NCBI GenBank assembly: GCA_943788835.1
Contig: CALSRU010000004.1
Location: 738,300-802,299 of the forward strand
Direction: 5' to 3'
DNA from: an uncultured Pseudomonadales bacterium
Lineage (GTDB): Bacteria > Pseudomonadota > Gammaproteobacteria > Pseudomonadales > UBA7434
Length of the DNA: 64,000 nt
Position numbers and translations under genes: made by a program. Shown piece by piece: positions 1 to 64,000 of this stretch; the stretch's first letter is position 1, and each line of letters opens with the position of its first letter. Under the pieces are notes generated by a model. The model was not told where the DNA came from, ran no database searches, and saw only the letters and a program-made list of their open reading frames with translations.

Positions 1-612
1 TAAAAACAGATCCAGCGCATAGCCATCGCCGTTAACTCCCTCTACTTCGCGATCGAACAAAATATCTTCTGTATAGCTGTAATCCACATAGACATCCCCC
101 ATATAATCTTCATCGGATGTCAATATACTGCCGGCAAGTACACCATCAACTAAACGATCTGCATACAAATAAGATACTGCCAATTTGACTTGAAATGATT
201 GATCAAGCTTATGGGTGTAGGCTAGAGTTGCGCCTCTTGATCGTTGGTGATTTGCCCGTAATAGAATATCGAAAACTCGATTTTTATCGATGCTTGTAGC
301 ATTTTCTACTCCATACCACAGGTCTATGGTATCTGGCGAAAAATCGATGTAATAGTCGTAGCGCTGAAAAAAAGATAGTTCAAAATCGTTTAGGCCAACC
401 CCTACTTCTGCTCTGTTATAGGTGAATGCAATATCGCCCTTTTTGGGAGCTGCTCCTTTTAATTCATCAACTAACTGGGCAACGGGCATCGCCTCACTAA
501 AGGCAAACGAATTTGCACGAAAAAATAATTCCAGCTCGCCATGTTCGTGCGCAAAACTTTGTGAAGCAAGAAAAAGCGCCTGTAGAACTAAGAAATACCT
601 CGCGGATATCAC
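1..612 (-). CDS. Outer-membrane-type exported protein (C-terminus cut by window edge)
   Basis: An open frame runs leftwards off the window without a stop; only about 200 residues are visible. It can begin at a GTG (610-612), because the same frame has a TGA a few codons upstream and no ATG is available. The first residues form a signal peptide (hydrophobic stretch ending in ASQSFA), followed by HEHG. The mature part alternates polar and hydrophobic residues and is rich in Tyr, Phe and Asp, as in beta-barrel proteins. I do not recognise the family. It lies downstream of the lipoprotein gene on the same strand, separated by a terminator hairpin. No clear ribosome binding site is visible, so the start is uncertain. 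Confidence 0.6.
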   Translation of the reverse strand, partial: MISARYFLVLQALFLASQSFAHEHGELELFFRANSFAFSEAMPVAQLVDELKGAAPKKGDIAFTYNRAEVGVGLNDFELSFFQRYDYYIDFSPDTIDLWYGVENATSIDKNRVFDILLRANHQRSRGATLAYTHKLDQSFQVKLAVSYLYADRLVDGVLAGSILTSDEDYMGDVYVDYSYTEDILFDREVEGVNGDGYALDLFL

Positions 613-643
613 AACGAAAGATCCATAACAGAATCACCCTGAT

Positions 644-671
644 AAAAAAAGAGAGGCCTATGGGGCCTCCC
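644..671 (-). terminator. Intrinsic terminator after the large lipoprotein gene
   Basis: Read on the minus strand, GGGAGGCC and GGCCTCTC form an 8-bp stem with one G-U pair and a five-base loop, followed directly by seven U residues. It lies 20 bases after the stop codon of the lipoprotein gene. Confidence 0.75.
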
Positions 672-691
672 TTTTCTAAAAAAATTATTTT

Positions 692-3010
692 CTATAGTGA
701 CTCAAAATCACCATCAGCATAAACAATTACCATACCAATGTCGCGATTTTCAATCGTGGCATATGACGCTCCACCTCGTTCAATATCACCAGAGACTTCG
801 CCATTTTCATCGCTAACTATCTCTAGCCTCACCCCATCTTGATTAACGAGCGCTGCCGTGCAACTTTCTTCTTCAATCGAACAATCAAACTCTGCACTGA
901 GCTGGACACCAGGGTAAGTAATATCAAAAGACGCTGCAATCTCCTCCAAACCAGAGCGTTCGGCAGAAAGCGTAACCGTAGCCGCATCAAGTGTGTTACT
1001 TAGATCTGCGCTAAAAGATAGGGTGAAGCCGACCGCAACAAAGTTCTCTTCAGTTTCATCGGCTGTGGTCACCGTCTCATTTACAAAATCACAGCCAAAA
1101 CTGTCATTGCAATTTATGCTTTCAGTAAACAGGTTTTCAAAGGCTAGGCCGGAGGCATCACCTTGAACCGCTAGTGCAGCAGAAAAACGATCGCCAGACA
1201 TGTTGCTAAACTCACCGCCTAAAGCAAGCGAAATCGTAGAAAGTTCAAAAATTAACTGATTTTCTTCCTCTGAAGAAGATGCATTAGAAGAGACAGTATT
1301 CGAATAGGCTTGCTCGGCCAAATAATCGAGGCCAGCAATACTTGCGTTTAGCATACCTTCAAATGTAACTGGGTTATCCGTTGTTAGCTCTTTCAATTCA
1401 ACATTCAAGCCGAGGGTAATACTGCTAACCGTCAATTCATCTGTTAAATCACTCTCATACGAATCTTCCGATTCAGCTTCTGAAAAAGTTTCGGAGAACG
1501 CGATTGATTCGACAGAGAAACCAGAATCTTCCAAGATCCTAAGCTCTACGACATTATTAGTCAGGCTCCCCTCTACAACGAGTTCAAGAGAGCCATTGAA
1601 TGCGATGGTGTCTTGGCCATTACTGATGTCGCTCTCAGATAAATTGGCGTCAAGCGAGGCACTCAAGCTTATAGCTCCCCAAGCGTCATCGGCAACATCA
1701 ATACTGAGTGCCGTCACTGTTTCAGTTGATGCAATAGCTACAAACAGATCAGAATCTAAAACCGGCGCAGCATCAAATACAAATTCGGTTAGTGTCTCGT
1801 CAAGCTCAAACGCCTCATAGGCCTGTTCAATTGCGAGTATGCTGATAGCCAGATATTCTAAAACTTGAGCGGTGTCTTCACTGCTCGCCAAATTCGACGC
1901 CGAAATTTGATCTGAAAAAGTGGTCGCCAATGCTTCAACAGTAGCTCCAGATACTTCGCTCGAACCGATAGACGTAGCGACATCACGCCACTCTGCAACG
2001 AAGGCTTTTACTTGAGCAAGTTCTGTAGTAAAAGCTGTTTCGCTGGGCGCGCCCTTGTCAAAAGAATCTTGCTCTTCACCTTGGGCATCAAAGACATCAG
2101 CAACCAGTTTCGTGGTAAGAGACGCTAATTCCAGCGAACTGCTCTCATCTAATTCCTCCACACTACTTAGCACTGACTGTGCTGCTGTTAGTATTTCCGT
2201 TAGATCTGTGGTTGCATCATTACTCGCATTACCCGCTAAGCCCTGCTCAACATAATCAGCAGCAAAACTTTCAATCGCCGCTTCAATACTAAGCTCTGGA
2301 TTATCATTCTGCACAGCTTCGATAACAGCAGCGGAAATAGCAGCGTATTCAACCACGTCATCGCTAGCCGCAGAGACTGCAACAGGGTCTGTAACATCAA
2401 TCACTGCAAATTCAGTGAGGTCACCTGTGATGCCAAAGCGATCAGCAACCTGTGAGTTGGCTAGCGCAATTTGAGAAGCTTCCAAATCACTTGATAAAAT
2501 CTCTTGAGCAAGCGCCGCAGCGATGTTGGTTAGTGGCGTAATATTAACCGCAACCGCGCTGCTCGGCGCGCTAGGTATCATAGCTTGCAGAACAAAACTT
2601 GGGTCCGTCAAAGCGTAATCGTCACCGAAGGCAATGGGTCCGCTAGCGCTGTCACCACAACCTGAGGGCAGGTCACACTTCATCATCGCCGATCCATCGG
2701 TTGTAATTTCTAGTACTAGTGGCTCGCCATTGTAGCTATCAGGTACGACAATCGCGTATTCACCATTGACATCAGTGATATCGCTACCCAAAGGATTAGC
2801 CCGCTCGACCAAGCCATTCACTACCGGATAGGCAGTAACCGTGCCGCCGGCAATAATGCCCTTATCAGCAGTGCCCGAAATAGATGTTGTATTGGGTGTA
2901 TCTGCTGTGGAGCTTCCGCCACCGCCACCACCACAGCCGCTAACTACAGCCATTGAAAAAATCAGCGTTGCTGACTTAGCCACCAATACAATTGCACTCT
3001 GTCCGTTCAT
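692..3010 (-). CDS. Large acidic lipoprotein with N-terminal carboxypeptidase-regulatory-like segment
   Basis: The protein has about 770 residues. The N-terminus is a lipoprotein signal with lipobox VVSGC followed by a run of glycines, so it is expected to be lipid-anchored. Residues around 40-110 (ISGTADKGIIAGGTVTAY and DVNGEYAI) resemble the beta-sandwich regulatory or collagen-binding-like domains often found next to the lipobox in such proteins. The remainder is very acidic, rich in Ser, Thr and Ala and poor in Lys, with helical and then beta-like parts. Two ATGs are possible at 3016 and 3010; GGGGA lies nine bases before the second, so 3010 is chosen. A terminator follows. Function unknown; a surface or periplasmic structural or binding role is only a guess. 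Confidence 0.75.
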   Translation of the reverse strand: MNGQSAIVLVAKSATLIFSMAVVSGCGGGGGGSSTADTPNTTSISGTADKGIIAGGTVTAYPVVNGLVERANPLGSDITDVNGEYAIVVPDSYNGEPLVLEITTDGSAMMKCDLPSGCGDSASGPIAFGDDYALTDPSFVLQAMIPSAPSSAVAVNITPLTNIAAALAQEILSSDLEASQIALANSQVADRFGITGDLTEFAVIDVTDPVAVSAASDDVVEYAAISAAVIEAVQNDNPELSIEAAIESFAADYVEQGLAGNASNDATTDLTEILTAAQSVLSSVEELDESSSLELASLTTKLVADVFDAQGEEQDSFDKGAPSETAFTTELAQVKAFVAEWRDVATSIGSSEVSGATVEALATTFSDQISASNLASSEDTAQVLEYLAISILAIEQAYEAFELDETLTEFVFDAAPVLDSDLFVAIASTETVTALSIDVADDAWGAISLSASLDANLSESDISNGQDTIAFNGSLELVVEGSLTNNVVELRILEDSGFSVESIAFSETFSEAESEDSYESDLTDELTVSSITLGLNVELKELTTDNPVTFEGMLNASIAGLDYLAEQAYSNTVSSNASSSEEENQLIFELSTISLALGGEFSNMSGDRFSAALAVQGDASGLAFENLFTESINCNDSFGCDFVNETVTTADETEENFVAVGFTLSFSADLSNTLDAATVTLSAERSGLEEIAASFDITYPGVQLSAEFDCSIEEESCTAALVNQDGVRLEIVSDENGEVSGDIERGGASYATIENRDIGMVIVYADGDFESL

Positions 3011-3289
3011 AATCATCGTTCCCCTTTTGTGAACTCACCCGGCTCCTCGAGCCGCCAAAACATAAGTGTAAAGTGTAGTAGCTTCCGATTATTTGTACAC
3101 ATTCTGACGCCCAAAATAGCCACGCCGCTTGCAAGCGGTATCGGACTTATCAGGCCAGATACTCATCGAACATCGAAAACTTAAGTGACGGGTGTAAATT
3201 TTCGAAAAAAAAGCCAATGCGATACTGAATGCCGAGTCGATTAGAGCGTTTATTTAATTTTTGTTGAAAGGCAGAGCGCCTAACAGGCG

Positions 3290-4270
3290 CTATAGTGTGG
3301 TAATCCACTTCACCATCTCGGTCGCAGCTCGCTCTGTTTGCGATGGCGACAAAATAGCACCTGCAACAACATGCGCATGAGGATCATCACCCTCGCCAAG
3401 CTCGACTTTCACCACTGAAGCATCCCCGCCCCAACGAGCGGCAATCGTGTCGGTCGCAGCTGGGCTTACTACCGTATCGGCATCGGAATACCAAAATAGA
3501 GCGGGCAACCGTACCTGTGTCCAATCTTGCACCCAAACCTCTTCGACCAGTGCAGCAACGGGAAGTACCGCCGTAGATGGGTAAGACGTTGTCCAGAATT
3601 GTTCTTGAAGATCGTTGCGCGGCTCGAACGACCAGGTACGCCCTGCTACCAGTGGCAACCAGTAACGCGCCGCGGGAAAGCTAAGCAGAGGTGCTAACGG
3701 ATCGCCGATAGCAAAATTGGGGGACACAAAGATTACGCCCTTCACTTGACGCATCAACTCGGGCTGCAATGCAGCCAAGGCTACCAAAGTGCCACCTGTG
3801 GATGTGGATATTAAAATGACCTCGTCTCCAACTTGCCTTGCCACGGCCAGCGCTTCAGCCAAGTCAGCCATCCATGCTTGCGCGGTGGCTGTGGCCATAG
3901 CCTCACTAGACCGACCATGCCCGGTAAGCCGCATGTATACTAGGTTGGCACCCAATGCGTCAGCCATCAAGTCGGGCACAGGCCGCAGCTCTTGAGCACT
4001 GGCGGAAAAGCCATGCACATACACCAAAACTTGGGGTGTCTTTACGCCTCGCTCACCAAACCAAACCATACGTTTTTGGTGGCCGGGGCGTATATCGCTA
4101 AAACGCGCCTCGCGTGCAGCAAAATAAGCGTCAACATCACTGCCAAGGACGGATTCGTCAAAAGCAGCTTGCAAATCAACAGGCTCATAAGGTCCAAAAT
4201 GCCACAAGCCCGCAACGGCCATAATGAGCAAGAGTAGTACTCGCGTCAGCCATTTCAAAGCCATTTTCAT
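3290..4270 (-). CDS. Membrane-anchored alpha/beta hydrolase
   Basis: 326 residues with an N-terminal hydrophobic helix (about 8-25) likely to anchor the enzyme facing the periplasm. It has the alpha/beta-hydrolase fold: the oxyanion-side motif VYVHGFSAS (about 83-91), LTGHGRS (115-121), and a nucleophile elbow STSTGG with Ser157, where the usual first Gly of GxSxG is replaced by Ser. Asp265 in YSDADTVVSP and a His near 298-300 (DDPHAH) complete a plausible triad. Residues GHGRS suggest a lysophospholipase or monoacylglycerol-lipase-like carboxylesterase, but the substrate cannot be read from sequence. It stands alone between unrelated genes. Confidence 0.85.
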   Translation of the reverse strand: MKMALKWLTRVLLLLIMAVAGLWHFGPYEPVDLQAAFDESVLGSDVDAYFAAREARFSDIRPGHQKRMVWFGERGVKTPQVLVYVHGFSASAQELRPVPDLMADALGANLVYMRLTGHGRSSEAMATATAQAWMADLAEALAVARQVGDEVILISTSTGGTLVALAALQPELMRQVKGVIFVSPNFAIGDPLAPLLSFPAARYWLPLVAGRTWSFEPRNDLQEQFWTTSYPSTAVLPVAALVEEVWVQDWTQVRLPALFWYSDADTVVSPAATDTIAARWGGDASVVKVELGEGDDPHAHVVAGAILSPSQTERAATEMVKWITTL

Positions 4271-4320
4271 TCAAAAAAATCAATCACTGGAACAAATCTC
4301 AAAATAGGCCTGTGCGCTTA

Positions 4321-4707
4321 TCACGAGGCATCGGCTTCGGCATAAAGTGATTTTCGCTCATCCCTAGCAATCGTTTCTTGCTTTAAAATATTGCCTGCGT
4401 CGATCTCACTAATCGGCTCCTTAGAATGCCTAATCAGATTACCATCTGCAACCAATGAAAGGTAGCGTGAACAGCATACCCGCAAGAATGATGTGAAACT
4501 GCCAATATCATGGCCCTCCTCAATCGATTCAATGTAAAGCTTCCTAATAAGGCCGGTTACCGATAGACCATCTCGAAATGCAATTTCATCAAGCGTTTCC
4601 CAGTAAAATTTTTCTAAACGAACGGACGTCACCACATTATTAATTCGTACGGATTTGGATCTTGATTGCCATAATTTTTTATCGGCTTTAATAAAAAGTT
4701 CACACAT
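4321..4707 (-). CDS. Ribbon-helix-helix domain protein
   Basis: The frame is open for 183 residues, but the conserved part begins after an internal ATG at 4707, which has GAGA seven bases upstream, so a product of about 128 residues is more likely. Residues 19-60 of this form (VRINNVVTSVRLEKFYW, then DEIAFRDGLSVTGLI) match the RHH_4-type ribbon-helix-helix domain. Members of that family are small presumed DNA-binding proteins. The C-terminal half has no recognisable domain. It is not paired with a toxin gene, so it is more likely a stand-alone regulator than an antitoxin. Confidence 0.65.
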   Translation of the reverse strand: MCELFIKADKKLWQSRSKSVRINNVVTSVRLEKFYWETLDEIAFRDGLSVTGLIRKLYIESIEEGHDIGSFTSFLRVCCSRYLSLVADGNLIRHSKEPISEIDAGNILKQETIARDERKSLYAEADAS

Positions 4708-5030
4708 AATTATTTTCTCGACACTACGTTGATCATCACTACGACATACCCGCAAGTACATTAACTCAACCGCGAATTCGTACACATCAAAACCACACCA
4801 GCTCCATACGCTTGCAGCAGGCACTTTTCCGCCACTACCCTCCTTAGGATACATTGTAGCATCTACCAGCATAAAGTTAGGCGGTATCGCTTATAACGGC
4901 CAATGGCTCGCACTAAATAAGAGCCATTCCGAATCTAAGTCAGCAGAAGTAGAACCCGCGCACGACTCATATTGACATAAGGCAATATGGTCAATGGTAG
5001 GCAGCTTTAAATAATACGCTGGATCGGCTG

Positions 5031-5047
5031 GAACGACATAGACATGA
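5031..5047 (+). repeat. 17-bp direct repeat, copy 1
   Basis: GAACGACATAGACATGA occurs here and again, unchanged, at 7199-7215. The two copies lie on either side of the GGDEF-EAL gene in the same orientation. Confidence 0.7.
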
Positions 5048-5094
5048 CATTAATCCAGCTAAGAGCCTAATAGCTCCGTAATCACCACAGACAC

Positions 5095-6822
5095 TTAGGC
5101 AAACTTATTAGCGGCACCAATCTCTTGCTTAGGCTGAAGTAAATAGTTCTCTAACCAAGGTGTAGTCTGGCTACAATGCATCGGTTTCGACAATATATAA
5201 CCTTGAATAAAGTCACACTCGAATTGCCTCAACGTATCCAAAGAATTAATGTCCTCTACGCCCTCTGCAACGACACATCGGTCAAGATTATGGCCAAGCT
5301 TAACCATAGATTTAACTATAGATCGATCTTCCGCATTCACCGCCATAGTCGCCACAAACGAGCGGTCAATTTTGATGACGTTAGCAGGAAACTCTTGCAA
5401 TAAAGATAAAGAAGAAAAGCCCGTACCAAAATCATCCAACGCAACATTCGCCCCGAGATTGCGAATCGCTGCAGCCACTTCAATCGCCCGAGAAAGATCA
5501 AACATAATTGCAGTTTCTGTCACTTCAAAACATAAACTTTCAGGGGATATAGCGTACTCCTCAACGCAATCATTTATATAGGCGGCAAGGCTTGCATCAT
5601 GAAGGTCCACTGCTGACAAATTAATGTTCATGCGAAGGTCTAGACCAGAATCCGACAATAAACTCAACTTTTTAACTGCATTCTTAATCACCCACCGACT
5701 CAAACTGCCAATAAAACGCGTCTGTTCAATTTGCGCTATGAATTCGTCAGGCAGTATAAAACTGCCGTCAGGCTGCCGCCATCTAATGAGCGCTTCAAAG
5801 CCATGAACAGAGAGATCGGCGGCAGCGAATACAGGCTGATAGTGCAGCTCAAATTCCTCAGCCAAAAGTGCTTCTTTTACTCGAGCAAGCAGCTTGAGCC
5901 GTTTTTCAGAAAGATAATCCTTAGACTCGTCATAAACCATGTAACGCTGCTTTTTAGCTTTTGCCAAATACATCGCCACATCTGCATGCTTCATCAACGA
6001 CCCTTTATCAACACCATCACGCGGATGTAACGCTATTCCAATGCTGGAATCCACTGCTAATACATAATCATCAATTGAAAACGGCTGCTCAACAGTATCA
6101 GCAAGCTCTTCTGCGCTTGCGATTGCTTCGGCCTCATCTGTCACAGGCAATATTAAGGCGAACTCGTCACCACCAAGTCGCGAAACAATATTATTAGGTG
6201 TTGATAGGTTTTTTATTCGCCCGCCTAACTCGGCCAATAACTCATCACCAACTGAATGCCCTAACGTGTCGTTAATTTCCTTAAATCGGTCAAGGTCTAA
6301 AATTAAAACAGCAAAATTTTTTTTCTTAGAATTTTCATCGCACAGCAAATCATTAATATATTCCATAAAATGCATGCGGTTCGGCAAGCTTGTTAGTGCA
6401 TCATGCCGCGCCTCATAGAACTGCCGCTCACTCTCTTTAATTGCGCGACATATTGATTTAAAGCTTAGTTGAATAACAACCACTACAAAAATCCCGCCTC
6501 CGCAAAGGATGGCTGCCACACCAAGACCTAACAGCGAGCCGGGAGTGGAAAAAGCGACATAGAGAACAGAAAGGTAACCTAAAACAAACGCAACCATAAG
6601 CATCAGCAGTGCGCTCCACCCACGACCCCGTTCAACCTGGTAAGTAAGGTAAGCAGGCCTAAGCGCTGCGACAATACTAACGAGCCCGGTAAGAACCAAT
6701 ATTATAGAAATAACTTTTAACATATACATTTCGTTCGTTGGCAAGTGGCTGAGCTGCGAATCTAGCTGCGCACTATGAATAAAAAATAATGCCAACCACC
6801 ATAAAAAGATACTGCAAGACAT
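5095..6822 (-). CDS. Membrane-bound GGDEF-EAL protein (cyclic-di-GMP turnover)
   Basis: 575 residues. The N-terminal 130 residues contain about four hydrophobic helices. A GGDEF domain follows (about 135-295) with intact RLGGDEFALI near residue 215, then an EAL domain (about 310-560) with EALIRWR and DFGTGFSSL. Both signature motifs look complete, so the protein could both make and degrade cyclic di-GMP; in such hybrids often only one activity dominates. There is no RxxD inhibitory site five residues before GGDEF. No separate sensory domain is seen beyond the membrane part. It is transcribed alone and its upstream region is an unusual repeat-rich block. Cyclic di-GMP commonly controls matrix and motility, but no target gene is adjacent. 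Confidence 0.9.
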   Translation of the reverse strand: MSCSIFLWWLALFFIHSAQLDSQLSHLPTNEMYMLKVISIILVLTGLVSIVAALRPAYLTYQVERGRGWSALLMLMVAFVLGYLSVLYVAFSTPGSLLGLGVAAILCGGGIFVVVVIQLSFKSICRAIKESERQFYEARHDALTSLPNRMHFMEYINDLLCDENSKKKNFAVLILDLDRFKEINDTLGHSVGDELLAELGGRIKNLSTPNNIVSRLGGDEFALILPVTDEAEAIASAEELADTVEQPFSIDDYVLAVDSSIGIALHPRDGVDKGSLMKHADVAMYLAKAKKQRYMVYDESKDYLSEKRLKLLARVKEALLAEEFELHYQPVFAAADLSVHGFEALIRWRQPDGSFILPDEFIAQIEQTRFIGSLSRWVIKNAVKKLSLLSDSGLDLRMNINLSAVDLHDASLAAYINDCVEEYAISPESLCFEVTETAIMFDLSRAIEVAAAIRNLGANVALDDFGTGFSSLSLLQEFPANVIKIDRSFVATMAVNAEDRSIVKSMVKLGHNLDRCVVAEGVEDINSLDTLRQFECDFIQGYILSKPMHCSQTTPWLENYLLQPKQEIGAANKFA

Positions 6823-7138
6823 TCTTTAACGCACCAGCCTGAGTAGCCTCATAGCACTCTAAGTAGCTTATAAAAGCAGTAGCACTTAAAGAGCAAAGCG
6901 CAGATCAGCATCGCTGCTAATTACTGTTCAAAAATAAACGAGACTAGTGAAATACTGTACCGAATGCAAGCGCCAGCCAAACTCCCATTGTATTAGTTAA
7001 ATAATCTATATGAGTAGCAACCCGTTACTACATTTGGGAACACCATAGTTTCAAAATTATCATTTAGCTCGGCGCACCTACGTAGTTTTACTTAGGTTAT
7101 TTTACCTAACCAAAAAAACAATGCATCGGCAAATTTGT

Positions 7139-7175
7139 CGCCTGTCAAACCCAATCTGGCACAGGCGGTTTTTTT
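7139..7175 (+). terminator. Orphan intrinsic terminator
   Basis: CGCCTGT (7139-7145) pairs with ACAGGCG (7161-7167) and is followed by G and seven T residues. No plus-strand coding region ends nearby, so it may end a small untranslated RNA. Confidence 0.6.
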
Positions 7176-7198
7176 AAATAGCAGCCTGCGAGCAAATT

Positions 7199-7215
7199 GA
7201 ACGACATAGACATGA
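7199..7215 (+). repeat. 17-bp direct repeat, copy 2
   Basis: Identical to 5031-5047. See the first copy for context. Confidence 0.7.
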
Positions 7216-7570
7216 ATAATTCACACCGATGTAGTAGCGGGTTACTACCCGCCCGGATGATCTAACGGTTATTGTTATGGCTGGTGGATTCAATACCTGC
7301 GAGACATTTTAAATGTGCAGGAAATGTATTTAAAGTCACATTCATTTTCGAACGTAATAATTAACATGCTTGTCAACCTTTGAAAATTCAAGATTTCATC
7401 ACACAGAGTCACTTTTATCTCAATAAGCTCTGTAATTAACATTTAAAAATAGACAGTAGGAGACAACACGAAGCTCTTTCTATTTTTATTTAACTGTGCC
7501 TCCCCTGGCACGCAACCCCGATCCGTGATTTCTAATAGCGGATTGTAAAACATTACTTGGAGTAATTATT

Positions 7571-8037
7571 ATGTTGAAAAAAACTTTTGCGATTTTAGCA
7601 TGCACGCTACCACTGACTGCTAATGCAGCGAGTCGTCGCACCGAAGGATTACAATCGAATTCGCAATTTGGCTGCAAACTATAACAATAGCTACGTTTAC
7701 AGTAGGATCCGGGCGAGTATAGCTCCGCTATGCAACAATGTCTCGAGCCGCTACCACTTGGAATAAGTTGCAATCTTCTGCAGACAGCGCTCCCTTGATA
7801 GTTTTGCACTAGTGGATCTTCTTTGCCGCCGGAACCTCATATGAGCATACCGTACTCGGACCGGGACTCTTTCTACGTACTCGTTTTCACATTCAGAAAC
7901 TCCGTAAATTTCAGCGTAACCCAGCCGGGCATCAATTATCGTAGAACGTCATATCGCAAGTGCCGGTTCCAGCAGCTGCATGGCTATTCGGCTCAGCCTT
8001 AGCAGGACTGTTAGTGATGCGCCGCAAAATCTCTTAA
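7571..8037 (+). pseudogene. Decayed PEP-CTERM exported protein gene
   Basis: The beginning is intact: GGAG lies eight bases before an ATG, followed by a signal peptide reading MLKKTFAILACTLPLTANAA. The frame then stops after 37 codons. Coding-like stretches continue in other frames (for example DYNRIRNLAANYNNSYVYS), and the last 25 codons, 7960-8034, read VPVPAAAWLFGSALAGL then LVMRRK and a stop, which is a PEP-CTERM sorting tail with its membrane helix and basic end. The gene therefore kept both export signals but suffered at least two frameshifts and several stops between them. The intact neighbour on the opposite strand has an almost identical tail. Confidence 0.7.
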
Positions 8038-8056
8038 CAGCGCATTGAGCTCCAAT

Positions 8057-8083
8057 AGCGGCTCCTTCGGGGGCCGTTGTTGT
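8057..8083 (+). terminator. Terminator after the decayed PEP-CTERM gene
   Basis: AGCGGCTCC and GGGGCCGTT form a 9-bp stem with G-U pairs around a TTCG tetraloop, followed by GTTGTTT. It begins 20 bases after the stop codon of the pseudogene. Confidence 0.6.
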
Positions 8084-8134
8084 TTATAGCCCCCACACTA
8101 GCTTCTCAACAATGGCATTTATCTTTCATTAACA

Positions 8135-8932
8135 TCAATTACTCTTGTTCTTTTTTCTAACCACTAACAATGCTGCTACGGCTGAGCCGAATAGCCAGGC
8201 TGTGGTGGGAATGGGGACTTGTGAGACTGTTATATTATCTAAGTATCCCCATGCGCCATGAATGAATTCCCAATCGTTGTGAGGGCTGATATTTGCCTCA
8301 TAAATCCAGAATGTCGCAGCGTATTCTGGATTCGTTGTATCCAGCTCGAAGGGTGGTAAAGCTTGGTAGCTAGTATCCGTAAACAGATCTCCGCCAACAG
8401 AGCTAAATTCAATCGCAAAAAAAGAGCACATACGATCGGCACCGTCTTGCTCACATTGACCTTGCCAGCTATCTAGCCACCAAGAGTCAATCGGCGAACC
8501 TGGCTCAACCGAGGTATTGAAAACATTACTGTAAGCTCCACAACCCCATAGAGGATCGAAGAGCACCCAAGTGCTGCAGTCCCGATCGTCAGATATGAGT
8601 AAAGCGGGCCCGGCGCCCCCAAACATTTCCATTGCCGTATTGTCATTATTACTAATTGACGAAGTATTTCCGGGGCTGCCATTCGGTCCATAGTTTGATG
8701 CATACCAAACTCCACCATCGTCTCGGATGGAGAGTGGCTGCGCATCATCACTAACCCTAAAAAATCCTGAATACTGCGAGCCTCTAACGTTTCCAGAATA
8801 AAGGCCGCCACCGGTGTCCACTACAACCTCTTCTAAAGCACCCGACCAACTAATCGTCGTTATTGCACCAAACGAATTTAAACTCACAGAAAAAAACAGA
8901 CACGCAACTAAGCGCGATAAAGCGGAGATCAT
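8135..8932 (-). CDS. PEP-CTERM sorting domain protein
   Basis: 265 residues. A signal peptide ends near SFGA at residue 23. The mature part is beta-rich with many Gly, Ser, Asp and aromatic residues and five Cys, and has no domain I recognise. The C-terminus reads VPIPTTAWLFGSAVAAL followed by LVVRKKNK, the tripartite PEP-CTERM sorting signal (Pro-rich motif, helix, basic tail). In this system exosortase cleaves and transfers the protein at the cell envelope, usually in bacteria that make an extracellular polysaccharide matrix; the exosortase gene itself is not in the window. GGAG lies eight bases before the ATG. The adjacent opposite-strand gene is a decayed member of the same sorting class. 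Confidence 0.85.
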   Translation of the reverse strand: MISALSRLVACLFFSVSLNSFGAITTISWSGALEEVVVDTGGGLYSGNVRGSQYSGFFRVSDDAQPLSIRDDGGVWYASNYGPNGSPGNTSSISNNDNTAMEMFGGAGPALLISDDRDCSTWVLFDPLWGCGAYSNVFNTSVEPGSPIDSWWLDSWQGQCEQDGADRMCSFFAIEFSSVGGDLFTDTSYQALPPFELDTTNPEYAATFWIYEANISPHNDWEFIHGAWGYLDNITVSQVPIPTTAWLFGSAVAALLVVRKKNKSN

Positions 8933-9200
8933 TTGGCGTACTCCAGGTCTTGTTGATTTTTATGCGCGTTCCATCGAACCACTACTAACTGCCAGGGGAG
9001 GCAGTGCCTTAGGTTAACAACCCGAGCTGTAGCCGGTCAATAAACAAACAATAAAGCGTGCAATTAAAATTGCGCGCAGCAGAAGGTAGGCGCACAGAAT
9101 TAGCGTGAAATGTAAAATCTACTGACGGTCTATATGACGGTCTCTGCCGTCAGGCATTATTATTATTTACATTAAAATACAATGACTTATATATTAAATA

Positions 9201-9217
9201 TGGTGGTGAGACAGGGA
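9201..9217 (-). repeat. Partial duplicate of the tRNA-Ser 3' end
   Basis: Seventeen bases match the CCA, acceptor and T-arm part of the tRNA-Ser gene (9370-9386) at 16 positions, 169 bases downstream of it in the same orientation. Duplicated tRNA 3' ends are typical of att sites left by integrative elements. Confidence 0.55.
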
Positions 9218-9343
9218 ATGACCCATAAAAAGATTGCGCTTTTTATGGCCCTACGGGCTCGCTGCGCTCGGTGAAAATTGCAGTGCAATTTTGCGAACCC
9301 ACCGTTAGAACCAACCCACTGACCCAGACCGATAAATACAAAA

Positions 9344-9359
9344 GGCCCCGATGGGGCCC
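9344..9359 (-). terminator. Terminator of tRNA-Ser
   Basis: On the minus strand GGGCCCC and GGGGCC form a strong GC hairpin followed by UUUUGU, eleven bases beyond the CCA end of tRNA-Ser. Confidence 0.65.
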
Positions 9360-9369
9360 TTTATATTTA

Positions 9370-9457
9370 TGGCGGTGAGACAGGGATTCGAACCCTGGGT
9401 ACGTTACCGTACACACACTTTCCAGGCGTGCTCTTTCGACCACTCAGACATCTCACC
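9370..9457 (-). tRNA. tRNA-Ser (GGA)
   Basis: An 88-base class II tRNA with acceptor GGTGAGA/TCTCACC, a long variable arm, the T-loop sequence GGTTCGAATCC and an encoded CCA. The anticodon GGA is at 9421-9423 on the plus strand as TCC. It reads UCC and UCU codons. Confidence 0.95.
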
Positions 9458-9602
9458 GTAAAAAACGTCACTCTTTGCTTGAGTGCAACAACAGGCGCTT
9501 GCTGGAAACAAACGCTAAAGCCCACGCATTGCTTTGAAGACGCGCGACTTTAAAGCAATGCGCTGCGGCTGTAAAGGAATGCGCTAGTGGCTTGCCCAGC
9601 TA

Positions 9603-10259
9603 TTACCTAGCAACCTCATTCAACTCTTGCAAGGCCGCTTCGGCTTCAGCGAGCCTGCGCTTTAAACCCACTACCGCGCCAGCAGTGCCCTTACCTGACT
9701 TTTCCATGTCAGTAATTTTTTGCTGTAGCTCAGCTTTCTCCCTGGCACTTTCTTCAATGGCTAACAACAGCTCGCGGCTTTCTTCCGTAAAGTTAACAAT
9801 CATTTCTCGCATAGTCTCTTTACTACCTGCGTCTGCGCTTAACGACAGATTTTGCAACTGGCGCTCTAGCATGTCGCGCTCGCGCTGCAGTGCTTCAATA
9901 GCACCCTGATTCTCTGCATTTTGTCCAGCCGCTGCACTCAAATCTTGCTCGATAGCCGCTTTAATTTCCAACAGTTCATTGTAGTTTTTTTCTAGGTCTG
10001 CAAACTTTTCTTGCAGCTCGTCAAAATTTGCATCGCTGCGTGACAACCCCTCATCATGACTCTGCTGACTGGCTCTCAGCGCCTCAAGGTCGCCTCGAGT
10101 AATCGCCAAGTCGGTTAATAACTCACGGACACTTAACTCCGAAAACTCGGCGCGCCTGCGCTGTTGCATCGTTAAAAAACCAAACACAAAGCAACCCACC
10201 AACAAGAAAAACCAAAAGCCGCCAGCCAGCGCTAACATGAGATAAGAGACACTAATCAT
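9603..10259 (-). CDS. Membrane-anchored coiled-coil protein of unknown function
   Basis: 218 residues. One hydrophobic helix lies at about 7-30, followed by MQQRRR on the presumed cytoplasmic side, then a long heptad-rich segment (about 40-215) dominated by Glu, Leu, Ala, Gln and Lys. I do not recognise the family; the layout resembles small cell-envelope or septation accessory proteins, but that is not evidence of function. The gene follows queF on the same strand by about 40 bases, so the two may be cotranscribed. Confidence 0.7.
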   Translation of the reverse strand: MISVSYLMLALAGGFWFFLLVGCFVFGFLTMQQRRRAEFSELSVRELLTDLAITRGDLEALRASQQSHDEGLSRSDANFDELQEKFADLEKNYNELLEIKAAIEQDLSAAAGQNAENQGAIEALQRERDMLERQLQNLSLSADAGSKETMREMIVNFTEESRELLLAIEESAREKAELQQKITDMEKSGKGTAGAVVGLKRRLAEAEAALQELNEVAR

Positions 10260-10300
10260 TCTACGTTCTACCCATTTTAATTGAGCGTTAAGCTGCTATT

Positions 10301-11185
10301 TTATTGTCGTAAAAGCCGCACAACATCAAGCGACCCAGGATGATTGCTTCGGTAAGCACTAATGGCTATACCGCCGCGACGCGTGTAGCGAGCTAACACT
10401 GTTACAGCTTGCAGTTGCGGTAACTGCAAAAGGTCGGTGTATATTTGCTCTACGGTTTGCTCATGAAACCCATTGTGCTCACGATAACTCACAATGTATT
10501 GCAGTAACCCTGAGTAATCCAGCTTTTGTCCGGAATAAATAATGGTAACTGTTGCCCAATCGGGTTGCGATGTGACCGGGCAATTGCTGCATAGCAAATC
10601 AGACTGCACTACCTCATTAGTCACTTGCTGGTCAGTTACGGTTAGCAACTGCGGCGAGCGTTGATAAAGTGTGCAAGTCACATCGAGCTCATCAAGCTGC
10701 ACCATCGCACCCTGCTCGCTGCTGGCGGCGCTGTCGACTGATGCTGCGCCAATAACACCCGACGGTGTATGTAAGTCAAGCAGCTCAAGCGTCACATGAG
10801 CGCCGAGCAACTCACTCAGGTCACGCGATACGGTCTGCACAACCGCCTCGCTGCTAGCAAACGTGTGTTGATTAAGGCTATTTAAATAAAGCTTGAGCGA
10901 TTTTGATTCAACGATAATCGGTGACTCAACTGGCACCAGCAGTCTGCCGTGCTTCGCCACGGGCTTGCCGTGCGGATTAAGCCACGACAACTCATAGCAC
11001 TGCCACACATCAGCGCCAAACATAGGCTGCGTGGCACTGTAACCCATCACGGTTGCCCGATAGTTGGCGCGCGCTATGGCATGCAGCAATGAGGGCGTAT
11101 AGCCCTGTACATAATCGCTGTTATGGCCAAGCGGTGAGGTGCTGGCATAAGTTTCGCCAGTCGGTGAGGTATCGGGGTTAGACAT
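10301..11185 (-). CDS. queF: NADPH-dependent 7-cyano-7-deazaguanine reductase QueF
   Basis: 294 residues, the long two-fold form typical of gammaproteobacteria (about 280). QueF reduces preQ0 to preQ1 in queuosine biosynthesis, a tRNA wobble-base modification. The catalytic Cys202 and Asp209 are seen in CSNCPVTSQPDW, and the NADPH-binding segment ESKSLKLYLNSLNQ lies at about 93-106. C-terminal RRGGIAISAYRSN is also typical. No other queuosine gene is next to it. Confidence 0.95.
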   Translation of the reverse strand: MSNPDTSPTGETYASTSPLGHNSDYVQGYTPSLLHAIARANYRATVMGYSATQPMFGADVWQCYELSWLNPHGKPVAKHGRLLVPVESPIIVESKSLKLYLNSLNQHTFASSEAVVQTVSRDLSELLGAHVTLELLDLHTPSGVIGAASVDSAASSEQGAMVQLDELDVTCTLYQRSPQLLTVTDQQVTNEVVQSDLLCSNCPVTSQPDWATVTIIYSGQKLDYSGLLQYIVSYREHNGFHEQTVEQIYTDLLQLPQLQAVTVLARYTRRGGIAISAYRSNHPGSLDVVRLLRQ

Positions 11186-11316
11186 ATTTAGGGTTTACTG
11201 TGTTGCAGCATAAATAATGTATTTCGATTTAACTGGACTGGCGCACTGCTCAAACTTGCAACCACGGGCGCACGCAGATACGTTTACTTAATGCCGATGA
11301 AGCCAGCGACGTGATC

Positions 11317-12090
11317 TTAGCTACGCAATTTTTCACCGCGCGTTAACAGGTACATTGCAAAACCAAAGCCACCCAGCATAAACAGCGTGAGCATAAAATA
11401 AGAAACACCTAGCGACACATCACTCACACCCAAAATGCCGTAGCGAAAACCGTTCACCATATACAAGATTGGGTTAACCAAAGATACGTTGGCCCAAAAG
11501 TCGGGTAGCAAATCGACTGAATAAAATACACCACCTAAATAAATCAGGGGTGTGAGCACAAAAGTTGGAATAATGGAAATATCATCAAAACTATTAGCGT
11601 ACATGGCATTAAGGAAGCCAGCAATAGAAAACACCACAGCTGTCATTAACACCATACTAATGGTTATGGGCCAACTCTCTACACTCAGCTCGGTAAAAAA
11701 CAGCGCCAGCACCGTTACAATGCCACCCACTGCCAAACCGCGCAATACGCCACCGGCCAAATAGCCCAGCAAAATAGTTACCTCGGCGGTGGGCGAAACT
11801 AACAGCTCCTCTATGTTGCCCTGAAACTTTGTTCCATAAAAAGACGACACCACGTTGCCATACGAATTTTGAATAACGGCCATCATGATTAAACCCGGCA
11901 CTACAAACTGCATATAATCGTAGCCGCCCATTTGGCCAATGCGTGAGCCAATGAGGCTGCCAAATATCACGAAGTACAGCGCGATAGTGATAGCCGGTGG
12001 CACGAGCGTCTGCACCCAAATACGCATAAATCGGCGCACTTCTTTTACCACAATGGTTTTAAATGAAACCCACTGTATGGCCATATTCAT
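11317..12090 (-). CDS. yadH: ABC-2 type transporter permease (YadH-like)
   Basis: 257 residues with six predicted membrane helices, ABC-2 family. RRFMRIWVQTLVPP near the N-terminus, IVEELLVSP-like FQGNIEELLVSP in the middle and the LRS C-terminus closely follow Escherichia coli YadH as I recall it. It would form the membrane part of an exporter with the ATPase encoded just upstream; start and stop codons overlap (ATGA). The substrate is unknown. Confidence 0.92.
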   Translation of the reverse strand: MNMAIQWVSFKTIVVKEVRRFMRIWVQTLVPPAITIALYFVIFGSLIGSRIGQMGGYDYMQFVVPGLIMMAVIQNSYGNVVSSFYGTKFQGNIEELLVSPTAEVTILLGYLAGGVLRGLAVGGIVTVLALFFTELSVESWPITISMVLMTAVVFSIAGFLNAMYANSFDDISIIPTFVLTPLIYLGGVFYSVDLLPDFWANVSLVNPILYMVNGFRYGILGVSDVSLGVSYFMLTLFMLGGFGFAMYLLTRGEKLRS

Positions 12091-13085
12091 GATGCAGCTC
12101 CATCATTAGCGGCAGCGCCAGGTTCAACCACGGGGCTGTTTGCAGCTTGGTCATAACCCACAATCTTGCTGGGCTTTAACAAATTAACAAACATCTCTTC
12201 TAGCCGATTCGCTTTGTTACGCATGCTTGTAACTTCAATTCCAGCCCCATCAAACAAAGTAAACAGCTTATTAAGTGACTGCTCCTTGCCGACTTCAATT
12301 TCAACCTCAAGCATGTGTTCATCCATAATCCGCGCAGTAAACCCAGGCAACTCAAGCGGTGGTTGCAACGCATTGCGCGTGTCAAAAATAAAGATTTCGC
12401 GAGTAAGCTTGCGCAACAGCGATTTCATGCTGGTGTTTTCAATGATTTGGCCTTCATCAATAATGGCGATATTGCGGCACAAGCTCTCAGCTTCTTCGAG
12501 GTAATGCGTGGTGAGAATAATGGTAGTGCCCTCTTCGTTCACTTGGGTTAAAAACTCCCACATAGAGCGGCGTAACTCGATGTCCACGCCCGCGGTGGGT
12601 TCATCAAGCACTAAAAGTTGAGGTTCGTGCACCAGCGCTCGGGCAATCATCAAGCGGCGTTTCATACCGCCAGACAACGTGCGCGAAATAGTATCGCGCT
12701 TGTCCCACAAGTCGAGCTTGCGCAAGTATTTTTCGGCGCGCTGTTTGGCCAGCGCGCGCGACAGACCGTAGTAGCCACCCTGAGTGACTAAAATATCGAA
12801 CACTTTTTCAAATTGATTAAAGTTAAATTCTTGCGGCACCACACCCAAGCATTGCTTGGCTTGCTGGAAATCTTGGTCGATATCATGCCCCATAATACAA
12901 ACGCTGCCCGCGCTTTTGCTAACCACCGAGGTAAGAATGCCCAGGGTGGTTGACTTACCTGCGCCATTAGGCCCCAGCAGCGCAAAAAAATCGCCCTGAC
13001 GAACATGCAAATCGATACCCTTTAAAGCCTGAAAGCCATCGGCGTAGGTTTTTTTAAGGCCCTTGATCTCTAGCGCAACACTCAT
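12087..13085 (-). CDS. yadG: ABC transporter ATP-binding protein (YadG-like)
   Basis: 332 residues. Walker A GPNGAGKST at 38-46, signature LSGGM at 137-141 and Walker B LLVLDE at 157-162, followed by the H-loop TTHYLEEAE. It is the ATPase of a DRA-type ABC-2 exporter and overlaps the permease gene by four bases, which implies translational coupling. The C-terminal tail after about 300 is longer than in the E. coli protein and low in complexity (Ala, Gly, Pro). Transported substrate unknown. Confidence 0.93.
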   Translation of the reverse strand: MSVALEIKGLKKTYADGFQALKGIDLHVRQGDFFALLGPNGAGKSTTLGILTSVVSKSAGSVCIMGHDIDQDFQQAKQCLGVVPQEFNFNQFEKVFDILVTQGGYYGLSRALAKQRAEKYLRKLDLWDKRDTISRTLSGGMKRRLMIARALVHEPQLLVLDEPTAGVDIELRRSMWEFLTQVNEEGTTIILTTHYLEEAESLCRNIAIIDEGQIIENTSMKSLLRKLTREIFIFDTRNALQPPLELPGFTARIMDEHMLEVEIEVGKEQSLNKLFTLFDGAGIEVTSMRNKANRLEEMFVNLLKPSKIVGYDQAANSPVVEPGAAANDGAAS

Positions 13086-13209
13086 ACGTCTGTTGTTATT
13101 CCTTTCGTTTCAACTTACATTGGCTAGGCGAGGCACCTCACCAGCCAGCAATTAAAATAGTTAACTCAACTTAAGCACTCACACTTAAACCCACATTATA
13201 CAACCGCCT

Positions 13210-13704
13210 ATGTTACCACCTGCTAATGACCAAAATTCTATTATTACCGCGGCGCGTGAATTTCTAACCACATTTGAATCGATGCAACTGGCCACCGTTA
13301 ACTCAATTGGACAGCCGATGGCCAGTTACGCGCCATTTGTACGATTAGACAACGGGCAGCTAGGTATTTTTATCAGCGATTTAGCCGCTCATACCGCCAA
13401 TTTGCGTAACCAGCCTGTAGCCTCAGCACTTTTCCTTGAGCCTGAGACTCAAGCCAAGCAGATATTTGCGCGCAAGCGACTAATGCTGGAGTGCGGTGTG
13501 AGCATGCATCAGCGTGAATCGGCAGAATCGAGCCGGGTACTAAAGGCTATGCAGCAGCGCTTTGGCGATATTATCGCGCAGCTTACCCCGCTTGCTGACT
13601 TTCATGTCTTTACACTATCGATCACGCAAGCCACTTACGTAACCGGCTTTGCGCAAGCCTCGGTGTTTAGCGGGCCGACGTTTAACGCCAACCCGAGCGC
13701 CTAA
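13210..13704 (+). CDS. HugZ/pyridoxamine-oxidase-fold protein
   Basis: 164 residues with the split-barrel FMN-binding fold: FESMQLATVNSIGQPMASYAP near the N-terminus is the typical first strand pair. HugZ and HutZ proteins of this group bind and break down heme. A conserved C-terminal histidine loop is not obvious here, so heme activity is inferred, not shown. It lies tail-to-tail with a TonB-dependent receptor gene 48 bases away, and divergently from the yadG gene. A link to heme or iron uptake is plausible from that pairing. Confidence 0.75.
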   Translation: MLPPANDQNSIITAAREFLTTFESMQLATVNSIGQPMASYAPFVRLDNGQLGIFISDLAAHTANLRNQPVASALFLEPETQAKQIFARKRLMLECGVSMHQRESAESSRVLKAMQQRFGDIIAQLTPLADFHVFTLSITQATYVTGFAQASVFSGPTFNANPSA

Positions 13705-13751
13705 AGGTCAAACCCTCATCCACCTAGCACGAAACCGGCGCCCGGTGGGCA

Positions 13752-15963
13752 TTAGGGCCAACGGTACTCAATATCAACAAACAATGAGCGCGGCGCCGAT
13801 GGGAAGTAGCGATCGCCACTAAAACTGGTGTAGTCGGCTCGCTCGGCATATTGCACATCGGTAATATTGAGCAGCCGAAAACCGGCTTGCCAGTCATTGG
13901 CAAAGTTCCACTGCCCACGCAAATTCAAGTAATCATGCCCTGCATAGCGGTGCTCGTTTTCGGGGTCGGTGTAGTAACGCGATTGATGCACCCACTCTAA
14001 CTCGAGCTGCCCTCTTAAATCGAAAGACCTGCGCAAAAACGCCGTGCCAAAATGCAGCGGCGCACTATCGAGCTGCTTACCCGATAGTTTCACCCCACCC
14101 GACTCACGATTATTCGCATATTTGTGCTGAGCATAAGTGCCACGAACACCCGCCACTAGATCAGTGCGTAGTTGATAATCTAAAGCCACCTCAAGACCAC
14201 GATGAGTGGTTTGCCCATTGGCCACATTAAAAAAGTCTGAATCGCGGAAAATAACATTGTCTTTCTTATAGGCAAATATATTTATCTCATACGCTAAGGT
14301 GGCTGTTTGGCCACGCCCGCCGAACTCCAAGCCAAATATCTCTTCCGAATCCAGCTCGGCAGCGATTTGATCGCGCTGCAACCGGTACAGCTCAGTGGCC
14401 TGCGGTGCACGAAAGCCGTGGCTGGCATTAAAATAAAGCTGATGATTAACCGCCAACTCATAACGCAAGACCCACACTAGGCGACCAATTATTAAAACGG
14501 TCGTTGCGATCAGCCGGCCTTGAATAACGGCAACCGCCAAAACCGCAAGCCGCGCCATCTTCATCGGTGCGCCCATCGAGCATACGATTGTTATAGTCGT
14601 AGGCCATATGCTCATAGCGCAAGCCCGTGCTCAGCCACAGATCTTGCGCCAGCGGCCAATCCACATCCACAAAATAGCTCGCTTGCGTGGCATACACCTG
14701 ATAATCGTATTGTTTACCCTGCGGAATCGTCGCCACTAGAAAAGCAGAGCCCTGGGTAGACCCATACTGAGTTTGACGAAGAAAGGCATCGGTTAATTCA
14801 ACATCGACCCCGGTATTGATTGTCCACCCTTGCGCTCCACTAAACTGATAATTAGTTTGCACGCCTGCACTGACTTGCCCATTGGATTCTACCGGCTGAC
14901 CCGGCAAAAAGTGCATTAAAAAATCCATCTCGGCATAGCGCGCATAGGGCGTCACGATCAGCAGGCTTTGCTCGCCTATGCTGTAGCGCAGCTCATGTAA
15001 AAAACGCGCCGATTGCGCATTGCGATAAGCATTGGGGTCGTCATTGGTTTCGCGCAGCGCATCATCTTTATAAGCGAGGCTACCCTCAAGATAACTAGCC
15101 GTTTGCTGGCGCAAATTACTGTATGTGAAAATAGAGCGGGCATTGAGCGCGCCCAAATTGTTGGTGGTAGTTTCATAGCCATGCTGCAAAGTAACTTTTT
15201 GCTGGTCGTAACCCGAAGATGCCCTAAACCCTCGGTCTTGCGCCAGTGTGATATCAGCACGTACGTTGTGGGCATCGAATGCACTACCACTTGAAACGTG
15301 TGTTCGATAAAAATCTTCCGGCCCCGCCTCAAGGCTGATCGCGGGTGACGATGCATTAGCTAAGCTGGGCGAAATAATGTTCACCACGCCGTGCACTGCA
15401 TTGGAGCCAAAACTGACCTGCGCCGGCCCACGAATAACCTCTATACGCTGCGCCGCTTCGGTATGTGCATCGAACAATTCATTCACATTGCAAAAACCTG
15501 CGGCGCGCAATGGCACACCATCGGCTGCGGCCAACACGCTGCCACATGCACCGCCACCCGTTAAGACCGGCGAGCGCACCGCCGGTAAATATTCTTGTCC
15601 ACTGCCTCTCGCGAAGTTTACACCAGCTACTCGCGCCAGCGCCTGCGCAACATGCGCGTGACGAACAAGCCGCAGCTCATCACTATTGAGCAGTGCACTG
15701 TTGCCAGTCAGCTCACTGCGGCGCTGGCCGACACGATTACCAGTAACAACAACCTGTTGCAACACGGGAGATAAATCGCGCTGCTTAGCCGAAGGCACAG
15801 TATCTGCTTGGGCATAAGCAGCTGGATTCAGACCTAACACCTGTACTGCGACGACTATTAACACCATTGGCCTTGCGCGGATGCCGTATAGTAATAGGGC
15901 AACCGGGTTACACAACGCTGCCAACAAAAACGACGGGGAGCGATAAACTAGTGAAAACATCAT
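13752..15963 (-). pseudogene. TonB-dependent receptor interrupted by a one-base frameshift
   Basis: Two overlapping frames together encode about 736 residues of one receptor. The first (15963 to about 14464) has a signal region ending in PAAYAQA, then the plug domain with QQVVVTGNR, DGVPLRAAGFCNVNEL and IEVIRGPAQVSFGSNAVHG, and the first barrel strands. The second continues with YELAVNHQLYFNASHGFRAP and runs to the C-terminal strand ending in RSLFVDIEYRWP. The join fits if one T is removed near 14463, where GCGTTATGAG should read GCGTATGAG. AGAAGG lies eight bases before the start ATG. Uptake of an iron complex or heme is likely from the family; the neighbouring HugZ-like gene supports heme. 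It may be a true mutation or a sequencing error. Confidence 0.8.
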
Positions 15964-16185
15964 GCAAAGACCTTCTAGTCATTTAGAAAAAAAATCGGTA
16001 AAAGCGCCATCAATCCCGAGATCACATGCCAATAAAGCAACATTTGGTGGGAGCCAACGCAGTTTACTCATTAAGGGTTTATGTTTAAACTGCAAAGCGG
16101 GTATTTATTGGCCCAACAAAAGTTAACTGCCAACCTCTAACCGTTTCAAGCTCGCGCCAAAATCAATTGAGAAAAAACACTAGGA

Positions 16186-16710
16186 ATGGAAAAGCGATCT
16201 AAAGTTGCAACAAAAAAAATAAGCGGTGTGACGCTTATTGAGCTTGTTGCAGTGATTGTCATACTGGGCATACTGGCCTCATTCATACTGCCAAAAGTCA
16301 TTGGCCTATCAAGCTCTGCAAAAATTGGCGTACTCAACAGCATTGTCGGTAGCATGCGATCAACCATTGATATGACGAAGATCAAAGCACATGCGGCAAG
16401 CATGAAACGAGCCGACAATGCATCACAGCAAGATCAGTTTATCGTTGACTTCGGTTGGGCCAGCGCAGAAATAGATTGGAGAAATCTGTGCCCAGAGAGC
16501 TCGGCTGAACTAGCCGACCGATTAGACATGACTGACTTTCTCGAACTCAGCGCGAATAGCGGAGTTACCTCATTGACCAATAACCAATATACTTTAATTG
16601 GCTATGACATCCCCGGGTTTTCGACACCGACCAATCAAGGCTGCTATATTATTTACGACTCTTTTGGCGACCCCGATTGCACGCTGACACTTGTGACCGC
16701 AGATTGCTAA
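16186..16710 (+). CDS. Type IV pilin-like protein, copy 1
   Basis: 174 residues. A class III signal peptide reads KKISG then VTLIELVAVIVILGILASFI, with Gly at -1 and Glu at +5 as prepilin peptidase requires; the helix would carry the protein into a pilus or type II secretion pseudopilus. The globular part has four Cys (NLCPESSAEL, GCYIIYDS, PDCTLT, TADC) that may form two disulfides. A paralogue 1.1 kb downstream shares nearly the whole sequence. No assembly ATPase, platform protein or other pilin genes are nearby, so this is an orphan pair. The ribosome binding site is weak. Confidence 0.85.
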   Translation: MEKRSKVATKKISGVTLIELVAVIVILGILASFILPKVIGLSSSAKIGVLNSIVGSMRSTIDMTKIKAHAASMKRADNASQQDQFIVDFGWASAEIDWRNLCPESSAELADRLDMTDFLELSANSGVTSLTNNQYTLIGYDIPGFSTPTNQGCYIIYDSFGDPDCTLTLVTADC

Positions 16711-16797
16711 CGAAATTTAACGGCTCATGCTCGCGACGGCGCACCGCCCACCACTGCACCTACACTGCTTTTCATTCACTCGAAATTTTTACGTACT

Positions 16798-16832
16798 ACC
16801 CAACACCCAACACCCAACACCCAACACCCAAC
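16798..16832 (+). repeat. Five perfect copies of the heptamer ACCCAAC
   Basis: A 35-base simple repeat without interruptions, in the gap between the first pilin gene and the epimerase remnant. The unit length is not a multiple of three, so it could vary by slippage, but no open frame crosses it. Confidence 0.9.
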
Positions 16833-16855
16833 AAGACTATGAGGCTAAGATCTAT

Positions 16856-17143
16856 CTAAATCAACGCGTATTGCTTGAGTTGACGAGCCGTCTCTAAAAT
16901 TGAATTCTCAGCAGGCCTTGGCTTCCAGTCAAGAATGTCCTTTGCTTTGGTGGTATGGCAATCTCTGGGCTTGCCCACCATTTTAGAAAGCACGACCAAA
17001 TCGCTTTTGAACCATGCCATTATTTTTAACAACCAGTTTGGCATGTTGTTTTGCGGTGCCTTATAGCAATCACTATTCAAAACATGAGCGATTTCATCTC
17101 GGATGATAGGTGTCAGTAAAACACCGTTTTTTCCTGCCACTGC
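16856..17143 (-). pseudogene. 3' remnant of an NAD-dependent epimerase/dehydratase gene
   Basis: About 95 codons remain. The text near the end (TTKAKDILDWKPRPAENSI, then LETARQL) matches the C-terminal substrate-binding part of extended short-chain dehydrogenase/epimerase proteins, which have KARxxLGWxPR there. The Rossmann domain with its GxxGxxG motif, about 200 residues, is missing; upstream of the remnant the minus strand is A+T-rich with stops. It lies on the opposite strand between the two pilin copies. Confidence 0.65.
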
Positions 17144-17275
17144 CGTTTACTCACTTACGATTTAAATTTAGAATTAGAATTTAAATTAAGGGTAGAGCCT
17201 TACTCACCAATGTAAAGTTAATACCCCCGTCAAACCGTTTAAAATGGCTCCAAACCATATTGAGCAAAAGTCACT

Positions 17276-17815
17276 ATGAATGAAAAGCGGTCTCAAATTC
17301 TAACAAAAAAAATGGGCGGTGTGACGCTGATTGAGCTTGTCGCAGTGGTCGTTATACTGGGCATACTTGCCTCATTCATACTACCAAAAGTTATTGGCCT
17401 TTCAAGCTCTGCGAAAATTGGCGTACTCAACAGCATTGTCGGCAGCATGCGATCAACCATTGATATGACGAAGATAAAAGCGCACGCTGGGGGCTTAACG
17501 CCTGTCGGCTTAATGTCAGGGAGTCAGTCCCTACAAACCCCCTATATCGTCGACTTCGGCTGGGCCAGCGCAGAAATCGATCACCGAAATCTGTGCCCAG
17601 AGAGCTCGGCTGAGCTAGCCGACCAATTGGACATGATTGACTTCCTCGAACTCAGTGCGAATAGCGGAATCACCTCATTGACCAATAACCAATATACTTT
17701 AGTTGGCTATGACATCCCCGGGTTTTCGATTCCGACCGATCAAGGCTGCTATATTATTTACGACTCTGCTGGCATCCCCGATTGCACACTGACCGTCGTG
17801 ACCGCGGATTGCTGA
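17276..17815 (+). CDS. Type IV pilin-like protein, copy 2
   Basis: 179 residues, closely similar to the protein encoded at 16186-16710 in both protein and DNA. It has the same prepilin signal (MGG then VTLIELVAVVVILGILASFI) and the same four Cys. It differs mainly in a short segment around residues 70-82, where the two copies have unrelated sequence and lengths (AGGLTPVGLMSGSQ here). That segment may be a surface loop under diversification. The copy follows an A+T-rich spacer after the epimerase remnant. Role as for copy 1: presumably a minor pilin or pseudopilin, with no system genes adjacent. Confidence 0.85.
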   Translation: MNEKRSQILTKKMGGVTLIELVAVVVILGILASFILPKVIGLSSSAKIGVLNSIVGSMRSTIDMTKIKAHAGGLTPVGLMSGSQSLQTPYIVDFGWASAEIDHRNLCPESSAELADQLDMIDFLELSANSGITSLTNNQYTLVGYDIPGFSIPTDQGCYIIYDSAGIPDCTLTVVTADC

Positions 17816-18217
17816 CCCATGTTACACGTCACCACTGCGCGATAACGTAGCTCACATCCGCCACACGACATTACCGTTCGTTCAATCTGTAATTTCAAGC
17901 ACGACCTAAAAACACTCAACCAACTGAAAGTTTGCTCAATGACAACGCGCTATTCCGCATCTAAACGCCTTAGTCTATTGAGTGGCAAAAATGGTTTAGC
18001 CGCCACAACACCTCAAACACTCTTATTGCACGAAACGATTAAGGGGCTTATCACAGTGCTGAAAATCTGAAGGGCATGGAGAGCGCAGACTTCAGCGCGG
18101 CAGGATATGGCGTTTAGCACACCGGATATGGCGAGGTAAGTGTGGGAAGCACTGTTGGTATGGGGCTTCCCGTGCGCTATAGGCCGTTAGGAATTCGGTG
18201 CTCTGGCAAGAAAAAAA
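17816..18217. other. Intergenic region between pilin copy 2 and tRNA-Glu
   Basis: About 400 bases with no supported gene. A 43-codon frame at 17940-18071 has no family resemblance or ribosome binding site. The short sequence GGATATGGCG occurs twice around 18102-18135. I see no hairpin with a T run after the pilin stop. Confidence 0.5.
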
Positions 18218-18293
18218 TGGCGTCCCCTAGGGGGTTCGAACCCCTGTTACCGCCGTGAAAGGGCAGTGTCCTAGGCCACTAGACGAAGGGGAC
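18218..18293 (-). tRNA. tRNA-Glu (TTC)
   Basis: A 76-base tRNA with acceptor GTCCCCT/AGGGGAC, T-loop GGTTCGAACC and an encoded CCA, followed on its strand by seven T residues. The anticodon TTC lies in the loop CTTTCAC and appears as GAA on the plus strand at 18257-18259. It reads GAA and GAG. Confidence 0.95.
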
Positions 18294-18523
18294 GCAACGT
18301 AGGAGGCGCGTATTTTACTGATACATTTACAAAGTGCAACCGTGAAAACTCAACATATATGAAATAAATTGACTGACTCTTTTATACCTTACTTAACCGC
18401 GGGATACAAAAAGGTTTACAACAACGACAAACCTGCCCAGCACAGACTGCATGAATCGCCATCAGCCTGGCATACGCCTAATATACGAAACAATAAAGCT
18501 GCTTATTTCCTTACCCGCTAGCA

Positions 18524-18551
18524 TTGCATGCCAACCAATTCGCGTTAAAAT
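18524..18551 (+). promoter_or_regulatory. Possible sigma-70 promoter of the LeuB-like gene
   Basis: TTGCAT and TAAAAT are separated by 16 bases, about 100 bases before the start codon. The rest of the 360-base gap (18294-18653) shows a small inverted repeat, AGGTTT/AAACCT near 18410-18430, and no gene. Confidence 0.4.
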
Positions 18552-18653
18552 AGCGACCCTTTTTTGGCTCGCCGCTCGCTGTTCCTTGCACGGGCCAACC
18601 CGTAACAGGCGCTCACGCCCCACTCACAATCCACAGACACAAACGGAATACAG

Positions 18654-19760
18654 ATGAAGCATTTCAAAATTGGTATATTTGCCGGCGACGGCATAGGCCC
18701 AGAAATCATGCGCGAAGGCTGTCGTGTACTTGAGCTGGTAGGTAGCCGCAATAACGTTAAATTTGAGTTGGTAGAAGGCGCCTTTGGTGCCAATGCCTAT
18801 TTTAGCGAAGGCGATTGTTTTCCTGAAGCCACCAAAGCGATATGCGACAGTGCTGATGCCATACTCAAAGGCCCTATTGGGCTGAGCCATGAAGAATCGA
18901 AAAAAATTCCTGTAGACCAGCAGCCTGAGCGCGGCGCCCTGCTGCCTATGCGCCGCCGCCTAAACACCTACGCGAACTTTCGTCCGGTTTATTTGCCCAA
19001 ATCCTTGGCCCACTTTTCACCACTCAAGCCTGAGGTGATTGGTGAAGGGATCGATATGATCATGGTGCGCGAACTCGTCGGCGGCCTCTACTTCGGCAAG
19101 AAAGAAGTGGGGGTTAGCGCTCAGGGTAAACGCTATGTTGTAGAAGCCTTAGAATACGACGAAGACCAAATTCGCAATATATTAGTTGAAGCATTTAAGA
19201 TTTCGCAGCGCCGTAAGAAAATCTTACACAACATACACAAAAGCAACGTTTTAAAGTCGAGTGTGCTTTGGAACGAGATTGTTGAAGAAGTTAAAGTCGA
19301 TTACCCCGATGTAGAGGTGCGCCACATGCTGGTTGATGCCGCCGCAACAGCCTTATGCTTAAACCCCACTCAGTTTGACGTGATGGTGATGGAAAATATG
19401 TTTGGCGATATTCTTAGCGACCAAGGCGGCGGCATCCTTGGCTCACTCGGCCTCATGCCATCGGCCTGTATAGGCCCCGACCGCGCCTACTACGAACCTT
19501 CACACGGATCGGCGCCCGATATTGCCGGGCAAAACATTGCCAATCCTTACTCGATGATAGGCTCGGTTGCGATGATGCTCGAATACAGCTTTGAGATGAC
19601 GGCTGAAGCCAACAACATTTGGCATGCACTCCAAGCCGTATTTGATGATGGCTACTCAACGGCTGATCTATCTAAGCCTGGCGCCGGTGTTAATATGATT
19701 GCCACGAATGAATTTGGCGATAAGGTTGTAGAAAAGCTAGCGGCAATGCCCGTTGTTTGA
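18654..19760 (+). CDS. 3-Isopropylmalate dehydrogenase family protein (LeuB-like)
   Basis: 368 residues of the isocitrate/isopropylmalate dehydrogenase family, acting as a dimer in the cytoplasm with NAD and a divalent metal. GDGIGPEI (11-18), the Arg-rich MRRRLNTYANFRP (about 99-111), the catalytic Lys196 in HKSNVLKSS, Asp228 in MLVDA, and GDILSD (251-256) are all present. HGSAPDIAG (about 285) follows LeuB rather than isocitrate dehydrogenase. The sequence departs from typical gammaproteobacterial LeuB, and leuC and leuD are absent. The LeuA/CimA-like gene 1.7 kb away suggests the pair may act in the citramalate route to 2-oxobutyrate and isoleucine; that is an inference. Confidence 0.85.
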   Translation: MKHFKIGIFAGDGIGPEIMREGCRVLELVGSRNNVKFELVEGAFGANAYFSEGDCFPEATKAICDSADAILKGPIGLSHEESKKIPVDQQPERGALLPMRRRLNTYANFRPVYLPKSLAHFSPLKPEVIGEGIDMIMVRELVGGLYFGKKEVGVSAQGKRYVVEALEYDEDQIRNILVEAFKISQRRKKILHNIHKSNVLKSSVLWNEIVEEVKVDYPDVEVRHMLVDAAATALCLNPTQFDVMVMENMFGDILSDQGGGILGSLGLMPSACIGPDRAYYEPSHGSAPDIAGQNIANPYSMIGSVAMMLEYSFEMTAEANNIWHALQAVFDDGYSTADLSKPGAGVNMIATNEFGDKVVEKLAAMPVV

Positions 19761-19895
19761 CTAATGTAAACAACGGCCCGCTTGCAGAGCTGACCTTGCT
19801 AAGCATCCATGACCAATCATGGATGATAAACCCCGACTGGCAAACCATTAACAGCCAGTCAGCGTAGGTTAAGCAAAGAGCACGGGCCGTTTTTG
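19750..19895 (+). promoter_or_regulatory. Nested inverted repeats, possible structured RNA or terminator
   Basis: AACGGCCCG (19772-19780) pairs with CGGGCCGTT (19883-19891), which is followed by TTT. Inside are two perfect hairpins: CATCCATGA/TCATGGATG (19804-19825) and GACTGGC/GCCAGTC (about 19835-19860). A competing stem, CCGTTGTTT (19750-19758) with AAACAACGG (19768-19776), spans the stop codon of the LeuB-like gene and shares AACGG with the outer stem, so the two cannot form together. This could be a multibranched terminator, a regulatory switch before the ABC1 kinase gene, or a small repeat element with 9-bp ends. Confidence 0.5.
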
Positions 19896-19969
19896 CCGCT
19901 AACAAACAGGGCAACGACAATTCATCAAAGCCACAATGCGCTCTCCGCGCAAACTAGTTTGACTTGGGC

Positions 19970-21370
19970 ATGGCGAAAGATTTCTCTCAGATAAAAGCGA
20001 AAGCATTCGCGCGCAACCTGTCGGCTTCATTGGCCGGCCTGCGTGCCGGCGGCGCCATGGCGATTGATCAAGCCATGCATAAAATTGCAGGTGATCAGCC
20101 AGACGCACCCCACTCCGAATTTGCCCAGCGCGAGGCGAAGCGCTTCGTCAGCGAACTGGGTAAATTAAAAGGCTCCTACGTTAAAATCGGCCAGATGCTG
20201 GCTTTATTTGGCGAACACTTTTTACCGCCCGTTCTCACCGAAGCATTACATCAACTCGAAGACAGCACCCAGCCGCTGCCCTGGCACACAATGGAACCGG
20301 CCATACGCGCAGCATTGGGCCCACGCTACCACGAGCTTGATATTCAAAAAAACGCCATCGCCGCAGCGTCCATGGCACAGGTGCATCGTGCCACGATACG
20401 GTCGACGGGCCAGTCGATTTGCTTAAAAGTACAGTATCCGGGCTTAGCTGAAGTCATCGACTCAGATTTTGATGCCGTGGTTCGCATGCTGCTACTAGCG
20501 CGTTGGCTAAAAACAGGTCGCGACCTCGACAGCTGGCTGGCAGCCATGCGCGCGCAACTGCATATTGAAATGGATTATCATAACGAAATGACTATGGCGA
20601 ATCAGCTCGACGGCCATATTGCAGCATTGGCAAACCGCACACCTGCCAAAAACATACGCTACGCCCTACCCTGTTTCTATCGCGACTACTGCAGCAAAAC
20701 AACCTTAGCGATGGATTATATTAAAGGCGAGAACGTCAACTCAGCCACCGTTGCGGCACTACCTCAGGCGCGGCGCAATGCGCTTGCGCAGGCGATGCTC
20801 GATTTATTTTTTCTTGAAGTATTTGACTGGGAGCTGATTCAAACTGATCCCAACTTTGGCAACTACTTAATTCGCCTGGGCGATGGCGAGACTCGGCCCG
20901 ACGAGCTAGTTTTACTCGACTTTGGCGCCGTAAAATCCATGACAGCCGATGACCTTGATCACTTGCGCAGCGTCATTGCCGCAGGCCTAGAAAGCGATAC
21001 AGGGGCGATGATTAAAGGCTTACAAGGCTTAGGCTGGCTAGTCGACGATGCATCAATCGAAGCACAGCATAGCTTTGCTGATTTTTGTATGCACCTGCTT
21101 GAACCGCTGCAAAAGCCCGAGACGCTGCCGGCTGAGTATCTCAATGCCAACGGTGAGTATAAATGGGCCAATTCACAACTGATTCAACGAGCCGGTAAAG
21201 CGGGCGTATCGAAGGCATCAAGTCGCCATTTCACCACCCCCAGCAAAGACTTTTTAATGATCGCTCGCAAACTCACAGGAGTGTTTACCTTTATTGCCGC
21301 ACTCAATGCAGAGTTTAATGGGTATCCCCGTACGCGCCAGCATATCGAACGCTGGCGCAACAACCACTGA
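19970..21370 (+). CDS. ABC1/UbiB-family atypical kinase
   Basis: About 466 residues. The family hallmarks are present: KxGQ motif in GSYVKIGQML (about 72-75), the Ala-rich loop AAASMAQVHRA (about 131-141) that replaces the usual glycine loop, the nucleotide-binding Lys in CLKVQYPG, and LLDFGAVK as the metal-binding Asp motif. UbiB and COQ8 proteins are ATPases or kinases that support ubiquinone synthesis. There is no clear C-terminal membrane helix pair as in UbiB proper, so this is a paralogue of unknown substrate. A TTG at 19964 is in frame, but the ATG at 19970 is preferred. It follows the nested repeat region. Confidence 0.88.
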   Translation: MAKDFSQIKAKAFARNLSASLAGLRAGGAMAIDQAMHKIAGDQPDAPHSEFAQREAKRFVSELGKLKGSYVKIGQMLALFGEHFLPPVLTEALHQLEDSTQPLPWHTMEPAIRAALGPRYHELDIQKNAIAAASMAQVHRATIRSTGQSICLKVQYPGLAEVIDSDFDAVVRMLLLARWLKTGRDLDSWLAAMRAQLHIEMDYHNEMTMANQLDGHIAALANRTPAKNIRYALPCFYRDYCSKTTLAMDYIKGENVNSATVAALPQARRNALAQAMLDLFFLEVFDWELIQTDPNFGNYLIRLGDGETRPDELVLLDFGAVKSMTADDLDHLRSVIAAGLESDTGAMIKGLQGLGWLVDDASIEAQHSFADFCMHLLEPLQKPETLPAEYLNANGEYKWANSQLIQRAGKAGVSKASSRHFTTPSKDFLMIARKLTGVFTFIAALNAEFNGYPRTRQHIERWRNNH

Positions 21371-21470
21371 GCATCAGCTCGCCATGACGAGCACCGCGAA
21401 ACAAACATTATGTGTGAATAGGGGAACAACTCACCAGGCTAGATAGATCAATAGGCACATAAGCCGACGA

Positions 21471-23000
21471 TTAGCCGCGTGATTGATGAACCAAAATATT
21501 GACTAACCGCATCGTTGCTTCAATAGCCGCATAAACCTGATTGGCATTGGTGCTACGCGTGGTGATCTTTTTGCCGCTAGCCATCTCCCAGGTAATACTT
21601 GCCTCAGTTAGGGCATTCGATTTGCCACCACGCGGAATATGCACTTTATAATCGCTAAGCTGAGGAAACTCGACCCCTACCTTCTCAACGATGGGGCGAA
21701 TAGCCGCCATAAAGGCATCGTAGCCGCCGTTACCTTCGCCGTGCGCGCTGTAGCTGTCACCATCAAATATAACTTCTATAGCCGCGGTGGCTTGCTGCCC
21801 CCAATGACTTTCAAGGTCGCAGCGCTGCAAACTGACATATTGGAATTGCTGGCTCTCAAGTACGTCAGCAATAATAAAGGGTAAATCGTCAGGTGTGATA
21901 CGTTGCTTAGAATCGCCCAAACTGACTACCCGCTCGAGCACACGATTGCGATCACTCTCTGATAGTGCAATGCCTAAGTCTTCTAAGTTTTTCGCCAACG
22001 AGGCCTTGCCGCTCATTTTCCCCAGCGCGTACGTGTGTTTACGGGCAAAACGCTGCGGATGCAGCTTGCTTACGTATAAATTGCCCTTCTGATCGCCATC
22101 GGCGTGAATACCCGCTGTTTGAGTAAAAACATCAGTGCCCAAAATGGGCGCATTAGCCGCTACAAACTTGCCTGAAAAACTTTCAACCATCTGACTCACG
22201 CTAACAATGTGGCTTTCGTCAACGCTCACTTGCATCTGCATTTTGTCTTGTAGGACCACCGCGACTTCAGCCAGAGAGGCATTGCCGGCACGCTCACCTA
22301 AACAGTTTACCGTGCAGTGAATGCTACTAATACCTGCCTGTACGGCGGCCATAACATTAGCTGTTGCTAGCCCGTAATCGTTGTGCGGATGAAAATCGAA
22401 ATGATGGCCCGGAAATTTATCGCGCATATCTTTTAGGCTGTCGTAGACTTCCGTAGGCGACATAACACCAAGAGTATCGGGCAACATGATGTGTGCTATG
22501 CCTTTATCTAACAGTGCCTCTGCCAGAGCATACACATAGTCACGGCTATCGGCATAACCATTAGACCAATCTTCAAAATAAATATTCACTTGCAAACCGC
22601 ACTGCTGTGCATAAACAACCGTTTGCAGGATGTCAGCTATATGCGCGTCGAGCGTCTTGCCCAGCTGTTCGCGGCAATGCTTTTCGCTGCCCTTAGTGAG
22701 TAAGTTAATGACCTTGCCGCCAGCACCTATTACCCAATCAACACTCTTAGTGTGGTCAACAAAGCCCAGCACTTCAATGCGGCCGGCATAACCGTTTTGG
22801 TCGGCCCATGCATTAATCTGCGAAACTGCCTGCTGCTCACCTTTAGATACCCGTGCGGATGCGACTTCTATGCGATCGACATTAAGACGCGATAACAGCG
22901 CTTTGGCCAAGCTGACCTTTTCTTCAGGCGCAAACGATACACCCTGCGTTTGCTCGCCATCACGCAGCGTGGTGTCCATAATTTCAATTTGTCTGGACAT
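21471..23000 (-). CDS. 2-Isopropylmalate/(R)-citramalate synthase family protein
   Basis: 509 residues. The N-terminal TIM barrel starts with IEIMDTTLRDGEQTQGVSF, the HMGL-like acyl-CoA-condensing signature, and includes HFDFHPHNDYGLATAN and the metal-binding HIHCT-like SSIHCTVNCLGERAGN. The C-terminal LeuA regulatory domain is at about 390-505. The enzyme condenses acetyl-CoA with a 2-oxo acid. The sequence looks closer to the LeuA2 type common in Bacteroidetes, thought to make citramalate from pyruvate, than to proteobacterial LeuA; this is from memory and needs a tree. It is convergent with the ABC1 gene and upstream of the LeuB-like gene's partner reaction. Confidence 0.85.
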   Translation of the reverse strand: MSRQIEIMDTTLRDGEQTQGVSFAPEEKVSLAKALLSRLNVDRIEVASARVSKGEQQAVSQINAWADQNGYAGRIEVLGFVDHTKSVDWVIGAGGKVINLLTKGSEKHCREQLGKTLDAHIADILQTVVYAQQCGLQVNIYFEDWSNGYADSRDYVYALAEALLDKGIAHIMLPDTLGVMSPTEVYDSLKDMRDKFPGHHFDFHPHNDYGLATANVMAAVQAGISSIHCTVNCLGERAGNASLAEVAVVLQDKMQMQVSVDESHIVSVSQMVESFSGKFVAANAPILGTDVFTQTAGIHADGDQKGNLYVSKLHPQRFARKHTYALGKMSGKASLAKNLEDLGIALSESDRNRVLERVVSLGDSKQRITPDDLPFIIADVLESQQFQYVSLQRCDLESHWGQQATAAIEVIFDGDSYSAHGEGNGGYDAFMAAIRPIVEKVGVEFPQLSDYKVHIPRGGKSNALTEASITWEMASGKKITTRSTNANQVYAAIEATMRLVNILVHQSRG

Positions 23001-23112
23001 GGTATGACTGACTCTACACGTTGTTTTTTACTTTCATTAAATTTAGCTTAACTCATCTTACTCTTTCTAAGCAGTTAGCGTCTAACTGCCCATCATGGGC
23101 TAACCCACTCGT

Positions 23113-25764
23113 TTATGTTAGCGCTTGGACCAATTGCTGCTGCGTATTTTTAAGTGCCGCAGGTAAAGCCTGGCGATCAACGCCTCCGCCCTGAGCAAAT
23201 TGCGGTTTGCCGCCCCCCTTACCGCCGAGCTCTGTAGCAAGCGCCTTAATGATGTCACCGGCTTTAACTTGGCCGACAAGGTCATCGGTAACACCTGCTA
23301 CCAAGGCTATTTTATCGCCGCCCGTTGCCGCCAATACCACCACGCCACTGCCCATAGCCTGCTTGAGTTGATCAACGGTATCGCGCAGTGACTTGGCATC
23401 GGCATCGGGCATTTCAGCTACTAACACTTTTTTGTCATCTACCTGTACCGCGCCACTCATCAAGTCGCTGCCAGCACTACTGTTGAGCTTTTGCTGCAGA
23501 CGCTGCAATTCTTTTTCTAGCGTTTTTTGCGTATCGAGCAATTGGCTCACTTTACTCACCAACTCACTAGGCTGCGCGCGTAACATCGAGGCCGCTTGCG
23601 CTATCGTTTGATCGACAAGCACCACATCGGCCAACGCCTTAACACCTGTGACCGCTTCAATACGACGAACCCCGGCCGCAATACCTGCCTCACTAATAAT
23701 TCTAAAAAAGCCGATGTCGCCGGTGCGCTCAACATGAGTACCACCGCATAGCTCTACGGAAAAACGATTATCGCCCATGGCCAACACCCGAACTTCATCA
23801 CCGTATTTTTCGCCAAACAATGCCATGGCTCCAGACGCTTTAGCACTTTCCATATCGGTGACTTGCACATCAACCGTTGTGTTAGCGCGAATATGCTGAT
23901 TGACCAACTGTGCCACCTCGGCAAGTTGCTCAGCAGTGATGGGCTGATTGTGCGCAAAGTCAAAACGCAGGCGCTCGGCATCAACCAAGCTGCCCTTTTG
24001 CGCCACATGATCGCCCAATACCAAGCGAAGTGCCGCGTGCAATAGGTGTGTAGCCGAATGGTTTAATGCTGTAGCTTGGCGGTGGGCAGTATCAACGCAA
24101 GCTTCTAGTTGATCACCTTTACCCAAACTGCCACTGCGCAATTCACCAACATGCAAAAATGTATTGCCCTGTTTGCGAGTATCGTTTACCACAAACTCGC
24201 CGCCGGCGGCCTTGAGTACACCCATGTCACCCACCTGCCCACCCGACTCCGCATAAAAAGGTGAGCTGGCCAAAATCACCACCCCGCTTTGCCCTGCATG
24301 CAGCTGATCGACCGCTTGCCCATCAACAAACAAAGCTTCTACCGCCCCGCTATCGAGCAGCTGCGTATAACCGCTAAAATGCGTTTGCTTGCTAGCACCA
24401 GCTGATTCAATATCGAGCTTCTCGAGCGCGCCCGTCTTAAATTGGCTAGCCGCCTTGGCTTGCGCTCGCTGCTGATCCATGGCTTGTTGGTAGCCCTCAT
24501 TATCCACCAATAAACCCTGCTCACGCGCAATATCGGCCGTCAAATCTAACGGAAAACCATAGGTATCATAAAGCTTAAAGGCCACTTCACCAGGAATTGT
24601 CTTACCACTTAGCCCAGCAATGTCTTGCGACAATATCTTCATACCCTGTTCAAGCGTTTGTGCAAATTGCTCTTCTTCTGTTTTTAACGCCCGCTCAATG
24701 TTAGCTTGCTGTGCAATCAGCTCAGGATAGGCCGCCCCCATTTGTTCGGCTAGCGCCGCCACCAATTTATAAAAAAACAATTGCTGGGCACCCAACTTGT
24801 TGCCATGGCGAATAGCGCGACGAATAATTCGACGCAAAACATAACCGCGACCTTCATTCGAAGGCAACACACCGTCAGCAATAAGAAATGCACAGGAGCG
24901 AATATGGTCAGCAATAACACGCAAAGACCCCTGCCCAGTATCTTGAATACCTAATACTTGTGCAGTAGCCGCAAGCAAATTTTGAAAAAGATCGATTTCG
25001 TAGTTGCTGTGCACGCCTTGCATCACAGCGGCCACACGCTCTAAACCCATGCCAGTATCAACCGATGGCTTAGGCAAAGGATGTAAAACGCCATCAGCCG
25101 TGCGGTTGTACTGCATGAACACAATATTCCAGATTTCGATGTAGCGATCGCCATCTTCTTCTGGCGTACCCGGCAAGCCACCCTCTATATCTGCACCATG
25201 GTCATAGAATATTTCGGTACACGGGCCACAGGGACCGGTATCACCCATTGCCCAAAAGTTATCGGATGCATAGCGCGCACCTTTATTATCGCCAATACGA
25301 ATAATACGCTCAGGGGCTAGGCCAATGTCTTTATGCCAAATATCAAAAGCCTCTTGATCATCGGCATAGACCGTTACCCACAATTTTTCAGCGGGGATAC
25401 CTAATGTCTGGGTAAGGAAATTCCAGCCATAGGGAATAGCCTGCGTTTTAAAGTAATCGCCAAAACTGAAGTTACCCAACATTTCAAAAAAGGTGTGATG
25501 ACGGGCGGTATACCCCACATTTTCAAGATCGTTATGCTTACCACCGGCACGCACGCAACGCTGTGAACTAGTAGCGCGACTGTAACTGCGTGGATCATCG
25601 CCAAGAAACACATCTTTAAACTGCACCATGCCAGCATTGGTAAACAGCAATGTGGGGTCATTGCCCGGCACCAGCGAACTGCTGGCCACACGAGTGTGTG
25701 CTTCGCCCTCAAAATACTGTAGGAATGCTTCGCGTATATCGGCGCTTGATTGGATACGGCTCAT
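23113..25764 (-). CDS. alaS: Alanyl-tRNA synthetase
   Basis: About 883 residues, the usual bacterial length. It attaches alanine to tRNA-Ala and edits mischarged Ser and Gly. The class II core begins with [18 protein letters not shown] and [19 protein letters not shown]; motif 2 and [15 protein letters not shown] follow. The editing domain has the zinc-binding [11 protein letters not shown] and [13 protein letters not shown]. The C-Ala domain ends with [16 protein letters not shown] at 25770 is in frame, but ATG at 25764 fits other AlaS starts. RecX and csrA, common neighbours, are absent here. Confidence 0.97.
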
Positions 25765-25863
25765 GAACAATGACTCGAAAAGTTTATTAGTTTATTTTGC
25801 AAACAAATGGCTGCATTACATTGAGCTGCACGCCGATTATTTTACTCACACAGATAATTAAGC

Positions 25864-26205
25864 TTAGGCCATACCTTCGTTCATGGCATGTCCGCCTAAA
25901 ATATGTAGATGCAAATGAAATACGGTTTGCCCGCCGCCGGCGCCATTATTAATGATGACTCGATAACCCTCAGAAATACCTAGTTGCTCAGCCACCTTAG
26001 CGACGCTTAATAGCAAATGGCCAAGCAATGCCTGATCGGTCGCAGCGGCATCGGATAATTTGGCAATGGATTGTTTAGGAATAACGAGCACATGAACAGG
26101 CGCTTGCGGATTAATATCGTTTATCGCAATGCAATGCTCGTCTTCGTAGAGTTTATCGGCTGGGATTTCGCCGGCAATGATTTTACCAAAAATAGTTTCG
26201 CTCAT
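25864..26205 (-). CDS. hinT: HIT family protein (HinT-like)
   Basis: 113 residues. ETIFGKIIAGEIPADKLYED at the start and the histidine triad HLHLH near residue 97 followed by ILGG define the HinT branch. These enzymes hydrolyse purine nucleoside phosphoramidates such as AMP-lysine. It shares a strand with the Trm112-like gene immediately upstream (3-base gap), so they are probably cotranscribed. Confidence 0.93.
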   Translation of the reverse strand: MSETIFGKIIAGEIPADKLYEDEHCIAINDINPQAPVHVLVIPKQSIAKLSDAAATDQALLGHLLLSVAKVAEQLGISEGYRVIINNGAGGGQTVFHLHLHILGGHAMNEGMA

Positions 26206-26208
26206 TGC

Positions 26209-26400
26209 TTAATCCAGCGCTTCTATTTCTTCGGGCGCTAATTGTCTTGCCTCGCTCTCAAGCATAACGGGGATATCATCTCGCACAGGATAAGCCAAAC
26301 CACTGACGCGACACTGTAGTTCATTTTTTTCAGGCACAAATTCCAGTGGCGCTTTACTCACCGGGCAGACCAAGATACTCAATAACTTTTTATCTAACAT
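26209..26400 (-). CDS. Trm112-like small protein (YcaR family)
   Basis: 63 residues. [14 protein letters not shown] and [19 protein letters not shown] match the Trm112p/YcaR family. Only Cys12 and Cys30 remain of the metal-ligand Cys seen in eukaryotic Trm112. In gammaproteobacteria this gene often sits beside lpxK and kdsB; here it is beside hinT. Role uncertain, perhaps a small stabilising partner for other enzymes. Confidence 0.9.
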
Positions 26401-26462
26401 ATAACGTTTAACCCTGTACTAATAACTCTCTGCCAATAAACCCGTGCTAACCAATAAAAAAA

Positions 26463-27422
26463 CTAATCACCCGTTTTTGTCGACTCAATGGACTCATGAG
26501 GTAATGCTACCCAGTCACTCATAGGTTCAACCAGTAACTGTGGGTCAAGCCGTATATTCCCGCCGGCGCCAGTCCAATTCATACGCCAATCAAGATGCGC
26601 ACCGGTTACACGGCCAGTAGCACCAATATGCCCAACCTGCTGACCTTGGCGAACCTGCTGTCCCTCTTCTACCAGCAATTTGCTTAAATGTAAAAACGTC
26701 GAAGACAGCCCATGACCGTGGTCAATAATTAAGGTCCCCCCCGAAAAATATAAATCCGGGTGTGCCAGGGTCACTAAACCGGCACTTGGAGCAACCACCG
26801 GCGTGCCGGTTGGCCGTGCCACATCAACACCATAATGAGGTCTGCGTGGCTGTCCATTATAAACACGCTGAGAGCCAAACACACCTGTAATAGGGCCGCG
26901 AACCGGCCAAATAAAACCATCAAAAAAGTCATTTTGCGCGCGCTGCTGCCTACGCGCATTCACCACCCACTGCCCCTCGCGCCGGGAGCGCTCAACTTGC
27001 TTAGGATTGGGCTCTACATACTTCTGCTCGACACCCTCAATGTGTTGTATTGAATACTCTCTAGTACGAATAGCAAATGGATAGACCTGAGTATTCATCG
27101 ACTGCGCTTGGGTGCTTGCGAGGCTGCTTGCGGGGCTGCTGACCTGGAGCACCAACTCAGGCTCGGCATCGCGATCGAGCGCAACAATAAAACGATGTTG
27201 CTGGTCAAGCTGCAGCGCTTTGCCCCGGTACTGCACGCTCTGCCCAGGTTCGAGCTGACCCACTAACAACCCCCCTTGCACAGGGTCGCCGGTTAGTTCG
27301 AGCGCATTAGTCGCTGCCATTCCAAAACAGCTGAGTAAGGCAACCCTACCAATTACATAGGCATACTTGGCCGCCAACGCCGCTAACCTATTTACTATTG
27401 AGACTATTTTCTGCACATTCAT
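26463..27422 (-). CDS. M23 (LytM-domain) peptidase
   Basis: 319 residues with a signal or anchor helix near 15-40. The C-terminal M23 domain (about 170-300) has PHYGVDVARPTGTPV, which supplies the zinc-binding His and Asp, STFLHLS with the catalytic-site His, and GAHLDWRMNW, where the second His of the usual HxH is Asp. It would act on peptidoglycan cross-links in the periplasm. The Asp variant may still bind zinc; I recall similar HLDW sequences in other M23 proteins, so it is not necessarily inactive. It lies upstream of the Trm112-like gene on the same strand and divergent from greB. Confidence 0.85.
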   Translation of the reverse strand: MNVQKIVSIVNRLAALAAKYAYVIGRVALLSCFGMAATNALELTGDPVQGGLLVGQLEPGQSVQYRGKALQLDQQHRFIVALDRDAEPELVLQVSSPASSLASTQAQSMNTQVYPFAIRTREYSIQHIEGVEQKYVEPNPKQVERSRREGQWVVNARRQQRAQNDFFDGFIWPVRGPITGVFGSQRVYNGQPRRPHYGVDVARPTGTPVVAPSAGLVTLAHPDLYFSGGTLIIDHGHGLSSTFLHLSKLLVEEGQQVRQGQQVGHIGATGRVTGAHLDWRMNWTGAGGNIRLDPQLLVEPMSDWVALPHESIESTKTGD

Positions 27423-27619
27423 CCTGTTTTTCTTGCTACAGTAACTTTGCTACCGTAACTTTCATACCGTAACTACGTTAAAGTTGAACCACTACGTCAG
27501 CAACGCTGGAAACATAGCGCCGTGGAGCTACCAAACGGCTAAAGTGAAAACGACGAAATCCGCTATGTGCACAGCCAACTCACACAGCCAACCCACAACC
27601 GCACCGTTACTACTTATTT

Positions 27620-28123
27620 ATGGGACGCTATCGGCCACCTAGACCTCATGGGTCTAACTATATCACTCCTGAGGGCGAGCGCGCACTGCGGGCAGAGCTG
27701 CGCGAACTATGGAAAGTGGAGCGGCCACAAATAACAGCATCAGTACATGAAGCCGCCAAAAATGGGGATCGCTCTGAAAATGGCGATTACATTTATGGCA
27801 AGAAACGATTGCGGGAAATTGATAGCCGCGTTCGGTTTTTAACGAAACGCCTTGAGCATATTACGGTTGTTGACGCACTGCCGAACGACCGCAACAGGGT
27901 GTTTTTTGGTGCTTGGGTTACCCTAGAAAATGCGCAGGGAGATCAGCAGCGTTATCGCATTGTGGGGCCAGATGAATTTAATTTGGCTGAAGGTACAATG
28001 AGCATGGATTCACCGCTAGCCAAAACCTTACTGGGCAAACCATTGGATGCTCAAGTACAAGTTCCAACACCTAGCGGCATTATTGAGTACGATATAGTAG
28101 CCATTGATTATATCGCCAGTTAA
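27620..28123 (+). CDS. greB: Transcription elongation factor GreB
   Basis: 167 residues, slightly longer than E. coli GreB (158). The N-terminal coiled coil carries the basic RPHGSNYITPEGERALRAEL start and the acidic tip SENGDYIYGKKRLREID that reaches into the RNA polymerase secondary channel to stimulate cleavage of backtracked RNA. The C-terminal FKBP-like domain follows. Terminal basic residues and GKKRLREID separate it from GreA. It is a single-gene unit divergent from the M23 gene. Confidence 0.95.
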   Translation: MGRYRPPRPHGSNYITPEGERALRAELRELWKVERPQITASVHEAAKNGDRSENGDYIYGKKRLREIDSRVRFLTKRLEHITVVDALPNDRNRVFFGAWVTLENAQGDQQRYRIVGPDEFNLAEGTMSMDSPLAKTLLGKPLDAQVQVPTPSGIIEYDIVAIDYIAS

Positions 28124-28173
28124 TGGGTGCTCACTGAATGACCCACATCCATGCGCCTTACGTATTATAATGC

Positions 28174-28202
28174 TTGACACATTTGCCAGCTTACTCTTTA
28201 GA
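28174..28202 (+). promoter_or_regulatory. Sigma-70 promoter for hemH
   Basis: A perfect TTGACA at 28174-28179 and TTTAGA at 28197-28202 are separated by 17 bases, in the greB-hemH gap, about 150 bases before the hemH start codon. Confidence 0.5.
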
Positions 28203-28349
28203 CTTGGTACCCGTTAGTAGTCGCCAAACAACCGCCGGCCAACATTATTAGCCAAACGCTGACCGCAAACATCAAGCACACGTATACATCTTAAGCACAG
28301 ATATTAATCTGCAAACCAACCATTAATTACCACCAGCTGGACATTCACT

Positions 28350-29453
28350 ATGGCATTACAGGGTCAATCCAACTTCGACCACGGTAGCGATGAAAAAATT
28401 GGCGTGCTAATTACAAACCTGGGCACGCCCACTGCACCCACTAAAGGGGCTTTGCGGGTTTATCTTAAACAATTTTTATCGGATAGCCGCGTTGTTGAAA
28501 TCCCTAAGCTGGTATGGTGGTTTATTTTAAACGGCATTATTTTAAATACACGTCCAGCTAAATCGGCCGAGCTGTATGCATCGGTATGGACTGAGCGAGG
28601 CTCGCCACTTCGCTGGCATACCGAAGATCAAGCCAATGCGATTGCCCAGCGCTTGCAGACCGAACTTGGCGAAGCCAGTGCCTCACGGGTTATTGTGAAA
28701 TACGCCATGCGCTATGGCCAACCGTCTATTGCCGAGCAAATGCAATCGCTGCAAGAAGCTGGCGCCACCAAAATTGTCGTGTTACCACTTTATCCGCAAT
28801 ATGCTTCATCAACCACTGGATCCACTTTCGATGCCTTAAGTGACTATTTGTGCTCTGCCCGCTGGTTACCTGAGCTGCGCTTTATTGCCAACTACCACGA
28901 CAATCCAGCGTATATTCGTGCTTGTGCTGCGCAAATAAAGCAGCACTGGGAAAAGAATGGCCAGGCTGAAAAGCTATTGTTTTCTTTTCACGGCTTACCC
29001 AAATTTCATATGGAAAAAGGCGACCCTTACCACTGCCACTGTCACAAGACCGTGCGGCTGATTATTGCTGAATTGGGTATTGACGCTGAGCAAACGATTA
29101 CTACGTTTCAATCGCGCTTTGGCCGCACTGAGTGGCTTAAGCCCTACACTGATGAAACGTTAAAAGGATTGCCAGGCCAAGGCGTAAAATCACTCGATGT
29201 GTTTTGCCCCGGCTTTTCTGCCGATTGCCTGGAAACATTAGAAGAGATTGCCGGAGAGAACCGCGAGTATTTCATAGAAGCTGGCGGCACCGAATACCAT
29301 TACATCCCTGCACTCAACAGCGCCGAACCACACATTGCTGCACTCACCCAAATCGTTCAATCGAATCTTCAAGAGTGGTTACAAATCGAACCTAGGGATG
29401 CTTCCCTATGCAAGCATCAAGCACAAATAAAGAAAGACAACTATCCCGCCTAA
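28350..29453 (+). CDS. hemH: Ferrochelatase
   Basis: 367 residues. It inserts ferrous iron into protoporphyrin IX at the membrane surface, the last step of protoheme synthesis. GVLITNLGTPTAPT near the start, YAMRYGQPSI, LPLYPQYASSTTGST, and the catalytic His in LLFSFHGLPKFHMEKGDPY are typical. CHCHKT and the later Cys residues may bind an iron-sulfur cluster or zinc. SRFGRTEWLKPYTDETL and VFCPGFSADCLETLEE are the other family blocks. No other heme gene is next to it. Confidence 0.96.
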   Translation: MALQGQSNFDHGSDEKIGVLITNLGTPTAPTKGALRVYLKQFLSDSRVVEIPKLVWWFILNGIILNTRPAKSAELYASVWTERGSPLRWHTEDQANAIAQRLQTELGEASASRVIVKYAMRYGQPSIAEQMQSLQEAGATKIVVLPLYPQYASSTTGSTFDALSDYLCSARWLPELRFIANYHDNPAYIRACAAQIKQHWEKNGQAEKLLFSFHGLPKFHMEKGDPYHCHCHKTVRLIIAELGIDAEQTITTFQSRFGRTEWLKPYTDETLKGLPGQGVKSLDVFCPGFSADCLETLEEIAGENREYFIEAGGTEYHYIPALNSAEPHIAALTQIVQSNLQEWLQIEPRDASLCKHQAQIKKDNYPA

Positions 29454-29558
29454 TTTGGTCATTGCTCAAAGGCAAAAGAATTTAATGGGCAGATTCACAC
29501 AACCAGTTCGTCGTATGCCTTGCCCCGTGCATGGCCTTTGATACAATGCCCTCGCTGC

Positions 29559-29635
29559 GCGCTCGTAGCTCAACTGGATAGAGTATCGGGCTTCGAACTC
29601 GAGGGTTGCAGGTTCGAGTCCTGCCGGGCGCGCCA
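29559..29635 (+). tRNA. tRNA-Arg (TCG)
   Basis: A 77-base tRNA with acceptor GCGCTCG/CGGGCGC, D-loop CTCAACTGGATAGAG, T-loop GGTTCGAGTCC and an encoded CCA. The loop CTTCGAA gives anticodon TCG. It reads CGA, and possibly other CGN codons. Confidence 0.95.
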
Positions 29636-29836
29636 CTCACTTCGTTCATGTTACCCCTTGCTTAGACTGCCAGCCCCCAAGCACAGCTTGCGGGCGTTCT
29701 GCTGCATATAAAGCTTCGCTTTAACAACATTGGCATCACCCTGCCGGGCGCGCCACTCACTTTGTTCATGTCACCCCTTGCTTAGACTGCCAGCCCCCAA
29801 GCACAGCTTGCGGGCGTTCTGCTGCATATAAAGCTT
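29620..29836 (+). repeat. 120-bp tandem duplication that includes the tRNA-Arg 3' end
   Basis: Bases 29620-29716 recur at 29740-29836 with two substitutions. The repeated block starts with the last 16 bases of tRNA-Arg (CCTGCCGGGCGCGCCA) and continues for about 80 bases, including a strong imperfect hairpin GCCCCCAAGC/GCTTGCGGGC in each copy. Between the copies lie 23 bases unique to the first. From 29837 to 30029 the spacer to nasT holds no gene that I can support. Confidence 0.9.
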
Positions 29837-30029
29837 GCTTGCTAACTTATGAGCGCCCTATTTAAGCGCATGGTTCACTTAAAATCGGCAAGTCAATATT
29901 GTGATACTGGTACAATCAGGTTGGCTTTAGACGTCCGACTCTTATCAGTTTGGTTGCGGAGGCCTAAGGTAAGACGCTTGCCGTGCAAACAGGCTAACGA
30001 CTCATTGTGCTTTTTCATCAGATACACTC

Positions 30030-30629
30030 ATGGCCCCAGCGGTAAAAGAAAATCGTGCTCGCGTTATGCTGGTAGATGACCTGCCGCAGCGTTCTGCACG
30101 CGTTGAAGAAAAGCTTATTCAAGACGGTTTTGACGTTATTTCCCGGCTGCCATGCGCTACTGGCTTACTATTCCAAATTGAACAACTCAAGCCAGACATT
30201 ATTCTGATCGATTTACAATCACCGGGGCGAGATATTCTCGACAGCCTTTCGGTTATCAACGACCACAATCCCACGCCTGTTGTTATGTTTTCGGAGGAAG
30301 AAGATCCCGATTTCATTAAGGACGCAGTCGACGCCGGTGTCACCGCTTATATGATGGGAGGGGTTGATGCCGACAAGGTCAAGCCAGTGATCGACGTCGC
30401 TATGGCTCAATTTAGATCTTATCAGTCGCTGCGCCAAAAACTAGATGCCACCAGAAGCCAGCTCGAGAGCCTATCGATCATCGACAAAGCCAAACATCTA
30501 CTGATGGACCAGCAAAAAATTGGCGAAAACGCAGCGCACAAAGTATTGCGTAAGCTTTCTATGGACAACAATCAAAGTTTGCCTCAAGCAGCCAATTCAG
30601 TCATACAAATACTCAATAAGAATCTCTAG
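30030..30629 (+). CDS. nasT: NasT-like response regulator with ANTAR RNA-binding domain
   Basis: 199 residues. The receiver domain shows VMLVDD near the start and the phosphoacceptor-region LIDLQSPG (about Asp60). The ANTAR domain covers about 140-195 (LESLSIIDKAKHLLMDQQK, then AANSVIQI). NasT proteins bind hairpins in the leader of nitrate assimilation operons and prevent termination; without nitrate they are held by NasS. It is directly followed by nasS and by a leader with a strong terminator, which matches that scheme. The start has a poor ribosome binding site. Confidence 0.9.
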   Translation: MAPAVKENRARVMLVDDLPQRSARVEEKLIQDGFDVISRLPCATGLLFQIEQLKPDIILIDLQSPGRDILDSLSVINDHNPTPVVMFSEEEDPDFIKDAVDAGVTAYMMGGVDADKVKPVIDVAMAQFRSYQSLRQKLDATRSQLESLSIIDKAKHLLMDQQKIGENAAHKVLRKLSMDNNQSLPQAANSVIQILNKNL

Positions 30630-30637
30630 ACGTGATC

Positions 30638-31855
30638 ATGAAACTAACACTGAACAAAACCTTACCCGCCGCCGAGCTTAAGCACCTCAACCTCGGTTAC
30701 ATGCGGCTAACCGACAGCGCTCCCATGATCATTGCCCAGCATCTGGGACTGTATCAAGAGTTTGGCTTAGATGTGACACTGCATCGTGAAGTATCGTGGG
30801 CCAACATTCGCGACAAAACCATCACTAGCACATTCGACGCCTGCCAGATGTTAGCGCCCATGCCTTTGGTGGCAACCTTGGGCGCGGCCGGCATTCGCGC
30901 CCCGATCATCACCGGGTTAGTACTCTCGTTAAATGGAAACGGTATAACCCTGTCCTCATCACTATGGCGCAAAATGACGCAGTGCGCTGATGGCAGCCAA
31001 CCCATTAATGATGCTTTGGCATCAGCACAGGCGCTCAGAGCCGTGCTCGACAAAACCCAAAGCGCCTCAGTTACACTTGCCACAGTGCACTCTTTTTCTA
31101 GCCACACTCTGCTGCTGCGCAAATGGTTGATAGCCGGCGGCATTAACCCCGATACCGAAGTCCGTATTATTGTGCTGCCGCCAGAGCAGATGGTCGACAG
31201 CTTAGCTCAAGGTGTGATTGATGGTTTCTGTGTTGGCGCACCGTGGAACAATATTGCCGTTGAATACGGTATCGGCATTATGGCCACGACCGGCTTTGAA
31301 ATATGGAACAACGCGCCAGAAAAAGTTTTAGGCGTTTTAGAATCTTGGCACAGCCGAAACCCTGCAACCCATTTGCGCCTGCGTTTAGCATTGATGGCAG
31401 CCTGCAAATGGTTATCCAATATGGACAACCGCAAAGCGAGCGTTGAAATTTTATCGCGTCCCGAGTATTTGGATCTTCCCGCCGACTACATCCGCCCATC
31501 GCTTATTGGAGAGATCCTTCACGATCGCTCACAGACAGCTCAGAGTCGAAGTAATTTTCACGTCTTTTCAAGTTACCACTCGGGCTTCCCTTGGCGCTCA
31601 CAGGCGGAATCAATGCTTGACCAATTTGCCCCTCTGCTTGGCAAGCCCGTTGATTCGGAAAAAAGGGCTTCTTTGGCACAACAGTGTTTTCGGAGCGACC
31701 TCTATCGCGAAGCGGCAACCCCAGCAGGATTGAATTATCCCAAGCAAGATGCCAAACCTGAAGGTGTACACAGTCAACCTTGGATGCTTGATGAAGACAT
31801 TGAACTGGGTAGCGATCTAATGGTGAAACCCAATGCGCCAAAGCGGAACATATAA
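30638..31855 (+). CDS. nasS: NasS nitrate-sensor protein (NrtA-like, cytoplasmic)
   Basis: About 405 residues, homologous to the periplasmic nitrate-binding protein NrtA encoded next but without a signal peptide. HLNLGYMRLTDSAPMIIAQHLGLY corresponds to [21 protein letters not shown] in NrtA. In the known NasS-NasT system NasS binds NasT in the absence of nitrate or nitrite and releases it when they bind. It follows nasT by a few bases, so the two are cotranscribed. A GTG at 30632 is also in frame; the ATG at 30638 is preferred. The tail after residue 350 has little similarity to NrtA. Confidence 0.88.
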   Translation: MKLTLNKTLPAAELKHLNLGYMRLTDSAPMIIAQHLGLYQEFGLDVTLHREVSWANIRDKTITSTFDACQMLAPMPLVATLGAAGIRAPIITGLVLSLNGNGITLSSSLWRKMTQCADGSQPINDALASAQALRAVLDKTQSASVTLATVHSFSSHTLLLRKWLIAGGINPDTEVRIIVLPPEQMVDSLAQGVIDGFCVGAPWNNIAVEYGIGIMATTGFEIWNNAPEKVLGVLESWHSRNPATHLRLRLALMAACKWLSNMDNRKASVEILSRPEYLDLPADYIRPSLIGEILHDRSQTAQSRSNFHVFSSYHSGFPWRSQAESMLDQFAPLLGKPVDSEKRASLAQQCFRSDLYREAATPAGLNYPKQDAKPEGVHSQPWMLDEDIELGSDLMVKPNAPKRNI

Positions 31856-31875
31856 GAGCCCATCAACAAAAAAAC

Positions 31876-31890
31876 GCGCCTGTTTGGTGC
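31876..31890 (+). promoter_or_regulatory. NtrC-like enhancer site
   Basis: GCGCC-N5-GGTGC resembles the NtrC site GCACY-N5-GGTGC. It lies about 140 bases upstream of the sigma-54 promoter of the nitrate operon, the distance expected for an enhancer. Confidence 0.5.
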
Positions 31891-32030
31891 TCCGGACTAT
31901 TCCACACCCTAATATCGTTAGCGTTAATCGTATTGACTGAATCGCCCAAGATTACTTTTTGGCGCTATACACAGCATATATTGCGACTTTATTCACCTGA
32001 AAATGATTTTTCAGCTGATTTAAAAAAAAC

Positions 32031-32046
32031 TGGCACAGTTATTGGA
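32031..32046 (+). promoter_or_regulatory. Sigma-54 promoter of the nitrate assimilation operon
   Basis: TGGCAC-N5-TTGGA fits the -24/-12 consensus TGGCAC-N5-TTGCW with one change at the -12 C. It predicts transcription starting near 32057 and a leader of about 125 bases before nrtA. With the upstream NtrC-like site it points to control by nitrogen limitation. CTGAAAA/TTTTCAG at 31997-32014 forms another palindrome just before it. Confidence 0.6.
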
Positions 32047-32107
32047 TAGGTCTTAGTAAGTACCGCAGTACAACATCTCATTATTGATTATTCCCAACGG
32101 GTAATGA

Positions 32108-32154
32108 TGCCCGCCTGCTTCCGTTAGCACGGAGAGCCGGCGGGCATTTTTTTT
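32108..32154 (+). terminator. Leader terminator, probable NasT antitermination target
   Basis: TGCCCGCC (32108-32115) pairs with GGCGGGCA (32139-32146), with a further CCG/CGG stem inside, and is followed by eight T residues. It lies between promoter and nrtA, so it must be bypassed for expression. A smaller hairpin with CCC/GGG around 32093-32102 precedes it, as in ANTAR-controlled leaders. The exact hexaloop consensus was not confirmed. Confidence 0.75.
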
Positions 32155-32180
32155 CATTTTAATCACGAGGTAGTCACCCT

Positions 32181-33569
32181 ATGCATCGCCCTATGAAGCA
32201 AAAAATCACACTCAACATTCGCCGCACGCTCAAAACGTTAGCCTCGGCAAGCCTACTACTTGGTGCCAGCCATGCACTAGCCGAGCTTGGTGAACCAGAA
32301 AAAGATGAACTTCGTTTTGGCTTCATTAAGCTGACTGATATGGCTCCTATCGCTATTGCTTATGAAAATGGTTACTTCGAAGACGAGGGCCTCTACGTCA
32401 CGATTGAGGCGCAAGCCAACTGGAAAGTGCTCCTTGACGGCGTCATCGACGGCAAATTAGACGGCGCCCATATGTTAGCTGGGCAGCCTCTGGCCGCGAC
32501 CATTGGCTACGGCACCAAGGCCCATATTGTTACCCCATTCAGCATGGATCTAAACGGCAATGCGATTACCGTATCGAATGATATTTGGGAACAAATGAAG
32601 CCCTACGTACCAGTTGAAGACGGCAAACCGGTTCACCCAATCAAAGCCGACTACATGAAACCCGTGGTAGACAAATTCACGGCCGAGGGCAAACCGTTTA
32701 AAATGGGCATGGTTTTTCCAGTCTCAACGCACAACTATGAACTGCGATACTGGCTGGCTGCAGGCGATATTCACCCTGGCTACTATGCGCCGCACAAAGG
32801 AGACAGCAGCGGTACATTAGATGCACAGGCGCTGCTGTCGGTAACCCCGCCACCACAAATGCCTGCTACGTTAGAAGCGGGAACTATTTACGGCTATTGC
32901 GTGGGCGAACCCTGGAACCAGCAAGCTGTTTTCAAAGGTATTGGCGTACCTGTCATCACCGATTACGAAATCTGGAAGAACAATCCAGAAAAAGTATTCG
33001 GTATGACTAAAGAATTCACCGAGAAGTACCCCAACACAACAGCCCGTGTTGTTAAAGCCTTGTTGCGTGCAGCTAAATGGCTTGACGAAAATGACAACGC
33101 TAATCGCCCCGCCGCTGTCAAGATTCTCTCTCAGAGTAACTACGTTGGTGCCGACTACGACGTCATTGCCAATAGTATGACTGGCACCTTTGAGTACGAG
33201 AAAGGCGACAAGCGCTCGATCCCCGATTTCAACGTGTTCTTCAGGCACTTCGCAACGTTTCCCTTTTACTCCGATGCAATTTGGTATTTGACTCAGATGC
33301 GTCGCTGGGGACAAATATCAGAGCCTAAATCTGACCAATGGTACTTCGATGTTGCCGCCAGTGTTTATCGCCCTGACATTTACAAAACTGCAGCGCTGGA
33401 GCTTATTGAAGAAGGCATTATGAGCGCTGACGACTTTCCCCAGTTTGCTAAAGAGACGGGCTTTCGTGCACCACAAAAAGATTTTATTGATGGCATTGTC
33501 TACGACGGCAGCAAACCCAACGAGTACTTAAAGAAATTCCCAATTGGGCTAAAAGACGAAGTGCTTTAA
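32181..33569 (+). CDS. nrtA: Periplasmic nitrate-binding protein NrtA
   Basis: 462 residues. The signal peptide ends at ASHALA, near residue 35. The mature protein belongs to the NrtA/NasF family: [21 protein letters not shown] at the ligand cleft, [11 protein letters not shown], and [18 protein letters not shown]. It delivers nitrate to the NrtBC transporter. GAGGT lies about ten bases upstream of the ATG. It is the first gene of the sigma-54 operon; the strong hairpin following the stop codon may stabilise its mRNA relative to nrtB. Confidence 0.95.
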
Positions 33570-33582
33570 ATTTAAAAAATAG

Positions 33583-33617
33583 AACTATCGGCAAGCCGCA
33601 CCGGCTTGCCGATAGTT
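33583..33617 (+). repeat. 16-bp perfect hairpin between nrtA and nrtB
   Basis: AACTATCGGCAAGCCG pairs fully with CGGCTTGCCGATAGTT around a CAC loop. There is no T run after it, so it is better read as an RNA-stabilising or partial-termination hairpin that would favour nrtA over downstream genes. Confidence 0.85.
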
Positions 33618-33672
33618 TCAACGTCCTGCTCTATATGAGCATTCACGAACCATGCTTGACTAAATTTAAACG

Positions 33673-34686
33673 ATGGCCAACGCAATGAGCACAGCAACAT
33701 TTACATCTAAGATCGAGAGATTGCAGTCTCTGATCACAGTAGCAAATCTTTTAAGCACGTTAAGTAAAACATTTAAATCGGCAGCTCTGCCCGTGACGGG
33801 CATCATTGTATTCTTACTGCTGTGGCAAGCAACGGCCACCAATATTGTTACCTCGCTAGGGCAATTTCCTGGCCCGGTAGATGTATGGACTCAATCCAAA
33901 GGTTTAATCCAAGAACATCAGGCTGAACGAGAAAAAGCAGATAAATTCTACGCCCGCCAAGAAGCGCGCAACGCAAAGAAGTTAGCCAAAAACGCAGATG
34001 CTGTGATAAAGACCCGACCCTATACGGGCAAAGCCACTTACTTTGATCAAATTTTTACGAGCCTTTACACGGTTGCATTTGGTTTTTTCATTGCAACGCT
34101 CGTAGCCATTCCGCTTGGCATTGCTTGTGGACTCAGCGAGCGAGTCTACCGAGCCATCAATCCGATTATTCAAACGTTTAAACCGGTCTCACCCTTAGCT
34201 TGGCTGCCACTCGTCACTATGGTGGTATCAGCACTCTATGTCAGTGAAGACCCCTTCTTCGAAAAGGCTTTTTTAACGTCCGCATTTACCGTCGCACTTT
34301 GCTGCCTGTGGCCCACTGTCATCAATACGATCGTTGGTGTCGCCAGCATTGACCGCGACCTTATTGATGTAAGTCGCGTGCTGCGCTTGTCGTGGCCGGT
34401 CTATATCAAAACCATTGTTATTCCATCGGCTATTCCACTGATTTTTACTGGGCTGCGCCTCTCACTGGCCACAGGCTGGATGGTACTGATTGCCGCTGAA
34501 ATGTTGGCACAGAACCCAGGCTTGGGGAAATTTATTTGGGATGAGTTCCAAAACGGATCATCCAGCTCGCTCGGCCGAATTATGGTGGCGGTCATTACCA
34601 TTGGCATTATTGGCTTTATTTTAGATCGCCTAATGCTGGCTTTACAAAAACGTGTGAGCTGGGATAAACAGGCGATTTTCCGCTAG
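33673..34686 (+). CDS. nrtB: Nitrate ABC transporter permease NrtB
   Basis: 337 residues. One helix lies at about 35-55, then a charged segment of roughly 55 residues (KGLIQEHQAEREKADKFY onwards), then the five-helix core of a BPD_transp_1 permease. The cytoplasmic EAA-type loop reads SRVLRLSWPVYIKTIVIPSA, contacting the ATPase. AAEMLAQNPGLGKFIWDEFQ is a family block of nitrate/taurine/sulfonate permeases. It works with NrtA and the NrtC ATPase to import nitrate. Confidence 0.92.
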   Translation: MANAMSTATFTSKIERLQSLITVANLLSTLSKTFKSAALPVTGIIVFLLLWQATATNIVTSLGQFPGPVDVWTQSKGLIQEHQAEREKADKFYARQEARNAKKLAKNADAVIKTRPYTGKATYFDQIFTSLYTVAFGFFIATLVAIPLGIACGLSERVYRAINPIIQTFKPVSPLAWLPLVTMVVSALYVSEDPFFEKAFLTSAFTVALCCLWPTVINTIVGVASIDRDLIDVSRVLRLSWPVYIKTIVIPSAIPLIFTGLRLSLATGWMVLIAAEMLAQNPGLGKFIWDEFQNGSSSSLGRIMVAVITIGIIGFILDRLMLALQKRVSWDKQAIFR

Positions 34687-34745
34687 TCACTCGATTTTAC
34701 GCCAGCACTCAAGCAATAGCAGTGAGTTCATTGAAGGAAACGACT

Positions 34746-35604
34746 ATGCAAAAAAACTATCTCAAAGTGAGCCAGGTAGGTATTGAATTTCCTACTGATG
34801 GCGAGCCATTTCGCGCGCTGCAAAACGTTAATTTATCGATTGCCAAAGGCGAATTCATTTCGCTTATTGGTCACTCCGGTTGCGGCAAGTCGACCGTGCT
34901 AAATATTATTGCAGGGCTTTATCAGGCTTCCGAAGGAGGCATTATTTTAGAGGGCCGCGAAGTTGATGAGCCGGGGCCAGATCGCGCTGTTGTTTTTCAA
35001 AACCACGCACTACTGCCATGGCTGAGCGTCTATGAAAATGTAGAACTTGCGGTCAAATGTGTTTTTAAACACAGCAAAAGCAAAGCAGAAATCCGCGAAT
35101 GGGTTGAGCATAATCTTAGTTTAGTACACATGGACCATGCACTGAACAAACGCCCCGGGGAAATTTCTGGCGGCATGAAACAGCGCGTAGGCATCGCCCG
35201 ATGCCTAGCCATGCAACCCAAAGTATTGCTCATGGATGAGCCGTTTGGTGCGCTCGACGCGCTAACCCGAGCACACCTGCAAGACTCACTGATGGACATT
35301 CAAAACGAACCTCGGCAATACCGTAGTCATGATTACTCATGATGTAGATGAGGCGGTGCTTCTATCAGATCGTATTGTAATGATGACCAATGGCCCCGCG
35401 GCCTCTATTGGCGAGGTACTCGACATTAATTTACCGAGGCCTCGAGATCGCTTAGCGCTTGCCGAGGATGTCCAATATAACGCTTATCGACAACAGGTTT
35501 TGCGGTTTCTATACGAAAAACAGAAGAACCCGGCAAAAAAACCGGCGTCGGTTGCACCTGCTGAGCTCCTGCCTAGCAGCTCAAAAAAATCAGCAGCAGC
35601 TTAA
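34746..35604 (+). pseudogene. nrtC: Nitrate transporter ATPase NrtC, interrupted by a one-base frameshift
   Basis: Two frames make one ATPase of about 285 residues. The first contains Walker A GHSGCGKST, the signature ISGGMKQR and Walker [14 protein letters not shown], then ends at [15 protein letters not shown]. The second supplies the H-loop (VMITHDVDEAVLLSDRI) and the C-terminus. Removing one C at 35310-35311 turns GAACCTCGGC into GAACTCGGC and restores ELGNTVVMITHDVDEA. GAAGGAAA lies before the ATG at 34746; a GTG at 34722 is also in frame. Loss of the H-loop His would disable ATP hydrolysis if the frameshift is real. The downstream genes are intact. Confidence 0.85.
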
Positions 35605-35642
35605 AAATTACAAAGCAGAACGGCAGAGAGGAAAACTATTCA

Positions 35643-38168
35643 ATGTTAAAAATCGTTGTTGTCGGAAATGGCATGGTGGGACATCATTATGTGGAGCAAC
35701 TAGCAGCCGCGGACGTCGAGGCTCATATCACAGTTATTGGCGGAGAGGATCGTCCAGCTTACGATCGAGTGCACCTCTCAGAATTTTTCTCTGGACGCAC
35801 TCCAGAGGACCTTGCGCTGACCACCCAAGAGCACTACCAAGAGCTCGGCGTTGAAGCGCACTTTGGCGACGCCGTAGCGAGTATTGATCGAGATAAAAAA
35901 ACTGTTAGCACTGTTAATGGTAAACAGTTTGCTTATGACAAACTCGTTCTAGCTACAGGGTCCTATCCATTTGTACCGCCCGTAAAAGGCAACGACCACG
36001 AGTCTTGTTTGGTCTACCGCACCATTGATGACCTTGACAACATTCAAGCACAAGCCCAAGGTAGCAAAGTGGGTGTTGTGGTGGGCGGCGGTCTGCTTGG
36101 GTTGGAGTGCGCCAACGCCGTTAAAAACTTGGGTTTAGAAACTCACGTTGTTGAATTTGCTCCAGGCCTAATGGGCGTTCAGCTGGACGCTGGCGGCAGT
36201 GCAATGTTGCGCCGAAAAATCGAAGCGCTCGACGTTAAAGTTCACACCAGCAAAGCAACTCAGGTAATTGAAGCTAACGCTGATGGCGACTCACGCCTCA
36301 TTATGCGGTTTGCTGACGGCAGTTCACTGGCTACCGATATGATCGTCTTTTCTGCAGGTATTCGGCCCTTTGATCAACTGGCTCGAGATTGTGATCTCAA
36401 GGTTGGCGAACGGGGCGGCATTGAAGTAGACCAACAGTGTAAAACAAGCGATAACAATATTTTTGCTATCGGCGAGTGTGCACTTTTCGATGGCAGAATT
36501 TTTGGTTTGGTCGCACCCGGTTACCGTATGGCTGAAGTCGCTGCGAGCCAGCTGGGCCATGACAGCACAACTTTCCAAGGTGCCGACATGAGCACTAAGC
36601 TCAAACTACTGGGCGTTGATGTCGGCTCAATTGGTGACGCTCATGGCAGTGAAGCCGGCGCTGTAGCCTATACCTTTAGCGACGAGCGTATCGATGTCTA
36701 CAAACGTCTCATTGTTAGTGCCGATGGAAGAAACCTGCTAGGCGCGGTGCTCGTTGGTGACTGCTCAGACTACGACACACTGTTGCAATACTTCCTCAAT
36801 GGCATCGCACTACCCACCGACCCCCAAACACTGATTTTACCCTACAACGCGGGCGGCGCTCCTGCCCTTGGCGCGGCTGCACTCCCGGCTACCGCAACAA
36901 TCTGCTCTTGTCACAACGTCAGTAAAGGCGACATTGTCACTGCAATGGATGCCGGCTACTGCTCATTGGGTGAGGTCAAAGCTGAGACTGCTGCAAGCAC
37001 TGGCTGCGGCGGCTGTGCAGCATTGTTGAAAAGCATTGTCGACGATGAATTGACCTCTCGCGGCCTTGAAGTAAATAAAGCCATGTGCGAGCACTTCAAC
37101 CTTACGCGTCAAGAGATGTTTCATATTATAAAAGTTGAATCGATCAAAAGCTTTGCAGAGCTGATTGAAAAACACGGTAGCGGGCGTGGTTGCGAAATAT
37201 GTAAACCCACCGCCGCTTCAATTCTGGCCTCATTATGGAATGACTATGTGCTAGAAGAAAAACATGTTGGCCTGCAAGACACCAACGATACTTTCTTGGC
37301 CAATATGCAAAAGAACGGAACCTATTCTATCGTGCCACGCATAGCCGGTGGTGAAATCACACCCGACAAATTAATTGTGCTTGGTCAGGTCGCTAAAAAA
37401 TATAAACTCTACACAAAAATTACTGGCGGACAGCGTATTGACTTATTTGGCGCACGCGTACAGCACCTGCCGGCCATATGGCAAGAATTAATTGAAGCGG
37501 GCTTTGAGACCGGCCACGCTTACGGTAAAGCATTGCGCACCGTAAAATCTTGCGTTGGCAGCACCTGGTGTCGCTATGGTGTGCAAGACAGTGTCGCTAT
37601 GGCGCTATATATAGAAAACCGCTACAAAGGCCTGCGCTCCCCTCACAAACTTAAATCAGCTGTTTCAGGATGTACCCGCGAGTGTGCCGAGGCCCAGTCG
37701 AAAGACTTTGGTGTGATCGCCACGGAAAATGGCTGGAACCTGTTTGTGGGCGGCAATGGCGGTATGAAGCCACGCCATGCAGATTTGTTTGCCACCGACC
37801 TTGACGATGAAACACTCATAAAATATATCGACCGCTTCCTGATGTTTTATGTGCGCACGGCCGACCGGTTACAGCGTACTTCAGTTTGGATGAGCAACCT
37901 TGAAGGCGGACTCGAGTATCTGCAGCAAGTTATTATTGAAGACTCACTAGGCATTGGCGCCGAGCTTGAAGAGCAGATGAATAATATTGTGGACACGTAT
38001 CAGTGCGAATGGAAAACCACAATCGAAGATCCTGAAAAGCTTAAACGCTTTCGCCAATTCGTCAATTCCAAAGCCGAAGACCGTGACATCATTTTTGTTG
38101 AAGAGCGCGGCCAACCCAGACCCGCCACCGAAGAAGAGCGTATAAAAATTTTGGCTTTATCGGCCTAG
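35643..38168 (+). CDS. nirB: Nitrite reductase [NAD(P)H] large subunit NirB
   Basis: 841 residues, the standard length. The FAD and NAD(P)H-binding part (about 1-400) starts with VVVGNGMVGHHYVEQL. The BFD-type [2Fe-2S] domain carries CSCHNVSKGDIV and STGCGGCAAL (about 420-475). The C-terminal sulfite/nitrite reductase domains hold SCVGSTWCRYG and SGCTRECAEAQSKDFG, the four Cys that bind the 4Fe-4S cluster coupled to siroheme. It reduces nitrite to ammonium in the cytoplasm. It lies between nrtC and nirD in the nitrate operon; the siroheme precursor gene cobA is in the same operon. Confidence 0.96.
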   Translation: MLKIVVVGNGMVGHHYVEQLAAADVEAHITVIGGEDRPAYDRVHLSEFFSGRTPEDLALTTQEHYQELGVEAHFGDAVASIDRDKKTVSTVNGKQFAYDKLVLATGSYPFVPPVKGNDHESCLVYRTIDDLDNIQAQAQGSKVGVVVGGGLLGLECANAVKNLGLETHVVEFAPGLMGVQLDAGGSAMLRRKIEALDVKVHTSKATQVIEANADGDSRLIMRFADGSSLATDMIVFSAGIRPFDQLARDCDLKVGERGGIEVDQQCKTSDNNIFAIGECALFDGRIFGLVAPGYRMAEVAASQLGHDSTTFQGADMSTKLKLLGVDVGSIGDAHGSEAGAVAYTFSDERIDVYKRLIVSADGRNLLGAVLVGDCSDYDTLLQYFLNGIALPTDPQTLILPYNAGGAPALGAAALPATATICSCHNVSKGDIVTAMDAGYCSLGEVKAETAASTGCGGCAALLKSIVDDELTSRGLEVNKAMCEHFNLTRQEMFHIIKVESIKSFAELIEKHGSGRGCEICKPTAASILASLWNDYVLEEKHVGLQDTNDTFLANMQKNGTYSIVPRIAGGEITPDKLIVLGQVAKKYKLYTKITGGQRIDLFGARVQHLPAIWQELIEAGFETGHAYGKALRTVKSCVGSTWCRYGVQDSVAMALYIENRYKGLRSPHKLKSAVSGCTRECAEAQSKDFGVIATENGWNLFVGGNGGMKPRHADLFATDLDDETLIKYIDRFLMFYVRTADRLQRTSVWMSNLEGGLEYLQQVIIEDSLGIGAELEEQMNNIVDTYQCEWKTTIEDPEKLKRFRQFVNSKAEDRDIIFVEERGQPRPATEEERIKILALSA

Positions 38169-38179
38169 GAGATTGGACT

Positions 38180-38533
38180 GTGATCACTGCACTAAACACT
38201 ACCGAACCAAAAATAATCCCTCTGTGCGGGCAATCTGACCTCATCCCCAACTCTGGTATCTGTGCAGCGGTGGGTGATCAACAAATTGCTATTTTTTTCT
38301 TACCCGATGAAACACCTCAAGTCTATGCCATAGATAATTGGGACCCCATAGGCAAAGCTAATGTATTAGCACGGGGGATCGTTGGTGATGTAGACGGTCG
38401 CCTAGTAGTCGCCTCGCCGCTTTACAAGCAGCACTTTGATCTGATAACGGGCGAATGCCTCGAAGATGATCAAGTATCCGTTGCCACCTACTCGGTCACC
38501 TTGCTTGCCAATCAAGTACAACTGAGCCTGTGA
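38180..38533 (+). CDS. nirD: Nitrite reductase small subunit NirD
   Basis: 117 residues with a Rieske-like fold. AIDNWDPIGKANVLARGIVGD and VASPLYKQHFDLITGECLED match NirD. The Rieske Cys and His ligands are missing, as is normal for NirD, so it does not bind a cluster. It begins eleven bases after nirB. Confidence 0.95.
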   Translation: MITALNTTEPKIIPLCGQSDLIPNSGICAAVGDQQIAIFFLPDETPQVYAIDNWDPIGKANVLARGIVGDVDGRLVVASPLYKQHFDLITGECLEDDQVSVATYSVTLLANQVQLSL

Positions 38534-38543
38534 TTTTTCATTG

Positions 38544-41273
38544 ATGAATCACAGCGACAACTTAGACACAACTGGCTCAATAAAAACAACTTGCCCTTAC
38601 TGTGGCGTAGGTTGTGGCGTCAATGCAACCGTTGCTAATAACGAAATTATTGCGGTGTCTGGCGATAAAGGCCACCCCGCTAATTTTGGCAAACTCTGTG
38701 TTAAAGGCGCAGCTCTCGATAAAACCATGGGCAAGCAAGGACGGCTCCTGCAGCCAAGTATCAATGGTCAAACTGTCGCATGGGAAACCGCAATCAAAAC
38801 TGTTGCCGACAAATTTAATGCTATTGTTGCGAAACATGGCCCGGGCGCAATTGCCTTCTACCTGTCGGGGCAGCTACTCACCGAAGACTATTACGTTGCC
38901 AATAAACTCGCTAAAGGATTTATTGGTACTGGCCATGTCGACACTAACTCGCGTCTATGTATGTCGTCAGCCGTTGCGGGTTATAAGCGGGCCTTCGGCG
39001 CCGATGCCGTGCCCTGCAACTACGATGACCTCGAGCAATGTGATCTGCTTGTGCTAACTGGCTCTAACGCCGCGTGGACTCACCCGGTACTGTATCGCCG
39101 CATCGCCGCTGCTAAAGAAAAAAATGCCGCCATGAAAGTGGTGGTGATCGATCCTCGTCAAACTGCCACCTGCGATCTAGCCGATTTACATTTGGCCATC
39201 GCACCAGGCTCGGATAGCTTCGTCTTTAATGGCTTGTTGCGCTATCTGGATAACACTGGCAACCTCGACAATGACTACATTGAGCAAAATACCCAAGGGT
39301 TTAAAGCCGCGCTAACAGAAGCTGCAGCGCTGACTCAGGCCGAGCTTGAAGAGGCTACAGGGCTTAGCCGAAAAGACCTAAACACCTTTTATCAATGGTT
39401 TGCCCAAACCGAAAAAACCATAACCTTTTACTCGATGGGTGTGAACCAGTCGGCCACCGGCACCGATAAATGCAATGCCATTATCAATTGCCATTTGGCC
39501 ACTGGGCGAGTGGGCAAGGTGGGCGCGGGACCGTTTTCAATTACTGGTCAACCCAACGCTATGGGTGGTCGTGAAGTGGGCGGCCTTGCCAATATGCTGG
39601 CGGCTCATATGGATTACAACGCCGACAACCTCGTAACGGTTAGCGAATTTTGGCAGTGCAAAAACATCAGCCAACAGGCTGGCTATAAAGCGGTTGATAT
39701 GTTCGATGCCGTGGCCGACGGAACCATCAAAGCCATTTGGATTATGGGCACCAACCCCGTTGTGAGTATGCCCAATGCCAGTCGTGTGCAAGCCGCTCTG
39801 GAGCAATGTGACACGGTCATTGTCTCAGACTGCATTGCGCAAACGGATACCACAGCAACAGCTAATATACTGTTGCCCGCCAGCGGCTGGGGCGAAAAAT
39901 GTGGCACAGTGACCAATTCTGAACGACGAATTTCACGCCAACGAGCGCTGCTAACACCTGTCGCAGAAGCCAAATCAGACTGGTGGATCATCTCGCAAGT
40001 AGCCACCGCTATGGGCTTTAACGAAGCCTTCAATTACCGATCTGCGCGCGATATTTTCGCCGAGCATGCTCGACTCAGCGGTTACAAAAATAATGGTGCT
40101 CGCTTATTTAACATTAGCGCGCTAGCCGATATTTCACTGGCCGAATACGATCAACTCAAGCCTATTCAGTGGCCGATTACTCCCGCAAAACCCAATGGTA
40201 CTGAACGCCTTTTTGAAGACAGCAAATTTTTCACCACCAGTGGCAAAGCACAATTCATTTCCATTCGTGCATCCCTGCCCCAGCAAAAAACGCGACAAAC
40301 TTTATTTCCTTTGACGCTGAATACGGGCCGCATTCGGGATCAGTGGCACACGATGACCCGAACTGGACGCGCCAGTGAACTATTGGCGCATATTGATCAG
40401 CCCACGGTTGCCATCAATCCAAAAACAGCACAAGCGGCTGGGCTCATGGACGGTGATTTAGCTGAAGTCTCTACCGCACAAAGCAGCATTAAAGTCATCA
40501 CCCTGATAGATCCAGTAATGGTTGCTGGGCAGCTCTTTGTACCGATTCATTGGAATGATCAATTCGCCAGCAGTGCACGTGTCGATACTTTAGTGGCTGC
40601 TATCACCGATCAAGTTTCAGGGCAGCCAGAATTTAAATTTAGCCGCGCCGCCATTCAAAAAGTAAAGACCCCCTGTTGGGCCACTATCGTAAGTCGTCAC
40701 AAACTGGATTGCTCTGACTTTATTCACTGGACCCTTACGCCACTGGCTGACGAGCTTGGATTTCTTTACCAAGTTGCCTTGGCTGACAACTTCAACTGGC
40801 CGAGCTATATCGCCGCAACGAATAGCGATACATCTGCTACTCCTCGGGCCTATGCTGAATTTTCCGACAAGGCCAATTTAATTCACCGCTTGATTAGCTA
40901 TACCGACGAGCACATGCAACTAGCCGTGTTCAGTCACCGCGACAAAGCGGCGCTTCCGCCTAAACCTTGGATGCAAACACTGCTGACTAATAGTGATCGC
41001 GATACCTACTGGTCATTGTTATCCCAACCCAACACTAGCTCGGCAAATGCCAGCAGCAAACTCATTTGCTCGTGCTTTAAGGTCAGCGAACAGAGCATAG
41101 TCGATGCAATTACTGCCGGCGCCAACTCAGCGACCGAGTTGGGCTTGCAATTGAAATGCGGCACTAACTGCGGCTCTTGCATTCCTGAGCTCAACAACCT
41201 TATCACGCAATCAGATCATTCGAAGCTGCATGATGACGCAGCCTCACAGCCTATCATCAGTGCAATTGGATAA
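38544..41273 (+). CDS. nasA: Assimilatory nitrate reductase catalytic subunit NasA
   Basis: About 909 residues. The N-terminal [4Fe-4S] motif TCPYCGVGC with a fourth Cys in GKLCVKGA precedes the molybdenum bis-MGD domains (SRLCMSSAVAGYK, GREVGGLANMLAAH, and the C-terminal GRIRDQWHTMTRTG). After about residue 820 comes a BFD-like [2Fe-2S] domain (CSCFKVSEQSIVDAI, then KCGTNCGSCIPEL), as in Klebsiella NasA. It reduces nitrate to nitrite in the cytoplasm. A separate NasB-type electron-transfer subunit is not encoded here. A TTG at 38541 is in frame; the ATG at 38544 is preferred. Confidence 0.95.
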   Translation: MNHSDNLDTTGSIKTTCPYCGVGCGVNATVANNEIIAVSGDKGHPANFGKLCVKGAALDKTMGKQGRLLQPSINGQTVAWETAIKTVADKFNAIVAKHGPGAIAFYLSGQLLTEDYYVANKLAKGFIGTGHVDTNSRLCMSSAVAGYKRAFGADAVPCNYDDLEQCDLLVLTGSNAAWTHPVLYRRIAAAKEKNAAMKVVVIDPRQTATCDLADLHLAIAPGSDSFVFNGLLRYLDNTGNLDNDYIEQNTQGFKAALTEAAALTQAELEEATGLSRKDLNTFYQWFAQTEKTITFYSMGVNQSATGTDKCNAIINCHLATGRVGKVGAGPFSITGQPNAMGGREVGGLANMLAAHMDYNADNLVTVSEFWQCKNISQQAGYKAVDMFDAVADGTIKAIWIMGTNPVVSMPNASRVQAALEQCDTVIVSDCIAQTDTTATANILLPASGWGEKCGTVTNSERRISRQRALLTPVAEAKSDWWIISQVATAMGFNEAFNYRSARDIFAEHARLSGYKNNGARLFNISALADISLAEYDQLKPIQWPITPAKPNGTERLFEDSKFFTTSGKAQFISIRASLPQQKTRQTLFPLTLNTGRIRDQWHTMTRTGRASELLAHIDQPTVAINPKTAQAAGLMDGDLAEVSTAQSSIKVITLIDPVMVAGQLFVPIHWNDQFASSARVDTLVAAITDQVSGQPEFKFSRAAIQKVKTPCWATIVSRHKLDCSDFIHWTLTPLADELGFLYQVALADNFNWPSYIAATNSDTSATPRAYAEFSDKANLIHRLISYTDEHMQLAVFSHRDKAALPPKPWMQTLLTNSDRDTYWSLLSQPNTSSANASSKLICSCFKVSEQSIVDAITAGANSATELGLQLKCGTNCGSCIPELNNLITQSDHSKLHDDAASQPIISAIG

Positions 41274-41279
41274 AATACT

Positions 41280-42140
41280 ATGGACAATATTTTAAAATTA
41301 TTTGCCAACCAGACACCGTCTAACCCATCCCTCACTGCGGTCGAGAAGAAAGCCACCGGAGAGGTGTTTTTGGTAGGCGCCGGGCCTGGTGATCCGGAGC
41401 TGATTACCGTGAAGGCGATGCGTGCATTGCAACAGGCCGATGCGATTGTTTACGACCGCTTGGCCAACCCAGCATTGCTAGATTACGCCCAAACTCATTG
41501 CGATCTCATTTATGTAGGTAAAAGAAAAGACCAACACACCATGCCGCAAGAGCAGATTGGCGAACTACTGGCCATACTCGCTCGCTGTGGAAAAAACGTG
41601 GTGCGTTTAAAAGGTGGTGACCCCTTTATTTTTGGGCGCGGCGGTGAAGAGATTGAACATTTAAACGAGCAAGATATTCGATGCCATATTGTGCCCGGCA
41701 TCACCGCAGCTATTGGCTGCGCCGCTGCTACGCAGATACCGTTAACCCATCGCGATCACGCCCATGCTGTGACCTTTATTACCGGCCATCGGCAGCATGA
41801 AAAGCTGCATATCAACTGGGATCTGGCCCTGCAAGAAGACAGCACGGTGGTGTTTTATATGGGCCTGTCTAACCTTGAGGAAATCACCTCGGAGCTTATT
41901 GCTCGTGGCTGCCCAACAGAAAAACCCTTCGCTGTAGTTGCACAAGGCACGGCCGAGACTCAACAAGTATTGGTTGGCACCATTGGCGATATTACCGAGC
42001 GACTCGCACAACATCCACTGCCCTCACCCGCGCTATTGATTATGGGCGATGTGGTTAAAGCCAATGGCTATGCACAGCAACTGGCCGATCAAACAATCGC
42101 CATTCCAACTGAGCTACTGTGTTCAGAGATAGTGTGTTAA
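41280..42140 (+). CDS. cobA: Uroporphyrinogen-III C-methyltransferase
   Basis: 286 residues. It adds two methyl groups from S-adenosylmethionine to uroporphyrinogen III to make precorrin-2, the precursor of the siroheme that NirB needs. VFLVGAGPGDPELITVKAM, YDRLANPALLDYA, VRLKGGDPFIFGRGGEE and PGITAAIGCAAATQIPLTHR are the family signatures. It lacks the CysG dehydrogenase/chelatase part, so those steps must come from another gene. It starts six bases after nasA and ends the nitrate operon. Confidence 0.95.
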   Translation: MDNILKLFANQTPSNPSLTAVEKKATGEVFLVGAGPGDPELITVKAMRALQQADAIVYDRLANPALLDYAQTHCDLIYVGKRKDQHTMPQEQIGELLAILARCGKNVVRLKGGDPFIFGRGGEEIEHLNEQDIRCHIVPGITAAIGCAAATQIPLTHRDHAHAVTFITGHRQHEKLHINWDLALQEDSTVVFYMGLSNLEEITSELIARGCPTEKPFAVVAQGTAETQQVLVGTIGDITERLAQHPLPSPALLIMGDVVKANGYAQQLADQTIAIPTELLCSEIVC

Positions 42141-42165
42141 CAGATGCTTTAACTGCTATGACAGC

Positions 42166-42831
42166 TTAGGCTTGCACACCACGCAATAGGGGTACAAACC
42201 TTACCGGCAATAAATTTTCTTCGACTAAATCCTTACCGGTTTTGCGAATGACCCTAAGATACTGGTCGCCATTTTTTTCTTCCAGCGGTAACACCATGCG
42301 GCCGCCAATAGCTAATTGCTCAAGCAACATTTTCGGTATTTCGGTGGCTGCCGCTGTGATAATAATGCCGTCATACGGTGCCCTATCTTTCCAACCCACA
42401 AAGCCGTCGCCATGGCGGTACTCAATATTTCGATAACCGATATCGCGCAGACGCGCCTCGGCAGATTCTTGCAAAGAGCGTATTCGCTCGACGGTATAAA
42501 CACGTTTAACTAATGCACCTAACACGGCTGTTTGATACCCACAGCCTGTACCCACCTCTAAAATGGTTTGCACTCGAGAGCTCGCAAACAGTGCCTGAGT
42601 CATGAGCGCTACAATATAAGGCTGCGAAATAGTTTGGCTTTGTCCTATGGGTAGCGTGGCATCTTCGTAAGCACGGTACTGCAGTGCCGGCTCAATAAAC
42701 AGGTGGCGAGGCACAACTCGCAGAGCCTCGAGCACACGCTCGTTAGTAATTCCTTGATCTATCAACGATTGAATCAGACGATTGCGTGCGCGCTGTAAAT
42801 TAGGATTAGACTCTGTAGCCACTGTATTCAT
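42166..42831 (-). CDS. pcm: Protein-L-isoaspartate O-methyltransferase
   Basis: 221 residues. It methylates isoaspartyl residues in damaged proteins. RHLFIEPALQYRAYEDATLPIG, SQTISQPYIVALMTQAL and ILEVGTGCGYQTAVLG (SAM-binding motif I) define the family. The C-terminus VRFVPLLRG is typical. It converges on the nitrate operon with a 25-base gap. Upstream, on the same strand, a 256-base gap separates it from truD; surE, which normally lies between truD and pcm in gammaproteobacteria, is absent. Confidence 0.96.
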   Translation of the reverse strand: MNTVATESNPNLQRARNRLIQSLIDQGITNERVLEALRVVPRHLFIEPALQYRAYEDATLPIGQSQTISQPYIVALMTQALFASSRVQTILEVGTGCGYQTAVLGALVKRVYTVERIRSLQESAEARLRDIGYRNIEYRHGDGFVGWKDRAPYDGIIITAAATEIPKMLLEQLAIGGRMVLPLEEKNGDQYLRVIRKTGKDLVEENLLPVRFVPLLRGVQA

Positions 42832-42866
42832 AAATCTATTGTGATCTCGTTGTGAAAAACCTGCTA

Positions 42867-42925
42867 CTCATGTTGGCATATCTCATATTGGCAGTCTCAT
42901 GCTGGCATTTCTCATGCTGCTGATC
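42867..42925 (+). repeat. Degenerate 14-15-bp tandem repeat upstream of pcm
   Basis: Four successive units begin with CTCATGTTGGCATAT, CTCATATTGGCAGT, CTCATGCTGGCATTT and CTCATGCTGCTGATC. They lie in the gap where surE is missing. A partial fifth unit, TTATGCTGC, follows. Confidence 0.7.
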
Positions 42926-43087
42926 TTATGCTGCAAGGCCTGGGTCGCTAACGCTGGAACTTGCAACAACAAAAAACCCATCAATTAACTGCGAAGATAT
43001 AAGCAGAATTGTAACCGCCCTATCATCCCATAACGAACAAAACAGCTATATCGTAACAATTTGACAAGACCATCATCGCTTCACTTT

Positions 43088-44221
43088 CTATCGTGCGCTG
43101 GAATCTCTGTAATGAAGCAATTCGCGCAATAACATGGTGGCGTAACTACCAGTAGGCAATTCAAAATCCAACACGATATCTTGCCCCTCATGAGCCCAGT
43201 CAAGAAAAGCCGGTATAGCGCGAAAGGCGCGCCGCGCAGGTTTAATATCGGCCGCATTTAAGCATTCTATGAGCTCGGGATATTGCTCAGCAAGCTGCCG
43301 TTCATACGTGCCCGCCAAGACCGCACTGGCTTCATAATGTGAGCCGAACAGCAAGCCCGCCACATGTACATCGCCGGCGTCTAAACGCCCATTCATTTCA
43401 GCTTGCTGATCTTGCTGGTCTTGCTGGTAGCCTGCCTGTCCCGACTCAAGTGATTGCTCGCTTGCTTGATCCGTCACTTTGAAGAAACTATTGGTGCCAT
43501 TAAGCATCAACAGGTCCCCCTCGCAATACCTCGACCAGTTACCCTGAGCCACTCTCAATTTTAAAAGCTCATTAAACAAAAAGCCCCGCAGTGCCGACAA
43601 ATACAAGCCTCTTTTATCTCTTGAAGCGCGACGACCACTAATAAAAGTATCGATTGCACGGTTCAGATTTAAGCCATGATAGCCAAAACGCTGATCACCA
43701 AAATAATTGGGAAAGCCATTACTGCGTATGCAATCTACACGCTCGCTAAATAATTTTAGTACGTGCGCATCCGTAATATCTGCATCTACCGCACGAAGGC
43801 GCAAGCAAAAAACATTACCTTTGTGCGCGCCCCGCGTGAGTTTTTTTCGATGTAACTGTGACTCAACAATTTGCCACTGTGCCGGGCTGTCTTCTGCTAT
43901 TTTGAAGGTGCTATTAGTTAGTGGAATTGCGCCTTGCGCGCTAAACCACTGCTGGGTGTGGGCATGCTTGTCTTTCAAACCCGCATAACCAATATCGCGG
44001 GCCGCACAGTTAGCGTGTTTGGCTAATGCATCACGCACCTGCAAGGTCGTCATACCCACTTTGTTAATACGGTAGTAAATATGCTGACCGCTGCCGCTAG
44101 GCACAAAGCCTAACTTTTCGGTCACTTTAAAGTCGGCCAACTCACTGCGCATCACGCCACTGAGTCTAGGTTCTCCATGGGCAAATGGGAGTTGCTGTGT
44201 GTTGCAGAGGTAGGTTTTCAA
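43088..44221 (-). CDS. truD: tRNA pseudouridine(13) synthase TruD
   Basis: About 378 residues from a TTG at 44221; the frame is open as far as an ATG at 44344, inside ispF, but that N-terminal extension has no counterpart in TruD. The conserved region starts at LPFAHGEPRLSGVMRSELADF. Catalytic Asp lies in GYAGLKDKHAHTQQWFS; RFGYHGLNLNRAIDTFISG and YLSALRGFLFNELLKLR follow. It converts U13 of tRNA-Glu to pseudouridine. There is no clear ribosome binding site, and coupling to ispF translation is likely. A Gln/Asp-rich insert (about QAGYQQDQQDQQAEMNG) is unusual. Confidence 0.92.
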   Translation of the reverse strand: MKTYLCNTQQLPFAHGEPRLSGVMRSELADFKVTEKLGFVPSGSGQHIYYRINKVGMTTLQVRDALAKHANCAARDIGYAGLKDKHAHTQQWFSAQGAIPLTNSTFKIAEDSPAQWQIVESQLHRKKLTRGAHKGNVFCLRLRAVDADITDAHVLKLFSERVDCIRSNGFPNYFGDQRFGYHGLNLNRAIDTFISGRRASRDKRGLYLSALRGFLFNELLKLRVAQGNWSRYCEGDLLMLNGTNSFFKVTDQASEQSLESGQAGYQQDQQDQQAEMNGRLDAGDVHVAGLLFGSHYEASAVLAGTYERQLAEQYPELIECLNAADIKPARRAFRAIPAFLDWAHEGQDIVLDFELPTGSYATMLLRELLHYRDSSAR

Positions 44222-44294
44222 AGCACAGCGTCGATTGGGACCGACTCCGTGACGCTTGCTTGTTCGGCACGAGGGGTAAGCACACGCGGCATCA

Positions 44295-44801
44295 TTAGGT
44301 TTTGCCCACAGCTGACTCGAGCAACACCACAGCAAAACAAGCAATGCCTTCGCCGCGGCCAGTAAAACCTAATTGCTCGCTGGTGGTTGCTTTAATCGAA
44401 ATGGCATCGAGTGCCAAGTTTGTATCGCGGCTAATATTTTCGCGCATAGTCAGGGTATAAGGCGCCATGCGCGGTTGCTGAGCCACGATGGTCATGTCGG
44501 CGTTGGCTAGCTGATAGCCCCGCGCTGTAACGAGCATCATCACCTCGCGTAAAAGGTCGCGTGAATTAGCGTTGGCATACTCAGGGTCGTTATCGGGGAA
44601 ATGCTGGCCAATATCTCCCAGCGCTAAAGCACCTAGCAGCGCATCGCACAGGGCATGCAATAAAACGTCACCATCCGAGTGCGCCAGCAATGCACAGCTA
44701 TGCGGGATTTTCACGCCACCCAGTGTAATGGCGCTGTCGCTAGTATCGGCTTCGGGAGCAAAAGCATGGACATCGACGCCCTGCCCTATTCTGATGCTCA
44801 T
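44295..44801 (-). CDS. ispF: 2-C-methyl-D-erythritol 2,4-cyclodiphosphate synthase
   Basis: 168 residues. [11 protein letters not shown] near the N-terminus supplies Asp and His for the metal site; [35 protein letters not shown] and [18 protein letters not shown] complete the family pattern. It closes the cyclodiphosphate ring in the MEP isoprenoid pathway. It overlaps ispD by four bases, as in many gammaproteobacteria. Confidence 0.97.
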
Positions 44802-45571
44802 GCTGGTAACTCCTGCTCATTGGCTGTTTCCCGTAGATAAAATTCAGCGAGTGCCAAGTCAGCTTGAGTGGTTATTTTTAAATTACGTGGATCACCCTGC
44901 ACCAATTGCACCGGTAAGCCTGCTCGCTCGACCGCATTCGACTCATCGGTTATGGCTTGCAAAGCCAGATCGTGCTGCTCATTTTTCACCGGCGGGGCAC
45001 CGCTCAACGCAGCTTGCATGGCGTCACATAACAGGCCGTAGCGAAACATTTGTGGAGTTTGCGCCTGCCAAATTGTATCTCTATTGAGGGTACGAGTAAC
45101 CGTCGCGCCACCGGTTGAATCAGTTGCTGACGCCAGCTTAATCGTATCGTGAGGCTGCGTTGCCAGAATTCCACCTACGGCGTCACCATCCAAAGTGCTA
45201 ATCAAGTGACTCAATACCGTTTGACTCAACAAAGGCCTAGCCGCATCATGCACCAAAACCCAATCGTTAGAACCTGCAATCCCGCTTAGCACCTGCAATG
45301 CATGAAGTACAGACATTGCGCGGCTTTCACCGCCTTGAACAACTTGGAACTTGGCGCAACTAGGCAGTGCCAATTCGCCAAACCATGTATCTTGCTGACT
45401 AATAGCCACCACAATGCGCTCAAAGCGCTGGGACTCGGCCAACGCTTGCAAGCTATGGAGAATAACTTCGCGGCCATCAAGCCGTGCGTACTGCTTGGGT
45501 AACTCGCACCCAAAGCGCTGCCCGGTACCTGCGGCCGGCACAATGGCCCAGTAATTATTCCGTTGCTGCAT
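44798..45571 (-). CDS. ispD: 2-C-methyl-D-erythritol 4-phosphate cytidylyltransferase
   Basis: 257 residues. The CTP-binding loop reads [11 protein letters not shown] with [26 protein letters not shown] and the late [11 protein letters not shown] are typical. It makes CDP-methylerythritol, two steps before IspF, and its stop overlaps the ispF start. Confidence 0.97.
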
Positions 45572-45608
45572 AAGTGATACTCAGCGGCCAATTATAGAAG
45601 CAAAAGGG

Positions 45609-45995
45609 CTAACGGCTTTTACTGGCCGAATTTTTAATGGGTTCATCAAAAAACATAAAAAAGGTTTCATCGTCTCTAACCAGGCCTAGGTCTTCGCGGG
45701 CCCGCGCCTCAATTTGGCCGGTACCTTTCTTCAATGTGGCAATTTCCGAGAGCAAGCGATCGTTACGCTTTTGTAGCGCATCGTTAACCGCTTGCTGCTT
45801 GAATAGTTGCTCTTCCAGCTGCGCAGTATGCTTGAGGCTACCCTCTCCCCACCACAAGCGATATTGCAGTGTGATGAGTATAGACAGTACCAGCAACACC
45901 AATGCCGATGGCGCCCAACGACTCAGCTTCTTGTAAAGCAGTGCTTCGCTAGGAGCCTCATTGGTTGGCCTACCTTTCACAGCTAGCGACTCCAT
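45609..45995 (-). CDS. ftsB: Cell division protein FtsB
   Basis: 128 residues, longer than E. coli FtsB (103), mainly from about 25 extra cytoplasmic residues. One membrane helix (about 30-47) is followed by a periplasmic coiled coil (LEEQLFKQQAVNDALQKRND) and ending ARAREDLGLVRDDETFFMFF. FtsB works with FtsL and FtsQ at the division site. Its place between eno and ispD is the usual one. Confidence 0.93.
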   Translation of the reverse strand: MESLAVKGRPTNEAPSEALLYKKLSRWAPSALVLLVLSILITLQYRLWWGEGSLKHTAQLEEQLFKQQAVNDALQKRNDRLLSEIATLKKGTGQIEARAREDLGLVRDDETFFMFFDEPIKNSASKSR

Positions 45996-46079
45996 CTGCT
46001 GGGCGGCTTACGGAAAGTTGATGTAGCCTCTATCACTGGCGGCTCCCAAAAAATGATACACGCGTGCGTGCCTAATCAA

Positions 46080-47396
<1,317 letters not shown>

Positions 47397-47437
47397 TTAA
47401 AGCTTGCGTCAATACGAAAAAGAGCGCCAAGCTCGAA

Positions 47438-48289
<852 letters not shown>

Positions 48290-48360
48290 CTAAATCACTT
48301 GCGCAAAAGGTTCACTTTAGAAACAGCTACACTGGTTAAAATTTTTTACACTAAAATCAG

Positions 48361-49986
<1,626 letters not shown>

Positions 49987-50405
49987 TTAATGCTAACTCT
50001 TAAATAATTTTTGATGATGATGTATCTGATTCATGCAATTGCCAAGACCTCAATTAATACGTCTCAAAACGCCTAAGGCAGTCTGCAAAAAGCCGACCCA
50101 ACAGGCATAAAATGAGACGAACCCGCCCAAAATAGGTGGCGAGTAAGGGCATTAATCTTAGGCTTTTGTGGCTGCAATACTTCAGAAACAGGCACATTCA
50201 GATGGAAGTTCAGCTTAACAGAAAGGCCTCGAGGCAACAAACAGCCAAAAAGTTATTTTTATTGCTTAGTGCTGAATATGGGCGGATAACACGCTGCACG
50301 GCACCCAGACATAGTTTCTTTCTATGTCGATTTCATTGAGGGGGATTGTGCCTATGACATCGAAGAGCGCACTGCCAACTTAAAGGCTCTTCTCCAAGCG
50401 CGCTA
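49987..50405. other. Intergenic region upstream of pyrG, with a possible gene remnant
   Basis: About 420 bases. The part next to pyrG should contain its promoter, but none is clear. On the plus strand, a stretch around 50325-50400 reads FYVDFIEGDCAYDIEERTAN and continues for some residues in one frame, while the frame before it starts near 50202. The switch between frames suggests a decayed short gene, though it may be chance. Confidence 0.3.
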
Positions 50406-50984
50406 TCAAATATCAAAAGGGTCGATTTCTTCTTCGAGTGCCTGCGAGGCCACGGTGCTACTCTCGGGAAAATAGCGATCCATCTCAATCTGCGAGGGCC
50501 GCAATCCCTGCGCTAGCAGCTCGTCGACATCCCCTGCTATTTTATCGGCCAGCATTGCTTGGCTCCCCTCTTTGACCGCTAGGCGCACCGCGTTGCCCCA
50601 CACAATAAGATGTGAGGTGTTTATGGTGCGGTGCTGGGAATCCTTAGCCCACTCCGAGCCTATCTTTTGGCCTATGCCAGCCATTTGCCGCCTTAATCTG
50701 TCGCGCTCAAGTGGATCGGGAGTAGCTTCGAGTACAGTCGCCGTGAGCCATTCCCAGCCGTTCGGGTAAAGAGCCCAGCCCAAATAGAAACGCTTTATCC
50801 ACAGGAGGTAATCCGCTTCGGTTTGCACTTCGCTATTAGCCTGGTCAGCATCGAATGTCGCTTCAAAGACCTGCTGGCTAGGCAGCTGTGTTGGCCAATC
50901 CTGCCTTGGGCCACCCATGCAGGCACCTAGCATCACTACCAGCACACCAGTTACAATAAACCGAAATACAGAATATATATTCAT
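50406..50984 (-). CDS. Small lipoprotein of unknown function
   Basis: About 192 residues from the ATG at 50984; the open frame could extend 21 residues upstream, but the signal peptide starts at MNIYSVFRFIVTG. The lipobox is MLGAC. The mature part is mostly helical with many Trp (LLWIKRFYLGW, NGWEWLTATVLE). I do not recognise the family. It is transcribed alone. Confidence 0.75.
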   Translation of the reverse strand: MNIYSVFRFIVTGVLVVMLGACMGGPRQDWPTQLPSQQVFEATFDADQANSEVQTEADYLLWIKRFYLGWALYPNGWEWLTATVLEATPDPLERDRLRRQMAGIGQKIGSEWAKDSQHRTINTSHLIVWGNAVRLAVKEGSQAMLADKIAGDVDELLAQGLRPSQIEMDRYFPESSTVASQALEEEIDPFDI

Positions 50985-51213
50985 GATTAATATAGCTTTT
51001 TTACGCACATATGAATTCAGACTTAAGTAATGCTCATATTTTGGCACAAGCTAAAGTCTACAAGAAACAACCAACTTACCGAATAAAGTATAGTTGACAC
51101 TGCCTTCAAATGGCATGACCACCCCCACTGCCAAGACAACGACTAGAGCACATATTTATGAATTCAGTGTGGCTATCAACGCCCATCAATCGTTTATTCA
51201 ACAGGACCGTCCG

Positions 51214-51615
51214 GTGAAGCCCACTCAAAAGCAGGCTCTTATTGTGCTGGCCGCCATACTCGGCTACGGCGGCTGGGGCGTTTACAGTAGCCTTCTGGAC
51301 CAACCCTCTGATATGGTCATAGTGGCGTGGCGAGCCGGCGTGATTCAAGGCTGCTACGCGGGGCTACTAACGCTTATCAACTTAGCTCTGCTAGAGTTGC
51401 TGTATAAGCGATTACACCGAAGAATGGGGCCAACGCCGGCCATTTTTTGTGCGCTGGCGCTGGCAACAGCGGCTCAGTACAGCTTGATTATCCCTATACA
51501 TCTCATTAACGGCACCCCCAACATCGCACTCACCTTGCTGCCTGGCTTTGTAATTGGCACGCTTTTCAGCTTTGCGTATCTATGGGGACTGCATCACGCC
51601 TCACTAAGCAGATGA
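51214..51615 (+). CDS. Small four-helix membrane protein of unknown function
   Basis: About 133 residues from a GTG at 51214, which has AGGA seven bases upstream and starts just before the first helix (KPTQKQALIVLAAILGYG). Longer in-frame starts exist at 51115 (ATG) and 51094 (TTG), but the added segment looks non-coding. Four hydrophobic helices follow in succession, separated by short loops with RLHRRMG on one side. No family recognised. Confidence 0.6.
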   Translation: MKPTQKQALIVLAAILGYGGWGVYSSLLDQPSDMVIVAWRAGVIQGCYAGLLTLINLALLELLYKRLHRRMGPTPAIFCALALATAAQYSLIIPIHLINGTPNIALTLLPGFVIGTLFSFAYLWGLHHASLSR

Positions 51616-51938
51616 TCCCTAATTTGCTTCGCTATATTATTTCGGTGCGCCAATCTAACATCGCTGCAAAGCCCTATGAGGTTCAGAGGGCAACTATTCA
51701 TGCAATAAAATGAATGGAGCGAAGAAGATTGACACCTGCATTATTTTGATAAGATGATTTTGTTAGTCAACTGTGCATTAGCTGCCTAGAGCAGGCATTA
51801 TAAAAACACTAGGGCAATTAACTTTAAGATGATAAGCCATGAACAAATGAACGCCTGCATGACGGAACTGCTAGTTGGCGGGCAGGAGTTAGGTCATTTA
51901 ATGCCTAAATGCCCGAAAAACCAGTAAGATCGCGGAGC
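51616..51938. other. Intergenic region between convergent genes
   Basis: About 320 bases between the four-helix protein gene and the TerB-like gene. A 32-codon frame at 51829-51927 has no recognised similarity. No clear terminator hairpin was found. Confidence 0.4.
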
Positions 51939-52403
51939 TCAAAGCCGTACCATTTCTGAGGGCTTTAAATCCAAAGCGCTGACAATAGAATCAAAGTAAT
52001 CTCTCTCTAGCAACCCCATATGCCCATCCGACATAAAGACCTCAAGCGTCGCTTGCAGAACATTTTGGCGCTGTTCAACACTCAATATATGACTTGCTTT
52101 AGCGACATATTTTTGAATGGGCGCGGTTTCGAATAAATCCACTTCGCTCGCAAGCTGTATTTCCTCTTCGGTAAAATCACGATCAAGTTTATTTTTTAAA
52201 ATATCACGAATGCGGGCAACTTCAACTTTCTCGATATTTAAATCGGCGCGCGCAGCACCTGAGAGCACCATAAATAATGTTTCACTATATAGTTCTAGCT
52301 GCTTTTCATCGAGCAATTTACCGCCACCAAAGATGAGTTTCATCAATCGAAAACCTGTTACATTCACTTCGTTTCTCCCTACAGCATCAAATAGCTGAGT
52401 CAA
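51939..52403 (-). CDS. TerB-like (tellurite resistance domain) protein
   Basis: 154 residues, all helical. The pattern of ETLFMVLSGAARADLNIEKVE, then VEVARIRDILKNKL and FMSDGHMGLLERDYFD with acidic pairs (ADLN and DGHM) resembles the TerB domain, which may bind metal. The link to tellurite is historical; the function of lone TerB proteins is unknown. It lies 33 bases after pepN on the same strand. Confidence 0.7.
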   Translation of the reverse strand: MTQLFDAVGRNEVNVTGFRLMKLIFGGGKLLDEKQLELYSETLFMVLSGAARADLNIEKVEVARIRDILKNKLDRDFTEEEIQLASEVDLFETAPIQKYVAKASHILSVEQRQNVLQATLEVFMSDGHMGLLERDYFDSIVSALDLKPSEMVRL

Positions 52404-52436
52404 TTTTCATTGTGTGTCTAGCAACCGGATCACTCA

Positions 52437-55163
52437 TTAGCTGACTAATGTTTTCGATACTACCTCAAAAACGTCCGCAGACAAATTGTCAGTTGCCGCA
52501 ATTTGTTCCAAACTTGCCTTCATCAGACCTCGCTGAGGCTCGCTAAAGCGGCGCCAACGGGTCATTGGCGCCAAAAGTCGCGCCGCCAACTGCGGATTAA
52601 GCCCATCGAGCCGAATAATTTCGGCCGCAAGCAAAGCATAAGCTTTGCCATCTGCCGCATGAAACTGCGGTAAATTACGCATACAAAATGCACCGAGTAA
52701 CGCCCGAACCTTGTTCGGATTGGTGTTGTCGTAGGCAGGATGCTCGAGCAACTGATGCAAACGTTGCAGCGCTCCTGGCTTATCTCCACCCACCTGCACG
52801 CTCAGCCACTGATTGACCACTAAGCTCTCGGACTGCCACTGCTGATAAAAAGATTGTAAAGCCTGTTTAGCAACTGCCTGTGCCGCCGGCGCATCGCAAT
52901 TGGTCAGCGCGCTCAATGCAGCCGCTTGCTCGGTCATATTGTCAGCATTGTTGAACTGAGCCACGACCTGACCTAGTGTCTCGTCGCTGGGTGCCACCAT
53001 CAAATAATGCAGACAGGTATTTTTAAGTCTACGCAACGCGATATGCTCGGCGATGGGCTGGTACTGGCCCAGCTGACTCAACTGCCCACTGAGATTGCGA
53101 TACACGACTGCCAACACAGCATAAAGGCGCTCAGCCATTGCTGCACGTAGAGTACTTACCGCATCGTCAATCTCGGTGATTTTAATTTCCTCAAATTGCT
53201 CAATTATGTAGGAAAACTCTGGCAACTCGAGAAGACTGGCCAGCATAGCCGCATCATGCTGGACATCCCAGCTTGTGTCGCCAGCATCAAACCCTTTTAA
53301 CAAAAGAGCCTCAAGCACTGCAGCTAATGCTTGGATTCGTTGTGCACCAAGCTCCGAGGTCAACGAGCGACTGCCGGCAACATGCTCCTCTATGAGTTTC
53401 ATCATATACCGCTTGGCGGCATCCCAGCGTGCAAAACCATCAGTTTCATGATTGATTAAATGCAACAAGTCACTGTAGCTGTAATCGAGAATGAGTTTTA
53501 CTGGAGCAGAAAAGCCGCGCAGCAATGAAACTACCGGACGCTCATCCAACGCATCAAACGTCCAGGACTGGCACTGCTGCGCGAGCACCAAAATTTGCTC
53601 ACTGGATGCAAGCAGGCCTTGCGTCCCGAACAGAGCCATCTTAATAGGCAAATAAAAAGGTTCTTTATGGTCTTGATTTGGCGAAGGGGCACACGACTGA
53701 GCAATTGTGAGCGTATAAATTTTTTTCTGAGGATTCCAATTTTCACTGACTTGCAATGTCGGCGTACCAGCTTGCGAATACCAACGCCGAAATTGAGCGA
53801 GGTTGTAGCCGCTGGCATCTTCTAACGCTACAACAAAGTCTTCGCAGGTTACAGCCTGCCCATCGTGTCGATCAAAATATAAATCCGTACCCTTGCGAAA
53901 CAGCTCTGCACCAAGCAATTCATGCAACATGCGAACAAGCTCGGCTCCCTTTTCATAGATGGTGAGCGTATAAAAGTTAGATATTTCTATAAATGATTCA
54001 GGTCTAACGGGGTGCGCTAGCGGGCCTGCATCTTCTGCAAACTGTGCTGAACGCAGCAGGCTCACATCCTCTATACGCTTTACCGTTGCCGAATTCATAT
54101 CGGCAGAAAAGCAGGCATCACGAAATACTGTAAAGCCTTCTTTTAAACTCAGCTGAAACCAGTCTCGACAGGTAACGCGATTGCCCGACCAATTATGAAA
54201 ATATTCATGCGCAACAACGCCTTCAACCCGCTGAAACGCCATATCGGTTTGCGTACTCGGATGCGCCAGCACACAAGATGTATTAAATATGTTGAGGCCC
54301 TTATTCTCCATAGCACCCATATTGAAAAAGTCTACTGCGACAATCATGTACAGATCGAGATCGTACTCTCGACCATAGACTTCTTCGTCCCAACGCATAG
54401 CGCGCTGCAAAGAAAGCATGGCGTGGCCACATTTCTCTACATCTTTTTGCTCAACAAAGATTTGCAAATCAATCTGACGACCAGACATCGTAGTGAACGA
54501 GTCTTCTACTACCTCTAAATTGCCTGCCACCATCGCAAACAAATAGCATGGCTTTTTGAAAGGGTCATGCCACTCGACCCAGTGACGACCATTGGGCAAA
54601 GATCCTTGTGTAATTTTATTACCGTTTGCCAAGAGCACTGGGTAGAGCTTTTCAGACGCAATGATTTTGGTGGTGAACACTGCCATCACATCGGGCCGGT
54701 CGAGATAATAAGTTATACGCCTAAAACCCTCCGCCTCACATTGGGTGCAATACATGCCGTCCGACAGATACAAGCCTTCAAGCGCAAGATTACTGGCCGG
54801 ATCAATATGGGTGACAAGACAAATCTCACATCGCTCGGGCAAATTAAACAGCGTTAAGCCTGACTCATTAATTATGTAGGCATCTTGCGAGAGCGACTGC
54901 CCATCAAGTGATACCGATATTAGCTGCAAATGCTCGCCATCAAGGTGTAGATCCCCGACTGCTTCAAAATTCGTCACTTCTTTGGCCTGGTTGCGATAGA
55001 CCAACATCGTATTCGTCACTACGGTTTTATCTTCAAACAAATCGAATATAAGATCGACACGCTCGATCAAGTAAACTGACGGACGATAATCTTTTAAAAA
55101 AATCGGTTCACTCATCGATTGACTCTTTGCTGAGGCTGCATTCGCAGTCTGTCCTTCAGACAT
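52437..55163 (-). CDS. pepN: Aminopeptidase N
   Basis: 908 residues, M1 metallopeptidase of the E. coli PepN type (870). It removes N-terminal residues from cytoplasmic peptides. GAMENKGLNIFN binds the peptide N-terminus; VVAHEYFHNWSGNRVTCRDW contains the HExxH zinc site and is followed by LKEGFTVFRD with the third ligand Glu. GGAG lies six bases before the ATG, so the extra 16 residues before the usual start appear real. Confidence 0.96.
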   Translation of the reverse strand: MSEGQTANAASAKSQSMSEPIFLKDYRPSVYLIERVDLIFDLFEDKTVVTNTMLVYRNQAKEVTNFEAVGDLHLDGEHLQLISVSLDGQSLSQDAYIINESGLTLFNLPERCEICLVTHIDPASNLALEGLYLSDGMYCTQCEAEGFRRITYYLDRPDVMAVFTTKIIASEKLYPVLLANGNKITQGSLPNGRHWVEWHDPFKKPCYLFAMVAGNLEVVEDSFTTMSGRQIDLQIFVEQKDVEKCGHAMLSLQRAMRWDEEVYGREYDLDLYMIVAVDFFNMGAMENKGLNIFNTSCVLAHPSTQTDMAFQRVEGVVAHEYFHNWSGNRVTCRDWFQLSLKEGFTVFRDACFSADMNSATVKRIEDVSLLRSAQFAEDAGPLAHPVRPESFIEISNFYTLTIYEKGAELVRMLHELLGAELFRKGTDLYFDRHDGQAVTCEDFVVALEDASGYNLAQFRRWYSQAGTPTLQVSENWNPQKKIYTLTIAQSCAPSPNQDHKEPFYLPIKMALFGTQGLLASSEQILVLAQQCQSWTFDALDERPVVSLLRGFSAPVKLILDYSYSDLLHLINHETDGFARWDAAKRYMMKLIEEHVAGSRSLTSELGAQRIQALAAVLEALLLKGFDAGDTSWDVQHDAAMLASLLELPEFSYIIEQFEEIKITEIDDAVSTLRAAMAERLYAVLAVVYRNLSGQLSQLGQYQPIAEHIALRRLKNTCLHYLMVAPSDETLGQVVAQFNNADNMTEQAAALSALTNCDAPAAQAVAKQALQSFYQQWQSESLVVNQWLSVQVGGDKPGALQRLHQLLEHPAYDNTNPNKVRALLGAFCMRNLPQFHAADGKAYALLAAEIIRLDGLNPQLAARLLAPMTRWRRFSEPQRGLMKASLEQIAATDNLSADVFEVVSKTLVS

Positions 55164-55224
55164 TTTTTGCTCCGCTCACACATTGATAACCATCAACATG
55201 CATCAAATTATGCCGACTCGCCGG

Positions 55225-56064
55225 CTAACCCACCACCACAGTAATGTGATAGCCACCAAACTTACGCAGGTTTATCACACCACTGTCTAACAATAAATAT
55301 TGGCCTTTAATACCATTTAACACGCCAGTGACGAGTGGCTCTTTATCAAAATTATGTGAGATTATTTTCTCTGGGTAGTGCTGCACTGGATAATTGATTT
55401 TGACATCTTTAGCATCAGCTAAACGCATAATTGCCTGCAAGCCAAATTCCTGCTGCATCAGCCCGACATCAGCTTCCACTAAACCGCACATCTCGGCTGC
55501 GCAATGCTGCATATCAACTAAATCGATACTCCCTTTAAGCATGGCGCGCCAATTCGTTTTATCGGCAACATGCGCCTTGAGCGCCATCTCTACCAACCCG
55601 GCTTGACGTCGAGTCTGGACACGATAAATAGGTATAGCCTGCACCGCACCTTGATCAATCCAGCGCGTAGGTATTTGTGTACCGCGGGTGATTCCCACTT
55701 TTAGGCCCGATGAATTGGCAAGATAAACATAGTGATCCTGCATACAAAATTCTTCGCCCCAAACTGGCTCTCGACAGGTACCCAAATGGTAATGACACTT
55801 TTCCGGGCTGACAATACACTGGTCACAGCGGGCGAGTTTTCTAAAACAGGGGTAACAATAACCCTGGCTAAAGCTTTTTTTTGTTTTTCGATTGCAGTGA
55901 ACACAATTAATTTGACCCGCATAACTCAGCGAAATTGGCTGCCCTAACGCTTCGTTTAGAGGCACCGCTTCGCTGTCCAGCGCGAGTGAATACTGCACAG
56001 ACGCATCAGGCTGCTCAGGCAACTGAACATGCATCTTACGTAAAGCGCCTGTGTATTCAGGCAT
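55225..56064 (-). CDS. DUF2797 protein
   Basis: 279 residues. The N-terminal half has Cys pairs (NCVHCNRKTKKSFSQGYCYP, CYPCFRKLARCDQCI, then CHYHLGTC) expected to bind zinc. A middle segment, VYLANSSGLKVGITRGTQIP, resembles GIY-YIG-like folds noted in this family. Function unknown. AGGAG precedes the ATG. It lies upstream of pepN on the same strand. Confidence 0.85.
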   Translation of the reverse strand: MPEYTGALRKMHVQLPEQPDASVQYSLALDSEAVPLNEALGQPISLSYAGQINCVHCNRKTKKSFSQGYCYPCFRKLARCDQCIVSPEKCHYHLGTCREPVWGEEFCMQDHYVYLANSSGLKVGITRGTQIPTRWIDQGAVQAIPIYRVQTRRQAGLVEMALKAHVADKTNWRAMLKGSIDLVDMQHCAAEMCGLVEADVGLMQQEFGLQAIMRLADAKDVKINYPVQHYPEKIISHNFDKEPLVTGVLNGIKGQYLLLDSGVINLRKFGGYHITVVVG

Positions 56065-56162
56065 AAAATAAACTCCTATATTAACCGTCGTGCTTTGAGC
56101 AAAACCTATATTTTTTAAGCTTGATGGGATTTAAAAACACCACCGACAGAGCACAGACCTGA

Positions 56163-56462
56163 CTAGTTTTTGCCTATTATATTCTTTATAGCGGCTTGGT
56201 TAATGGGCTCGGAGGCTTCGGCCACCACCTCAGCTGACTTACTCGCACACATATCGTCTATCTGGCCCGTTTTAGATTTTTCTGCAGGGTTAGCGTGTTC
56301 ATAAACAATAATTGCTTGCAACATCAATTCGCGCTGTTTGCTCGATACTACAGCGCCATCAGGCCATTTGCCCGTTTCAATAGCACGTTTGAAATCGCTA
56401 TACTGCTGCGGCAGTAATTGCTTAGCCTGCTGATAAAATTCACTGTGATCACTATCACTCAA
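56163..56462 (-). CDS. DUF1315 (YeaC-like) protein
   Basis: About 99 residues. YSDFKRAIETGKWPDGAVVS followed by QRELMLQAIIVYEHA is the DUF1315/YeaC core. The open frame extends upstream into the rhomboid gene, but GGGGGA lies nine bases before a TTG at 56462, giving a start that matches homologues. Function unknown. It follows the rhomboid gene closely and is probably cotranscribed. Confidence 0.8.
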   Translation of the reverse strand: MSDSDHSEFYQQAKQLLPQQYSDFKRAIETGKWPDGAVVSSKQRELMLQAIIVYEHANPAEKSKTGQIDDMCASKSAEVVAEASEPINQAAIKNIIGKN

Positions 56463-56512
56463 TTTTTTAATCCCCCATACTTTTTCGTTGCGCAGCGACC
56501 AATGGAATGCAG

Positions 56513-57379
56513 CTAACGACTTCCCCAACGCGATAATATGGCGCTGGGCACACCAATCACACAACCAAAAATCAAACCCGATAAATGCGCGGTATTTGCC
56601 ATTTGAGCCAAAAAATCAAATATACCCAGATAACCGATCAGTAGACTTGCCAGCATGAAAAGATAAATCTCTTTCGGTAAATGGAGCGCGCGTTGTGGTG
56701 AGATCAGCGTAAACACCGCGCAATACCCCAGCAAACCGTATATGACGCCCGACATACCACCAAACGTGGCCAAGGGGGTACTTGCAGCCTGGTAAAGGTT
56801 AGACGCAACACCAATAAAGAAAACCACGCTGAGCAAGTGTAAAGAACCACCCTGCAGCTCGATTCGACGACCCAATTCCCAAAGCCACAGCATATTAAAT
56901 GTGATATGCAACCAACCAAAGTGTAGGAAGATGGGTGTAATTAAACGCCAATACTGACCGTGAGCTAGATATTCCTCTGTTGATATCCGCTCGGGTAAAT
57001 TCAACCGCTGACTCAATGTATGGTTGTCGATGCCTTGAATAGCAAGCAAATCGAGCCAAGCCTGTTGATTAAAATACACCAACAAAAAACCCACAATACT
57101 CAAAACAAACAATGAAAGAGTGACAGGAAAATGCTTTAAAAATTGAAATAACGCTAAGCGGCGATCAGGCATCTGCCGGCGCTGCAGTCTTATACTTAAT
57201 CGCCCTTCAATAAACGCTTGATGGTCTTCAATAAGCTTTTGCCGAAGCGAGTCATCCTTAACTAAAATGACCTGTACACCTGCTTGCTCGATAATGCGGT
57301 GGTCAATGCCATTTTCCCGCCAGTAGACTGACAGTGGCTGCAGATTTTGCGCCAAAGGTGCTTCTATAATTTTAATCAC
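56513..57379 (-). CDS. glpG: Rhomboid intramembrane serine protease (GlpG-like)
   Basis: 288 residues. The N-terminal cytoplasmic domain (about 1-75) is followed by six or seven helices. The catalytic Ser lies in TFGGMSGVIYGLLGY and the His in NTAHLSGLIFG; HFGWLHITFNMLWLWELGRRIE carries the loop-1 and helix-2 signature. It cleaves membrane proteins within the bilayer. The order rhomboid-DUF1315 on one strand suggests an operon. Confidence 0.92.
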   Translation of the reverse strand: MIKIIEAPLAQNLQPLSVYWRENGIDHRIIEQAGVQVILVKDDSLRQKLIEDHQAFIEGRLSIRLQRRQMPDRRLALFQFLKHFPVTLSLFVLSIVGFLLVYFNQQAWLDLLAIQGIDNHTLSQRLNLPERISTEEYLAHGQYWRLITPIFLHFGWLHITFNMLWLWELGRRIELQGGSLHLLSVVFFIGVASNLYQAASTPLATFGGMSGVIYGLLGYCAVFTLISPQRALHLPKEIYLFMLASLLIGYLGIFDFLAQMANTAHLSGLIFGCVIGVPSAILSRWGSR

Positions 57380-57518
57380 AATCTTAAATTGGCACCTTGA
57401 TGAAAGAAACCCATTAAAAAATTACTGCAACCCGCTTTATCTGGGTTTGTCGATACAGATATGCGCGGGCAAAAATATAGCTACTTAACAGCCAAAACCT
57501 CGCAAGCCATTTGCGCCT

Positions 57519-58409
57519 CTATTCATCACCAATAAGCTGGGTTCCCCAACCGAGTTTACTGCGACAAGTTTCGTAAAAGACATGATCTTTTGGATGAATC
57601 AGGTTTATTCGTTTTGCGCTCTTGTGGATATAAATAATATCTCCGGGCTTAGCCATTAAGTTAACTTGGCCATCACAACTAATACTCGGTGACTCTGGAT
57701 TGTTTTCGGCGATAATGATTTTTATTTCACTATTGCCCTCTATCACTAATGGGCGACTGCTTAATGTATGCGGAAACATGGGCACCAGCACTATCGCATT
57801 AAGCTTAGGGTGCATAATGGGGCCTCCGCCCGAAAGCGAATAAGCCGTTGAGCCTGTGGGTGTTGAAATAATCAACCCATCTGATCGCTGCGAATAAACG
57901 AAATCACCTTCAATGTGCAGCTCAAAGTTGAGCATTTTGGGGGCTTGCCCGCTATGCAGAACCACATCGTTGAAAGCCAGTGAGCGCTCAATAATTGCGC
58001 CGTCGCGCTTGAGCTGCATATCTAATAAAAACCGTTGCTCGGTATCAAAATTCCCATCAAGGATACTTGCAACCGTGGTGTTCACATCATCAGGCGCTAT
58101 ATCGCTTAAAAATCCAAGTCGACCTCGATTGACTCCTAGCACTGGCACATCATGCCGGGCTAAATCTCTCGCGGCACCTAATAAACTTCCGTCGCCACCC
58201 ACAACAATAACCAAATCACAGACCTCGCCGATAAGCTTACGGGTAGCCACTTGAAATGTATGTTGACCCAGCACATGCGAGGTTTGCTCTTCTAAAATCA
58301 CTTTTAGATTGCGCATCTCGAGTAAATATACCAACTGGCGAACGGAGCTGATAACTGGCTCAGTATCAACTCGGCCTATCACACCAATATTTCTAAATTG
58401 TGCATTCAT
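57519..58409 (-). CDS. nadK: NAD kinase
   Basis: 296 residues. It phosphorylates NAD to NADP. VIVVGGDGSLLGAARDL has the GGDGS motif, VLGVNRGRLGFLSDI follows, and DGLIISTPTGSTAYSLSGGGPI is the NE/D-rich and glycine-rich substrate region. It is a single-gene unit on the minus strand. Confidence 0.97.
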   Translation of the reverse strand: MNAQFRNIGVIGRVDTEPVISSVRQLVYLLEMRNLKVILEEQTSHVLGQHTFQVATRKLIGEVCDLVIVVGGDGSLLGAARDLARHDVPVLGVNRGRLGFLSDIAPDDVNTTVASILDGNFDTEQRFLLDMQLKRDGAIIERSLAFNDVVLHSGQAPKMLNFELHIEGDFVYSQRSDGLIISTPTGSTAYSLSGGGPIMHPKLNAIVLVPMFPHTLSSRPLVIEGNSEIKIIIAENNPESPSISCDGQVNLMAKPGDIIYIHKSAKRINLIHPKDHVFYETCRSKLGWGTQLIGDE

Positions 58410-58689
58410 ATTATTTATTCAACGACTATTTAAAATTTTGGCCAGATGCCACGGGACTGCTATTGTAAGCGCTAAAGGTCAGCCACGGGCCAACTCGATC
58501 AAAAAAATCATCGATATAGTCTAAACGCCCAGTGTTTTAGCTGGTTATTATAAGATTAATGAGCCACGACTGAAATATCGAGGGTCAAAAAGAACCAGAT
58601 TGAGCCGAAAATATGCGCTCTGCACTCGGCGCAAATTTGTAAGGTAGCTAGCATCATAGTCAGGGCAAGCGAGTATCACGCTGCCCTGA

Positions 58690-59766
58690 CTAATGGGGAG
58701 CCAAATGCCTGACTACAGGCGTTACATCAAACCCCTGCTGACGCAACAGCATGGCTGCCGCGCAGGCACGACGGCCAGTAGAGCAGTACGCCATATATTT
58801 GCCATCATCGCTCATCAGGCGAGCCTTGATAGCCAGCAAATGCAAAGGCAGGTGAAAGGCAGCTTGGTAATGCTCATGGTCAAATTCTTGCTGCGAACGA
58901 ACATCCAGCCATGTAGCGCCTGCGGCAACCATGGCCTCTGCCTGTTGCGATGAGACGCCTTCAATCTCAGGTTCGGACATAAGCGCAAGAAAATCGCGTT
59001 TTTTAAGCACCATCAGAACCCCATTACTTTCCATCGTTACGCTAGCATTGCGCAGGGTCATATTGGCCAGAGCTTCCTCGCCAAAGCACTGACCTGAGAG
59101 CAATTCAGCCAACACCTGTGGAGCCGACAGAGTGTTATCTTCAACGGACACGATGGCTTGGCCTTCTTTGATGATATAGCATTCATCGCCCCGCTCCCCT
59201 TGACGCACAACGACCTCACCCGCCTGCACTAATCGAGGCGTAAATTTATCTAACACACGCCGAATATTATAGGGTGGTATTTTGTGAAATAGATTTGAAG
59301 TGAGCAACGTATTGATCCAATCTCGGTCTTCGTCACGTGTTCGCTCAGCCGTCAACTCTAAAGAGAGCGATTTAGCTACTTGATCCCAACACAGCATCGA
59401 ATCGAGCTCATTGCGAGCGACTACTAGCACTTGAACATCCGACATCGCTCTGAGATGGCGAATATTTTTCAAAAAATCGCCTAGCGACAATCGGCCGAAG
59501 TCCGCAGCGTTGTATGTGATGGGTTTCATTGAGGAGTCATGCATGACCGTCACTTCACCACTGATCAAATAACAATAGAAATTGTCTAGAAAATTCCTAT
59601 CCGCTATCAATTCACCAACAGGTATATTGATTAACTTTGACGACCTAGCGATGCTATGCAAGTGGGCGCTAGAAAGATCTTGCATGGGTACAAAATCAGT
59701 CAATAAATCAGCGAGTGGCTCAACACCCGACAACATATATTGAGCATTAGTAATTTTTTTAATCAT
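58690..59766 (-). CDS. Two cyclic-nucleotide-binding domains plus rhodanese domain
   Basis: About 358 residues. A first, degenerate cNMP-like domain (about 30-125, ending in LVVARNELDSML) is followed by a better preserved one (about 155-265: EVVVRQGERGDECYIIKEGQ and GQCFGEEALANMTLRNASV). A rhodanese domain fills the C-terminus (about 270-355) with WLDVRSQQEFDHEHYQAAFH and a catalytic Cys in YMAYCSTGRRA. No DNA-binding helix is seen, so it is not a CRP-type regulator. GGATGATAG lies just before the ATG at 59766; a TTG at 59781 is also in frame. The next gene upstream encodes a PLP enzyme related to D-cysteine desulfhydrase, so a role in sulfur handling is an attractive but unproven idea. Confidence 0.85.
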   Translation of the reverse strand: MIKKITNAQYMLSGVEPLADLLTDFVPMQDLSSAHLHSIARSSKLINIPVGELIADRNFLDNFYCYLISGEVTVMHDSSMKPITYNAADFGRLSLGDFLKNIRHLRAMSDVQVLVVARNELDSMLCWDQVAKSLSLELTAERTRDEDRDWINTLLTSNLFHKIPPYNIRRVLDKFTPRLVQAGEVVVRQGERGDECYIIKEGQAIVSVEDNTLSAPQVLAELLSGQCFGEEALANMTLRNASVTMESNGVLMVLKKRDFLALMSEPEIEGVSSQQAEAMVAAGATWLDVRSQQEFDHEHYQAAFHLPLHLLAIKARLMSDDGKYMAYCSTGRRACAAAMLLRQQGFDVTPVVRHLAPH

Positions 59767-59832
59767 GTAGCTATCATCCAAAGTTGTATAAAATGCTTTG
59801 AGTAATAATCAATGCGCTGCCACGTCAAAAAC

Positions 59833-60966
59833 TTAATGATTCATGCTTAACAAGCCTCGACGCCCTTGCAATCCGCCGGTATGCAAAACCGCAATATCAC
59901 CGTTGGGCAGGTCTACACGACTTTTCAACGCCTGCCACAAGCCATAAAAAACCTTGCCCATATAAACATGATCGATAGGTTCATCTAGTTCGAGCTCTAA
60001 GCGCTTATGAAAGCGGCCATACTCTGCACTGACATGGGCATAGCCTGCGGAATCGTGTAAATTGTAATAACTGATGTGCCCATCCGTCACTTCAGCGCAA
60101 CTGTTCGATTGATCTTGACTAGCATCAGTATGGCTCCAGGCTTTCATACCATTCATCTGAAGGAGACTTAAAACCCGCTGCGGCAGCGAACTATCACGAA
60201 GCGCAGGTACTGCAAATAATTTAGGCTGGGGCCGCTGAGTACTAGCTGCTATTGATCCGCCCTCTGCCCAATAGTCAGCGTCGACAGAGTAATCATGAGT
60301 CATCCCAGCCGCCAGACCGCCTAATGTCGAACCGGTGCCGCTAGCCATCCATAAACTACTAATATTACTACGCAATCGCCGACGTAATATTTTCCCAAGA
60401 ACAGAAGTTCCCTGAAAACCAGCCAAGTTGCTTCCGCCGGCCGGAACTATCAAACCTTGTCCAACCATTGTTTTGAATCGGTCGAGCCTCTCGTCATCGA
60501 AAACCTCGGACCTTTCATCCGCTGCTACCGCTGTACTGCTCGCCGCTTGCAATGCCTTATAGCTCTTACGCGAGACGAACTGCAGATGCATGCCCATCCT
60601 TTGGGCGTCGATAAGCGTGGGGGTTAAAATCGGCGGTCGCTCTCCTCGTACGATACCCACTGTAGCCAATCCAAAATTTTCGCCTGCAGCTGCGAGGGCA
60701 TGTAAATGATTGGACCAAGGCCCGCCAAAACTCACTATGGTTGATTGAGCGTTACGCTGTGCATCGGCAATATTGGGCAACAACTTAAAAAGTTTATTGC
60801 CAGAAAGATTAATAGCCCCTGATAAATTCAGCTTATCGAGTCGAACTAAATAGATATGTTTTACGTAAGGCTTGAACAGGTTCAGCTGATACTTTTCTAT
60901 TTGGAGAGCATTTTCAAGGTCACGAAATGTACTGGACAAGTCTATGATTTTTTTTGCGCGGTGCAT
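59833..60966 (-). CDS. PLP-dependent deaminase/desulfhydrase (ACC deaminase or D-cysteine desulfhydrase family)
   Basis: 377 residues of the fold-type II PLP family. The cofactor Lys lies in LSGNKLFKLL; SFGGPWSNHLHALAAAG is the family's Asn/Ser-rich binding loop, and VPAGGSNLAGFQG and ASGTGSTLGGLAAG hold the phosphate. Members deaminate D-cysteine to pyruvate, ammonia and sulfide, or open aminocyclopropane carboxylate. The true substrate cannot be read here, since the sequence differs noticeably from both. It lies between the cNMP-rhodanese gene and a coiled-coil gene on the same strand. Confidence 0.85.
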   Translation of the reverse strand: MHRAKKIIDLSSTFRDLENALQIEKYQLNLFKPYVKHIYLVRLDKLNLSGAINLSGNKLFKLLPNIADAQRNAQSTIVSFGGPWSNHLHALAAAGENFGLATVGIVRGERPPILTPTLIDAQRMGMHLQFVSRKSYKALQAASSTAVAADERSEVFDDERLDRFKTMVGQGLIVPAGGSNLAGFQGTSVLGKILRRRLRSNISSLWMASGTGSTLGGLAAGMTHDYSVDADYWAEGGSIAASTQRPQPKLFAVPALRDSSLPQRVLSLLQMNGMKAWSHTDASQDQSNSCAEVTDGHISYYNLHDSAGYAHVSAEYGRFHKRLELELDEPIDHVYMGKVFYGLWQALKSRVDLPNGDIAVLHTGGLQGRRGLLSMNH

Positions 60967-60992
60967 GGGCTTCTCTTGCCTAAAACCTATAT

Positions 60993-62378
60993 TTAACTAG
61001 CACGTAAATTTTGTACGACTGACATTTGGTGCTCACTGCATTTATTACTGAACTCTGGAATAAACTCTTTCGGTCGAACAACTTCCAGACGACAGTCGCA
61101 ACCTCTCCCTTGTGCTATCAACGCTGAACATATTGGATTTCGCGCATACTGCAGCCAAGACTTATAAACAGCTGGCTCGAGACCCAAGCGCTCAGCAACG
61201 TAATCAACAGGCTGGGAACGAAAGACCGCCAGATCGACCGCCGGTATACTGAGTGGCCGAACTGCAGGCAGAGTGAGGACAAAATTCATGCCGAGTGACT
61301 CTAATTCAAAAACCGAATCTTCGCGATCTCCCCGACCACTAGATGTCCCGCGCGCTGGCGAATTATCAGACAAGGCAGACACCTTACTCAATTGCTGCTT
61401 AAGACTTTTGATTTGATCCTCCCGATACTGCGCTTCAATTTCACGCATCTCTAACCGATTTTTTAAGTCTCCCGTCTGTTCAATAATTTTTCGCTGAAAT
61501 TCAGTTCGGTACTGCTTACGCAATGCAGAGTAATCAACGCCTTGCTGATTAACACTCGCCGAAATCTTCTCTTCAAAATCTGCGCGTTCTTGCTCAAGAA
61601 CCTTTCGCATGGATTTAATTTCGTCTTGCAAATGCCTATTCTTCTCGTCTACTGCCTGATAAGTATTTTTCATTTCACCGTAGTTAACCAGCATGGCCTC
61701 TTTCTCACGAGCGAACTGTTCGCGAAGTCTTTCTGATGCTTGTTCATGGCTTGTTTTTAAACTTGCAATAATAAGCTCATACTCAGCTATAGACGCTGCC
61801 AGCTTTTGAGCTTCCTGCTCAGATCGAGAAGTCTCATCGATAATTTTTTCATAATCGGATCGAGCTGCTGATCGCGCCGGGCTCTGATCGTTGGCGTCAG
61901 AACCATCAGCAATGCGCCCGCGATTACCAGAATCAATCAGCAAACCCAGCCTGTTAGACTTGATACTTGCCGCCAGAGTTTTAAGCGTAGTACTACCTTT
62001 TGATAAATCCGGCTCCCATAAGAAATCTTGATGCCAAGGGATTTGACACTGACTGCGGCAGGTTATGCCGACGCTCTTGCCATTCAGCGAGGCACTCATG
62101 GGCGCTGTATCTACTAGCTGGGCAAGTGGTAGGTTCCAGCGCCGGTCAGGATTCCCATCGCTGTCAAAGTCTATTAAGAAAAAAACGGTGCCAAGGATAT
62201 TCAACCGCATATCAATTTTAAGATACACCGCGTGACAGGTTTGATTTTTGAATTCGGGCTCTCCAACCACCCCATCCAAGACTGCCTCGAATTCACTATA
62301 AAGCATTTCCTTGAGCACTTTTTTATGGCCCATAAAAATGACTGCTTCATAGTAAGTTTGCTTGAATCCAAAAAACAT
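60993..62378 (-). CDS. Coiled-coil protein of unknown function
   Basis: 461 residues, or 446 if the ATG at 62333 is used. An N-terminal globular part (about 30-150) contains SLNGKSVGITCRSQCQIPWHQ. A long charged coiled coil spans about 175-330. The C-terminal 100 residues hold SIPAVDLAVFRSQPVDYVAE and a Cys/Arg-rich end (NPICSALIAQGRGCDCRLE, KCSEHQ). I do not recognise the family and see no membrane helix. It lies upstream of the PLP enzyme gene and may be the first gene of that unit. Confidence 0.7.
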   Translation of the reverse strand: MFFGFKQTYYEAVIFMGHKKVLKEMLYSEFEAVLDGVVGEPEFKNQTCHAVYLKIDMRLNILGTVFFLIDFDSDGNPDRRWNLPLAQLVDTAPMSASLNGKSVGITCRSQCQIPWHQDFLWEPDLSKGSTTLKTLAASIKSNRLGLLIDSGNRGRIADGSDANDQSPARSAARSDYEKIIDETSRSEQEAQKLAASIAEYELIIASLKTSHEQASERLREQFAREKEAMLVNYGEMKNTYQAVDEKNRHLQDEIKSMRKVLEQERADFEEKISASVNQQGVDYSALRKQYRTEFQRKIIEQTGDLKNRLEMREIEAQYREDQIKSLKQQLSKVSALSDNSPARGTSSGRGDREDSVFELESLGMNFVLTLPAVRPLSIPAVDLAVFRSQPVDYVAERLGLEPAVYKSWLQYARNPICSALIAQGRGCDCRLEVVRPKEFIPEFSNKCSEHQMSVVQNLRAS

Positions 62379-62519
62379 GGTTCACGGTTCCGCTGCAGTG
62401 CGAACGGCTTACAGATAGACTAAAAAGCCGACTAGTGACTTAGTATAATGAAGCAATCAAGCGGGCGCGCGAGTTAATCGAGAGCCCGCCCGTTTAAGCG
62501 TAAAAACGTGAACCATGTT
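62374..62519. repeat. 13-bp perfect inverted repeat spanning the coiled-coil gene start
   Basis: AACATGGTTCACG (62374-62386) is the reverse complement of CGTGAACCATGTT (62507-62519). The left arm includes the ATG at 62378. Inside lies a further GC hairpin, GCGGGC (62461-62466) with GCCCGC (62484-62489). In a minus-strand transcript the arms could pair and cover the start codon. Confidence 0.6.
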
Positions 62520-62607
62520 GCAAAGGCTCTGCGACGCGCTTAGCGCCAACAGTGCCGAGTAAAACGACGTTCAGCTCCCAACGAGGCAATGCCGTAACCA
62601 TGGATAG

Positions 62608-62994
62608 TTAAACAAGAATTGCTCTGATAACTCCCCACAGACCACCAAGGATCAATGCAAGCGTTGCTAGAAAACCAATCAACATGCCGCGCGATCGTTT
62701 CTCAGGCGCCTGCAAATATCCAGCCGCATAAATAAAACGACCAGCAATAAACACCACACCTAGCAAGGCTGCTGAGCTCCAATTCAGATAAAGTCCAAAC
62801 ACCCACATTGCCGGTAAAGTAACGACCAGCAACTCAAGTGTATTGAGGTGAATTCGGTTGACTCTTTCAAACAACTCATTGCCGCTCGTCGCTGGCGCCT
62901 TAACACCATATTTACCGCGCGCCTGACCAACTTTTGATGAAAAATAAATACACTGCAAACTCATTAGCAGCGTTACTAAAGCTACTTGTTCCAT
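62608..62994 (-). CDS. MAPEG family membrane protein
   Basis: About 128 residues with four membrane helices. [20 protein letters not shown] and [11 protein letters not shown] are the MAPEG signature. Eukaryotic relatives are glutathione-dependent membrane enzymes; bacterial roles are mostly unknown. AGGTG lies seven bases before the ATG at 62994; an in-frame GTG lies at 63003. Confidence 0.88.
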
Positions 62995-63133
62995 TATTTT
63001 CACCTTTTAATCTACTGACTGAAAAACACATGCGAGGACTAATATACACTGATCACGCCATCTAGAATGTTACCTATATTTGAGTCTTAGCTCCTAGCAA
63101 AGCGGAGCGGCTATGATCAGTTATATTTTGGAT

Positions 63134-63439
63134 CTATTTGACTTCTTGCACCAGTACCCAAGGCAGAATGACCGATGCCCAAACCACGGCATCTTGGTCT
63201 AGCCACTGCCTGGCCTGTTCATCTGTAACTCGCGAGACATTGCCTGTTTTTAACAACTGCCCAAATAGCTCATGCTCATCTTTCGCCACTGCACAGGCCA
63301 CCTCAAGAAGGTCTTGAGAAGAGTTGACATATATGGTGCTCCCAGCGGCGAAGAATCGCGCAAGCTCACTCCAATTTATTTTTGCCGTTTCTCGATTGAG
63401 TTTCTCTAGCATCTCTTTTTTATTTACTGCCTTTTCCAT
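63134..63439 (-). CDS. DUF2288 protein
   Basis: 101 residues. LNRETAKINWSELARFFAAG, then VARAVAKDE-like VACAVAKDEHELFGQLL and ASVILPWVLVQEVK match DUF2288. Function unknown. It is transcribed alone between MAPEG and the partial gene at the right edge. Confidence 0.88.
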   Translation of the reverse strand: MEKAVNKKEMLEKLNRETAKINWSELARFFAAGSTIYVNSSQDLLEVACAVAKDEHELFGQLLKTGNVSRVTDEQARQWLDQDAVVWASVILPWVLVQEVK

Positions 63440-63596
63440 TTCAACATCACCAATAGTTTTTATCTACAGCTTCGATGCGTTTATCGAAAAGCGAGAAGTT
63501 TTTAAACACGCACTTTCATATGACCGTTGCACACAACAATGGGCCCAGTTGGAGAAGCACAGGGACGCCTTCTTTTTTACCCTAACCCCTCCAAAA

Positions 63597-64000
63597 CTAC
63601 TCCTTAGTGAGGTTGTCCGGCTGCGATCTATCGCTGTGATTCACTTGGCGTTCTTGGCGCAGGCGTAAATTATATTTTTTATGCAAGTAATAGACAACCA
63701 AGCCCGCATCCTCTTTGCGTAAGTTATTTAATACAAGCTCATCAGGGTTTTTACAATCATATAACACGCTTACAAACTGAGTTACTGTTAGCCCGCGAAA
63801 ACTCTTGAGGTTTTTACGATTAAGTTCAAGTCGATCTCCCGTTGGCTCTTTAGCCAAACAGTATTGATAATATTCATACTTGCCTTGCCCTTTAAAAATA
63901 GTCTGACCGGCAATATAGTTTTCATCATATTTAGGATATCGGGTGTTGGTCGCTTTTTCCCAAAAGTCGATCCAAGCACGCTGATCAATCGGAGTATTTA
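63597..64000 (-). CDS. Hypothetical protein, N-terminus beyond the window
   Basis: The frame is open from the right edge to a stop at 63597, about 133 residues. It reads RAWIDFWEKATNTRYPKYDE near the edge, then FKGQGKYEYYQYCLAKEPTG, and ends RQVNHSDRSQPDNLTKE. Lys- and Tyr-rich, with no domain recognised. The start lies upstream of 64000. Confidence 0.6.
   Translation of the reverse strand, partial: NTPIDQRAWIDFWEKATNTRYPKYDENYIAGQTIFKGQGKYEYYQYCLAKEPTGDRLELNRKNLKSFRGLTVTQFVSVLYDCKNPDELVLNNLRKEDAGLVVYYLHKKYNLRLRQERQVNHSDRSQPDNLTKE

Follow-up and report, generated by a model that had tools for sequence, protein, structure and literature searches.

REP, ERIC and MITE sequences are short dispersed palindromic elements, and the element described here is, like them, an intergenic nested imperfect palindrome of 100-170 nt; however, it is single copy and no dispersed relatives of it were found. 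Terminator/antiterminator attenuators offer a second comparison, as they and the element possess two stems with common bases. In the element, however, the shared bases number only 5 nt and the stems largely coexist, and neither a ligand-binding core nor a compensatory change was recognised. Regarding intrinsic terminators, the canonical limits given for TransTermHP in the passage cited are a stem-loop of at most 59 nt and a loop of 3-13 nt (PMC12207403), and terminators serving two strands require 5' adenines and 3' thymines, as the TransTermHP authors put it in the part cited (PMC1852404). With such intrinsic bidirectional terminators the element shares a G+C-rich closing stem running directly into a T-rich tract (T5), an A-rich opposite (5') flank and a position directly behind a stop codon; it departs from them in that a spacing of ~100 nt with two hairpins takes the place of the loop of 3-13 nt, and so exceeds the 59-nt limit. 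With moderate confidence, we interpret the element as an intrinsic (Rho-independent) terminator of unusual build at the end of a LeuB-like gene, lineage-specific and possibly two-way. In a literature search for terminators with a branched or cloverleaf build, no title among the matches listed describes this form, and we do not claim its absence from print.

The window (the whole 64-kb stretch of DNA that was analysed) contains, on the plus strand, the LeuB-like gene of the isocitrate/isopropylmalate dehydrogenase family (18654-19760; Pfam Iso_dh, 7e-107), whose product scores 353.8 bits against the TIGR00169 leuB model (cut-off 353.2). Downstream on the same strand lies an ABC1 atypical kinase-like gene (19970-21370; Pfam ABC1, 1.5e-42), which likely starts at the ATG at 19970, a start codon matched by eye in the related genome G009. 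The ABC1-kinase gene has no evident link to the amino-acid-pathway gene that precedes the element. The next gene past it, on the opposite strand, best resembles citramalate synthase, with a score below the model's cut-off.

Between the two plus-strand genes, an outer stem of 9 bp, G+C-rich, is formed by a 5' arm at 19772-19780 (AACGGCCCG) and a 3' arm at 19883-19891 (CGGGCCGTT), the latter belonging to a stretch (19883-19894) in which CGGGCCG is followed by the T run (TTTTT, 19890-19894). Given one mismatch the stem extends to 12 nt, its 12-nt arms lying 102 nt apart. It encloses two perfect hairpins, one of 9 bp with a 4-nt loop (19804-19812/19817-19825) and one of 7 bp with a 12-nt loop (19835-19841/19854-19860). 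A competing hairpin, a perfect 9-bp stem of -11.1 kcal/mol when folded alone, pairs 19750-19758 (CCGTTGTTT) with 19768-19776 (AAACAACGG); the LeuB-like stop codon TGA (19758-19760) lies inside it, and five of its bases, AACGG, are also part of the outer stem. All these stems had been named in a preliminary description of the locus, and all are present. Two further layers were absent from that description: an enclosing perfect 9-bp inverted repeat, TAGCGGCAA at 19738-19746 and TTGCCGCTA at 19893-19901, the 5' arm of which falls within the LeuB-like gene, and an interaction, predicted when 19740-19920 is folded, in which 19903-19913 pairs with both 19747-19751 and 19754-19759. A frame of 36 codons across the element (19757-19867) was considered as a small protein and rejected; it is open in the sister species G007, but four of the six codons that differ there encode another amino acid, and a search of 38 genomes gave matches in just the two species.

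The structure is far more stable than its composition would give. The 146 nt of 19750-19895 fold at -56.7 kcal/mol, as compared with -33.8 +/- 3.6 for shuffled sequences (z -6.31; none of 200 shuffles as stable), and the opposite strand gives a z of -4.57. In a window-wide scan corrected by G+C regression (6386 stretches, both strands), the element region takes rank 3 when places have to be separated by more than 150 nt; the best-scoring stretch in it is 19721-19866 on the minus strand. Its stem pattern is rare: a search for perfect 9-bp stems with at least 6 G+C, a spacing of 50-130 nt and a T-rich 3' end returned one occurrence per strand, and both are the element (44110-44229 on the minus strand is equivalent to 19772-19891), as against a mean of 0.04 and a maximum of 2 in 100 first-order Markov resamples. 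An A-rich 5' flank explains why the minus strand matches too. The fold with the highest G+C-corrected score in the window is located at 9241-9386 on the minus strand, where it overlaps the end of a tRNA-Ser gene (9370-9457).

Simple terminator function had been kept in the preliminary description as a fallback; given the G+C-rich stem, the T5 and the position behind the stop codon, it becomes our preferred reading. The closing stem CGGCCCG/CGGGCCG and its T5 would be held together by ~100 nt arranged in two hairpins on a further imperfect stem. Owing to its A-rich 5' side, the element would present a T-rich tail (TTGTTT) on the minus strand, and antisense transcription through ABC1 could also stop there. 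Termination and its possible action in two directions are what we infer from the anatomy and from the predicted stability of the fold. The location immediately behind the stop codon and the uniqueness of the stem pattern in 64 kb would count in favour of a terminator. A scan for terminators with loops of 3-8 does not list the element. In 10000-29999, standard terminator-like sites number 30, compared with 25.6 +/- 5.4 in shuffles; since they are no commoner than in shuffles, the standard scan says little on transcript ends in this genome. If the element does terminate transcription, it would exemplify an intrinsic terminator that is invisible to searches with the usual loop limit and would argue for a search for branched terminators; if it does not, it would be an unremarkable structure at a gene end in one small lineage.

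The same position could also suit a hairpin that stabilises the mRNA 3' end or is processed by RNase III between two co-transcribed genes, and does not terminate. We regard this as very doubtful: a strong double-stranded structure between two same-strand genes is what it would predict, but a G+C-rich stem leading directly into T5 is the signature of a terminator, and 19902-19969 has 1 change in 68 positions relative to the sister species, as might be expected of a separate promoter or leader of ABC1, although its change rate does not differ significantly from that of the element (9/141; p 0.17). The near-unchanged sequence of this stretch would agree with a promoter or leader that belongs to ABC1 and lies past the terminator. 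The gap preceding the LeuB-like gene is similarly unchanged (2/114). From 19905 onwards, 19902-19969 shows 0 changes in 65 positions, and by eye it contains a perfect 12-nt palindrome, CAAACTAGTTTG, just 5' of the ABC1 start codon; it is possible that this conserved stretch with its palindrome is a promoter or operator.

The preliminary description had also taken the outer and competing stems to be mutually exclusive, the mark of a switch or attenuator. The sharing of 5 nt stands, but the stems appear only partly exclusive, because no more than these 5 nt are shared and the predicted fold of 19750-19895 contains most of both, with 7 of the 9 competing pairs alongside 6 of the 9 outer pairs (the core GGCCCG/CGGGCC). 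Which stem prevails depends on the stretch folded. When 19740-19920 from this genome is folded, the outer stem is the favoured one, with eight of its nine pairs at a probability of at least 0.89 and the innermost at 0.68, the competing pairs reaching at most 0.04; the folds predicted for 19738-19896 and 19738-19920 likewise contain all nine outer pairs. In a transcript cut at 19896 the probabilities spread to 0.37-0.99 for the outer pairs and 0.03-0.73 for the competing ones, the outer pairs nearest the T run having 0.37-0.68 and the upper competing pairs 0.57-0.73. When the alternative forms are forced, they lie ~3 kcal/mol apart (-61.4 vs -58.7; -70.8 vs -67.7). In the sister species, over 19740-19920, seven competing pairs (0.85-0.87) form alongside the five inner pairs of the outer stem (0.77-0.97). 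The incomplete outer stem in the cut transcript and in the fold of 19750-19895 would count against termination.

These folds bear on the idea of a regulated attenuator, in which the stem over the stop codon would act as antiterminator, competing with the terminator, and make the expression of ABC1 dependent on a ligand or on how the LeuB-like gene is translated. The common AACGG bases, the ~3 kcal/mol between the two forms, and the fact that both are predicted to be populated in the cut transcript, with a balance differing between the two species, would all be expected of it. The G+C core of the outer stem nevertheless coexists with most of the competing stem, the sister species has lost a competing pair (C-G to A-A, both partners changed) that no other change compensates, every Rfam family stays below its threshold, and with the element in two genomes only, covariation would hardly be visible. 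Altogether we consider such an attenuator quite improbable, and the switch suggested earlier is not supported: the competition covers 5 nt only, the only relative shows no compensation, and its stability does not exceed what random mutants show. In the preferred terminator reading, a ribosome that has reached the stop codon would prevent the competing stem from closing, and the terminator stem could then form. A predicted fold in which 19743-19772 is made unavailable, to mimic such a ribosome, retains 8 of the 9 outer pairs (-53.1 kcal/mol), the ninth being excluded by construction. A translation-gated branched terminator in which the ribosome at the LeuB-like stop opens the competing stem, so that read-through into ABC1 reports poor upstream translation with a balance shifted between the sister species, strikes us as extremely unlikely.

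The sister species differs from this genome at 11 of 181 positions in 19740-19920. Besides the lost competing pair, the G-C pair 19775-19888 of the outer stem, near the T run, has become A-C, with the three pairs outside it falling to probabilities of 0.11-0.29; in hairpin 1 a T-A has become T-T, and one pair is lost outside the 7-bp core of hairpin 2. In the far outer repeat a G-C has become G-T and the pair is kept. The preliminary description had looked to compensatory changes in both stems as support for a conserved RNA; this one relative has none, with three pairs of the named stems lost and none restored. The loss near the T run counts against a strict need for the full stem there. Stems defined on this genome will tend to be broken by any change, hence the comparison with random mutants: 77.6% of 1000 mutants of this genome's sequence with 11 random substitutions are at least as stable as the sister sequence, which, because the mutants are mostly as stable or better, shows no sign of preserved pairing. 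Conversely, none of 1000 random mutants of the sister sequence reaches the stability of this genome's element. With two sequences only, the more palindromic form is probably older, or else it may owe its regularity to selection or template switching within this lineage. The noncoding part of the element (19761-19901) carries 9 changes in 141 positions, fewer than the fourfold sites of both genes (79/384; p 6e-5), but not significantly fewer than the nearby fourfold sites (21/165; p 0.08). As the second of these differences is not significant and the gap preceding the LeuB-like gene has changed even less, we make no claim that the element is under special selection.

A BLAST search and a covariance model (R1) both found one full copy of the element in the genome. 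With the model, 2 of 12 genomes of the genus carry it, namely this one and the sister species. Extending the model search to 293 genomes of the order again gave just these two, apart from two weak partial matches in a single further genome (G021; E 0.029 each, one overlapping the locus L013 in an open frame). Within the genus, G005 gave a weak partial match (E 0.221) inside an open frame. Ten loci with weak BLAST matches in the genome itself and in relatives were read; nine fall within open frames of 80 codons or more and have only 17-27 nt in common with the element, or a partial match of 55 nt (L013), and the tenth (L003) is intergenic, with unique sequence apart from a 16-nt match. Phages and plasmids gave no match to the element, and viral contigs no exact match to one 23-base pattern. 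No Rfam family reaches its gathering threshold at the element, where the best match below it scores 17.7 bits against a threshold of 50 (E 0.35); within the window just three tRNAs do. The core sites of integron attC are RYYYAAC and GTTRRRY; an attC site was rejected, as either strand of 19700-19960 has just one of the two motifs.

With one copy in the genome by both methods, the many scattered copies of a small mobile repeat, foreseen in the preliminary description as another outcome, did not appear. A lone relic of a small palindromic mobile element (MITE- or REP/ERIC-like), which entered between the genes before the two species diverged and has been decaying since, is nevertheless a rival, though a rather unlikely one. 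It would explain the nested imperfect palindrome of ~120-170 nt with matching ends, its presence in two species and absence from the same gap in G009, and the lower stability in the sister species, which is what random mutation would give. It sits badly with the single copy, with the lack of any copy elsewhere in the 12 genus or 293 order genomes beyond weak partial matches, and with the missing phage or plasmid match; moreover, no target duplication is seen by eye, and the gap of G009 is too different to be a clean empty site.

Gene order was readable at the 3' end of the LeuB-like gene in eight of the 12 genus genomes (of the others, one has N there, one has a contig ending within the gene and two gave weak matches at paralogue level). 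ABC1 follows in three of the eight (this genome, the sister species and G009), and a convergent citramalate-synthase-like gene in five. G009, with the same gene order, has a gap of ~72 nt without the element and only an imperfect 13-nt inverted repeat extending into the ABC1 gene, which would count against the terminator reading. Of the five genomes with the convergent order, G002 and G004 were searched for inverted repeats, and both carry an unrelated strong hairpin at the junction of the LeuB-like and citramalate-synthase-like genes, overlapping the end of the convergent gene; hence, a hairpin at the end of the LeuB-like gene recurs with different sequence, which would speak for a terminator. 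The junction hairpins in two related genomes are located at L041 1430-1465 and L042 2071-2122. In this window, the junction at which ABC1 and the citramalate-synthase-like gene converge lacks any inverted repeat of at least 8 nt; structures of this kind thus do not stand at every gene end of the genome, a point against the terminator. Upstream of the LeuB-like gene, 16186-16710 and 17276-17815 are neighbouring, closely similar open reading frames with pilin-like N-termini (GVTLIELVAV...LGILASFILPKVIGLSSSAK), as judged by eye.
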